Shown in pieces: positions 1 through 42,694 of a DNA stretch of 42,694 nt. The DNA is taken from the NCBI GenBank assembly GCA_903923905.1, contig CAIXZH010000031.1:1-42694 (forward strand). The letters are read 5' to 3'. The stretch comes from an uncultured Bacteroidia bacterium. Its GTDB lineage: Bacteria; Bacteroidota; Bacteroidia; Bacteroidales; Prolixibacteraceae. Each line of letters starts with the position of its first letter. Positions within the stretch are counted from its first letter, which is position 1. The translations under genes were made by a program, and so were the position numbers. A model generated the notes under the pieces. That model saw only the letters and a list, made by a program, of their open reading frames with translations, was not told where the DNA came from and searched no databases.

Positions 1-63
1 ATAAACGGCTCCGTTCCTCCGCCGCCCTTGACAAAACCCAGAATCTATCTGAAAAGCATTTAA
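1..63 (+). CDS. C-terminal tail of an upstream gene (partial)
   Basis: Reading from base 1 gives about 20 codons with no stop, then TAA at 61-63, 28 nt before the start of the co-polymerase gene. The tail has a run of four prolines and a basic, aliphatic end. The usual neighbour here in EPS loci is a Wza-type outer-membrane export protein, but the fragment is too short to identify. It could also be a chance open frame. Confidence 0.4.
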   Translation: MNGSVPPPPLTKPRIYLKSI

Positions 64-91
64 GGATTGAGAAAAGAGAAAATTTGTAGAT

Positions 92-2851
92 TTGAGCTAC
101 CAAAGTAAAAACAATCAGACAGAGTTCAGATTACACTCCCGTTTCCTACGGTTATTGAGAAAGCATTTGGTTCTACTGCTTTTCACACCTGTATTGATGG
201 CTGGACTAGTCATGTATTTTACAAAGAGTCCGAACTTCACCTATTCTTCTGAAACGACTCTCTACACGGGATTGGCCTCCGGATCAAGTGTTGAGATGGG
301 TAAATCACTTAATTATTTTGCGACAAATACCGACTTTGACAATCTTATTAATGTTATCAATTCAAGGGAGACCCAACAAGAGGTAGCAATCAGATTGTTA
401 GCTCTGCATTTAATGCTTTTGAAACCCGATCCTCGATACATTTCTCCAAAGTCTTTCGATTATCTAAAAAAAATCACTCCCGGCTACGTAAAGTCTTTAG
501 TTGTCCAATCAAATCAAAAAAAAATTCCTTCAAATTCTAAGGCAGCTCCCCTCCCCCGAAAAACTGAATCTGGTTCTCCGACACCACAGTATCAAGCAAT
601 TAAAAAACACACTGTTACAGCAAACGAAACACTTTTCTCGATTGCCCGTAAATATGAAACAGTAGTCGACTCAATCAAGCGATTAAATGGGCTGACAGGT
701 AATAATATTCGGGTCGGACAAATTTTGCAGATCACCAGCCAAATCTTTGATAATCCGGTTCTGGCTTCAAAAGATACCATCGAAACAATCATTCAAAAGG
801 ATAGTAGTTCCACTTTCTCCTTTTCAAAGCTTTATGCTTCCTCTCAGGGCACTAAACTGCTTCCAGCCTCAATCGACGAATCCGAATATGAGCTGACAGT
901 AAGGAATCTAAAAGACCTTGTCATTAAAAGTGACACTAATTTTGTCTCTCACCTTCTCAATTATGAAGACCCTCATTATTCAATTACCGCAATCTCTTCA
1001 ATCAATGTCCAGCGAATTGGCAGCAGCGACCTTGTCAAGCTTAAGTATACTACAGATGATCCTGGAATTTGCCAGCAAACGTTGGTTTTATTTACAGAAG
1101 TATGTATCAAGAATTATAAGATTCTAAAGGAAAACCGATCGGATGCAGTAGTGAAATATTTTGAATATCAGGTAAATCAGGCTACTCAAAAATTAAAAAC
1201 CGGAGAGGATAAACTCCTTGCATTTAATAAGGATAATAACATCATTAACTACTACGAACAAAGTAAGGCAGTAGCTGTGGCTAAGGAAGCCCTGGATGTA
1301 GATTATAACAATATGAGAATTAAGCTTGCCGGAATTGAGGCCGTAATTAAGCGGCTTGAAGAGAAACTGGAAAGTCAGCACAAAATACAACTTAAGAGCG
1401 CCCCCATAATTGAAAAAAGGGACCAACTTAGCCAAATCAATGTAAAAATTGCTACTGCTGAGACCATTGGCTATGGAAATTCATCTGACGGGAAAAATCT
1501 GCCAATTCTTAAAGCCAAAGCAGAAAAACTTAAAGATGAAATCCGTGAAGCAGTTGGCGAGCTTTATCATTTGGGAAATACAACTGAAGGACTTCCAATA
1601 AGTAGTCTTCTTAATGAATGGATTACAAATGTGGTTAACTATGAAGATATTAAAGCAGGTCTTGGCGTGCTGGCAAAAAGAATTCAGGATTTTCAAAAAC
1701 AATATGAAATTTATGCTCCGGCCGGAGCCAACCTGAAGAGAATTGAGCGCGAAATCTCTGTTTCAGAACAGGAATTTCTGGAATTATTGCACGGTTTAAA
1801 TCTAGCTAAACTCAAAATGCAGGATCTCGAATTATCTTCAAATCTCAAGGCAGTTGATCACCCATTTTATCCACTGACCCCTAACCCTACCAAAAGAAAG
1901 ATTTTAATATTGGGAGCTGCATTTTTCGGCTTTCTGATTGTTTTTGCCGCCATTTTGGCACTTTCATATTTTGATGAGACACTCAAAAATCCCAAAAAAG
2001 CGTCAAAAATCATCAAATTAAATCCTTTAGGTGTATTTCCAAAGATTTATCTTAAATCAGAAATCCAGAATTTTCAATCCATTGCACAACGGCTTCTTGA
2101 ATTGATTGTTCAACAGATAGAACTTTTAAAAAAGGAGAAAACTTCACCCAGTGAACCTTTTCAGATTGTCCTTTTTAGCAGTTCAAATAATGAAGGCAAA
2201 ACGATAATTTCGCAAAATTTAGCCTCTTTGCTCAAAAGAATAGACAATAAGGTAATCGTAATAAGACACTTAACCAATAGCAACAAACAACAAACAACTC
2301 AGGGTTTCAATCCTGGTATGTCAATCACACCTGATGCAAAAAAAAGACCGGTAAAAAGCTTCTCATTGATAAACTGGCTATTTGGATATTCGGATACCAG
2401 AGTCGATTACAATAGTCCATTTCTTAACGAATATGGAACCTCTCTTTCTGAAGATGAATATTTTAATTACACGATTACCGAAGATTTTCTGCATGTTAAG
2501 GATTATAAAGAGTTGTTAATCAGAAATAACTATTCGGTTAATTTTAAGCCTGACTATGTGATCATCGAACTCCCGGCTATTCTTTATTTTCCTTATCCTT
2601 CAGGCCTGGTTTCTTCGGCAGATTTACCTGTTCTCATTTGTCGCGCAAACAGAGAATGGTCTCCGGCGGATCAGGGTACTTTAGAGAACATTTCCAAAGT
2701 AACCTCTCAAAACCCGATGTTTTTGCTTAATGGCGTAGAAATGGATATTGTCGAATCAATACTTGGAGAATTACCAAAAAAAAGAAATTGGATACGCAGG
2801 CTGGCAAAAAAGATAATTCTATTAAATTTTTTTTCAGCAAACCGGCCATAA
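92..2851 (+). CDS. Wzz-type EPS co-polymerase with LysM insertion and degenerate BY-kinase-like domain
   Basis: A 919-residue inner-membrane protein expected to control EPS chain length and export. It has a transmembrane helix at about 26-44, a long periplasmic region with coiled-coil stretches (about 350-560), a second helix at about 604-627, and a cytosolic P-loop domain. Two features are unusual. A LysM-like module (about 172-215: HTV..ETLFSIA, then an NGL..N.I..GQ.L pattern) sits in the periplasmic part, preceded by a Pro/Ser/Lys-rich linker. The kinase-like domain keeps a Walker A-like NNEGKT (about 699-704), but its Walker B is DYVIIELP with Glu where Asp is usual (about 820-827), the Walker A' aspartates are missing, and there is no C-terminal tyrosine cluster. 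It is therefore probably a structural co-polymerase, not an active tyrosine kinase. The start is TTG; no upstream ATG is available in frame. It is the first complete gene of the EPS locus. Confidence 0.85.
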   Translation: MSYQSKNNQTEFRLHSRFLRLLRKHLVLLLFTPVLMAGLVMYFTKSPNFTYSSETTLYTGLASGSSVEMGKSLNYFATNTDFDNLINVINSRETQQEVAIRLLALHLMLLKPDPRYISPKSFDYLKKITPGYVKSLVVQSNQKKIPSNSKAAPLPRKTESGSPTPQYQAIKKHTVTANETLFSIARKYETVVDSIKRLNGLTGNNIRVGQILQITSQIFDNPVLASKDTIETIIQKDSSSTFSFSKLYASSQGTKLLPASIDESEYELTVRNLKDLVIKSDTNFVSHLLNYEDPHYSITAISSINVQRIGSSDLVKLKYTTDDPGICQQTLVLFTEVCIKNYKILKENRSDAVVKYFEYQVNQATQKLKTGEDKLLAFNKDNNIINYYEQSKAVAVAKEALDVDYNNMRIKLAGIEAVIKRLEEKLESQHKIQLKSAPIIEKRDQLSQINVKIATAETIGYGNSSDGKNLPILKAKAEKLKDEIREAVGELYHLGNTTEGLPISSLLNEWITNVVNYEDIKAGLGVLAKRIQDFQKQYEIYAPAGANLKRIEREISVSEQEFLELLHGLNLAKLKMQDLELSSNLKAVDHPFYPLTPNPTKRKILILGAAFFGFLIVFAAILALSYFDETLKNPKKASKIIKLNPLGVFPKIYLKSEIQNFQSIAQRLLELIVQQIELLKKEKTSPSEPFQIVLFSSSNNEGKTIISQNLASLLKRIDNKVIVIRHLTNSNKQQTTQGFNPGMSITPDAKKRPVKSFSLINWLFGYSDTRVDYNSPFLNEYGTSLSEDEYFNYTITEDFLHVKDYKELLIRNNYSVNFKPDYVIIELPAILYFPYPSGLVSSADLPVLICRANREWSPADQGTLENISKVTSQNPMFLLNGVEMDIVESILGELPKKRNWIRRLAKKIILLNFFSANRP

Positions 2852-2971
2852 CATAAATTAGACATTCAAATTTTAAGCACTGGAATAGATCTGATTAAAA
2901 CAATATATTGAAACTAAAACCTGAAAACCTTGTTCTTCCGATTCTAAGTTTAAATTTATAAAATTATACCT

Positions 2972-4330
2972 GTGAAGAATACAATTAAAAAAATATCTAA
3001 AGAAGCAAATTTCCTATCTCTTGCAGGAAATATTACCATTGCTTTTTTCGGCTTTGCAGGTTTTGCATTGATTGCAAGAAATTTCCCACTGGAGATATTC
3101 GGACAATGGGTATTATATATTTCAGCAGGTGCCTTTATTGAAATGTTTAGATTTGGAATTACCAATACTGCCGTTGTAAGATACTTGTCGGGAGTCGAAC
3201 ACGAAGAACGTTTGAAATTTATCGGTTCCAATGGGTTTATTGGTTTGATTACTACAACTTTAATAGCATTTATTATTTTATTGTGTCATCTTTATTTCCC
3301 TGTCCCAATTAAAAATGCGGGTTACGAACTCTTTTTTACCTGGTATCCTGTAAATGCCTTTTTAAATCTTCCTTATAACAACGCTCTTGTCATTTTGCAA
3401 GCTGATCAGAAATTTAAGAAAATGTTATTTATCAAATCCGTTGAAAGCGGAGCATTTTTCATTCTGTTGGTTATCAACTATTTTTTCCTGAAGATGACAA
3501 TTGTTGAGTTGGTAATTTCTCAACTAATTATAAATCTAATCTCTTCAGCAATTTGTATTGCGGCTGGATGGGATGGACTCAGATACCTGAGTCATGCCAC
3601 AAGACGTACCAACAAAATTCTGCTTGATTTTGGGAAATATACCACTTTTACTTTAATAGGATCCAATTTACTTCGAAGTGCCGATACCCTGATTATCAGC
3701 GTAAGTCCTTTAGGTACAGCTGCAGTCGCACTTTACAGTATCCCACTGAAACTCACAGAAATTCAGCAAATACCACTTCGCAGTTTTGTTGCAACAGCAT
3801 TTCCCAAAATGTCGAAAGCAAGTGTTCAGGGAAAAATTGACGAAGTAAAAGATCTCTTTTATGCCTATAGTGGAACCATGTCTATCTTATTTATATTCAT
3901 ATCTGTTTTCACCTTTATTTTTGCCGATTTTTTCGTCTTGCTTCTGGGAGGCAGTAAATTTATGGGATCATATCCTGCCATTGGAGCCAATCCTGTAGTA
4001 ATTATGAGGATATTTTCAATTTACGGATTATTGCTTCCAATAGACCGGATGACCGGAGTTTGTCTCGACAGTATCAATAAACCCGGAAAGAACCTGGTGA
4101 AAGTTGGATATATGGTAGTCGCCAACATTATTGGTGATCTAATTGCCGTTTTTATTTTTAAATCATTGATTTTGGTTGCTGTCGGATCCATCCTTTTTTC
4201 AATTATTGGGGTCTGGGTAGGGTTTTATTTTCTGGATAGAGAGCTCCGTCTCAATTATCGTAAAATACTCACCTCTGGCATTAATTTTTACAAGAATTTG
4301 TATTTTAAAATCAGATATAATCAATTATAG
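2972..4330 (+). CDS. Wzx-like polysaccharide flippase
   Basis: A 452-residue, very hydrophobic protein with about 12 predicted membrane helices. It matches the MATE/MVF-related oligosaccharide flippase family, which moves lipid-linked repeat units across the inner membrane. The charged loop near residues 200-240, followed by an RSADTLIIS segment, is typical of the family. The start is GTG, in the right place to put the first helix at about residue 18. It lies between the co-polymerase and the polymerase, as expected for a Wzx/Wzy-dependent locus. The family is clear from topology and context; the substrate cannot be read from the sequence. Confidence 0.8.
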   Translation: MKNTIKKISKEANFLSLAGNITIAFFGFAGFALIARNFPLEIFGQWVLYISAGAFIEMFRFGITNTAVVRYLSGVEHEERLKFIGSNGFIGLITTTLIAFIILLCHLYFPVPIKNAGYELFFTWYPVNAFLNLPYNNALVILQADQKFKKMLFIKSVESGAFFILLVINYFFLKMTIVELVISQLIINLISSAICIAAGWDGLRYLSHATRRTNKILLDFGKYTTFTLIGSNLLRSADTLIISVSPLGTAAVALYSIPLKLTEIQQIPLRSFVATAFPKMSKASVQGKIDEVKDLFYAYSGTMSILFIFISVFTFIFADFFVLLLGGSKFMGSYPAIGANPVVIMRIFSIYGLLLPIDRMTGVCLDSINKPGKNLVKVGYMVVANIIGDLIAVFIFKSLILVAVGSILFSIIGVWVGFYFLDRELRLNYRKILTSGINFYKNLYFKIRYNQL

Positions 4331-4374
4331 ATCATATTAATTTGTTATATATCAAATTATTAATTTAAATCACT

Positions 4375-5844
4375 ATGCAAAATAATGCAAATCTATTCGA
4401 AATACAATCGGGTTCCAACAAGTTGGGAACTCCGAGGTATATCGTTTCAATAATTTGCATAGCAGTCGTTTGTTCCTTGCTCATCGGTAAAATGGGTATA
4501 TCTGTTGGCGTAATCTTTATTCTGCTTCCATTTGTCGCGGTTTATCTGAATATGCTCTTTAATCACCCGATCGTCGGATATTATTCTGCGGTTGCCCTTG
4601 GGTTTGTATTACTTGGATTAGGGCGATACGTGAGTGGTGACCTTCCGATTGGTCTAGCAATGGACGGAATACTGGTTCTAACTTATATCGCGTTGATATT
4701 TAATAATTTCTATGGGGAAATTAATTGGAAGGCCACAAATAAGGATGCTACATTTCTCGCATTAGCGTGGTTTGGTTATTCGCTTCTTGAGGTGATCAAT
4801 CCAGAGTCGCATAGTTTTGCTGCCTGGTTTGCCGGAATGCGTGGGGTATCATTTTACATGGTCTTAATGGTTCCGCTGGCATTAATCTTTATAAACACAA
4901 ACCGCAAACTGGATTTGTTCCTCTATTTATGGGGAATCTTTTCCATATTAGCTTCCATCAAAGGGATTATGCAAAATACATTAGGAGTTGATTCCTTCGA
5001 AAAAGCCTGGCTGGATGCAGGCGCTGCTGAAACCCATATCTTGTTCGGAAAACTTCGCATTTTTTCATTTCTAAGTGATGCGGGACAATTTGGAGCCAAT
5101 CAGGGCTATTCGGCAGTTGTGGCAATGATTATTGCAATGGCAGTCAAAGAATTCAGGATAAAGCTGTTCTTTATAACTGTCGCTTTATTGGGATTCTATG
5201 GAATGTTGTTGTCCGGAACACGGGGTGCCATAAGTGTTCCACTTGCCGGATTCGCCGTATATTTTTTCATCAAAAGAAACACCGCAGTTATGATTTCTGG
5301 TATAATTGCCTTAATTCTTGTTTTTGTTTTCTTTAAATATACAATGATTGGACAAGATAATCAGCAGATCAGAAGGATGCGTTCTGCCTTCGATCCCAAT
5401 GACGCTTCCTTACAGGTTAGAATCGAAAATCAGAAAAAACTGGCAGTGTATCTTTCGTCACGTCCACTGGGTGGAGGAATTGGACATGCAGGGGTAAAAG
5501 CCAAAAAATATCTTCCAAATGCTTTTCTTTCGCAGGTAGCGACTGACAGTTGGTATGTTCTTATCTGGGCTGAACAGGGAATTATTGGATTAATGCTGCA
5601 CCTTTTTATCCTCTTCTATACCCTGATAAAAGGATGTTATCATATTATGTTTAAAATTAGAGATCCGGTCTTGAAAATGAAAATGGCAGCCCTGGCAGCT
5701 GGGATGTTTGGAATCATGGTTGCCTCCTATGGTAATGCTGTTCTGGGGACTATGCCGACAGGTATGCTTATTTACACCACCATTGCACTACTATTAAATA
5801 CTGAGATACTGGATAAAGAAGCATTATCAGTTGCAAAAGTTTAA
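4375..5844 (+). CDS. Wzy/O-antigen ligase-family polymerase
   Basis: A 489-residue multi-helix membrane protein with the O-antigen ligase/Wzy_C layout: many helices, a SGTRGA motif at about 280, and a large periplasmic loop after about residue 330 containing a SRPLGGGIGHAG segment, followed by further helices. Members join polysaccharide repeat units or ligate them to an acceptor. Next to a flippase and a co-polymerase, the polymerase role is favoured. The ATG start lies 44 nt after the flippase stop. About 130 nt without a gene separate it from the next glycosyltransferase. Confidence 0.8.
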   Translation: MQNNANLFEIQSGSNKLGTPRYIVSIICIAVVCSLLIGKMGISVGVIFILLPFVAVYLNMLFNHPIVGYYSAVALGFVLLGLGRYVSGDLPIGLAMDGILVLTYIALIFNNFYGEINWKATNKDATFLALAWFGYSLLEVINPESHSFAAWFAGMRGVSFYMVLMVPLALIFINTNRKLDLFLYLWGIFSILASIKGIMQNTLGVDSFEKAWLDAGAAETHILFGKLRIFSFLSDAGQFGANQGYSAVVAMIIAMAVKEFRIKLFFITVALLGFYGMLLSGTRGAISVPLAGFAVYFFIKRNTAVMISGIIALILVFVFFKYTMIGQDNQQIRRMRSAFDPNDASLQVRIENQKKLAVYLSSRPLGGGIGHAGVKAKKYLPNAFLSQVATDSWYVLIWAEQGIIGLMLHLFILFYTLIKGCYHIMFKIRDPVLKMKMAALAAGMFGIMVASYGNAVLGTMPTGMLIYTTIALLLNTEILDKEALSVAKV

Positions 5845-5973
5845 TAATTACAAAATAGAAGACTAAAAATAAGTAAACTGAAAAACTAAAATCTAAACAA
5901 TATATCCTAATGATTTAGAAATAATATCAAAATAATAAACAGGATTTATCTTATCAATTTATTAAATTGAAAT

Positions 5974-6888
5974 ATGGATTACCCTCTTGTATCAATTATT
6001 ACAGTCAATTTCGATCATCCCGAAGTTACATGTGCATTGCTCGAATCTCTGCAGCATATCACCTACCCCAAAATTGAGGCAATTGTAGTTGATAATGCAT
6101 CTCCAAACGACGACCCAGCAATCATCACTCAGTCGTTTCCTGATGTGAAATTTATTCAAAGCACAATAAATCTTGGTTTTGCAGGAGGGAATAATCTTGG
6201 CATCCGTCAGGCAAAGGGGAAATATATCCTATTGTTAAATAATGATACGGAAGTTGATTCGGGTTTTCTGGAACCACTTGTTACCAAACTCGAATCAAAC
6301 AATAAAATTGGTGCTGTAAGTCCTAAAATTAAGTTTTATTATCAACCTGACACAATTCAATTTGCAGGTCAGGCTCCTATGAATCCTTATACCATGAGAA
6401 GTTTCGGATTTGGTCATGGGGCAAAGGATACCGGACAGTTTAATCGGGATACTCCAACCTCATTTGTCCATGGTGCTGCAATGATGATACCAATGGATTT
6501 AATAAAAAAAGTGGGATTAATGGCAGAAACTTATTTTCTCTACTATGAGGAACTGGATTGGGGAGCAAGAATTATAGCAGGTGGTTATCAGCTTTGGTAC
6601 GTTCATGATTCCACCATATTGCATAAAGAGTCAATGTCGACCGGTAAGTTTTCACCTTTTAAAACTTACTATATGAACAGATCACGAATATTGTACCTTA
6701 GACGGAACGTGAAAGGGTTTACATTTTTCGTTGCCTTTCTCTATCAACTTTTTATTGCAATTCCAAAGAACTGTCTGACCTTCCTGTTAAAGAGAGAATA
6801 CGGACATTTTAAGGCTTATTGCAAAGCTATAATATGGCATACTAAAAACCTGTTTAGCAATAATATACATATTAATCCAGTATTGTAA
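5974..6888 (+). CDS. GT2 glycosyltransferase, rhamnosyltransferase-like
   Basis: A 304-residue GT-A fold enzyme. It shows the N-terminal SIITVNF strand, VVDNASPND at about 38-46, NLGFAGGNNLGI (about 66-77) and LLLNNDTEVD with the metal-binding Asp (about 87-96). This set is typical of the WbbL/RfbF-like branch of family GT2, where rhamnosyltransferases are common. The GARIIAGGYQLWY segment matches the acceptor-side region. A hydrophobic stretch at about 250-270 suggests membrane association. It would add one sugar to the lipid-linked repeat on the cytosolic face. The rhamnose assignment is an inference, weakly supported by rfbD in the same locus. Confidence 0.8.
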   Translation: MDYPLVSIITVNFDHPEVTCALLESLQHITYPKIEAIVVDNASPNDDPAIITQSFPDVKFIQSTINLGFAGGNNLGIRQAKGKYILLLNNDTEVDSGFLEPLVTKLESNNKIGAVSPKIKFYYQPDTIQFAGQAPMNPYTMRSFGFGHGAKDTGQFNRDTPTSFVHGAAMMIPMDLIKKVGLMAETYFLYYEELDWGARIIAGGYQLWYVHDSTILHKESMSTGKFSPFKTYYMNRSRILYLRRNVKGFTFFVAFLYQLFIAIPKNCLTFLLKREYGHFKAYCKAIIWHTKNLFSNNIHINPVL

Positions 6889-6912
6889 TATAAAAATTAA
6901 AACAACTGATTT

Positions 6913-8127
6913 ATGAATCAAATATTGCAATCAAGTTATTTTTTTATACAAGCTTTTTTTTGTATAGTATTATTATTTCCATCACTCTATATTTTTGTGT
7001 TTGCATTTGCAGGATTATTTTACAGACAAAAATCCTATGCAGATCAACCTGACCTACGAAAAATGGTTGTTTTGATTCCCGGTTACAAGGAGGATGAAGT
7101 AATTGTCGAAGTTGCCAGGGAAGCTCTTCGGCAAGATTATCCAAATGAGTTGTTTGATGTTGTTATTATTGCAGATTCTTTTCAGCCAGACACCATTTTA
7201 AAACTTAATGAATTGCCAATCATTGTATTAGAGGTAATGTTTGACAAAAGTACCAAGTCTAAAGCTTTAAATAGAGCGATGTCACAACTATCTGATGATT
7301 ATGATATTGCCGTTGTACTTGATGCAGATAATATCATGGCGACAGATTTTTTGTCGAAAATTAATTCCACGTTTGAACATCATTATCTGGCGGTACAGGG
7401 CCATCGCACTGCTAAAAATGTGAATACTCACCTTGCAATACTCGATGCCGTAAGTGAAGAGATTAACAATCATATTTTCCGTAAAGGACATCGGGTATTA
7501 GGCCTTTCTTCTGCAATTATAGGTTCAGGAATGGCATTTAAGTACGATTATTTCAAGAATCTGATGTCATCGGTTACGGCTATTGGGGGATTTGACAAGG
7601 AAATTGAGCTGAAGATGCTTAAAGACAGACACAAAATTGAATATCTCGACGATGCCCTGGTTTACGATGAGAAAGTGCAGAAAGCCGAAGTTTTTGCCAA
7701 CCAACGCCGGCGTTGGCTGTCAGCCCAACTACACTATTTCAAACTCGATTTTGGCTCATCACTTAAGGCGCTGATTACCAAAGGAAATGTTGATTATTTT
7801 GATAAAGCAATACAATTTATTCAACCTCCCCGAATTTTGCTATTGGGAGCAGTTCTGTTTCTGGGAACATTTTTTTTCCTATTTAATCTGGCTTTTGAAA
7901 GTGGCGGACTATTTAATACCGTGTGGATATTAATTGCGGTATTTTGTGTGCTAGCATTTTTATTTTCAATTCCAGCAAATTTTTACAACTTATCGACACT
8001 AAAAGCATTAGCAACTCTCCCAAAAGGGATGGTCCTTATGCTTGGCTCCTTACTTAAAATAAAGGGAGCTAACAAACAGTTTATTCATACCCAACATAGT
8101 GCACTTAAAACTCCATCAAATAAATAG
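6913..8127 (+). CDS. Membrane GT2 glycosyltransferase (cellulose/chitin-synthase-like)
   Basis: A 404-residue protein with an N-terminal membrane helix (about 10-35), a cytosolic GT-A domain and C-terminal helices (about 308-330 and 335-360). The visible motifs are VVLIPGYKED, DAD (in VLDADN), a GSGMAFK loop, GGFDKEIELKM and QRRRW (the family's QxxRW motif). This is the layout of processive or membrane-bound GT2 enzymes of the BcsA/NodC type, though short for a synthase. It could start the repeat unit or add a beta-linked sugar. It starts 24 nt after the preceding GT2 gene, and its stop lies 27 nt before the histidine kinase, so co-transcription is likely. Confidence 0.8.
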   Translation: MNQILQSSYFFIQAFFCIVLLFPSLYIFVFAFAGLFYRQKSYADQPDLRKMVVLIPGYKEDEVIVEVAREALRQDYPNELFDVVIIADSFQPDTILKLNELPIIVLEVMFDKSTKSKALNRAMSQLSDDYDIAVVLDADNIMATDFLSKINSTFEHHYLAVQGHRTAKNVNTHLAILDAVSEEINNHIFRKGHRVLGLSSAIIGSGMAFKYDYFKNLMSSVTAIGGFDKEIELKMLKDRHKIEYLDDALVYDEKVQKAEVFANQRRRWLSAQLHYFKLDFGSSLKALITKGNVDYFDKAIQFIQPPRILLLGAVLFLGTFFFLFNLAFESGGLFNTVWILIAVFCVLAFLFSIPANFYNLSTLKALATLPKGMVLMLGSLLKIKGANKQFIHTQHSALKTPSNK

Positions 8128-8154
8128 TAATAAAATTTATTCCGATCAGAAAAT

Positions 8155-11100
8155 ATGAATATCAGAAATAAAATCCTGCTGCTGTTTTTTTCTACTGTAA
8201 TTATATTGGCGTCTGTTTTACTTTTTTACCGTAAAATGCAGGAGCAACAGCATGCTTTGATCATTAAATCAGCTACTGAACAGTTGGGTGTGCTCATGAA
8301 TACAGCAATTAACCTTCAATCCGATCAACTCGATCAATTATTATCGGATTATTCCAATTGGGATGAGATGGATTATCTGCACAAGCCTAATCAGGAATGG
8401 GCAAAGGATAATATTGGAAGTATAATAAAATCATTCAAGCTTTATAATGTGAGTGTTTATAATCAGGATTTTAAATTAATTTATGGATATGGGAACCAAC
8501 CAGGAGGGATACTAAATGATTCAGCTATTAGAAACAACATGATCAATTTAATACTGAAGAAAGAGCATATCCATTTTTTCAAGGCAGCATCAGAGGGTCT
8601 CCAGGAAATCTCGGCTGCCTCCATTCATCCATCAACCGATACATCCCATGTTACCCCTTCTGCCGGAATATTTTTTATCACCAAATGTTGGGATGCTAAA
8701 TTTCTGGAAACTATTTCCCAAAATACAGGCAGTACCATATATTTCTCAAGAACAGCATTAGGCACCAATCAACTTATTGAAAATGATTCGATTACAGTTT
8801 CTAAGGAATTATTGAGCTGGGATAATCAGCGAATTGGAAATCTGATTATAAAAAAACCCTACAAAGTCATTAGTAATTATCATAAGGTAAATGATTTATT
8901 GTTTAACTGCTTAGGTCTGTTTCTGCTATTTCTGGTTTCAATATTTTTTATGCTACTTTACCGATGGATCAGGCGTCCTCTGAAAATAATTTCAGATAGT
9001 CTTGCCAATAATGACACTTCAAAACTCGAAATTCTCGAAAAAAGCAAAAATGAATTCAGCCAGATTGCCGGATTAATCTCAATATTCCACCATCAGAAGC
9101 TGGAGTTGGAACATGAAAATGCAGAAATCAACTTGATGCAGCAAAAATTAATTCAACAAAAGAGGGTTTTGCAGGGAATGGCAATGGCTTCAAACCACTT
9201 ACTTACCAATGAAAATTTTGATATTGCGATACATGATGCTTTAGAAGCAGTTGGGACAGCCGCTGAAATAGACCGCATTTTCATCTATAAGAATGTGTTG
9301 GATCCAGATTCAGGCAAACGAAAAGCAATTAAGGTGGATGAATATATCAAATCGGCGATTAAAGCTTTTGTAGACACTAATGAGGTAGATGAAATTTATT
9401 ATACTGATCAGGCCGACGGTTGGTATATGCCCCTTCTAAACGGTAAAACAATCAAGGGACTTGCTCATGAATTTCGCGATGACATCAGGTTAGTTTTTGA
9501 AAATCAAATGATTAAATCAATGATGATTGTTCCTGTTATCGATCCGAAAATGAAATATTTTTGGGGAGTTGTGGCCTTTGCGGACTGCTCAACCGAGCAT
9601 GTTTGGACCACCGCGGAAGAGACGGTTTTAAGTATGCTGGCAGAGGACATTGGAGGTGCTATCCGACGGCAATTATCCCAGGAAAAATTAATGGAGGCTG
9701 TTGAAATGGCTAAAACTGCAGATCGTGCCAAATCTGAATTTCTGGCCTCCATGTCGCATGAAATCAGGACTCCAATGAATGGAGTCATTGGAATGACCAG
9801 CCTTTTATTACTTTCTGAACTAAGCCTGACACAACGCGAATATGTGAATATCATTGAGAATTCCGGCGAGAGTCTGATGAATATTATCAATGAAATTCTT
9901 GATTTTTCAAAGATTGAGTCTGGAAGGATGGAACTGGAAGAAACCTCCTTCGACCTCCGACTCTGTATTGAAGATGTTCTGGATCTGATGGCTCCCAAAG
10001 CGCTTGAAAAACACATTGACATTATTTATTACATCGATCCAAATGTTCACCAGTACATATTCGGTGATGGATTCAGACTGCGTCAAATTATTGTCAATCT
10101 GGTGAGTAATGCCATAAAGTTCACAGAGAAGGGGGATATTCTGATTTATATTTCACTGGTCACCAAAAAAGCGGAGGATGTTGTTCTGGAATTCTCGGTT
10201 AAAGATACCGGAATAGGCATTCCTGCAAATAAAATTGAGACCTTATTTGCCCCTTTTACTCAGGTTGATGCCTCAACTACCAGAAAATATGGCGGAACAG
10301 GTTTAGGTCTGGCAATCACTTCCAGTCTTGTAAAGCTCATGAATGGCAAGATTGGTGTTATAAGTCAGGAAGGGAAAGGTTCTGATTTTCGTTTCACCAT
10401 TCAAACCCGATTTACAACTCCTGATCAGGAAATCGACCATATTTATAAGTCGCTGCAAAGTCTTCCCGGAAAATCAATCTTAATTGTTGATGATAATGCA
10501 ACTAACCGGAGAATTCTCTCTTTACAATGTGAATACTGGGGGATTAAAACCACCATTTGCGAATCTGGAACTGAAGTGCTGGGCATCCTTGAAAATAACC
10601 ATTTTGACGCAGGTATTCTTGATATGCAAATGCCTGTTATGGATGGGATTATGCTTGCACGTGAAATCAGAAAAAAATTGACCAATGATCAACTTCCCTT
10701 AATCATGCTTACCTCAGTAGGCTTCAATACAGAAGCTGATGAATTAAAAAAATTGTTTTCATCCTATGTTAATAAACCGATTAAACATTCCCAGCTGTCA
10801 GAAATTCTCCTTAAAATTATTGCCCCCCCTAAAATAGCAGCGATAGCCAACTCCCCAATTCATGAAAAACTAAATGAAATTTCGAAAAATTATCCTTTCC
10901 AGATTTTAGTTGCCGAAGACAATCTGATTAATCAGAAGTTGATTCGTAATGTTTTTGATTTATTGGGATACAAAACTGATATCGCTGCCAATGGACTCGA
11001 AGCTTTAGATGCATTGAAGCGTAAAAACTACACCCTTGTCTTTATGGATATTCAAATGCCCGAAATGAATGGATATGAAGCTACTTCTATTATTGTTGAG

Positions 11101-11283
11101 CGCAGGAAAGAAGACCGGCCTATAATAATCGCAATGACTGCCAATGCAATGCAGGGTGACAGAGATAAATGCATCGAAGCTGGAATGGATGACTATATGT
11201 CTAAACCAATAAAAATAAATGATTTAATCAGAGTGATCAATTTTTGGGGAGAAAAAATATTTCCTAATTCAAAATCTGTTTAA
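8155..11283 (+). CDS. Hybrid histidine kinase (CHASE4-HAMP-GAF-HisKA-HATPase-REC-REC)
   Basis: A 1042-residue membrane sensor. Helices at about 6-24 and 248-271 enclose a CHASE4-like extracytoplasmic domain (a QLLSDYSNWDEM motif near residue 62). Next come a HAMP segment, a GAF-like domain (about 340-505), HisKA with phospho-acceptor His535 (SHEIRTPMNG), and an HATPase domain with N-box (NLVSNAIKF), DTGIGIP and GGTGLGLAI. Two receiver domains follow: REC1 with Asp823 (LDMQMPVMDG) and REC2 with Asp965 (MDIQMPEMNG) and a YMSKP lysine motif. No HPt or DNA-binding domain is fused. The free HPt protein at 26772 is the obvious relay partner. Being embedded among glycosyltransferase genes suggests it senses or controls EPS production. 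Confidence 0.92.
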   Translation: MNIRNKILLLFFSTVIILASVLLFYRKMQEQQHALIIKSATEQLGVLMNTAINLQSDQLDQLLSDYSNWDEMDYLHKPNQEWAKDNIGSIIKSFKLYNVSVYNQDFKLIYGYGNQPGGILNDSAIRNNMINLILKKEHIHFFKAASEGLQEISAASIHPSTDTSHVTPSAGIFFITKCWDAKFLETISQNTGSTIYFSRTALGTNQLIENDSITVSKELLSWDNQRIGNLIIKKPYKVISNYHKVNDLLFNCLGLFLLFLVSIFFMLLYRWIRRPLKIISDSLANNDTSKLEILEKSKNEFSQIAGLISIFHHQKLELEHENAEINLMQQKLIQQKRVLQGMAMASNHLLTNENFDIAIHDALEAVGTAAEIDRIFIYKNVLDPDSGKRKAIKVDEYIKSAIKAFVDTNEVDEIYYTDQADGWYMPLLNGKTIKGLAHEFRDDIRLVFENQMIKSMMIVPVIDPKMKYFWGVVAFADCSTEHVWTTAEETVLSMLAEDIGGAIRRQLSQEKLMEAVEMAKTADRAKSEFLASMSHEIRTPMNGVIGMTSLLLLSELSLTQREYVNIIENSGESLMNIINEILDFSKIESGRMELEETSFDLRLCIEDVLDLMAPKALEKHIDIIYYIDPNVHQYIFGDGFRLRQIIVNLVSNAIKFTEKGDILIYISLVTKKAEDVVLEFSVKDTGIGIPANKIETLFAPFTQVDASTTRKYGGTGLGLAITSSLVKLMNGKIGVISQEGKGSDFRFTIQTRFTTPDQEIDHIYKSLQSLPGKSILIVDDNATNRRILSLQCEYWGIKTTICESGTEVLGILENNHFDAGILDMQMPVMDGIMLAREIRKKLTNDQLPLIMLTSVGFNTEADELKKLFSSYVNKPIKHSQLSEILLKIIAPPKIAAIANSPIHEKLNEISKNYPFQILVAEDNLINQKLIRNVFDLLGYKTDIAANGLEALDALKRKNYTLVFMDIQMPEMNGYEATSIIVERRKEDRPIIIAMTANAMQGDRDKCIEAGMDDYMSKPIKINDLIRVINFWGEKIFPNSKSV

Positions 11284-11346
11284 TCGACCGGATTATGCAA
11301 ATATTAAAGATTATTAAGTTGAAAATCCAAATTTAATTGAAAATTT

Positions 11347-12504
11347 ATGAAAATAGGTATCGAAGGACAACGTCTTTTTCGCAAAAAAAAGCATGGAATG
11401 GATATGGTTGCACTCGAATTGATCCGAAATCTGCAGGAAATAGATCATGAAAATGAGTATGTTATTTTTGTTAAGCCAGATACTGACGATACAGTTCTCA
11501 AGCAAACAGATAATTTCAGGATTGTTCAACTTAAAGGTGGATTTTATCCGTTTTGGGAGCAATTCGCCCTGCCTCGTGCTGCAAGAAAAGAGGGATGTGA
11601 ATTACTTCATTGCACCAGTAACACTGCACCTGTTAATACCAAAATACCTTTGATTGTTACGCTCCATGATATTATTTATATGGAAAGCAGTTACCTGAAA
11701 ATTCTTCGGGGAAGCGGTACTCTCTATCAAAAAACAGGAAATATTTATCGCCGTCTGGTCATTCCACGAATCCTTAAAACGAGCAGAAAAATAATTACCG
11801 TTTCCAATTTTGAGAAGAACAGAATCGCCCATTTTTTTGGAATCGCCGGAGACAATCGGTTAACTGCGATTTATAATGGGGTAAGTGAGCACTTTAAACC
11901 CGTTACAGATCTGTCAGAATTGGATCGGGTCAGCGTTAAATATAAGCTTCCTGAACATTTTTTCTTTTTTCTGGGCAACACTGATCCAAAAAAAAATACA
12001 AAAGGAACTTTAAAAGCATTTTCTGATTTTCTTAAATTAACAGGCAGTAACTATCATTTGGTAATGCTCGATTACGATCTTGCAGAACTGGAAAAACTGC
12101 TTACCGAAATAGGGGATAAATCACTGATTAATAGAATAATACTGACAGGATATGTGACCAATACCGATCTGCCGGCAATTTATAGCCAATGTGAAGTATT
12201 TCTCTATCCTTCACTTCGCGAAAGTTTTGGAATTCCAATGCTCGAAGCGATGGCCTGCGGTGTGCCGGTTATTACGTCAAATACCTCATCTATGCCCGAA
12301 ATTGCAGGCAATGGTGCATTCATCATAGATCCATTCAAACCTGATGAAATTACAGAGGCGTTGATTAAACTATTGGAAGATACGGACCTAAGGACCAAAT
12401 TGATCAGCAACGGATATGAACAGGCTGCCCGCTTTTCGTGGAAAGCTATGGCACAAAATGTTCTTCAGGTCTACCGAGAAACGGGAATGAACAATAAATC
12501 TTAG
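11347..12504 (+). CDS. GT4 glycosyltransferase
   Basis: A 385-residue GT-B fold retaining enzyme. It starts with MKIGIEGQRLFRKK and carries YNGVSEHF at the domain junction, the FLGNTDPKKN nucleotide-sugar loop start, and the ExFGxxxLE signature (RESFGIPMLEAMACG, about 295-309) near the C-terminus. Close family members are often mannosyl- or rhamnosyltransferases; the donor is not readable. It follows the hybrid kinase after 63 nt and precedes a second GT-B enzyme by 11 nt. Confidence 0.85.
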   Translation: MKIGIEGQRLFRKKKHGMDMVALELIRNLQEIDHENEYVIFVKPDTDDTVLKQTDNFRIVQLKGGFYPFWEQFALPRAARKEGCELLHCTSNTAPVNTKIPLIVTLHDIIYMESSYLKILRGSGTLYQKTGNIYRRLVIPRILKTSRKIITVSNFEKNRIAHFFGIAGDNRLTAIYNGVSEHFKPVTDLSELDRVSVKYKLPEHFFFFLGNTDPKKNTKGTLKAFSDFLKLTGSNYHLVMLDYDLAELEKLLTEIGDKSLINRIILTGYVTNTDLPAIYSQCEVFLYPSLRESFGIPMLEAMACGVPVITSNTSSMPEIAGNGAFIIDPFKPDEITEALIKLLEDTDLRTKLISNGYEQAARFSWKAMAQNVLQVYRETGMNNKS

Positions 12505-12509
12505 AGGAG
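12503..12509 (+). promoter_or_regulatory. Shine-Dalgarno-like site before the GT-B gene
   Basis: An AGAGGAG stretch lies just upstream of the ATG at 12516, overlapping the stop codon of the preceding gene. Most starts in this window have only AT-rich leaders, as is usual in Bacteroidota, so this one stands out and supports the ATG choice. Confidence 0.5.
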
Positions 12510-12515
12510 CCAGTC

Positions 12516-13706
12516 ATGATACAAAACCGGGATATAATTATAATTGGAATTCAGGCATGGGATATCGAGATTGGAAGCAACTGTAAAAACATCGCCGAAG
12601 AATTCGCAAAGAAAAACCGTATTCTTTATGTTAATTCTGCGTTAGACCGGTTTTCAATGTACCGTCACAGAGCACTTGACAAAATCAGGAAACGGATCGA
12701 TATTGTCAAAAATGGTCAGCCTGAACTTCATCAGATTTCCACAAATCTGTGGAATCTTTATCCTTCATGCCTCATTGAATCAATCAATTGGATTAAATAT
12801 CCAAAATTATTTGACTGGATAAACCGAATTAATAACAATCGGTTTGCAAAACAAATTTCCTGGGCTATTGAAAAACTTGGTTTTAAGAATTATCTTATTT
12901 TCAATGACAGTGATATGTTCCGAAGTTTTTACCTCAAAGAACTCTTGAATCCTCAAATTTATATTTATTATACCCGCGACAATCTTATTGCTGTTGACTA
13001 CTGGAAGAAACATGGAATTCGGCTTGAAGCTCTGCATATGAAAAAAGCAGACCTTGTAGTAGCAAACTCGACTTATCTCGCAATGCTCGCGCAAAAGCAC
13101 AACCCCAATTCATTCTATGTCGGACAGGGTTGCGATGTGAGTTTATTCGACAGCCGGTTAGTGACGATTATCCCTCCTGATATTCAATCTATTTCAAAAC
13201 CAATCATAGGTTATATCGGGGCGCTGTTATCTCTCAGGCTTGATCTTAAAGTTCTTGAATACATCGCCGAAAACAGGCCTGAATGGAGTGTGGTACTTGT
13301 TGGTCCTGAAGACGATACCTTTAAATCAAGCCGATTGCATCAGTTGTCAAACGTTCATTTTTTGGGAAATAAAAAGGGAGATGAACTCCCTTCCTATCTT
13401 AATCACTTTGATGTTGCAATTAATCCCCAGGTATTAAGCCCCGTAACGATTGGAAATTATCCCAGAAAAATTGATGAGTACCTGGCAATGGGTAAACCAA
13501 CTGTAGCTACTAAAACAGAGGCAATGAGCGTGTTTAAAGACTACACGTATCTGGCTGAAAATAAAGATGATTACATTACATTTATTGAACTGGCTCTTCA
13601 GGAAAACAATGAACTGATTAGCCGGCAAAGGGAGGAATTTGCACGACAACATACCTGGGAAAACAATGTACTTGAAATTTCAAATGCGATAGATTCCATG
13701 AAATAG
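12516..13706 (+). CDS. GT-B glycosyltransferase (GT1/GT4-like, TuaH-type)
   Basis: A 396-residue GT-B enzyme. The N-terminus IIIIGIQAWD..IGSN with YVNSALDR, the central IGYIGAL and VLVGPED strands, and a C-terminal NPRK-like NYPRKIDEYLAMGKPTV stretch match the glycosyltransferase group that includes TuaH of teichuronic acid synthesis. The usual ExxxxxxxE pair is less regular here than in the preceding GT4. Unusually for this genome, a good Shine-Dalgarno-like GAGGAG lies 7-8 nt before the ATG. With only 11 nt between the genes, it is clearly translated with its upstream neighbour. Confidence 0.78.
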   Translation: MIQNRDIIIIGIQAWDIEIGSNCKNIAEEFAKKNRILYVNSALDRFSMYRHRALDKIRKRIDIVKNGQPELHQISTNLWNLYPSCLIESINWIKYPKLFDWINRINNNRFAKQISWAIEKLGFKNYLIFNDSDMFRSFYLKELLNPQIYIYYTRDNLIAVDYWKKHGIRLEALHMKKADLVVANSTYLAMLAQKHNPNSFYVGQGCDVSLFDSRLVTIIPPDIQSISKPIIGYIGALLSLRLDLKVLEYIAENRPEWSVVLVGPEDDTFKSSRLHQLSNVHFLGNKKGDELPSYLNHFDVAINPQVLSPVTIGNYPRKIDEYLAMGKPTVATKTEAMSVFKDYTYLAENKDDYITFIELALQENNELISRQREEFARQHTWENNVLEISNAIDSMK

Positions 13707-13808
13707 CCTAGGTTGAGAAATCACAAACCGAAAATGGAAATAATATGATATCACTCCATTAGACGCTTTAAAAAACAATTTAATTAATATGAAATTGGAA
13801 AAGAGACT

Positions 13809-14429
13809 ATGAGCCTTACAGAAAAAATAAAAGCAAATCCAAAACTGAAGCAATTGGTTTTAAATTGCCTGATGCCCAAAAATCAGTCAAGACCAAGGCT
13901 CTGGGTTAAATTATTCTTAAACCCATTTAAACACAAAAGGGGGAAAAATTCCAAAATTTGCAGATTTTCTCGAATTGATGTTATGCCTTTCAATGATTTT
14001 GTACTTGGAAATAACTCTACAATTGAAGATTTTTCAGTCATTAACAATGGTGTTGGAGCTGTTTTAATTGGCGATCGTACGCGGATCGGATTAAGCAACG
14101 TGATTATTGGTCCGGTAACAATAGGCAATGACGTAATGTTTGCCCAGAATATAGTACTATCAGGACTTAATCACGGATATGAAGACATTACAATTGTACC
14201 TCATAAACAACCTGTTACAAAGAAAAAGATAATTATTGAAGATGAAGTTTGGATAGGTGCCAATTCGGTTGTAGTGGCTGGAGTTACCATTGGAAAACAT
14301 TCAGTGATTGCTGCAGGCTCAATCGTCACTAAAGATATTCCTGCTTATTCTGTTGCTGCAGGTAACCCGGCCAGGTTAATCAAACAATATAATCCCGATT
14401 CAGGTATATGGGAAAGGATTCCGAAATGA
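13809..14429 (+). CDS. Hexapeptide-repeat (left-handed beta-helix) acyltransferase
   Basis: A 206-residue protein with repeated [LIV]-G-x4 turns from about residue 65 to the end (IGDRTRIG, IGPVTIGNDV, VWIGANSVV, VTIGKHSVI). It has a loop with a conserved His (LNHGYED, about 118-124) and the AAGNPARLI ending typical of WbbJ/maltose O-acetyltransferase relatives. It probably O-acetylates a sugar of the repeat unit using acetyl-CoA. The N-terminal 50 residues are basic and lack repeats. About 100 nt of gene-free sequence precede it. Confidence 0.82.
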   Translation: MSLTEKIKANPKLKQLVLNCLMPKNQSRPRLWVKLFLNPFKHKRGKNSKICRFSRIDVMPFNDFVLGNNSTIEDFSVINNGVGAVLIGDRTRIGLSNVIIGPVTIGNDVMFAQNIVLSGLNHGYEDITIVPHKQPVTKKKIIIEDEVWIGANSVVVAGVTIGKHSVIAAGSIVTKDIPAYSVAAGNPARLIKQYNPDSGIWERIPK

Positions 14430-14466
14430 GAACTAAATTGCTTATCAAGCGAACTAAAAGTATTGA

Positions 14467-15243
14467 ATGAAGAAAACAGTCACATATATTCGGTATCTAT
14501 TTGATTATCTGATGAATGGTAATTTTGGATTAATCATTCCATCTGTAAAATATGTAATAAATAAGAGTTCACATAGCAAAGACCGGATTACAAAAACCAA
14601 AATTGGTGTTTTCTTTTGCAGGAAAAACACCAATGATTTTCAATTTGCCAATTATTATTATGAGTGGGGTGTCCGAAAATATGTGCTTAATCAGAAGAAT
14701 AAATTTACAGTGTTTATTGATGGAGGTGCCGGAGTTGGGGATTACTCCATTTTACTTTCGAAGTTCAATATCCGTTGCATTGCTTTCGAACCGATGCTAA
14801 ATAATTTTAAAGTATTGCAGAAAAATCTTGAATTAAATGACATAAAATCTAAAGTTGAAGCGTTGCCATTGGGTCTGGGGGATAAAAATTTCTTGGCGCA
14901 GTTTATTTTTAATCCGGTCAACACCGGAGCATCTCACATTTCAGAGAAACCAATTATCGAGGATTCAATTGTTTGCCAGGCTGATATCCGCACTTTTGAT
15001 TCACTGTTATCTTCGCTGAAAATTGAAAAGACTGAAAAGATCTTGTTCAAACTCGATCTTGAAGGGATGGAATTGGAGGCTATTCTTGGGTCATACAATT
15101 TCATCAGCAGTTATCCATATTTGACGTTCCTGATTGAAACGAAACATTCCGGGGAAGCGTTGGTTAAGGAGGCACTGACCAAGATTGCCTCGTTCCAATT
15201 CGGAAAAGTTGACGAGTTTAATATTTTTGCAACAAAAAATTAA
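14467..15243 (+). CDS. FkbM-family methyltransferase
   Basis: A 258-residue SAM-dependent methyltransferase. The SAM-binding motif I is FIDGGAGVGDYS (about 86-97), followed by AFEPMLNNF (acidic loop), LPLGLGD, a TGASHIS segment, and KLDLEGMELEAILG (about 198-211), which is the FkbM-family signature. FkbM proteins usually O-methylate sugars or polyketides; here sugar methylation of the EPS is likely. It lies 37 nt after the acyltransferase and 25 nt before the interrupted GT2. Confidence 0.85.
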   Translation: MKKTVTYIRYLFDYLMNGNFGLIIPSVKYVINKSSHSKDRITKTKIGVFFCRKNTNDFQFANYYYEWGVRKYVLNQKNKFTVFIDGGAGVGDYSILLSKFNIRCIAFEPMLNNFKVLQKNLELNDIKSKVEALPLGLGDKNFLAQFIFNPVNTGASHISEKPIIEDSIVCQADIRTFDSLLSSLKIEKTEKILFKLDLEGMELEAILGSYNFISSYPYLTFLIETKHSGEALVKEALTKIASFQFGKVDEFNIFATKN

Positions 15244-15268
15244 GTAATAAATTAATATACAAAGCCTT

Positions 15269-16459
15269 ATGCTAGTCATTCAAGTAATATTCTGGATAAT
15301 GTTGTTTATTGTATTCTATGCTTATGTTGGCTATGGAATCCTGCTTTATCTAATTGTAAAAATTCGCAGAATATTGGGAATTGCCAAAGGATTGAAGGGA
15401 TTTCCTGAATATGAACCTGAAGTAACTTTATTTATTGCTGCCTACAATGAAAAAGACTTTGTAAGTGAAAAAATCAGAAACTCTCTGGACCTGGAATATC
15501 CGCAACATAAGCTCCACATGGTATGGGTCACCGATGGATCTGATGACGGAACACCAGATTTGTTAAAGCAATATAAAGGTGTTGAAGTACACCATTAACC
15601 GCAACGAAGCGGAAAAATCGGGGCTATGAACAGAGGTATGAAATTGGTTAAAACACCAATTGTTGTGTTCTGCGATGCAAATACCCTATTAGGTAAAGAA
15701 TCAATTCGCAGAATCGTAAATTTATTCAGTAATCCCATTGTTGGCTGCGTTTCGGGTGAAAAACGGATATTTGGAAAAGAGAAGGATGCTGCAGCCGGAG
15801 CCGGAGAAGGGCTTTACTGGAAATATGAATCAACCTTAAAAAAATGGGATGCTGAACTTTATTCTGTTGTCGGAGCTGCCGGAGAGCTGTTTGCCATTAG
15901 AACAGAATTATATCAGGAAGTTGAAAAAGATACTTTACTGGACGATTTTATCATCTCGTTAAGAGTCGCTCAAAAAGGCTATACCATACAATACGATCCA
16001 GAAGCTTATGCAATAGAAACAGCATCTGCAAACGTAAAAGAGGAACTCAAACGCAAGATCAGGATTTCTGCCGGAGGCATTCAATCAGTGGTAAGACTTG
16101 GTTCTCTGCTGAATATCTTCAAATATGGAACATTATCCTTCCAGTATATTTCACATCGGGTGCTGCGCTGGACACTCGCACCCCTTTGTTTGCTTTTTAT
16201 AATTCCAGCCGGAATAGCACTCGCTCTAAACGAAGGAATTTTTGAATTTGGATTTTACAGTGTGCTATGGTGGCTCCAGGTGCTGTTTTATTTTAGTGCC
16301 TTATTGGGTTGGTATCTCGAAAATAAATCTATCCGTGTAAAACTACTGTTCGTACCCTATTACTTTTTCATCATGAATTTATCGGTATTTCTGGGTTTTA
16401 AACGTTACTTAAAAGGCTCTCAATCAGTTAACTGGGAACGTGCCAAACGGGGAAAATAA
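15269..16459 (+). pseudogene. Membrane GT2 glycosyltransferase interrupted by an in-frame TAA
   Basis: Two pieces, 15269-15598 (109 residues) and 15626-16459 (277 residues), lie in the same reading frame, separated by TAA at 15596-15598 and nine codons. Joined, they form one normal membrane GT2 of about 396 residues. The first piece has an N-terminal helix, VTLFIAAYNE and VTDGSDDGT. The nine bridging codons read PQRSGKIGA and continue into MNRGMK, matching the conserved RxGKxxAxNR region of the family. The second piece has FCDANT (DxD-like), a DDF acidic motif, RKIRIS and three C-terminal helices. The stop therefore falls inside the catalytic domain. Loss of function is the simplest reading; restart at ATG 15626 would give only half an active site. 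A base-call error cannot be excluded. The TAA is one substitution from CAA, GAA or AAA. Confidence 0.8.
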
Positions 16460-16475
16460 TCTTCAGATTTCATAA

Positions 16476-18158
16476 ATGAATAAGTGCCGCACCATATTAT
16501 TTCTTTTGCTTTTACTTTCTTCGGTAAAATACGCAGCTGGTCAGACTAATTATACGGTTGCGCCCGATTTACTGACTATTGATGCCAAAAGTATCAGTTT
16601 TGAGAAAGTCAAGCCCGGAGACACCATTTTCTTCAGCCCAGGCAACTATGACCACCTGTTGATCAAAAATTTTCAGGGAGCCCCTGGAAATCCAATAGTT
16701 ATAATGAATGCTGGGGGGGCAGTTATTATTGATACCGATAATTATTATGGAATTTCGATTCAGAATTGCCAGTATTTAAGATTTACAGGCACAGGTGACC
16801 CTAATCAGGCTTACGGATTTCAGATCAAACGGGTTGCCAATGGTGCCGGCATGGGAATTGGTTATTTGAGTTCAGATATTGAAATTGATCATATTGCCAT
16901 TGAAAATACTTTTATTGCAGGCATATACGCCAAAACAGATCCTGACTGCACCCTGGCATCGGTGAGGGGAACTTTTACTCAGTATAATACGATAATTCAT
17001 GATAATTATATTTCCAATACAGGCAATGAAGGTTTATATGTTGGAAGTTCTGAATATTCAGGACAAATGGTTCAATGCGGTACCCAGACAGTTTTGCTAT
17101 TGCCAAGTCTGCTTGACGGTGTGAAAATTTATAATAACACAATTAAATATTCTGGTTGGGATGGGATTCAGGTAAGTTCAGCCTCCAAAAATTGTCAGAT
17201 TTATGACAATACAATCCTCTTCGACAGTCAGACAGGAACTTTAAATCAGATGTCCGGAATATTAATTGGAGGTGGAACAAAGTGTGATTGCTATAACAAT
17301 TTTATCAGCAATGGTAAGGGGGATGGTATTGATTGTCTCGGACTTGGAGGAACTAGAATATTCAATAATATTATTTTAAATGCCGGTCTTAGCTTTATTC
17401 CATCTGACAAAACCCAGATGAAACATGGGGTTTATGTGGGAGATAATTCGTTCCAGAACGACTCGGCTTTTTATATCCAGTTTAATGATATTATCAATCC
17501 AAAATCGGATGGCATCCGTTTTTCAAGCATTAAAAGTAAAAATAGTCTTATAGCATCAAATGTGATCATTAATCCGGGAAATTTCGATTATTATCAAAAT
17601 GGAAATACCAGTTTCAAAGGGATAGATTCATATGTTATGATACAGAATTCTCTGTCAGAGGTAACGCTCCAAAACAATTATATGGCCCGAAATGCCAATT
17701 CAGCGGGGTTTGCTTCTTCGAATATGCAGTCGCCCGAAGATTTTAAATTATTAGCAATTTCTCCATTGATCGACCATGCAGAAGTCGACAAATATATTAA
17801 CTTTGATTTTTCAGGTTCGCCTCGTCCTATCGGATTAGAATCAGATATTGGAGCCTTTGAGTATAATATTCTTTTACCTGTTACAAGCGAAACCGAGATC
17901 CTGGATGATGGAATAAGACTTTTACAAAATCCGGCCCATGAGTTTTTAATCTTCAGTATACCACAAATTGCAGATAATACAATTTACCTGGATATATACG
18001 ATTTAACTGGGAAAAAAATCTCACAGTTAAAAACACAATATTATTCTTCTGAAAATACCACAATTCAGGCCAGTATTTTGAATATCAGTCCCGGAATTTA
18101 TATTTACACAATACGTGCAGGTGAATTTGCAAACTCGGGAAAGTTTATAAAAAAATAA
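16476..18158 (+). CDS. T9SS-exported right-handed parallel beta-helix protein
   Basis: A 560-residue protein with a Sec signal peptide (about 1-22, hydrophobic core FLLLLLLSS, cleavage near YAAGQ). The body has many Asn-rich N-x-I/Y-N-N-x-I strands typical of pectate-lyase-like beta-helices (PbH1 repeats), for example IHDNYISNTG, KIYNNTIKYSG, QIYDNTILF. The C-terminal 80 residues form a type A T9SS sorting domain: LLQNPAHE start, a YDLTGKKI strand, SPGIYIYTI and a basic FIKK end. It should cross the outer membrane by T9SS and be released or anchored at the surface. Beta-helix proteins in EPS loci are often lyases or epimerases; no catalytic residues are recognised here. It starts 16 nt after the GT2 stop, so it is probably part of the EPS operon. 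Confidence 0.85.
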   Translation: MNKCRTILFLLLLLSSVKYAAGQTNYTVAPDLLTIDAKSISFEKVKPGDTIFFSPGNYDHLLIKNFQGAPGNPIVIMNAGGAVIIDTDNYYGISIQNCQYLRFTGTGDPNQAYGFQIKRVANGAGMGIGYLSSDIEIDHIAIENTFIAGIYAKTDPDCTLASVRGTFTQYNTIIHDNYISNTGNEGLYVGSSEYSGQMVQCGTQTVLLLPSLLDGVKIYNNTIKYSGWDGIQVSSASKNCQIYDNTILFDSQTGTLNQMSGILIGGGTKCDCYNNFISNGKGDGIDCLGLGGTRIFNNIILNAGLSFIPSDKTQMKHGVYVGDNSFQNDSAFYIQFNDIINPKSDGIRFSSIKSKNSLIASNVIINPGNFDYYQNGNTSFKGIDSYVMIQNSLSEVTLQNNYMARNANSAGFASSNMQSPEDFKLLAISPLIDHAEVDKYINFDFSGSPRPIGLESDIGAFEYNILLPVTSETEILDDGIRLLQNPAHEFLIFSIPQIADNTIYLDIYDLTGKKISQLKTQYYSSENTTIQASILNISPGIYIYTIRAGEFANSGKFIKK

Positions 18159-18266
18159 AGATTTGAATATCTATATTTTACATATAACAATGAAATTAAA
18201 GATGATAGACACTATCGACATTATATTAATTAGAAAACCTGAAAAATAATACAACTGAGAATCGCA

Positions 18267-21200
18267 ATGATGGACAATTCTAAAATTACTTGTATTGTAG
18301 TCGGTGAAGGTAACCTCGCACAAAGGTGCATGGGCATTTTGAAGGAATATGATATTTCGATCCAATCACTGGTCTCAGGTGATGAATGGTTATATGATGC
18401 AAATTCTTTAGAAAGTTTTCCTAAATATCGGAATCTAAGTGATTTATCTGTTTTTGAACCCGTTGATTACATTTTTAGCATAAACAACAGTTTAATCCTT
18501 AAAAAGTCATTCACATCACTGGCAAAAATCATGGCAATCAATTACCATGATGCACCTCTCCCCCGCTATGCCGGGATGTATGCGACCAACTGGGCCATCC
18601 TAAATGGAGAAACCGAACATGGTATTTCGTGGCATGAGGTTGTGGATGAGATAGATGCAGGTGATATCGTAGCGTGTCAAACTGTTCCGGTTTTACCAAA
18701 CGATACTGCACTTTCACTCAATACCCGATGTTTTGAAGCAGCATTAAAATGTTTTGGAGAATTAATGGTTTCCATAGTCGAAAACAAATTAAATCCGGTA
18801 GCACAGAATTTAAATAGTAGAACCTACTATCCCCTGGGTGCCCGCCCTGATGCATTCGGGCTGATTACCCACGATATGGATGCAAAATCAGTGGATAGGT
18901 TAACCCGTGCGACAAATTTCACCCGCTATTATGCCAATGAATTTGCAAATCCGTTGATTTATATTCGACATGAATATTATATTGTACCCAGAACAACAGT
19001 GGTTTTTGATGAAACCGGAATTCCGGGCTATATCGTTGATTTTAAAGAGAAAAGAGGGTTTTATTGTCTTGATGGATTGGTAGTTCCTGATGTTATTTTT
19101 GATAAAAATGGATACCGTGTCAATATTAATCAACTTCTGGAGTTGGGTGAACAATTAACAATTCCCAATAAAAGCCTTACGAACAAAGCTCTCTTCCGGT
19201 TTGAGAAAATGGCCAGATTTGAACCCTACTGGAAAAAGCAACTCTCACAAATGGAGATTCTGGGCTGGCCGATTATCACCGGAATACCCAGCTCTGAAAT
19301 TTTAAAATCAAGCCTCAGTGAACATTTAATGGATCAGCTTGGAAACCTGTTTCCGGAGCACCAAATTGAGGATGTAATATTTTCGGTTTGGATGTTGTAC
19401 TTTATCCGAATTTCCGGGCAATTATCCGGTACACTGGGTTTTATATCAACAGAGTTATCAAAGTTAGAAGAAGGATTGGAAAGTTTTTTTAGTTCATGGC
19501 TTCCTCTGAATGGCACTATTGATGATTCCAATTCTGTCAATGTCGAAATCAAAAAAGTACTAACTACAATTACAAAAATTGAAAAAACTGGAATATTTGT
19601 CCGCACTACCAGAATTCGTTATCCTGAATTGAGGAAAAATTCTACTGATTTCCCAACAGTCATTCTATCAAAGGGTTCACTAAATGATCAATTACAAAAT
19701 AATAAGAGTCTAACCATCTATTTTGAAAATAATGAGTTAATCTATTCCTTGCCGTCAGATTCAAATTATTCAGGGCTTAATACGATTGCAGAAAGTTTTG
19801 AAATGTTTCTTCAAAATCTGGTTGAAACGCCTGAAGTATCTGTCAATCAGCTTGGTCTGGTCTCAGTGAAAAAATCCGAAAAGATAATAGAATCGATTAA
19901 TCACCCCTCTTGTGAACCTGTTATTGTACAGGATGTTATCGATAGTTTTATGCAGGCATCCGCAGAATTTTCGGATAAAACAGCAGTTTTTGATTCCGGG
20001 GTGTCGTACTCATATTCTTCATTTGCAAAGGATATTGAGAATTTATCGGCCCAAATTGGTGCTCAGGGCATTTTACCTGGTCAGATAGTCGCCGTCATTA
20101 TTGGTCGAAATTACAATTACTTTGTTTCAATCATGGCAATCCTGCGGTGTGGAGCATGTTTTCTTCCAATCGATCCAACAATGCCCTCGGAGCGAAAACT
20201 TTTTTTCTGTTCCGATTCTAAAACTTCACTTATTCTGACCGATGATTCAAACTTTGAATTAATTGAAAATATTCAGGTTTTAAATGTTGGAATTGCGTTG
20301 AAGACTCCTGCCGGTAGGCAATTACCTACAATCAGTTATGATCCAGACAGTTTTGCCTATATTATATATACCAGCGGGTCCACCGGAGTACCCAAAGGAG
20401 TTTTGATTTCACGGAGAGCACTGGCCAACTTTATTTCTGGTGCACTTGGATTATATCAGATAACCAGTTATGACTGTGTTTTACAGTTTTCGAGCCTGGC
20501 TTTTGATGCAAGTATTGAGGAGATATTCACCTCATTTTGTACGGGTGCTTCACTCTATTTAAGAACAGCTGAGATGCTTTTGGCAGATGAATTGCTCAGT
20601 TTTTCAATTCAACATCAAATATCAGTCTGGGATTTACCTACAGCATTCTGGAGACAAGTCATTCAGTCTGAGAAGTATATTAATGATACTTTTCCTGAAA
20701 AATTGCGAATAGTTATCATTGGCGGTGAGGCCGTTTCAACAAATGATGTTATTCTTTGGAACAAACGGGAGCCAAATCATAAACTTTTTAATACCTATGG
20801 ACCTACTGAGACAACGGTAGTTGCACTGGCTTATGAAATCAAATACGGATATATCCCTGCGACAACCGTTCCAATCGGCCAACCACTTCCGGGATACAAA
20901 CTTTATATTACAGATAATAATCGCAAAATTGTACCTGAAGGGGTTTCTGGTGAATTACTTGTTGCCGGCGACAGTCTCGCTCTGGGATATCTGAACCGGG
21001 AACCTGAGCAGAGCCGGGCCTTTATCTCATTCCTGACACCTGACAATGGTTTACAGCGCTGTTATTGTACCGGTGATTTGGTTACAGCCGGGAATGATGG
21101 CCTCATTTATTATATGGGCCGCGCGGATTCTCAGGTCAAAATCAGGGGTTATCGCGTGGAACCCGGAGAAATTGAATCGCAAATAGGATCAATGGACGGA

Positions 21201-22568
21201 GTTGAAACCTGTGTAGTGGCAGTTTATACCAACCCATCCGGAGAAAAATCTTTATATGCATTTTATACGGAGAAAGATATATCAACTAATCCACTGGCTA
21301 TTAAAGATGAATTGAAAAAGGTTCTTCCGGCATATATGGTTCCTGAAATGATCCTGAAGGTGGATAAGATCCCGTTAACCAGTAACGGGAAAATTGATAA
21401 AAAAAGTTTAATTGCCAGTGCTAAGGAGAAACTGAGCCAAACAACTCACGAAAGTGTTGAACCAACCAATGACACAGAAGCATTTGTTTTGGATATCTGG
21501 AAAAAAGTTCTTTCAGTTGAAGCAGTGGGCATCGACGATGACTTTTTTGATATGGGAGGTCATTCATTAAAAGCGGTCCAGCTGATGGCCGAAATTAAAA
21601 AACTAAAAGGGATCAACATACCACTCGCATCGTTGATCTCGAACTCCACGGTCCGCACTTTTGCCCCGTTACTTATTTCCAAAACCAAAGATGAGCTATG
21701 GCACTGCTTAGTTCCAATCCGGCCAAATGGAACAAAAACTCCTCTGTTCCTTATTCATGGTGCTGGATTAAATATTCTTCTTTATCAATCATTAACTTAC
21801 CATCTTAAACAAGACCGGCCAATATATGCATTTCAGGCCAAAGGTCTTGACGGCAAAAGTGACCTCGCCGGTAGTATTGAGGAGATGGCAGATGACTATA
21901 TCGAAGAAATCAAAAAAATACTTCCGCAGGGTCCTTATATGCTCCTGGGATTTTCACTGGGAGGATTTATTGCCTATGACATGGCCAAAAAATTGACTAA
22001 TGAGGGCAATAAAGTCATTTTCGCCGGAGTTATTGATTCATTTACCTCCATAGCCCGACATATTCAGTCTCCGGTAAAAAGCATGCTGTTTAATTTTAGA
22101 TCTGCTTTAATTAAGCCATTTTATGTTTTATGGTTATTACTGTTAGCACCCTGGAGTGAAAAACGTCAGCTTTTTCTCAACAAGTATAAAAGTCTCCGTT
22201 TCACTTTAATCTACAATCTGATTAAACTGGGTTTAATGAAAGAAAAAGAGCGAAAGATCATTATCGATGACGGAGTGCCTATGTTTTTATCTGAAAATGT
22301 GGAAATAGTTATGAGCGAGGCACTTTATAAATATCAGCTGGTCCCATCCTCCATTAAACTTGATTTGTTTAAAGCAGGAAAACCAACTTTTTATATCCCT
22401 AACCGGAAGGATTACGGGTGGAACCGATTTGCCGGCAAGGGAGTGATTGTGCATACATTACCAACTGAACATTCCAGGATTTTTGCACCTCCAAACGATA
22501 AACTGTTTGCAGAGATTCTGGATCAAAGAATAGTTGAAGTTGAAGCGGAACTGAAAAACCAAAAATGA
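18267..22568 (+). CDS. NRPS-like protein: formyltransferase - partial C - A - PCP - TE
   Basis: A 1433-residue single-module megaenzyme. Residues 1-300 resemble methionyl-tRNA/UDP-Ara4N formyltransferases, with the catalytic set Asn92-x-His94 (INYHDAPLPRYAG) and Asp130 (DEIDAGDI). Residues about 310-545 look like the second half of a condensation domain (EPYWKKQL start) with no HHxxxDG. The adenylation domain (about 555-1060) has YTSGSTGVPKG (A3), FDASIEE (A4, Asp747), NTYGPTETT (A5), YCTGD and NGKIDKK with catalytic Lys1042 (A10). The carrier domain has GGHS with Ser1100. The C-terminal type I thioesterase has GFSLGG (Ser1230), probable Asp1257 and His1402. It should load one amino acid, possibly formylate it, and release or transfer it through the TE. 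About 108 nt separate it from the beta-helix gene, and the PPTase follows with a 4-nt overlap. Product unknown. Confidence 0.9.
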   Translation: MMDNSKITCIVVGEGNLAQRCMGILKEYDISIQSLVSGDEWLYDANSLESFPKYRNLSDLSVFEPVDYIFSINNSLILKKSFTSLAKIMAINYHDAPLPRYAGMYATNWAILNGETEHGISWHEVVDEIDAGDIVACQTVPVLPNDTALSLNTRCFEAALKCFGELMVSIVENKLNPVAQNLNSRTYYPLGARPDAFGLITHDMDAKSVDRLTRATNFTRYYANEFANPLIYIRHEYYIVPRTTVVFDETGIPGYIVDFKEKRGFYCLDGLVVPDVIFDKNGYRVNINQLLELGEQLTIPNKSLTNKALFRFEKMARFEPYWKKQLSQMEILGWPIITGIPSSEILKSSLSEHLMDQLGNLFPEHQIEDVIFSVWMLYFIRISGQLSGTLGFISTELSKLEEGLESFFSSWLPLNGTIDDSNSVNVEIKKVLTTITKIEKTGIFVRTTRIRYPELRKNSTDFPTVILSKGSLNDQLQNNKSLTIYFENNELIYSLPSDSNYSGLNTIAESFEMFLQNLVETPEVSVNQLGLVSVKKSEKIIESINHPSCEPVIVQDVIDSFMQASAEFSDKTAVFDSGVSYSYSSFAKDIENLSAQIGAQGILPGQIVAVIIGRNYNYFVSIMAILRCGACFLPIDPTMPSERKLFFCSDSKTSLILTDDSNFELIENIQVLNVGIALKTPAGRQLPTISYDPDSFAYIIYTSGSTGVPKGVLISRRALANFISGALGLYQITSYDCVLQFSSLAFDASIEEIFTSFCTGASLYLRTAEMLLADELLSFSIQHQISVWDLPTAFWRQVIQSEKYINDTFPEKLRIVIIGGEAVSTNDVILWNKREPNHKLFNTYGPTETTVVALAYEIKYGYIPATTVPIGQPLPGYKLYITDNNRKIVPEGVSGELLVAGDSLALGYLNREPEQSRAFISFLTPDNGLQRCYCTGDLVTAGNDGLIYYMGRADSQVKIRGYRVEPGEIESQIGSMDGVETCVVAVYTNPSGEKSLYAFYTEKDISTNPLAIKDELKKVLPAYMVPEMILKVDKIPLTSNGKIDKKSLIASAKEKLSQTTHESVEPTNDTEAFVLDIWKKVLSVEAVGIDDDFFDMGGHSLKAVQLMAEIKKLKGINIPLASLISNSTVRTFAPLLISKTKDELWHCLVPIRPNGTKTPLFLIHGAGLNILLYQSLTYHLKQDRPIYAFQAKGLDGKSDLAGSIEEMADDYIEEIKKILPQGPYMLLGFSLGGFIAYDMAKKLTNEGNKVIFAGVIDSFTSIARHIQSPVKSMLFNFRSALIKPFYVLWLLLLAPWSEKRQLFLNKYKSLRFTLIYNLIKLGLMKEKERKIIIDDGVPMFLSENVEIVMSEALYKYQLVPSSIKLDLFKAGKPTFYIPNRKDYGWNRFAGKGVIVHTLPTEHSRIFAPPNDKLFAEILDQRIVEVEAELKNQK

Positions 22569-23242
22569 ACTGGGAAAAGTCAGAAAATATCGCTGAAATC
22601 ATCAGGGTAAAGGATTGTCTGCTGGTTCTTTACGGGACAAGTGCCTGTGCCAATACTCTGCCTGTTATCGAAATCCTTTCTCCTGACGAAATAAGGTATT
22701 CAGAAAGGTTAAAGAATGATCGGCAAAAAGGGACATGGCTATCCTGCAGGTCAACATTACGCCAGATTATGGGATCAGTTCTGAATTTAAACCCTGCAGA
22801 GATTGAATTTAAAAAAGGGAGATTTGGCAAACTTTATGTGGCTGGTTCTAATTTATTTTTTAATGTCAGTCATTCAAGGTCAGCCTTCCTGATCGGTTTC
22901 AATTCAGATGGAAGAATAGGAATCGATATCGAACTGCTGAATGGTTCGGAAGATTTGCCCCTGCTGGTTAGCTATGCTTTTTCTGTAGTCGAATCCAACT
23001 ATTGTCAAAATGGAGCAAACCTGGTCCGTTTTGTTGAAACCTGGACACTGAAGGAGGCATTTCTAAAGGCAACAGGAGTTGGTCTTTTAGATCAGCTAAG
23101 CGGTATTACAGTATTGGGAGGTCTTAAAAATGAGATTACGCAGCATCATTTAAATCACAAATCGTTTGTTTGTCCCAATGGGGAATTCGGAAGCATCGTA
23201 TACAGGAATAAAAAAAAGATCAGGTTCATTCAGATGAGCTGA
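22565..23242 (+). CDS. Sfp-type 4'-phosphopantetheinyl transferase
   Basis: A 225-residue PPTase that would attach the phosphopantetheine arm to Ser1100 of the NRPS-like protein. Mg-binding residues are visible in GIDIE (Asp121, Glu123) and WTLKEAFLKATG (Trp160, Lys163, Glu164), and FNVSHS is the family's substrate-side His motif. The length is normal for the Sfp group. The ATG overlaps the NRPS TGA (ATGA), so the two are translationally coupled and this enzyme is almost certainly dedicated to that carrier domain. Confidence 0.92.
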   Translation: MNWEKSENIAEIIRVKDCLLVLYGTSACANTLPVIEILSPDEIRYSERLKNDRQKGTWLSCRSTLRQIMGSVLNLNPAEIEFKKGRFGKLYVAGSNLFFNVSHSRSAFLIGFNSDGRIGIDIELLNGSEDLPLLVSYAFSVVESNYCQNGANLVRFVETWTLKEAFLKATGVGLLDQLSGITVLGGLKNEITQHHLNHKSFVCPNGEFGSIVYRNKKKIRFIQMS

Positions 23243-23338
23243 TTCGATGTGCCGTCAATCCGTTATTTGACAATTATTTAAAACATATTTATTCTTTAAC
23301 AAGTCACTTTGCCAATAAAATTTAATTTAAACAATGAT

Positions 23339-23346
23339 TATATTTG
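23339..23346 (+). promoter_or_regulatory. Bacteroidota-type -7 box before ugd
   Basis: TATATTTG matches the TAnnTTTG -7 consensus, with its last base 31 nt before the ugd ATG. A TTTG at 23308-23311 is the only -33 candidate, but its 27-nt spacing is longer than usual. The box falls in a 135-nt gap, so ugd may begin a new transcription unit. Confidence 0.45.
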
Positions 23347-23377
23347 CTTATTAATTTAGAACTAATTCCGTAATATT

Positions 23378-24703
23378 ATGAAAGTCGCAATTGTAGGAAG
23401 TGGATACGTAGGTCTTGTAACCGGAACTTGCTTCGCTGAAGTAGGGATTGAAGTAATGTGTGTTGACGTCGACACCCGAAAAATAGAGAATTTGAAAAAC
23501 GGAATTATTCCAATTTATGAGCCGGGCCTTGAAGATATGGTTCACCGGAACATGAAAAAAGGAAGATTACAGTTTACAACGAATATCTCTGAAGCTCTGG
23601 TAGATTGCGAAGTGTTGTTTACTGCTGTAGGAACACCTCCTGACAAAGATGGAAGTGCTGATCTTCAGTACGTTTTAAGTGTAGCCCGTGATTGTGGCAG
23701 AAACATGAAAGACTACCTGTTGATCGTGACTAAAAGTACAGTTCCTGTGGGTACTGCTCAAAAAGTAAGACAGGCATTACAGGAAGAACTGGATAAAAGA
23801 GGTGTGAATATCCCCTTTGATGTGGCATCAAATCCTGAGTTTTTAAAAGAAGGCGCGGCTATTGACGATTTTCTGAAACCCGATCGCATCGTGGTTGGTC
23901 TCGATTCTCCGCGGGCCGAAGAGCTGATGAAAAGCCTCTATAAACCGTTTACTTTGAATGGACATCCAATTATTTTCATGGATATTACCTCCGCTGAAAT
24001 GACTAAATATGCTGCAAATTCAATGCTGGCCACCAAGATCAGTTTTATGAACGATATCGCCAATCTGTGCGAGATTGTTGGTGCTGACATTAATATGGTT
24101 CGTAAAGGAATTGGATCTGATTCAAGAATAGGAAATAAGTTTATTTATCCCGGGATCGGTTATGGCGGATCTTGTTTCCCCAAAGATGTAAAAGCATTGA
24201 TACATACCGCGGAAGATTTTGATTACGAATTAAGGGTTCTTAAGGCGGTAGAGGCAGTCAACATGGATCAGAAATCAGTGCTTTACAATAAAATAATGAA
24301 GTACTTCAAAGGTGATATAAATGGTAAAACTGTGGCTATCTGGGGATTATCCTTTAAACCTCAAACCGATGATATGCGTGAAGCTCCTTCACTGGTAATT
24401 ATAAAGAAATTACTGGACGCCGGTGCTATGGTTAAGGTGTATGACCCCGTTGCCATGAAAGAGGCAAAACACACCCTGGGCGAAACCGTCACCTACGCAG
24501 AAGATCAGTATGAAGCACTGATCGATGCCGATTGTCTGCTTCTGGTTACAGAATGGCCCGAATTTAAGGTTCCAAATTTCAATATTGTTAAAAAATTACT
24601 AAATGCTCCGGTTATTTTCGACGGCAGAAATATCTACGAAATTGAAGAAATGAAACGCAAAGGGTTTGACTACTTCTGCATCGGAATTGATACAACCAAA
24701 TAA
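23378..24703 (+). CDS. ugd: UDP-glucose 6-dehydrogenase
   Basis: A 441-residue enzyme that oxidises UDP-glucose to UDP-glucuronate with two NAD+. It has the N-terminal Rossmann motif [15 protein letters not shown] and STVPVGT loops, NPEFLKEG, and the catalytic Cys266 in [13 protein letters not shown]. The C-terminal domain has [17 protein letters not shown]. Length and motifs are complete. UDP-GlcA would feed the EPS directly or pass to the decarboxylase encoded next. Confidence 0.96.
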
Positions 24704-24727
24704 TTATTATTTCCAATTTTGACAATA

Positions 24728-24755
24728 CCGGAACCTGCTCGTTGGAGCAGACCGG
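24728..24755 (+). terminator. Hairpin between ugd and the decarboxylase gene
   Basis: A perfect 6-bp stem CTGCTC/GAGCAG with loop GTTG, extended by an outer CCGG pairing across a small bulge. It is followed only by TTTACTTTA, not a clean T-run. It may be a weak terminator or processing site lowering downstream expression in the 76-nt ugd-uxs gap. Confidence 0.35.
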
Positions 24756-24779
24756 TTTACTTTAAAAACCAACTGGATC

Positions 24780-25718
24780 ATGATTAGAAAAAAGGTATTA
24801 GTTACCGGAGGAGCCGGGTTTGTTGGATCACATCTTTGTGACCGGCTTCTGAAGGAGGGAAATGAAGTAGTTTGTCTGGATAATTACTTCACCGGGCAAA
24901 AGCAAAACATTGTTCATTTGCTGCCTAATCCGTTCTTTGAATTGATTAGGCATGATGTGACCATGCCATTCTTTATCGAAGTAGATGAAATCTTCAATCT
25001 GGCATGCCCTGCCTCACCTGTTCATTATCAGTATAATGCCATCAAGACGATGAAAACCTCGGTGATGGGGGCCATTAACATGCTGGGACTTGCCAAACGG
25101 ATAAGAGCGAAGATTTTACAGGCTTCTACCAGTGAAGTTTATGGTGATCCCCAAATCCATCCACAAATTGAAAGTTATTGGGGACACGTAAACCCGATTG
25201 GTGAGCGGTCATGTTATGATGAAGGAAAGCGATCTGCAGAGACCCTCTTCGTTAATTACCACAAACAAAATAATGTTAAAATCAAAATAATCCGGATCTT
25301 CAATACCTATGGTCCGAGGATGCATCCCCATGACGGAAGGGTGGTATCCAATTTTATCGTGCAAGCTTTACAGGGCCAGGATATAACCATTTATGGAGAC
25401 GGTCAGCAAACCCGCAGTTTTCAATACGTGGATGATCTTGTTGAAGGGATGATCCGAATGATGGCCTCGCGTGATGAATTTACTGGTCCTGTCAATATTG
25501 GCAATCCTAACGAATTTACGATACTCCAGTTGGCAGAACTGGTTATCAAACTTACCAACTCCAAATCAAAAATTATCCGGATGCCACTGCCGCCTGATGA
25601 TCCGGCACAACGCCAACCCAACATCAACTTGGCTAAAAAAGAATTGGACTGGGAACCGAAAATTCAACTCAATGAAGGGCTGATAAAAACCATTGATTAT
25701 TTTGCCTCAATTATCTGA
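24780..25718 (+). CDS. UDP-glucuronate decarboxylase (UDP-xylose synthase type)
   Basis: A 312-residue extended SDR enzyme. It has the NAD-binding [10 protein letters not shown], the characteristic [12 protein letters not shown] segment, [11 protein letters not shown], and the catalytic Tyr146-x3-Lys150 (SCYDEGKR), with [10 protein letters not shown] and the C-terminal substrate loop. These motifs are specific for the UXS group, which converts UDP-GlcA to UDP-xylose via a 4-keto intermediate. Following ugd, it implies a xylose or related pentose residue in the polymer. The ATG lies just after the hairpin at 24728-24755. Confidence 0.93.
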
Positions 25719-25790
25719 AAACTGACAGGATTTCATTCATATAAACATAATTTGTCTTGTTAATAATGAGATTTTTGATACAAATGGAAT

Positions 25791-25860
25791 CGAAGATCAG
25801 CGAAGCGAATAGCCATGGTGGAATATTCATCTTCGGTTTGTGATTTTTCAACCATGGCTA
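25791..25860 (+). promoter_or_regulatory. Two interleaved inverted repeats in the rfbD leader
   Basis: A perfect 10-bp pair (TAGCCATGGT at 25810-25819, ACCATGGCTA at 25851-25860) overlaps a 7-bp pair (CGAAGAT at 25791-25797, ATCTTCG at 25829-25835). The arms alternate, so the two hairpins would be mutually exclusive or form a pseudoknot. They lie in the 172-nt gap before rfbD, ending 30 nt before its ATG. This could be a leader switch, or an operator if bound as DNA. No known riboswitch was recognised. Confidence 0.45.
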
Positions 25861-25890
25861 CTTCATCTGTTATAATTTAATAGTTTGAAA

Positions 25891-26748
25891 ATGAAAATCC
25901 TAGTAACCGGTTCAAATGGTCAGTTGGGAAATGAAATTCGGGTCCTGGCAAAAGACTACCCTGATTACGAATTCATTTATACAGATATTGATGAACTCGA
26001 TATTACTGATCCACAGAAAGTTGATTTATTTTGTGCAACCAACAAACCTCACGTGATCATAAACTGTGCAGCCTATACTGCTGTGGATAAAGCAGAATCA
26101 GATGATTCAACTGCTTATCTGATTAACGCAACTGCTGTTGAAAATCTTTCCAGATCAGCAACTGGTATAGATGCACTAATGGTTCATGTCTCAACGGACT
26201 ATGTTTTTGACGGGAAAACATGGATTCCCTATAGCGAGACCGATCAAACGAATCCACAATCTGTTTATGGAACCAGTAAACTGGCCGGGGAAGAAGCAGT
26301 TCTGCACTATGCCGGAAAGGGGATCATATTGCGGACTTCCTGGCTTTATTCAGCATTTGGAAATAACTTCGTGAAAACGATGATCAAATATGGAACTGAA
26401 CGTGAGGAACTTAAAGTGGTTTTCGACCAGGTTGGAACTCCAACATATGCCAGAGATCTTGCTAAGGTAATCCTTGACATAATACCATTGTCCATCCAAA
26501 AATCCGGAGTCAACCTGTTCCACTATTCCAACGAAGGAGTTACAAGTTGGTTCGATTTTGCCCAAACAATTATCACTTTTTCAGGCATTAATTGCAGGGT
26601 AATGCCAATCCTGACCAAAGATTATCTGGTTAGCGCTGTAAGACCATGCTTTAGTGTACTTAATAAATCAAAAATTAAAGAGACATTCAATCTTACTATC
26701 CCCTATTGGAGTGAAAGTGTGAACGATTGTATTCGGAGACTCAAATAA
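25891..26748 (+). CDS. rfbD: dTDP-4-dehydrorhamnose reductase
   Basis: A 285-residue SDR enzyme catalysing the last step of dTDP-L-rhamnose synthesis. It has GSNGQLGNEI at the NAD(P)H site, INCAAYTAVDKAE, VSTDYVFDG, and catalytic Tyr126-x3-Lys130 (VYGTSKLAGE), then RTSWLYS. The ATG at 25891 is preferred over a TTG 6 nt upstream because the family begins MKILVTG. The partner genes rfbA, rfbB and rfbC are not in the window, so they must be elsewhere, unless this copy makes a related deoxysugar. Confidence 0.93.
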   Translation: MKILVTGSNGQLGNEIRVLAKDYPDYEFIYTDIDELDITDPQKVDLFCATNKPHVIINCAAYTAVDKAESDDSTAYLINATAVENLSRSATGIDALMVHVSTDYVFDGKTWIPYSETDQTNPQSVYGTSKLAGEEAVLHYAGKGIILRTSWLYSAFGNNFVKTMIKYGTEREELKVVFDQVGTPTYARDLAKVILDIIPLSIQKSGVNLFHYSNEGVTSWFDFAQTIITFSGINCRVMPILTKDYLVSAVRPCFSVLNKSKIKETFNLTIPYWSESVNDCIRRLK

Positions 26749-26771
26749 CAAACAAATTAAATTTTAATCAT

Positions 26772-27119
26772 ATGGCCGTAATTGACTGGGCTCAGTTCAA
26801 TGATAATTTTCAATATTATGACAAATCAATCATCATTGAAGTTATTAATCTGTTCTTTGAAGAATATGAACCACGAATCAGTACTCTTCAAAAAAACATC
26901 GATGAAAAGGATTTCACCTCCTTGGCTTTTAATGCTCATAGCCTTAAAAGCGTGATATCTAATTATATGGCGCCCAGTGCTCTTGAAATTACCCGTAAAT
27001 TGGAAGAATTAGGTAAGAATCAAACTACTGAAGGATTGAATGAAGTTTTTTCAAGATTGAAAAGTATTACCCTGGAATTACTTTTGGAATTGAAAGATTA
27101 TGTTCGTAATTTGGGATAA
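26772..27119 (+). CDS. Stand-alone HPt (histidine phosphotransfer) protein
   Basis: A 115-residue helical protein with the HPt core: a preceding helix (FFEEYEPRISTLQKNI), the phosphorylated His56 in AHSLKS, and a following helix with EITRKLEELGK. The usual AHxLKG has Ser instead of Gly. The ATG at 26772 (MAVIDW) is chosen over an upstream TTG that would overlap rfbD. It is the only HPt in the window and a natural carrier between REC2 of the hybrid kinase at 8155 and an unseen response regulator. It begins 23 nt after rfbD and ends the EPS locus. Confidence 0.82.
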   Translation: MAVIDWAQFNDNFQYYDKSIIIEVINLFFEEYEPRISTLQKNIDEKDFTSLAFNAHSLKSVISNYMAPSALEITRKLEELGKNQTTEGLNEVFSRLKSITLELLLELKDYVRNLG

Positions 27120-27155
27120 TGAATTGGCTATTGTGATTTGAATTATGGTATTTCC

Positions 27156-27437
27156 CTATGGATTATACAAATCCTTATGATAAAAGCCCAAAATATTCTG
27201 TATCATCAGGCAATAAGATTCAGCTCTGTTATCGGAAGGGGATTTTTCCAGAAATCCGGAGAATTGATTGAGGGCATCACCCCATCGCTGGAGCTTAAAA
27301 TAAATTTCACCTTTAAGAAAAAGCACCTCACAACTATTTTCAATTGGATGATTATCAAGAATTTTCAATGCCTCCTCAGGCAAACCTCTCTCAAGAGTTT
27401 CCTTTGCATTGATAATAATTGCTTCTATATCAATCAT
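27156..27437 (-). CDS. Small TPR-like protein
   Basis: A 93-residue soluble protein made of helices in a TPR pattern: GLPEEALKILDNHP, then LFLKGEIYFKLQRWGDALNQF, then a third partial unit. About two repeats are visible. No enzymatic motif is present. Its ATG overlaps the glycerate kinase TGA by 4 nt (ATGA), which strongly supports it as a real coupled gene. The function is unknown and is probably protein binding. Confidence 0.7.
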   Translation of the reverse strand: MIDIEAIIINAKETLERGLPEEALKILDNHPIENSCEVLFLKGEIYFKLQRWGDALNQFSGFLEKSPSDNRAESYCLMIQNILGFYHKDLYNP

Positions 27438-28558
27438 TTCGTGAATATCTTTAAAAATTTTCCCAACTGATAAGATAGTGACTTTGTCAGTTCATAAGAG
27501 TTTGACATTGCCTCTTCAAGGGTTATGGGGCAACTGGTAATCGAGAAAATCCCGTCAAAAAGAGGGGATGCCTCCGGGTTAATTGCACCCCCGATTGCAA
27601 TTACCGGTATTCCTGCCTCGCGGGCAGCATTGGCAATTACAGCAGGTACTTTGCCCTGACAGGTTTGCAGATCGATGCACCCTTCTCCTGTGATTACCAG
27701 GTCACAGGACTTCAAATCCTCCATTACCCCTAAAAGTTTAATTATCAGCTCGGCTCCAGGCTCCACCCTTGCATTTAAAAGTGCAATTAATGGAACTGCA
27801 ATTCCACCTGCAGCTCCTCCGCCAACCAACCCAACTAATTTTTTTTGAGTAATTTGTTCTAATACTGTAATATAGTTCTTTAATCCAAGCTCCAGATCTT
27901 TAATCATTTGGGGTGTTGCACCCTTTTGAGGGCCATAAACTACAGCTGCACCTTCCGCGCCCAACAACGGATTTTTAACATCCGTCGCTATAACAATTTC
28001 GCATTTCAAAATCTCAGGTCTAACATTACTACTCAATATCTGCGCAATCTGTATTAGGCCATTTCCTCCTTCTTCAATGGCATTTCCAGTATGATCAAGG
28101 AGGGTAAATCCCAATGCCATCAACATTCCTGTTCCCCCGTCTACCGTTGCACTACCTCCAATGCCCAGGATGATCTTTTGAACACCGTTTTTTACCGCAG
28201 CCAAAATCAACTCGCCTGTTCCGCGTGAGGAGACTACCATTGGATTTAACTCATCAGCTGTCAAAAGATTCAACCCCGAAGCTTCAGCCATTTCAATGAT
28301 TGCACACTTCGATTCTGCCAGCCATCCATAACGTGAATTGATTTGTCTGCCAACGGGGTCATGAACGGGAACCTGAATAAAAATTCCACCTAATTTATTA
28401 ATCAATAATTCGTTAGTGCCGTCTCCCCCATCGGCAAGGGGATGTTTGATAATCTCCAGTGAGTCATCTGCCATCAGAAGTCCATCGGAAATTGCATCCG
28501 CAAAATCGGAAGCCGAAAGAGAACCTTTCATGGCATTTGGAGCAAGTAATATTCTCAT
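27434..28558 (-). CDS. Glycerate kinase (GlxK/GarK family)
   Basis: A 374-residue enzyme of the type-1 glycerate kinase family, forming phosphoglycerate from D-glycerate and ATP. Signature segments include the N-terminal LLAPNAMKGSLSA, HPLADGGDGTNE, GSATVDGGTGM, ATDVKNPLLG, VYGPQKGAT, and GEGCIDLQT near the C-terminus. Length is normal for the family. It lies 22 nt after the RelA/SpoT homologue and is coupled to the small TPR gene. No other glycerate-pathway gene is nearby. Confidence 0.9.
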   Translation of the reverse strand: MRILLAPNAMKGSLSASDFADAISDGLLMADDSLEIIKHPLADGGDGTNELLINKLGGIFIQVPVHDPVGRQINSRYGWLAESKCAIIEMAEASGLNLLTADELNPMVVSSRGTGELILAAVKNGVQKIILGIGGSATVDGGTGMLMALGFTLLDHTGNAIEEGGNGLIQIAQILSSNVRPEILKCEIVIATDVKNPLLGAEGAAVVYGPQKGATPQMIKDLELGLKNYITVLEQITQKKLVGLVGGGAAGGIAVPLIALLNARVEPGAELIIKLLGVMEDLKSCDLVITGEGCIDLQTCQGKVPAVIANAAREAGIPVIAIGGAINPEASPLFDGIFSITSCPITLEEAMSNSYELTKSLSYQLGKFLKIFTK

Positions 28559-28580
28559 TGAATCAAACTTTTTAAGAGAT

Positions 28581-30773
28581 TCAGGCGTCAGATCTGGTAA
28601 CCGAGAGGACCCCCTTTATATTTTTTAATTTTTGAATCAGAAAATCAAGATGCTCCAGATCATTGACAAAAACCCGCATAGTCCCGTCAAAAGCCTTATC
28701 TTCCGAATTTATGGCAATCGAACGCATCTGAATACCAACCTCTTTCGAAATAATTCGGGAAATATCCGTTACGATACCGGAACGGTCGGATCCGGATATA
28801 TGGATCGTTGCCTGAAATGAGTTCCTCTTTCCGGTATTTCTCCATTTTGCCTTTATAATCCGATAGGGATAACGTTCAACCATCTGTTTGGCATTCGGAC
28901 AGGTTCTCCTGTGAATTTTTATCCCTTCAAAAATCGTTACAAATCCGAATATTTCGTCACCAAAAATTGGATTGCAGCAAACTGCAAGCTTATAATTGAC
29001 ATCTTTAAGGTTATTATCAATCACCAGATAGTCGTCGCTATTATCAAAAGACAGCTCTTTAACCTCTTGTGCAGGAAGCATTTCTGCAAGTTTATCCTGC
29101 TGAGACTCCTCCAGTTTTCCAATAACCTGTTCCTTAATTTCAAGGGTATCAATTTTTCCTGCCGATATATTAAAATAGAGATCAACCGCGAGCTTTAATT
29201 TGTAATGCTTTAGGATATCCCGGATTACCGAATCGTTAAGTTCAATTTTCCAGTTTTTAAACTTACGCCGAAGAATCTCTTTGCCGTTTTCAGCTTCCTT
29301 TTTATGATCTTCGTTCAGACTCGCCTTTATGCGTGTTTTAGCCTTTGAAGTAACCACAAAATCGAGCCAGTCGAGTTTTGGCTTTTGGTTATTGGATGTT
29401 TCAACGGTTATCTGATCACCATTCTTAAGCACATATTTCAAGGTAACCAGTTTCCCGTTGACTTTTCCGCCTACGCATTTGTCACCTATTTTTGAATGAA
29501 TTTCGTAGGCAAAATCAAGGAGTGTAGCCCCTGCCCGCAACTTAAGCAGATCACCTTTGGGGGTAAAAACAAAAATCTCATCCTCGTAAATATTTACCTT
29601 AAAATCATCAATAAAATCAACCGGATTAAGTTGTGGGTTTTCAAGAATTTCACGTACATTTTTTAGCCATTTATCAATCTCATCGCCTCCTTTTCCCCCT
29701 TTATACCTCCAATGTGCTGCCAGACCATTCTCAGCGATGTCATCCATCCGATGAGTTCGTATCTGAACTTCAACCCATCTTTTACCAGGTCCAAGCACAG
29801 TGGTATGCAAAGATTCATAACCATTTGATTTCGGATAGGTTATCCAATCTCTAAGCCGGTCAGGATTGGAAAGGTATTCCTCTGTAACTACCGAAAAGGC
29901 CTGCCAGCAATTAGCTTTCTCATTTTCAGGTTCTGAATTTAAAATAATGCGGATAGCAAATAGGTCAAAAACTTCATGAAAGTCAACTTTCTGCTTCTGC
30001 ATTTTATTCCAAATTGAGTAAATCGATTTGGTTCTGGCTTTCATCTCGAAATTAAAACCCCTGCTCTTTAGTTTCTTCTCAATGGGGAGTACAAATGCCG
30101 AAACAAAACTTGCCCGTTCAACGGCAGTTTCTTTTAACTTCTCAACAATAGATTCATAATCAGAAGGATGAATAAATTTCAAGGCGAGGTCAAGCAACTC
30201 TGTATTAACCTTATAAAGACCCAAACGATGTGCAAGTGGTGCGTAGAGATGCCAGGTATCAATAGATAACCGCTCTCTGATTACTGCAGGCTGGCTATTT
30301 AATGTCCGCATATCCTGCAACTGATCGGCTATCTTAATTAAGATCACTTTAACATCGCCTGATAAAGCAAGCAAAAGTCTCCTGAAATTTTCACTTTGAA
30401 AAGCCAGATTTCCGGTATTTAAAGAATTGATCTTGATCATTCCGTCCAGAATCACTGCCACATTGACTCCAAACCGGCTCTTTATATCTTCGTTTGAAAA
30501 TTCAATCCCATTAGAACCAAAAACATTATGCAACAAAGCAGAGATGAGTGAATCAGTAGATAATCCCAATTCAAGAACAGCAATTTTCGCCACTGCGATT
30601 GAATGATTCAGGATAAATTCACCTTCGTTCCATACAGAATTACCAAGTATATGAGCTGCAAAATTGAAGGCTTTGTCGATCATTGGCAGATCACCCACTG
30701 GCAAACTCTTTGTACACTGAAAGATCAGGGCATGGTAAGAATTCTTTATTTTTTCGTCAAGTAATTGATCCAC
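28581..30773 (-). CDS. relA: Long RelA/SpoT homologue, probably synthetase-only
   Basis: A 730-residue RSH enzyme of the stringent response. In order it has an HD-like hydrolase domain (about 40-180), a synthetase domain (about 225-345: KSIYSIWNKMQ, YPKSNGYESLHT, EVQIRT), TGS (about 385-445), a region with a Cys-Cys pair (AVCCNPIFGD) and a C-terminal ACT domain. The hydrolase motif HDxxED is replaced: His82-Asn83 is followed by VFGS, so the metal-binding Asp and Glu/Asp are lost and ppGpp hydrolysis is unlikely. The synthetase has RLRD before the YPKSNGY motif, resembling the basic RxKD class rather than the acidic ExDD of gamma-proteobacterial RelA. The start is GTG at 30773. A second, bifunctional RSH is expected elsewhere in the genome. 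Confidence 0.92.
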   Translation of the reverse strand: MDQLLDEKIKNSYHALIFQCTKSLPVGDLPMIDKAFNFAAHILGNSVWNEGEFILNHSIAVAKIAVLELGLSTDSLISALLHNVFGSNGIEFSNEDIKSRFGVNVAVILDGMIKINSLNTGNLAFQSENFRRLLLALSGDVKVILIKIADQLQDMRTLNSQPAVIRERLSIDTWHLYAPLAHRLGLYKVNTELLDLALKFIHPSDYESIVEKLKETAVERASFVSAFVLPIEKKLKSRGFNFEMKARTKSIYSIWNKMQKQKVDFHEVFDLFAIRIILNSEPENEKANCWQAFSVVTEEYLSNPDRLRDWITYPKSNGYESLHTTVLGPGKRWVEVQIRTHRMDDIAENGLAAHWRYKGGKGGDEIDKWLKNVREILENPQLNPVDFIDDFKVNIYEDEIFVFTPKGDLLKLRAGATLLDFAYEIHSKIGDKCVGGKVNGKLVTLKYVLKNGDQITVETSNNQKPKLDWLDFVVTSKAKTRIKASLNEDHKKEAENGKEILRRKFKNWKIELNDSVIRDILKHYKLKLAVDLYFNISAGKIDTLEIKEQVIGKLEESQQDKLAEMLPAQEVKELSFDNSDDYLVIDNNLKDVNYKLAVCCNPIFGDEIFGFVTIFEGIKIHRRTCPNAKQMVERYPYRIIKAKWRNTGKRNSFQATIHISGSDRSGIVTDISRIISKEVGIQMRSIAINSEDKAFDGTMRVFVNDLEHLDFLIQKLKNIKGVLSVTRSDA

Positions 30774-30823
30774 AATAAGAAATTTTATCAGGTTAAACTA
30801 TTGATATTGGATAAACCGAATTA

Positions 30824-30831
30824 CAAAAATA
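30824..30831 (-). promoter_or_regulatory. Candidate -7 box for the RSH gene
   Basis: On the - strand this reads TATTTTTG, matching TAnnTTTG, 50 nt before the GTG start. A TTG at the -33 position lies 18 nt further upstream, at the end of the sulfatase gene. This is a short match in AT-rich DNA. Confidence 0.3.
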
Positions 30832-30852
30832 ACGAGTCTAACGGTTTTCCAA

Positions 30853-32316
30853 CTAATTTCTGACTTTATCTGCCGGCCAATGTAGTTCGGTATTCCAAAT
30901 TCCGGACTCTGAACGTGCATGTTTCAGAAAATCTGCAATCTTGGCCACAATGTCCGGATGTTTGGAGGCGATATTCAAATCCTCATGAATATCAGTGCTT
31001 AAGTCATACAATTCAAGAGGTTCTTCGGTTCCGAATCTCACCCCTTTCCATTTACCCATCCGAACTGCCTGCTTGGTACCGCCTTCATGAAATTCCCAGT
31101 ATAAAAAATCATGTTTCTTTTGATCCCCAATTCCAGTGAGTTCAGGAACCATTGATATTCCGTCGATAGAGTTAGTCAGTTGGATTCCTGCCAATTCTGC
31201 CGCAGTGGGAAGGAAATCCCAGAAAGCAGAGGGATAATTGGAAACCTTCCTACGAGGAATCCTTCCAGGCCAACTGGCAATGTACGGAATCCTGATTCCA
31301 CCTTCATAAAGAGACCTTTTAAATCCTCTAAGGGATCCTCCGCTATTAAAAAACCCAGGATCTGCACCCCCCTCTAAATGGGGGCCATTGTCGGAAGTAA
31401 AGATGATCAGCGTTTTTTTATCTAACCCAGATTCTTTTAATTTTGCAACAATCTCACCAACATACCGATCAAGCCTGCTGATCATTGCTGCAAAAACCGC
31501 TCTTGGCTGACTCTGAGAACCATATGCACCCTTTCTGTAATTAGTACCAGAGTCTATCCCTATAAAAGGAACTTCAGGAAACACCCCTTTAAAATGAAGC
31601 AGAAGACTATCCTCCGGAGCCATCAATTCGGCATGAGGGATGGTATAGGGACAATACAGAAAGAATGGATTATATCTATGATTATCAATGAATTGAAGAG
31701 CCATTCTATGAATTTCGTCAGGGGCATATTGTACTTTGCCTCCATTTTTATTTTCCTTTAAATAAACCTTTTCACTATTGTGCCACAAATATTCCGGATA
31801 GTAGTTGTGTGCAAGAACCTGACTATTAAACCCGAAAAATTCATCAAAGCCCTGATTTTCAGGAATTCCTTTGGTTCCTGGTCCACCAAGTCCCCATTTT
31901 CCAAATGCACCGGTTGCATAGCCGGCCTCTCTGAACATCTTTGCAACAGTATAGGTCGTATCCGGAAGAGGTTCCTCCCCTTCAGGCAGCATATCTTTAT
32001 TCCCACGGATATAGGTATGTCCTGTATTTAGCCCTGTCATCAGCGAAGAACGTGAGGGAGCACACACTGTACAACCGGCATAATGACTTGTAAACCTGAT
32101 GCCTGATGCCGCCAATTGGTCAATATTGGGGGTTTTAAATTTTGTTTGTCCGTAACAGCTAAGATCACCATAACCAAGATCATCGGCTAAAATGAATATG
32201 ACATTTGGACGAGGATTTGTATTTTTTTTTACCGGATTGGCTTCAGTGACATTGCATCCCAACAACATGACAGTGCTCATTCCCAAATGGATTAAAGCAG
32301 AATTTAAATTACTCAT
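30853..32316 (-). CDS. Type I sulfatase, predicted lipoprotein
   Basis: A 487-residue sulfatase (S1 family) hydrolysing sulfate esters, probably on a polysaccharide. It has VIFILADDLGYGD (metal-binding Asp pair), the formylglycine motif with Cys85 in CAPSRSSLMTG, GKWGLGGPG, and FTSDNGPH for the second metal-ligand region. The N-terminus has a lipoprotein signal ending in MLLGC (Cys21), so it should be membrane-anchored in the periplasm or at the surface. ATG 32316 is preferred over a TTG 15 nt upstream. It needs a formylglycine-generating or anSME-type maturase, not seen here. It starts 24 nt after the CBM9-like gene, which suggests co-transcription. The aryl versus glycan substrate is not determinable. 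Confidence 0.9.
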   Translation of the reverse strand: MSNLNSALIHLGMSTVMLLGCNVTEANPVKKNTNPRPNVIFILADDLGYGDLSCYGQTKFKTPNIDQLAASGIRFTSHYAGCTVCAPSRSSLMTGLNTGHTYIRGNKDMLPEGEEPLPDTTYTVAKMFREAGYATGAFGKWGLGGPGTKGIPENQGFDEFFGFNSQVLAHNYYPEYLWHNSEKVYLKENKNGGKVQYAPDEIHRMALQFIDNHRYNPFFLYCPYTIPHAELMAPEDSLLLHFKGVFPEVPFIGIDSGTNYRKGAYGSQSQPRAVFAAMISRLDRYVGEIVAKLKESGLDKKTLIIFTSDNGPHLEGGADPGFFNSGGSLRGFKRSLYEGGIRIPYIASWPGRIPRRKVSNYPSAFWDFLPTAAELAGIQLTNSIDGISMVPELTGIGDQKKHDFLYWEFHEGGTKQAVRMGKWKGVRFGTEEPLELYDLSTDIHEDLNIASKHPDIVAKIADFLKHARSESGIWNTELHWPADKVRN

Positions 32317-32340
32317 TGACTGATAGTTCAAACAATAAAA

Positions 32341-32979
32341 CTAAACTTTATCTTCCAGTTTTACCTGGCCAAAATAAGCTGGCTGATGAAAATCCGGATT
32401 TAATGTCCCAATTGGAGACCAGCTAAGGTAGTGCGGAACGGAGGTTTCATCACCGCATTTATAAAAATTAGCCTGAAATTCACTCCCTGCTCTGAGACCT
32501 ATTAATTGTAAAGGTATTGCCACGGTGAGCGACCAACTGACAGGATTACCTTCCGCTGACAAGGTTTCAGAAGTTAATGATGGGAATCTTAAAATCTGGT
32601 CCAAACTATCCTTATCAAGGCCTTTCCTGGAATGACGATCTGAACCGGAAGCAGATAAGCAAACTCCAAGACAATTGAATTCGAAATTACGGTAAAAATC
32701 TTCCTGTTCTATAAAAAATTCTACACATGAATCCTGCCAGACTGGCTCCTGATCCGCATGGCAAACTGCCCGAATCAATTCACCTCCTACCTGATAATTA
32801 AGCCATAAATACCGATCATCATAGCCTGTAAAAACTTTAACTTCAATAAGATGTGAAAATTCAATCCAGTTAATTTTATCAATTTTAATCATCGCACCCG
32901 AAGCGATCAATTGTGAAGCGGTGAATATTGGGTTGGCAGGTGACAACTCATTCAGAAATGGAATTTTCAATTCAGACAT
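32341..32979 (-). CDS. CBM9-like carbohydrate-binding protein
   Basis: A 212-residue protein resembling the family 9 carbohydrate-binding domain-like fold found as stand-alone proteins in Bacteroidota: an early conserved Trp-based strand, VWQDSCVEFFIE (about 92-103), the FEFNCLG strand, SWSLTVAIPL, FQANFYKCGD and the late LSWSPIGTLNPDFHQP segment. The start MSELKIPF at 32979 is chosen over an in-frame start at 33075, because the extra 32 residues are unlike the family and would cover a dyad at 33000-33030. No signal peptide is seen from this start. Being next to a sulfatase suggests a shared role in glycan handling. Confidence 0.72.
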   Translation of the reverse strand: MSELKIPFLNELSPANPIFTASQLIASGAMIKIDKINWIEFSHLIEVKVFTGYDDRYLWLNYQVGGELIRAVCHADQEPVWQDSCVEFFIEQEDFYRNFEFNCLGVCLSASGSDRHSRKGLDKDSLDQILRFPSLTSETLSAEGNPVSWSLTVAIPLQLIGLRAGSEFQANFYKCGDETSVPHYLSWSPIGTLNPDFHQPAYFGQVKLEDKV

Positions 32980-32999
32980 ATGTTTATTTTTTTCTGCAA

Positions 33000-33030
33000 A
33001 ATAGCAGAATTTAGTTCTAATACTGCTATT
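33000..33030. promoter_or_regulatory. 8-bp inverted repeat upstream of the CBM9-like gene
   Basis: AATAGCAG at 33000-33007 and CTGCTATT at 33023-33030 form a perfect dyad with a 15-nt spacer, 21 nt upstream of the CBM9-like start and about 120 nt upstream of the divergent lipid kinase gene. The symmetry suits a dimeric repressor, but the regulator is unknown. Confidence 0.35.
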
Positions 33031-33117
33031 GTAATTCAATTTATCGCAATCTCCGGTAATTGAATTTTTCAACAAGCAAAAACAAAGCTGATTACAAAAA
33101 ATTCCAACTCATAATCG

Positions 33118-33125
33118 TACCTTTG
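33118..33125 (+). promoter_or_regulatory. -7 box of the lipid kinase gene
   Basis: TACCTTTG fits TAnnTTTG exactly and lies 26 nt before the ATG at 33152 in a divergent intergenic region, a usual distance in Bacteroidota. No clear -33 TTTG is present. Confidence 0.45.
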
Positions 33126-33151
33126 GTCCCAAAATCCGAATAGTAATTACT

Positions 33152-34045
33152 ATGTTTCAATCGCTTCCAAAAGAGAAGATTTTATTCCTGATAAATCCTA
33201 ATTCCGGAACCCGATTTAAGGGGCGCCTCCCAGAACTCATTAAAAAGCTGACCAATCCGGAAATCTTTGAGGTTGAGATTCATTTCACCAGGTTTAAGGG
33301 AGAGGCTACTGAGATCGTAAGTCAGAAATTGCAGGAAGGTTATCGCTATTTCGTTGCCGTAGGGGGCGATGGGACGATCAATGAAATAGGTAAAGTGCTA
33401 ATTAATACTGAGGCAATATTGGGAATAATCCCCATTGGTTCGGGTAACGGCCTTGCACGTCACCTTAATATACCATCGGACCCCAAGAAGGCTATTCTTG
33501 TAATTAATCAATTAAATATTAAGGCAATAGATTATGGCGTAATTAATAACATGCCTTTTTTCTGTACATGTGGAGTTGGTTTTGACGCATTGATCGGAGA
33601 GAAATTTGATCAAAATAAGCGAAGAGGACTTTCAAGTTATGTAAAAACTGTCATATCTGAATTTTTCAATTTTCATCCTGAGACTTACCAAATTTCTATT
33701 GATAACCAGAAAAAAACAGAACTCAGGGCCTTTCTGATCACCTTTGCCAATGCTTCACAATATGGGAATAACGCTTTAATTGCTCCAAAAGCTGATATTT
33801 GTGATGGAGAACTTGACATTTGCATCCTCTCCCCTTTCCGGTTTTATAAAGCTCTTCGTATTGGAATCCGTTTATTTTCAGGGAATATTGGCAAAAGTCA
33901 ACATATAGCGTACTACAAAGCCAGCCAAATCTATTTAGAAAGGGAATCTGAAGCGATTATTCATATCGACGGTGAAACCCGCCGGCCAGGCAAAAACCTG
34001 GATATTTCATTGATCAGCAAAGGATTAAAGGTATTGGTTCCATAA
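33152..34045 (+). CDS. Diacylglycerol/lipid kinase, YegS/BmrU family
   Basis: A 297-residue member of the diacylglycerol kinase catalytic-domain family. It has NPNSGT at the start, the nucleotide-binding VAVGGDGTINEIGK (about 69-82), IPIGSGNGLARHL (about 95-107), CGVGFDALIGE, and a C-terminal beta domain with DGELDICIL and HIDGETRRPG. It probably phosphorylates a membrane lipid (diacylglycerol or a sphingoid/ceramide type lipid, which Bacteroidota can contain). The specific lipid is not readable. It is monocistronic between divergent or convergent neighbours. Confidence 0.88.
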   Translation: MFQSLPKEKILFLINPNSGTRFKGRLPELIKKLTNPEIFEVEIHFTRFKGEATEIVSQKLQEGYRYFVAVGGDGTINEIGKVLINTEAILGIIPIGSGNGLARHLNIPSDPKKAILVINQLNIKAIDYGVINNMPFFCTCGVGFDALIGEKFDQNKRRGLSSYVKTVISEFFNFHPETYQISIDNQKKTELRAFLITFANASQYGNNALIAPKADICDGELDICILSPFRFYKALRIGIRLFSGNIGKSQHIAYYKASQIYLERESEAIIHIDGETRRPGKNLDISLISKGLKVLVP

Positions 34046-34060
34046 GTTGAAGTTGACTAA

Positions 34061-34077
34061 AATTATAGAATATAATT
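34061..34077. terminator. AT-only hairpin after the lipid kinase gene
   Basis: AATTATA-GAA-TATAATT is a perfect 7-bp dyad 16 nt after the stop codon at 34045. With no G:C pairs and no T-run, it would be a weak terminator at best. Confidence 0.25.
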
Positions 34078-34181
34078 CCGACTGGTTGTCATTTTTTCAA
34101 TTTCGGCATTTGCCTTCAACGGTCGATCATGAAATGTAGGGTTTCGATGAGTTTGATTTGAAAACGCTCATTATTCAACAC

Positions 34182-34207
34182 AAAAAATCCCGGGAAAAAT
34201 CCCGGGA
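34182..34207 (-). terminator. Rho-independent terminator for the 34252-34677 gene
   Basis: TCCCGGGA at 34188-34195 and again at 34200-34207 with an AAAA loop. The 8-mer is its own reverse complement, so the copies pair as a GC-rich stem. On the - strand the stem is followed by a run of six T (A-run at 34182-34187), as expected for intrinsic termination 45-70 nt after the gene's stop. Confidence 0.75.
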
Positions 34208-34251
34208 CTTTGATCCTTAAATTAGCTAAATGACACCATAAATTTCAACTT

Positions 34252-34677
34252 TTAAAATTTGAAACCGGCAATATAGCTTTTTGCATTGATCAGACCAGAC
34301 TCATTTTCGATCTTATGATCATCCGAAGGTTGGTCATTATTCAAAACTTTCTCATTGATAGGAGATGCCTTTGGGTCATATAACAATGAATCATCTGAAC
34401 TCCAGTAAGAACCCTCTGAAATCCATTGTGTAATGACAGTTGTGATTTGCCCTTTAACGTTCAGATCGCTATTTCGGGAAACCCAGGAACTGTTATTTCT
34501 GTTGTTCACATTTTCATCTTTAACCTCTGTTTTTATCCCTTTAGAACCAGAATTCAACGTTGAGGATAAATTGTTGTTTGCATTGACTTCTGTAGCACCA
34601 AGTAAAGCACATAAAACGGTTACTGTGAAACCACTTTTTAATGACCAAATACTGACAGAATTAATTTGCTTTTTCAT
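34252..34677 (-). CDS. Small exported protein of unknown function
   Basis: A 141-residue protein that I do not recognise. It has an N-terminal signal peptide (basic MKKQ start, hydrophobic FTVTVLCALLGA core, cleavage near VNA at about 34). The mature part is polar, rich in Asn, Ser and Asp, with low sequence complexity (NNRNNSSW, SSDDSLLYDP), no cysteines and a short YIAGFKF end. It stands alone, with a strong terminator after it and a 379-nt gap before it, so it is a separate, probably regulated transcript. Confidence 0.6.
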   Translation of the reverse strand: MKKQINSVSIWSLKSGFTVTVLCALLGATEVNANNNLSSTLNSGSKGIKTEVKDENVNNRNNSSWVSRNSDLNVKGQITTVITQWISEGSYWSSDDSLLYDPKASPINEKVLNNDQPSDDHKIENESGLINAKSYIAGFKF

Positions 34678-35056
34678 TTTTGTTACTCTTTAATTTAATT
34701 TTTTACTAACTGACTTTACTATGTCACAAACTGTGCCAAACACGTTATTTATTTATTATTTAGGCCATTAGTAACATTTAGTTGATAAAAAATTAACAAT
34801 TGGTGACAGGATAACATATTGATAATCAAAATAATTAGGCCTGTGGATTTGGTTTTTTGTAACTACAGGTGAAAGTCTCTGACAATATGAGCCGGAAGGT
34901 GGATCTTTCGGGAAAGTCTGTCAATCGATCGCCAAATTTTATATATAATACTCTATATATGATAATTAGAAAAACGTCAGGTTTAAAGGAACCCTGAAAC
35001 ACTATTGTCAGTTTTGTTAAAATTAAGTTAATTTAGAATCAAAATAAATACTAAAA
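34678..35056. other. Gene-free interval of 379 nt with small inverted and direct repeats
   Basis: No credible coding frame. Going right from the promoter side of the small exported protein: an AT-rich stretch, CACA-AAC-TGTG near 34727, CCTGT/ACAGG arms (34840-34844, 34865-34869), an 8-bp direct repeat GAAAGTCT (34871-34878 and 34912-34919), a CTTTC-GG-GAAAG hairpin (34905-34916) enclosed by TGACA/TGTCA (34880-34884, 34919-34923), and a TCAGG/CCTGA pair (34977-34981, 34993-34997) that could end the ABC permease transcript, with a short T-run on the - strand. Confidence 0.4.
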
Positions 35057-37513
35057 TCATTCAAATCTCAGAGAATCGCTCGGATCGGAATTTATGGTAT
35101 GCCATAATTGTCGGTAGATTGTAAACACGGCTACAATAAATACCGCTATGAAAACGATTAGATAATTCGAAAAACTCAAGGATACATGATAAGCAAACCG
35201 GTCAAGCCAATAATAGGAAAGTAGAAACGCGATTGGCAATGCAATAAATCCTGCAATGGTAATTAGTTTAAAAATCTCTTTTGACAAAAGCATCACCAAT
35301 TCTTTAGTTCCAGCTCCGAGGACTTTACGGATACCAATCTCTTTGGTACGAAAGACGGTTGTTAATGCTAACAGGGAATAAAGTCCCATGCAGGCAATGA
35401 ATATCGCGAAAAATGAAAATGCGACTGCCACTTCTCCGGTCGATTGTTCCTCTTTATAAAATTCGCCGAGTCCCTCATTCATTGAGAACTGAAAAAATGG
35501 GATATTCGGGTATACAGTTCCAAGGTACTTTTTAACACGTCTAACATCCTCATCTTTAACAAGGCTTTTAAATCGAATAGTAGCAAATTTTATCTGTTCC
35601 AATCTGCCAGGTATTATAATGAGTGGCTGAATCCGGGTATGTAATGACTCAAAATTAAAATTATTAACAACACCCTTTATAATCAAATAATTGGTTGATC
35701 CATCCGGGTTCTTTCTGTAGATCCCTGATCCAACAGGATTTTTTAAACCTAGATATTTTACCGCTTCTTCATTAATTATAACATCTGCAGTATCTTTGGA
35801 TAAATAATGAGACTCCGCAATACCTCCTTCCGTAATTTTCATCCCGTAAGTACTGAAAAACGAGGAATCTGTTTGCATGATATACATCATCAGATTATTG
35901 GTCCGATCTGTGCCGTTCTGGATGCTTTGCATCACAAGAACTTTACCGGGAACCGCATTTGAAAAGGCAACACTTTCAACATCCTTCAATTCCATAAGGG
36001 TTTTCCTGAATTCTTCTGCTTCACCCTTCAATCCCTTCAACCCGATTACATTCTGGACCACAATTAGCCTATCTCTCTGATAGCCAACCCCAATTTGCTG
36101 TACAAATCGTAACTGACGATAAATCGTCGAGGTGGAATATATGATAACTAAAGAGAAGACAAATTGAATAATTACCAATATACCGCGTAACCCCTTGCCT
36201 CCGGTGCCAAACTGCTTTTGATGGCTTAAAATCGTGGCTGGGGTGAATCTGAAAATATAAAAGGCAGGGTAAATTCCGGCTATGAATCCTGTTAGTAATG
36301 TGACACAAAATATTGCAGGTGACAATTTAAACAAATGAAGGTGAATATCCTGGGCAGGACTCTGCTGAGTCAGAATTGTATTGGGATAGACCAGTTCAAC
36401 GATTACCAGTGCAAAAAATAGCGATATAAAACTGATGGTAAACGATTCAGCCAATAAATGTTTGGCCAATTCCTTTCTTTGTGATCCCAATATTTTGCGG
36501 ATTCCAATTTCGCGCACTCGTCCCGCCAAACGGGCTATAGAAAGGTTTGCGTAGTTTATGCATGCAATCAGAATGATCAGTATAGAAATACCGGCAATAA
36601 TTAAGAGCGTCTGAATATTAACATTTTGGGAATTCTCATATTTAAGATGTGAGAAAAGATGGATATCAGATACCCGCTGGAGTCGAAGGACAAAGAATTC
36701 ATCTTTTTCTTTCATCTCCGTATTGGATAATCCCATGGATTTTTCCAGATCGTCACCAGCCTCCTTTAAAAATCCCTTAAGCAGTTTATTTTCAATAACT
36801 GATAACCCAAGAAACTCTGAATCAGTGGATTTACCCATATCAGTGCCCTGTTTAAACCGAAAATAGGTATACAGGTATAATGAAGTCCACCCGGGGTCAG
36901 GTAAAACAACCGAAGTGATGGAGACAAGCGATTTATAATTAAGATGGGAATTGGTAGGACAATCTTCAACAATACCCGTGACAGTCCACTTTTTATCATT
37001 TTCGACGGTGAGTATTTTTCCCATAGCCCCATCAGGGAACAACTGATTGGCCATCGATTTTGACAAAACAATTGACCGGGGCTTACTTAAACATCTCATT
37101 GGATCACCTTCGAGCAGTTTAAAACCAAAGATATTGAAAAAAGTAGAATCGACATATAACAGCGTTCGGCGATCGAGTAATGTCGCAACAGGAACAACAA
37201 CCGGGATATCCCGATCGTTTTTAAAGATCCGGCAGGATTGTTCAATTTCGGGAACAAAAGGCTTTAAACCATTGGCAAACATCGGAGAAGTCACTGCCAC
37301 TTTTGATTCCAGACCACCCAGTTTTGAATCAATATAAACCCTGTATAAACGGTCTGAGGCAGGATGGAAGGAATCATATCTGGACTGCTCCCAGATATAA
37401 ACCATTACCATAATTGCGCAGGCCATACCCACTGCGAGTCCAAAAATATTAATGAAAAAATACTCTTTGTATCGTAAAAGATTTCGAATCGCAACAATAA
37501 GGTAGTTTTTCAT
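35057..37513 (-). CDS. MacB-type ABC transporter permease (two FtsX domains)
   Basis: An 818-residue inner-membrane permease with the Bacteroidota layout of two tandem units. Each has an N-terminal helix, a periplasmic MacB core domain and three helices of an FtsX domain: first helix at about 20-40 after KNYLIVAIRNLLRYK, then REIGIRKILGSQ after the first helix group, and TKEIGIRKVLGAG in the second. Such pumps work by mechanotransmission rather than substrate passage through the membrane. The start MKNYL at 37513 is chosen over an upstream start at 37573, since the latter overlaps the ATPase gene and the family begins at this sequence. It lies 7 nt after the ATPase stop. Possible cargo includes peptides, antibiotics or lipoproteins. 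Confidence 0.9.
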   Translation of the reverse strand: MKNYLIVAIRNLLRYKEYFFINIFGLAVGMACAIMVMVYIWEQSRYDSFHPASDRLYRVYIDSKLGGLESKVAVTSPMFANGLKPFVPEIEQSCRIFKNDRDIPVVVPVATLLDRRTLLYVDSTFFNIFGFKLLEGDPMRCLSKPRSIVLSKSMANQLFPDGAMGKILTVENDKKWTVTGIVEDCPTNSHLNYKSLVSITSVVLPDPGWTSLYLYTYFRFKQGTDMGKSTDSEFLGLSVIENKLLKGFLKEAGDDLEKSMGLSNTEMKEKDEFFVLRLQRVSDIHLFSHLKYENSQNVNIQTLLIIAGISILIILIACINYANLSIARLAGRVREIGIRKILGSQRKELAKHLLAESFTISFISLFFALVIVELVYPNTILTQQSPAQDIHLHLFKLSPAIFCVTLLTGFIAGIYPAFYIFRFTPATILSHQKQFGTGGKGLRGILVIIQFVFSLVIIYSTSTIYRQLRFVQQIGVGYQRDRLIVVQNVIGLKGLKGEAEEFRKTLMELKDVESVAFSNAVPGKVLVMQSIQNGTDRTNNLMMYIMQTDSSFFSTYGMKITEGGIAESHYLSKDTADVIINEEAVKYLGLKNPVGSGIYRKNPDGSTNYLIIKGVVNNFNFESLHTRIQPLIIIPGRLEQIKFATIRFKSLVKDEDVRRVKKYLGTVYPNIPFFQFSMNEGLGEFYKEEQSTGEVAVAFSFFAIFIACMGLYSLLALTTVFRTKEIGIRKVLGAGTKELVMLLSKEIFKLITIAGFIALPIAFLLSYYWLDRFAYHVSLSFSNYLIVFIAVFIVAVFTIYRQLWHTINSDPSDSLRFE

Positions 37514-37520
37514 AACAGGT

Positions 37521-38213
37521 TTAAAGATTGGTAGCCACCTTCGAATAACTTTCGGTAACAACATGTCCATCAAAAAGATGGATTATCCTGTGCGAACGCT
37601 GGGCCTGCATCATGGAATGGGTAACCATAATGATTGTCATTCCCGCCTCATTTAATTGAATCAACTGTTGAATGATGTCCTCCCCATGAGTGGAATCAAG
37701 ATTTCCTGTTGGTTCGTCTGCCAGAATTACACGGGGTTTTGCGACCACAGCACGTGCTACTGCTACAAGTTGCTGTTGCCCTCCGGAAAGCTCATTCGGA
37801 AAATAATTGGCACGATGTTTCAGAGTAAACCTTTCCAAAACCTGGTTGACATATATTGTTCGCTCGGCCTGAGCCATTTTTTGATAGATCAGGGGTAATT
37901 CGATATTTTCCCGAACGGTAAGGTCATCAATCAGATTAAAACTCTGAAAAATAAACGCAAAATTATCCTTTCTCATTTCCGTCCTGTTCCTTTCGGAAAT
38001 ATCAGAAACCAGTTTATCATCAAGCAGATATTTGCCTGAACTGGGGGAGTCAATTAACCCGATAATATTAAGCAAGGTTGTTTTACCACAACCTGAGGGT
38101 CCCATAATACTAACAAATTCACCATCCGAAACCGACATATTTATATTACTTAATGCTTTGGTTTCAATGTCTTTATTTCTGAAGACCTTTCCAATATCAA
38201 AGAGTTCAATCAT
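37521..38213 (-). CDS. ABC transporter ATPase (MacB/LolD type)
   Basis: A 230-residue nucleotide-binding subunit with all motifs: Walker [11 protein letters not shown]-loop FIFQSFNLI, signature LSGGQQQ, Walker [14 protein letters not shown], and switch His in MVTHS. It partners the permease encoded 7 nt downstream. The divergent NtrC-type regulator and histidine kinase genes across the 375-nt intergenic region probably control the pair. Confidence 0.95.
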
Positions 38214-38588
38214 GGTTAACTATTAAATGTGCAAATAAAATTCTCAATCAATTTTAGTATCTCCCGGAATCTCTGATCTAAATTCAAATAATCCCCCATT
38301 TTATTAAATATGGCTTAGTTCACAAATCATACCAATCATATTATGTATCTTATTTTCAGATATTTATAAATAAGCTGCAAAAATTAATCGTCCGAATTCG
38401 TACAATGAGTGACCGATTTCGTACATTTACATACTAAAAAGAACAAGATTTCAAATTATAACGAGTTCGAATAGGTCAAATAATATACTGGAATTCAATC
38501 ATCTAAAAATGGATACGATTTTGATTCTTCATTTTTATAATTAAGGCCTGGTGTTTGTAATTCAGCATCCTAAATAAAAAATTTCATC
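38214..38588. other. Divergent regulatory region between the ABC pair and the NtrC-type regulator
   Basis: 375 nt without a coding frame. It holds the tandem 13-bp repeats at 38392-38425. A sigma54-like GG-N10-GA at 38511-38524 (GA instead of GC) faces the regulator gene. A TTTGCA -12-like element on the - strand near 38230 faces the ABC ATPase but lacks a perfect -24 GG. No TAnnTTTG box was found on either strand, which is consistent with sigma54 control but does not prove it. Confidence 0.4.
38392..38425. promoter_or_regulatory. Tandem 13-bp direct repeats, 21 bp apart
   Basis: CCGAATTCGTACA at 38392-38404 and CCGATTTCGTACA at 38413-38425 differ at one base and repeat with a 21-bp period, two helical turns, placing them on the same DNA face. 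They lie about 165 nt upstream of the NtrC-type gene and 180 nt upstream of the ABC ATPase gene, fitting enhancer sites for the sigma54 activator encoded next to them. Confidence 0.55.
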
Positions 38589-39962
38589 ATGGACAAAATT
38601 GGAAAAATTCTGGCAGTCGATGACAACGAGGACATTCTTTTCTCACTCAGATTATTGTTAAAATCTCATGTTGAAAAAATTGTAACTTCAAACACTGCAA
38701 GCTCAATTCCGGAATTACTTCTCAATGAAGATTTTGACGTAATTCTTCTGGATATGAATTTTACAAAAGATGCCATAAGCGGCAACGAAGGATTCTTCTG
38801 GCTAAAAAAAATTCTGGAAATTGATCCTGAAGCAGTGGTTCTGTTCATTACCGCTTACGGTGATATTGAAAAAAGTGTCAGGGCCATTAAAGAGGGTGCT
38901 TCAGATTTCATACTTAAACCCTGGCAGAATGAAAAGCTATTGGCGACTTTAAATTCAGCCCTTCAGTTGCGTAAATCAAAGAAAGAGATTGAACAGCTGA
39001 AAAGCCGGGCGAAGGCAATTAATAACATCAATAACCAAACATTTAAAGATTTTGTTGGAAATTCTTCGGAAATGCAAAAAGTCTACACTTCTATCTCGAA
39101 AGTGTCAGCCACCGATGCAAGTGTTTTGATACTTGGAGAGAATGGCACCGGAAAAGAATTGGTAGCCAGAGCTTTACATAATAATTCAAATCGCCTGGAT
39201 GAGGCTTTTATAAGTGTGGATCTGACCTCCATCAGCGAATCACTATTTGAAAGCGAGCTTTTTGGCCACGTAAAAGGCTCATTTACTGATGCTAAGGTTG
39301 ACAGACCCGGTCGTTTTGAAATAGCTTCAGGAGGAACCCTGTTTCTTGATGAAATCGGGAACCTGCCAATGCCATTACAGGCCAAGATTCTCACCGTTCT
39401 TGAACGACGTGAAGTGACCAGGGTAGGTTCAAATAAACCTATTCCCATAGATATCCGACTGATTTGTGCTACAAATATGCCACTCCACCAAATGATAGAA
39501 GAGGGAAAATTCAGACAGGATTTACTATACAGGATTAATACGGTTGAAATTGATCTCCCTCCTCTTCGGGAGCGTTATGGTGATATTCCTTTGTTAGCTG
39601 CACATTTCTTCCAGATTTATACCAAAAAATATAAAAAGCCGCTGCGTGGATTTACAAAAGAGGCCCTCAAGCGGCTCGGGGAGGGAGAATGGCCCGGAAA
39701 TGTGAGGGAATTACAACACATCATTGAGCGGGCCGTTATTATGACAGAAACAGATTGGATAAATCCTGATGACTTGCAGATAAGGATTTTAAATAAACCC
39801 TTTGAAGCATTTGAATTGGAAAATTATGATCTCGATAAAGTTGAGAAAACAATTATTGTTAAGGTCATGAAAATGCATCAGGGAAATATTTCCAAAGCAG
39901 CCGGTGAACTCGGGCTAACACGCACTTCACTTTACCGAAGAATGGAAAAATATGGACTTTAA
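38589..39962 (+). CDS. NtrC-family sigma54-dependent response regulator
   Basis: A 457-residue bacterial enhancer-binding protein. The receiver domain (1-125) has the acidic pair Asp11/Asp12, phospho-acceptor Asp55 (LLDMNF) and Lys110. The AAA+ domain (about 155-385) has Walker A GENGTGKE (183-190), Walker B LFLDEIGN (251-258), and arginine fingers near FRQDLLYR. The sigma54-contact loop is GSFTDA (230-235) instead of GAFTGA. A Fis-type HTH ends the protein (SKAAGELGLTRTSLYRRMEKYG). The histidine kinase gene overlaps its 3' end by 11 nt, so the two form a pair, probably driving the divergent ABC genes. Confidence 0.93.
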   Translation: MDKIGKILAVDDNEDILFSLRLLLKSHVEKIVTSNTASSIPELLLNEDFDVILLDMNFTKDAISGNEGFFWLKKILEIDPEAVVLFITAYGDIEKSVRAIKEGASDFILKPWQNEKLLATLNSALQLRKSKKEIEQLKSRAKAINNINNQTFKDFVGNSSEMQKVYTSISKVSATDASVLILGENGTGKELVARALHNNSNRLDEAFISVDLTSISESLFESELFGHVKGSFTDAKVDRPGRFEIASGGTLFLDEIGNLPMPLQAKILTVLERREVTRVGSNKPIPIDIRLICATNMPLHQMIEEGKFRQDLLYRINTVEIDLPPLRERYGDIPLLAAHFFQIYTKKYKKPLRGFTKEALKRLGEGEWPGNVRELQHIIERAVIMTETDWINPDDLQIRILNKPFEAFELENYDLDKVEKTIIVKVMKMHQGNISKAAGELGLTRTSLYRRMEKYGL

Positions 39963-41313
39963 GAATTTCAGGATTTCAGTTATTCTCAGGGTACTGGCAG
40001 TCGTTGCCAATGCGTTTTTGATTATGTGGCTGATATTTACATCCAGCTATTATTTTACCACATTGCTGGCTGTAGGTATTGCGATTTACCAGGTAATCAT
40101 CCTCATTCAATTTGTCGAAACAACCAATACCCTGCTGACTAATTTTCTTGAATCGCTGAGATATTCTGACTTTTCCAGAACTTTTGAAATTAAAGGCTTA
40201 GGATATTCCTTCGACCGCCTTACTGAATCATTTAGTATTGTAATCGATGACTTCAGAAAAGTGAGGGAAGAAAGGGAACAAAATTATTTTTATCTTGAAA
40301 CAGTCGTTGAACATATCGGATTTGGTTTGATTAGTTACCGTGAAGATGGGGTTGTTGAACTAATTAATAACTCAACAAAAAAACTTTTTAAAATTACCAG
40401 CCTCAAGAATCTAAGTGAACTTGAAAGTTTCTCGCCCGATCTGGTAGCCAAATTAATGACAATTTCGAACGGAGAAAGTATCATGGTAAAGATTCATAAG
40501 CAGGATACAATCCTTCAACTGGCGATTTTCGCCACAGAATTCAAGGTGGCTGATCGGTTAATCCGAATGGCAACCATCAAGGATATCCAGAATGAGCTGG
40601 AAGAGAATGAGATGGAGAGCTGGCAAAAGTTAATCAGGGTACTGACTCACGAAATTATGAATTCCATCACGCCTATTGCCTCGATAACTCAAACGCTTAA
40701 CATCATGATTAAAGAGGTAAGATCAACTTACTCCAGTGCAATTCCTAATAATACGGAGCTTGAGACCATCGATGAGATAGAACTCGCCATTGAGACAATT
40801 CATAAACGAAGTACCGGATTACTCCATTTTGTGGAATCCTACAGAGATCTAACCCGCATTCCGGCTCCAAAATTCAGCATCTTCTCAGTAAGAACATTAT
40901 TTGAAAATGTGAAAGGGTTGATGAAAAATGAAATGCAAAATCATAATATTCAATATATAACCTCTACAACACCTGAAAATCTGGAACTTTCCGCAGATGA
41001 GCAATTAATAGAACAAGTGTTGATTAATCTTCTCAAAAATGCCATCCAGGCTCTTGAAAAAACAGGAAATCCACGAATTGAACTAAACGCTTTTATCGAT
41101 TTGAATGGGAAAATAAATATTCAGATGATCGACAACGGCCAGGGGATTCTGCCCGAAGTCCTTGACAAAATATTTGTGCCGTTCTTCACTACCAAACCAA
41201 AAGGATCAGGGATTGGGCTCAGTTTATCACGACAAATATTGCGGCTTCATGGTGGAACATTGACTGCTCACTCAGACCCGGATGTGGAGACCGTATTTAC
41301 TTTAAAGTTTTGA
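39952..41313 (+). CDS. Sensor histidine kinase paired with the NtrC-type regulator
   Basis: A 453-residue kinase with two closely spaced N-terminal helices (about 10-30 and 33-52) and almost no periplasmic loop, suggesting it senses within the membrane or in the cytosol. A PAS-like region (about 115-200) precedes the H-box with His233 (LTHEIMNSITPI). The HATPase domain has an N-box LLKNAIQAL, DNGQGI, FFTTKPKGSGIGLSL and a short C-terminus. The HEIMNxxTPI form is the class commonly paired with NtrC-like regulators. Its ATG lies inside the regulator gene (11-nt overlap). Confidence 0.92.
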   Translation: MDFKNFRISVILRVLAVVANAFLIMWLIFTSSYYFTTLLAVGIAIYQVIILIQFVETTNTLLTNFLESLRYSDFSRTFEIKGLGYSFDRLTESFSIVIDDFRKVREEREQNYFYLETVVEHIGFGLISYREDGVVELINNSTKKLFKITSLKNLSELESFSPDLVAKLMTISNGESIMVKIHKQDTILQLAIFATEFKVADRLIRMATIKDIQNELEENEMESWQKLIRVLTHEIMNSITPIASITQTLNIMIKEVRSTYSSAIPNNTELETIDEIELAIETIHKRSTGLLHFVESYRDLTRIPAPKFSIFSVRTLFENVKGLMKNEMQNHNIQYITSTTPENLELSADEQLIEQVLINLLKNAIQALEKTGNPRIELNAFIDLNGKINIQMIDNGQGILPEVLDKIFVPFFTTKPKGSGIGLSLSRQILRLHGGTLTAHSDPDVETVFTLKF

Positions 41314-41329
41314 TTAAAATCAGATTATT

Positions 41330-41974
41330 TTGAAGAGCTTAAGTACATATTTAAAAACATTTTTCATCATCTGTCTTGTTTCTGTCAGTTTCATTACCTA
41401 TTCCCATTTATCTATTACAAAAATAGGGAACAGGTTTTGTTATAATTCGGTAGATTCAATACCGCACAATCATTGTGCCTTGGTTTTAGGTACCAGCAAA
41501 TACCTGGCTAATGGCCACAGGAACCGCTATTATACTGACCGAATAAAAGCTTCTGTGAAACTGTACAACAGCAATAAAATTGACTATATCATCGTTAGCG
41601 GGGATAACAGAAACAGGAATTACAATGAACCCGTCACCATGTACAACGATCTTGTTGCTGCAGGAATACCAGGAAAAAAAATCATACTCGATTATGCAGG
41701 ATTCAGAACTCTTGATTCAGTTGTAAGATGTAAGGAAGTTTTTGGACAGGGTAAATTCACCATTGTGTCACAATCATTTCAGAATCAGAGAGCTATATTT
41801 TTAGCACGTAAAAAGGGAATTGAAGCTATCGCATTCAATTCAGAAGATCTGACAGAAAATATAGATCTTAAAGTACAGTTGCATGAGGTCGCAGCAAGGA
41901 TGCTCATGCAGTACGATATGATGACCGCCAGGCAACCCCATTTTCTCGGTGAAAAGGTCATCATACCAAATTAA
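41330..41974 (+). CDS. SanA/YdcF-like DUF218 membrane protein
   Basis: A 214-residue protein with one N-terminal helix (about 10-28) and a DUF218 domain: ALVLGTSKYLANGHRN, YTDRIKASVKLY, IIVSGDNRNRNYNEP, an AGIPGKKIILDYAGFRTLDSVVR segment and TIVSQSFQNQRA. This is the SanA branch, linked in enterobacteria to envelope barrier function (vancomycin exclusion at high temperature); the biochemical activity is unsettled. The start is TTG at 41330, 16 nt after the kinase stop, which suggests co-transcription with the two-component genes. Confidence 0.85.
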   Translation: MKSLSTYLKTFFIICLVSVSFITYSHLSITKIGNRFCYNSVDSIPHNHCALVLGTSKYLANGHRNRYYTDRIKASVKLYNSNKIDYIIVSGDNRNRNYNEPVTMYNDLVAAGIPGKKIILDYAGFRTLDSVVRCKEVFGQGKFTIVSQSFQNQRAIFLARKKGIEAIAFNSEDLTENIDLKVQLHEVAARMLMQYDMMTARQPHFLGEKVIIPN

Positions 41975-42071
41975 TAGGTCCATTTCTATTTTACTCCGAA
42001 ACATTCCAAATAATACAAATGGCCTCGATTAAAAAGTAAAAGAATTATAAATAGATAATTAGCCATTTAAG

Positions 42072-42079
42072 TATCTTTG
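42072..42079 (+). promoter_or_regulatory. -7 box of the ROK-family gene
   Basis: TATCTTTG matches TAnnTTTG and lies 42 nt before the ATG at 42122, in the 147-nt gap after the SanA-like gene. No convincing -33 element is seen. Confidence 0.45.
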
Positions 42080-42121
42080 ACGGTCAATTTACTAAGTTAT
42101 TCTTTTCCATATTGTAAATTT

Positions 42122-42694
42122 ATGCTTCAAGATACTGATTCACAGACTAAAAAGGTCTCTTCAGCCGAATTGAATAAAATCAGGCAGAAGAAAAGAATGC
42201 TGAGTTTGCTGCGTACGAATGGATTCACTTCAGCACCGGTACTCAGTAAATGGTTGAAGACAAGCCTTCCGACCTGTATCGTTTTATTGAATGACCTTAT
42301 TGCTTCAGGTTATGTGAAGAATTTTGGTACTGGCGAATCCAGCGGGGGGCGGAAACCAAGTCTTTATGGGTTGCCTGAAGATGGTTTTTATGTGATATCC
42401 TGCGACGTTGCCCGCTTTTCGGCCAATATGGCCATTCTGGACTGTTATCATAAATTTGTCACCCCAATTGCTGAAATAAATACGCATATTGATGATCCTC
42501 TGCTTGTTGATAAATTGCATGAGACTGCTAACCGGTTAATGGCCGATCACCATATTCCGGATGAAAAAGTCTACGGGATTGGAGTGGATATGCCGGGGTT
42601 GATCAACTCAAAAGCAGGGATTAATTATACCATTAAAGATAAAAAGCGGCAAACTATTGGCCGTGAACTGAGGATGCGTTTCAATAAGCTGGTC
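42122..42694 (+). CDS. ROK-family transcriptional regulator (5' part, runs off the window)
   Basis: An open frame of 191 codons from ATG to the window edge with no stop. Residues about 15-75 form a winged helix-turn-helix (LNKIRQKKRMLSLLRTNG, then SAPVLSKWLKTSLPT and LNDLIASGYV), followed by GESSGGRKPSLYGL. This hinge and the later VISCDVAR and GIGVDMPGLINSKAG segments match NagC/XylR-type ROK repressors, which sense sugars or sugar phosphates. The glucokinase-like C-terminal half, with the zinc-binding motif, is outside the window. Its target genes probably lie to the right. Confidence 0.88.
   Translation, partial: MLQDTDSQTKKVSSAELNKIRQKKRMLSLLRTNGFTSAPVLSKWLKTSLPTCIVLLNDLIASGYVKNFGTGESSGGRKPSLYGLPEDGFYVISCDVARFSANMAILDCYHKFVTPIAEINTHIDDPLLVDKLHETANRLMADHHIPDEKVYGIGVDMPGLINSKAGINYTIKDKKRQTIGRELRMRFNKLV

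Follow-up and report, generated by a model that had tools for sequence, protein, structure and literature searches.

A single-module formyltransferase NRPS in a Bacteroidota exopolysaccharide locus and its possible part in decorating the polymer

Why an assembly line for a single amino acid should be encoded among the genes of an exopolysaccharide (EPS) is the question raised by the window analysed here, a 42,694-nucleotide stretch of DNA from an uncultured member of the Prolixibacteraceae. Amino acids are attached to many bacterial polysaccharides by enzymes that have yet to be identified. In the open-licence literature, judged by title and abstract start and with subscription journals mostly outside it, we found no paper on a nonribosomal peptide synthetase (NRPS) in an EPS locus; PMC517821 concerns a metal-scavenging NRPS, which is different from an EPS-locus NRPS. 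A first-pass annotation had proposed that the window NRPS aminoacylates the polymer with one residue. We judge the evidence to be evenly balanced on whether it decorates the EPS made by its own locus, the moiety transferred being probably an N-formylated basic amino acid, with substrate, formylation and acceptor all predicted from sequence.

The EPS setting is confirmed by a Wzy_C match in the polymerase Wzy (4375-5844), by the glycosyltransferases (GTs) GT2a (5974-6888) and GT2b (GT2 family, 6913-8127), both from a family scan, GT4a (11347-12504; PF00534) and the TuaH-like GT4b (12516-13706; profile match), by a hexapeptide acyltransferase, OAcT (13809-14429; PF00132), and by Ugd (23378-24703), a Uxs-like protein (24780-25718) and RmlD (25885-26748), these three again from the family scan; all features described here lie on the forward strand. 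The flippase Wzx (2972-4330), for which a direct Pfam scan gave no match, is recognized through its homologue L134, which carries PF01943, and a Wzc-like protein (92-2851) is assigned by homology only, a direct Pfam scan giving LysM only. Flippase, polymerase, chain-length protein and glycosyltransferases are thus found together as in a Wzx/Wzy-dependent EPS locus, Wzx and Wzc via homologues. Upstream of the NRPS lie an FkbM-type methyltransferase (14467-15243; TIGR01444), the glycosyltransferase GT2c (15269-16459) and a right-handed beta-helix protein with a T9SS sorting tail (16476-18158; PF13229, PF18962), which served as a locus marker.

The NRPS (18267-22568; 1,433 aa, from the ORF list and Pfam) joins in one chain a formyltransferase (FT), a condensation C-lobe remnant (C'), an adenylation (A) domain, a carrier (PCP) and a thioesterase (TE), with Pfam matches to Formyl_trans_N at residues 66-160 (E 9e-18), AMP-binding at 563-909 (E 8.5e-62) plus AMP-binding_C, PP-binding at 1073-1133 (E 3.5e-12) and Thioesterase at 1159-1258 (E 1.9e-21). 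The catalytic residues named earlier were correctly called: Asn92, His94 and Asp130 of the FT catalytic domain (residues 1-205; 18267-18881; PF00551) are invariant in 34 aligned sequences, and Ser1100 of the PCP and Ser1230 of the TE are present. An FT C-terminal subdomain (residues 206-312; 18882-19202) is indicated by model strands at 230-278, inside about 310 columns aligned to ArnA/Fmt, and by PF02911 matches in relatives. The top Foldseek matches of a model of residues 1-553 (AF2, pLDDT 91) are ArnA (2bln, TMt 0.82).

The "partial C" of the first-pass annotation is real and corresponds to a condensation domain reduced to its C-terminal lobe (residues 315-545; 19209-19901): an alignment with AusA spans residues 349-1143, this stretch included, and in two relatives, L051 (profile positions 189-456) and L151 (185-455), PF00668 matches the same stretch with its C-lobe alone. 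In the window NRPS itself C' is too divergent for PF00668 to detect at E<=0.01, residues 200-555 contain no HH pair, and no condensation domain is among the top 50 Foldseek matches of the 1-553 model. Because its N-lobe is missing, C' would be a structural remnant unable to condense. The A domain (residues 558-1050; 19938-21416; PF00501, PF13193, TIGR01733) has the pocket code D-A-E-D-I-G-T-V-V, from which we infer one basic amino acid of the Lys/Orn/Arg type as substrate. The PCP (21474-21686; PF00550) is followed directly by the TE (21687-22565; PF00975), which keeps the triad S1230/D1257/H1402, with no downstream C-A-PCP modules in the window NRPS; the remaining NRPS matches of the genome sit on other contigs. 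The statement that no further module exists holds for the window and fails for relatives, some of which carry more.

The start codon of a Sfp/HetI-like 4'-phosphopantetheinyl transferase (PPTase; 22565-23242; 225 aa) overlaps the end of the NRPS gene by ATGA, a coupling noted before and verified from the ORF coordinates. Its size and domain are those of the Sfp/HetI type, with a PF01648 (ACPS) match at E 1.3e-11 (44.9 bits against a cut-off of 25); NF042922 reaches 81.9 bits, where its equivalog cut-off is 370 bits.

Three known systems offer points of comparison. In LgrA of linear gramicidin synthetase, too, a single chain combines an FT with A and PCP, the Asn-His-Asp residues standing N-terminal to A-PCP as in the window, and LgrA chains head a PDB search with the whole window NRPS, A-PCP being the best stretch. 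The LgrA F domain N-formylates carrier-bound valine so that elongation can proceed (PMC5053139). By contrast, the window NRPS has a C-lobe remnant between FT and A, ends in its own TE with no elongation module after it, and is closer in its FT-C' part to ArnA (E 1.6e-17) than to LgrA (E 9.4e-6). The second comparison is with systems in which an A domain and a carrier supply one activated amino acid to a cell-surface glycan: AlmEFG glycinylates lipid A and Dlt D-alanylates teichoic acids. An A domain and carrier for one amino acid are also encoded among glycan genes in the window; DltA models match its A domain far below their cut-off. AlmEFG and Dlt are separate small proteins with a transferase that is membrane-type or lipid-A-acyltransferase-like, whereas the Wzx/Wzy EPS locus of the window encodes one chain with a cis TE and an FT, plus a PPTase. 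No Pfam match to a DltB/DltD- or AlmG-type transferase was found among the 20 ORFs scanned (92-27470), and the candidate for that role is the cis TE. The third is the Pks13 TE of mycobacteria, which acylates trehalose and sets a precedent for a cis TE moving an acyl group from a carrier to a sugar. A model of the window TE (AF2, pLDDT 78) matches NRPS TEs and the Pks13 TE in Foldseek, the latter accounting for six of the top 10 matches at 20-21% identity and TMt 0.69-0.74; Pks13 itself is a polyketide synthase, with a lipid acyl chain and a free disaccharide as acceptor.

If the window NRPS does decorate its EPS, the PPTase would, by its family, arm Ser1100 and the A domain would load one amino acid, basic by its pocket code. 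The FT, with its catalytic residues intact and invariant, would formylate the alpha-amine of the carrier-bound amino acid from formyl-tetrahydrofolate, C' taking no part in condensation. Ser1230 of the TE would then accept the formyl-aminoacyl group, and the TE would transfer it onto a cytoplasmic EPS precursor, at a hydroxyl or an amine. This precursor, perhaps a lipid-linked oligosaccharide or a sugar nucleotide, would be exported and polymerized by Wzx and Wzy in its decorated form. The uronic acid carboxyl suggested earlier is an unlikely acceptor because the carboxyl of the amino acid is the activated group and its alpha-amine would carry the formyl group; a hydroxyl or amine on a sugar is the better fit. 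Assembly-line logic would in that case reach from secreted small molecules to biofilm polymer chemistry, EPS decoration could be predicted with the help of NRPS pocket codes, and the joining of amino acids to sugars would be catalysed by the TE.

Five close orthologues were found, the window included, and each of the five sits in an EPS locus of the same type, the other four being 61-69% identical to the window NRPS over its full length. GT2c in the window is broken by one in-frame TAA, with no stop at any other listed place. This counts against EPS decoration and could mean that the locus is decaying in the window genome, leaving the NRPS as a relic. We think such decay very improbable: the stop may be an assembly error, and the NRPS (1,433 aa) and the PPTase (225 aa) are both encoded by uninterrupted frames that retain the catalytic residues. 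In addition, dN/dS between the copies of two relatives (G009 and G020, the one pair tested) is 0.11 overall, 0.10 in the FT and 0.06 in the TE, showing purifying selection on the NRPS in this close pair.

Within the window's family (f1), GT2c and the beta-helix gene are adjacent in 18 of 140 genomes, counting beta-helix proteins of at least 52% identity (G078 as query) beside GT2c; a further 12 of the 30 genomes compared have remote beta-helix matches (31-37%) and were left uncounted, and no NRPS was seen in the three of these loci that were fetched (G070, G041, G116). Genes in the fetched loci were called mechanically as the longest ORFs. A TE-ending NRPS occupies one of two slots in 12 of the 18 marker loci, counting G089, where synteny extends over a contig break, and none is present in the other six. 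Its architecture varies (FT-C'-A-T-TE, C'-A-T-TE, C-A-T-TE, A-T-TE and dimodular), and 18 of the 29 A domains above the TIGR01733 cut-off in the 18 marker genomes belong to the EPS locus (20 counting the two of G089). GT2a is found in 12/12 NRPS-bearing loci and 0/4 complete NRPS-free loci (0/6 overall, the G085 and G087 loci ending upstream at contig ends), and a GT4b homologue of at least 70% identity has the same distribution (12/12 against 0/4, 0/6 overall), a split with a chance of 5.5e-4 computed without correction for relatedness. A PPTase gene accompanies the NRPS in most loci (11/12 against 0/6). The NRPS thus has its place in the EPS locus and is coupled to particular GT genes. GT2b occurs in NRPS-free f1 loci as well, and so do Ugd and Uxs, both present in all six, which makes their adjacency to the NRPS incidental and removes the tie to ugd/uxs drawn in the first-pass annotation.

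The partner GTs differ by family, GT2a and GT4b in f1 and GT2b in f4, another Bacteroidota family, whose operons encode an A-PCP-TE protein of about 880 aa and in several cases lie in single-contig genomes. From 69 rows we examined the 24 A-PCP-TE rows of at least 60% identity and G1083:C5, and viewed five further rows separately (G238:C15:117959, G238:C32, G400:C1:2302171, G502:C14 and G518:C6). Of the best relatives in f4, 22/24 directly follow GT2b on the same strand, and 21 of these 22 loci have Wzc, Wzy and Wzx within 20 kb; an A-PCP-TE in f100 is likewise directly after GT2b, on a short contig. Of all 26 loci examined, 23 place an A-PCP-TE with a glycine-related code directly after a GT2 gene, and Wzc, Wzy and Wzx are present in 21 of these 23. 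Three copies lie outside EPS operons (L198 and L199 at 68%, L208 at 48%). These GT2/A-PCP-TE operons make the question of EPS aminoacylation directly testable.

The hexapeptide transferase also tracks the NRPS, being present in 10/12 NRPS-bearing and 0/6 NRPS-free f1 loci and in 17 of the 21 f4 loci having Wzc, Wzy and Wzx. Such an enzyme could be a separate acyltransferase that transfers the amino acid, either carrier-bound or already released, to the sugar, the NRPS only charging and formylating and the TE editing or hydrolysing. It is, however, missing from two of the 12 f1 loci and four of the 21 f4 loci, and the cis TE keeps its triad and its low dN/dS in the pair tested, so that we regard this division of labour as quite improbable.

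Beyond the close clade the association loosens. Among 13 single-module FT-C'-A-PCP-TE proteins there, two are accompanied in the fetched stretch by a homologue of GT4 or FkbM, and no other EPS genes were found near the 13 by the profiles used, with four of the stretches shorter than 16 kb and the Wzx/Wzy profiles insensitive across phyla; as these found just one and two proteins, the cross-phylum absence is soft. So is absence in the phylum sample, because three first-look candidates were scored per genome; the relatives are the best 80 of 510 confirmed. L053 and L054, which come next in similarity after the close clade (~45%), carry an extra A-T-C module and have no EPS genes around them. A search of genomes for this architecture beside EPS genes therefore succeeds in the close clade and fails in the wide family, and the architecture as such is not bound to EPS, 11 of the 13 being without a glycan gene by these profiles.

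The 11 distant proteins without a glycan gene, the relatives L053 and L054, and the stand-alone copies L198 and L199 suit a product set free by the TE, whose usual, default reaction is hydrolysis: an N-formyl-amino acid or derivative, for example a signal or chelator, whose genes the EPS locus merely carries or co-regulates. We hold this to be rather unlikely, as differing NRPS architectures in 12/18 loci are tied to specific GT genes, A-PCP-TE and GT2b are separately paired in f4, and none of the 20 ORFs scanned in the window matched a transporter family, Wzx being recognized through a homologue. Aminoacylation coupled to the EPS gains comparative support from the five orthologues, the 12 marker loci, the GT association and the f4 pairing, and loses some to the distant FT-NRPSs. 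More widely, TE-ending mini-NRPSs of Bacteroidota (A-T-TE, C'-A-T-TE, FT-C'-A-T-TE and dimodular) may be interchangeable decorators of Wzx/Wzy EPS, adding glycine, N-formylated basic amino acids or short peptides to the repeat unit. EPS loci would have acquired them on several occasions, and the NRPS code would thus predict the EPS chemotype; this we find plausible while leaning slightly away from it.

One dedicated TE clade for all EPS-locus NRPSs was considered and rejected. A first TE tree grouped 16 rows at 100/99, including L053 and L054 from outside EPS loci and L160 on a short contig; it left out L052 (duplicate of L046), L147 16473 (fragment of L155), and L159 and L095, which are cut by contig or fetch ends. 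A larger tree, which gained 21 Bacteroidota TEs and from which eight long-branch rows (L089, L049, L161, L072, L119, L118, L094, L107) were dropped before it was built, broke the group with five label changes, at least four of them forced by starred branches; this counts against EPS decoration as a shared role. A single vertical gain of the NRPS in the f1 locus was considered against the GT2c and beta-helix trees, which are too weak for a count of gains and losses: NRPS presence changes six and four times on them, starred branches force only one and two of the changes, and 500/500 and 92/500 shuffles were as low as observed. On another contig of the window genome (G000:C119) lies a paralogue of the Pls/PosA type (epsilon-poly-lysine synthase family), which differs from the window NRPS in its C-terminal TIGR02353 and in having neither FT nor TE in the Pfam scan, and whose A code, D-A-E-S-I-G-T-V-I, is near-identical to that of the window.

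The first-pass annotation had divided the chain at 18267-22568 into formyltransferase (FT), partial condensation, adenylation (A), carrier (PCP or T) and thioesterase (TE) domains, and both this list, with its catalytic residues, and the ATGA overlap with the PPTase gene at 22565 were confirmed. FT residues N92, H94 and D130 are invariant across an alignment of 34 sequences, and an AlphaFold model of residues 1-553 (pLDDT 91) has ArnA chains as its top Foldseek matches (2bln, TMt 0.82), in agreement with sequence search. The condensation stretch is present and is more exactly the C-terminal lobe only (C'), as recognised through two relatives matching PF00668 at profile positions 189-456 and 185-455; the window protein itself has no PF00668 match at E<=0.01, and its residues 200-555 contain no HH pair. 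Between the copies of two same-family genomes, G009 and G020, dN/dS is 0.10 for FT, 0.11 for its C-terminal part, 0.17 for the C-lobe, 0.14 for A and 0.06 for both PCP and TE.

An FT-C' match was found in 7 of 140 same-family genomes, the window included. Four copies (G009, G020, G078, G031) are 53-62% identical over FT and C' and form a close clade with the window FT-NRPS, all five lying in the same EPS cassette: glycosyltransferase GT4b, acyltransferase OAcT, (methyltransferase FkbM), glycosyltransferase GT2c, a beta-helix protein with T9SS tail, FT-NRPS and PPTase, with Wzc, Wzx, Wzy, GT2a and GT2b upstream. The other two (G051, G033) match at 27-28%; no EPS cassette genes occur in the 20 kb surrounding the former, and the latter is on a contig of just 5 kb. 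A 395-genome phylum sample added one match (28%), within an FT-C'-A-PCP-polyketide-synthase protein. A single TAA breaks the window GT2c (15269-16459) into two ORFs in the same frame, reflecting a pseudogene, recoding or an assembly error; no internal stop is present in the other 29 family places of at least 71% identity, the query's own included. The EPS locus also encodes a hybrid histidine kinase (8155-11283; CHASE4, GAF, two receivers) and a lone Hpt protein (26727-27119), both found again in several relatives and perhaps constituting a phosphorelay for EPS.

Using GT2c adjoining a beta-helix protein of at least 52% to the G078 copy as marker, we found this locus in 18 of the 140 family genomes; 12 further genomes with remote beta-helix matches were left out, and no NRPS was seen in the three of these inspected. 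FT-NRPS occupies a slot between beta-helix and PPTase in 5/18 loci, and in seven others and in G031 the stretch from the OAcT/FkbM/GT4b genes to GT2c holds a different NRPS (that of G089, on a separate contig, assigned by synteny). This second slot holds a dimodular protein of ~2,200 aa with a terminal TE in G031 (Pfam scan) and, by 67-73% identity to it, in G027, G029, G030, G084 and the cut G089; other architectures are C-A-T-TE (G092), C'-A-T-TE (G086) and an additional A-T-TE (G030). The PPTase after beta-helix is retained without FT-NRPS in G027, G029 and G030. Neither slot is filled in six loci (G081, G085, G087, G093, G012, G005), the first four having ugd directly after beta-helix. Three of the six (G081, G093, G005) carry a phosphoribosyltransferase-fold protein (PF00156; e.g. 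L148:3064-4002) near a divergent GT4b, and a similar ORF occurs in G070. Across the 18 marked genomes, 18 of 29 A domains above the TIGR01733 cut-off sit in the EPS locus (20 counting the two of G089).

Loci with an NRPS have GT2a (12/12), GT4b at >=70% (12/12), OAcT (10/12) and PPTase (11/12), whereas each is absent from the six without, four of which are complete upstream; a split of 12/12 versus 0/4 has a chance of 5.5e-4, uncorrected for relatedness. On trees of shared genes the NRPS label changes 6 and 4 times, a scatter as for a swapped cassette, although these trees are weak and force just 1 and 2 changes.

Among 395 class genomes, the window TE has matches at E<=1e-30 in 16, its own included, at 21 places besides the window. 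Ranks 1-5 and 7 are single modules of the A-PCP-TE type (875-895 aa) with EPS genes alongside, that of G774 on a 5-kb contig carrying GT genes only; rank 6 is a C-A-PCP-TE in a polyketide/NRPS cluster. In another Bacteroidota family, f4, 41/251 genomes match one such A-PCP-TE protein at E<=1e-200. We inspected 26 loci (24 A-PCP-TE rows at >=60% identity, plus G1083:C5 and, from family f100, G774), and in 23 the NRPS directly follows GT2b on the same strand, the exceptions being L198, L199 and L208. Wzc, Wzy and Wzx are all present in 21 of the 23, with OAcT in 17/21; the remaining two are short contigs or contig ends. In some loci no recognised EPS gene follows the A-PCP-TE; in others GT2a and GT2c do. 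In 14 loci of other TE relatives from the class-genome search no Wzx or Wzy was found, with a weak Wzc in one (L188) and GT2a and GT2c in two (L177, L185).

Pocket positions of the A domains were mapped by motif, following GrsA numbering. The nine-letter code of 23 EPS-locus A-PCP-TE proteins is DILQLGMIW in six and within two changes of it in two; the other 15 differ by 3-4 changes, DIVQFGMIY being commonest (8). Glycine is the likely substrate of these 6 to 8 proteins because their code equals or nears DILQLGMIWK, which PMC12283262 gives for four glycine-activating domains; for the rest glycine is a guess. The f1 dimodular NRPSs (f1 being the window's family) have DILQIGSIY (one DILQLGGIY) and DILQLGMV/IW. 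The window clade, and with it L053 and L054, its nearest relatives beyond the clade, has D-A-E-D-I-G-T-V-V/I, and since this resembles the arginine cluster D-A/V-E-D-I/V/L-G-A-V/I-T/D-K and the lysine code DGEDHGTVVK (both from PMC12283262), its substrate is likely a basic amino acid.

FT-NRPS modules and glycan aminoacylation are each of a known kind, and searches of open-licence literature gave us no published account of TE-ending mini-NRPSs being a regular component of EPS operons. Our preferred reading, at about even odds, is that the TE would pass an N-formyl-aminoacyl group on to a precursor of the EPS. Pks13 TE, which acylates trehalose, makes up 6 of the top 10 fold neighbours of the predicted TE structure. 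The available text of PMC5509550, a paper on Pks13, mentions trehalose mycolates and contains nothing on TE transfer. The first-pass expectation that the architecture co-occurs with EPS genes held for the close clade, every member of which is in the cassette, and failed for 11 of 13 single-module FT-C'-A-PCP-TE proteins outside it, near which profiles detected no glycan gene in the fetched stretches (Wzx/Wzy detection being insensitive across phyla); a GT4 homologue is near one of the other two and an FkbM homologue near the other. L053 and L054 have A-T-C upstream and no EPS genes at their loci. The TEs from EPS loci are not a single clade, and distant FT-NRPSs mostly show no glycan genes nearby; therefore, EPS use characterises particular clades, having arisen more than once, and not the architecture.

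L054:6824-14257 encodes A-PCP-C-FT-C'-A-PCP-TE in a single protein with FT-C' mid-chain, and FT is therefore not always an initiation domain. Elsewhere in the window's genome, contig C119 (L132:9302-13180) encodes an NRPS of the Pls/PosA family (TIGR02353, 612 bits), to which epsilon-poly-lysine synthase belongs; its A code is nearly identical to the FT-NRPS one. Contig C26 (L133:6961-14190) of this genome has a dimodular NRPS that ends in a reductase-type domain (PF07993), with a weakly PPTase-like ORF ahead of it. FT-C'-A proteins of ~1,520-1,980 aa (L061, L082, L096, L103 and similar) occur in many phyla, often beside GT2/GT4 genes; a luciferase-like monooxygenase lies within the A domain in 4/4 split-A proteins tested. 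To the extent that its two halves are readable, the A code is glycine-like, and the Dolichospermum loci L061 and L064 have Ugd, Uxs, GT4 and Wzc nearby.
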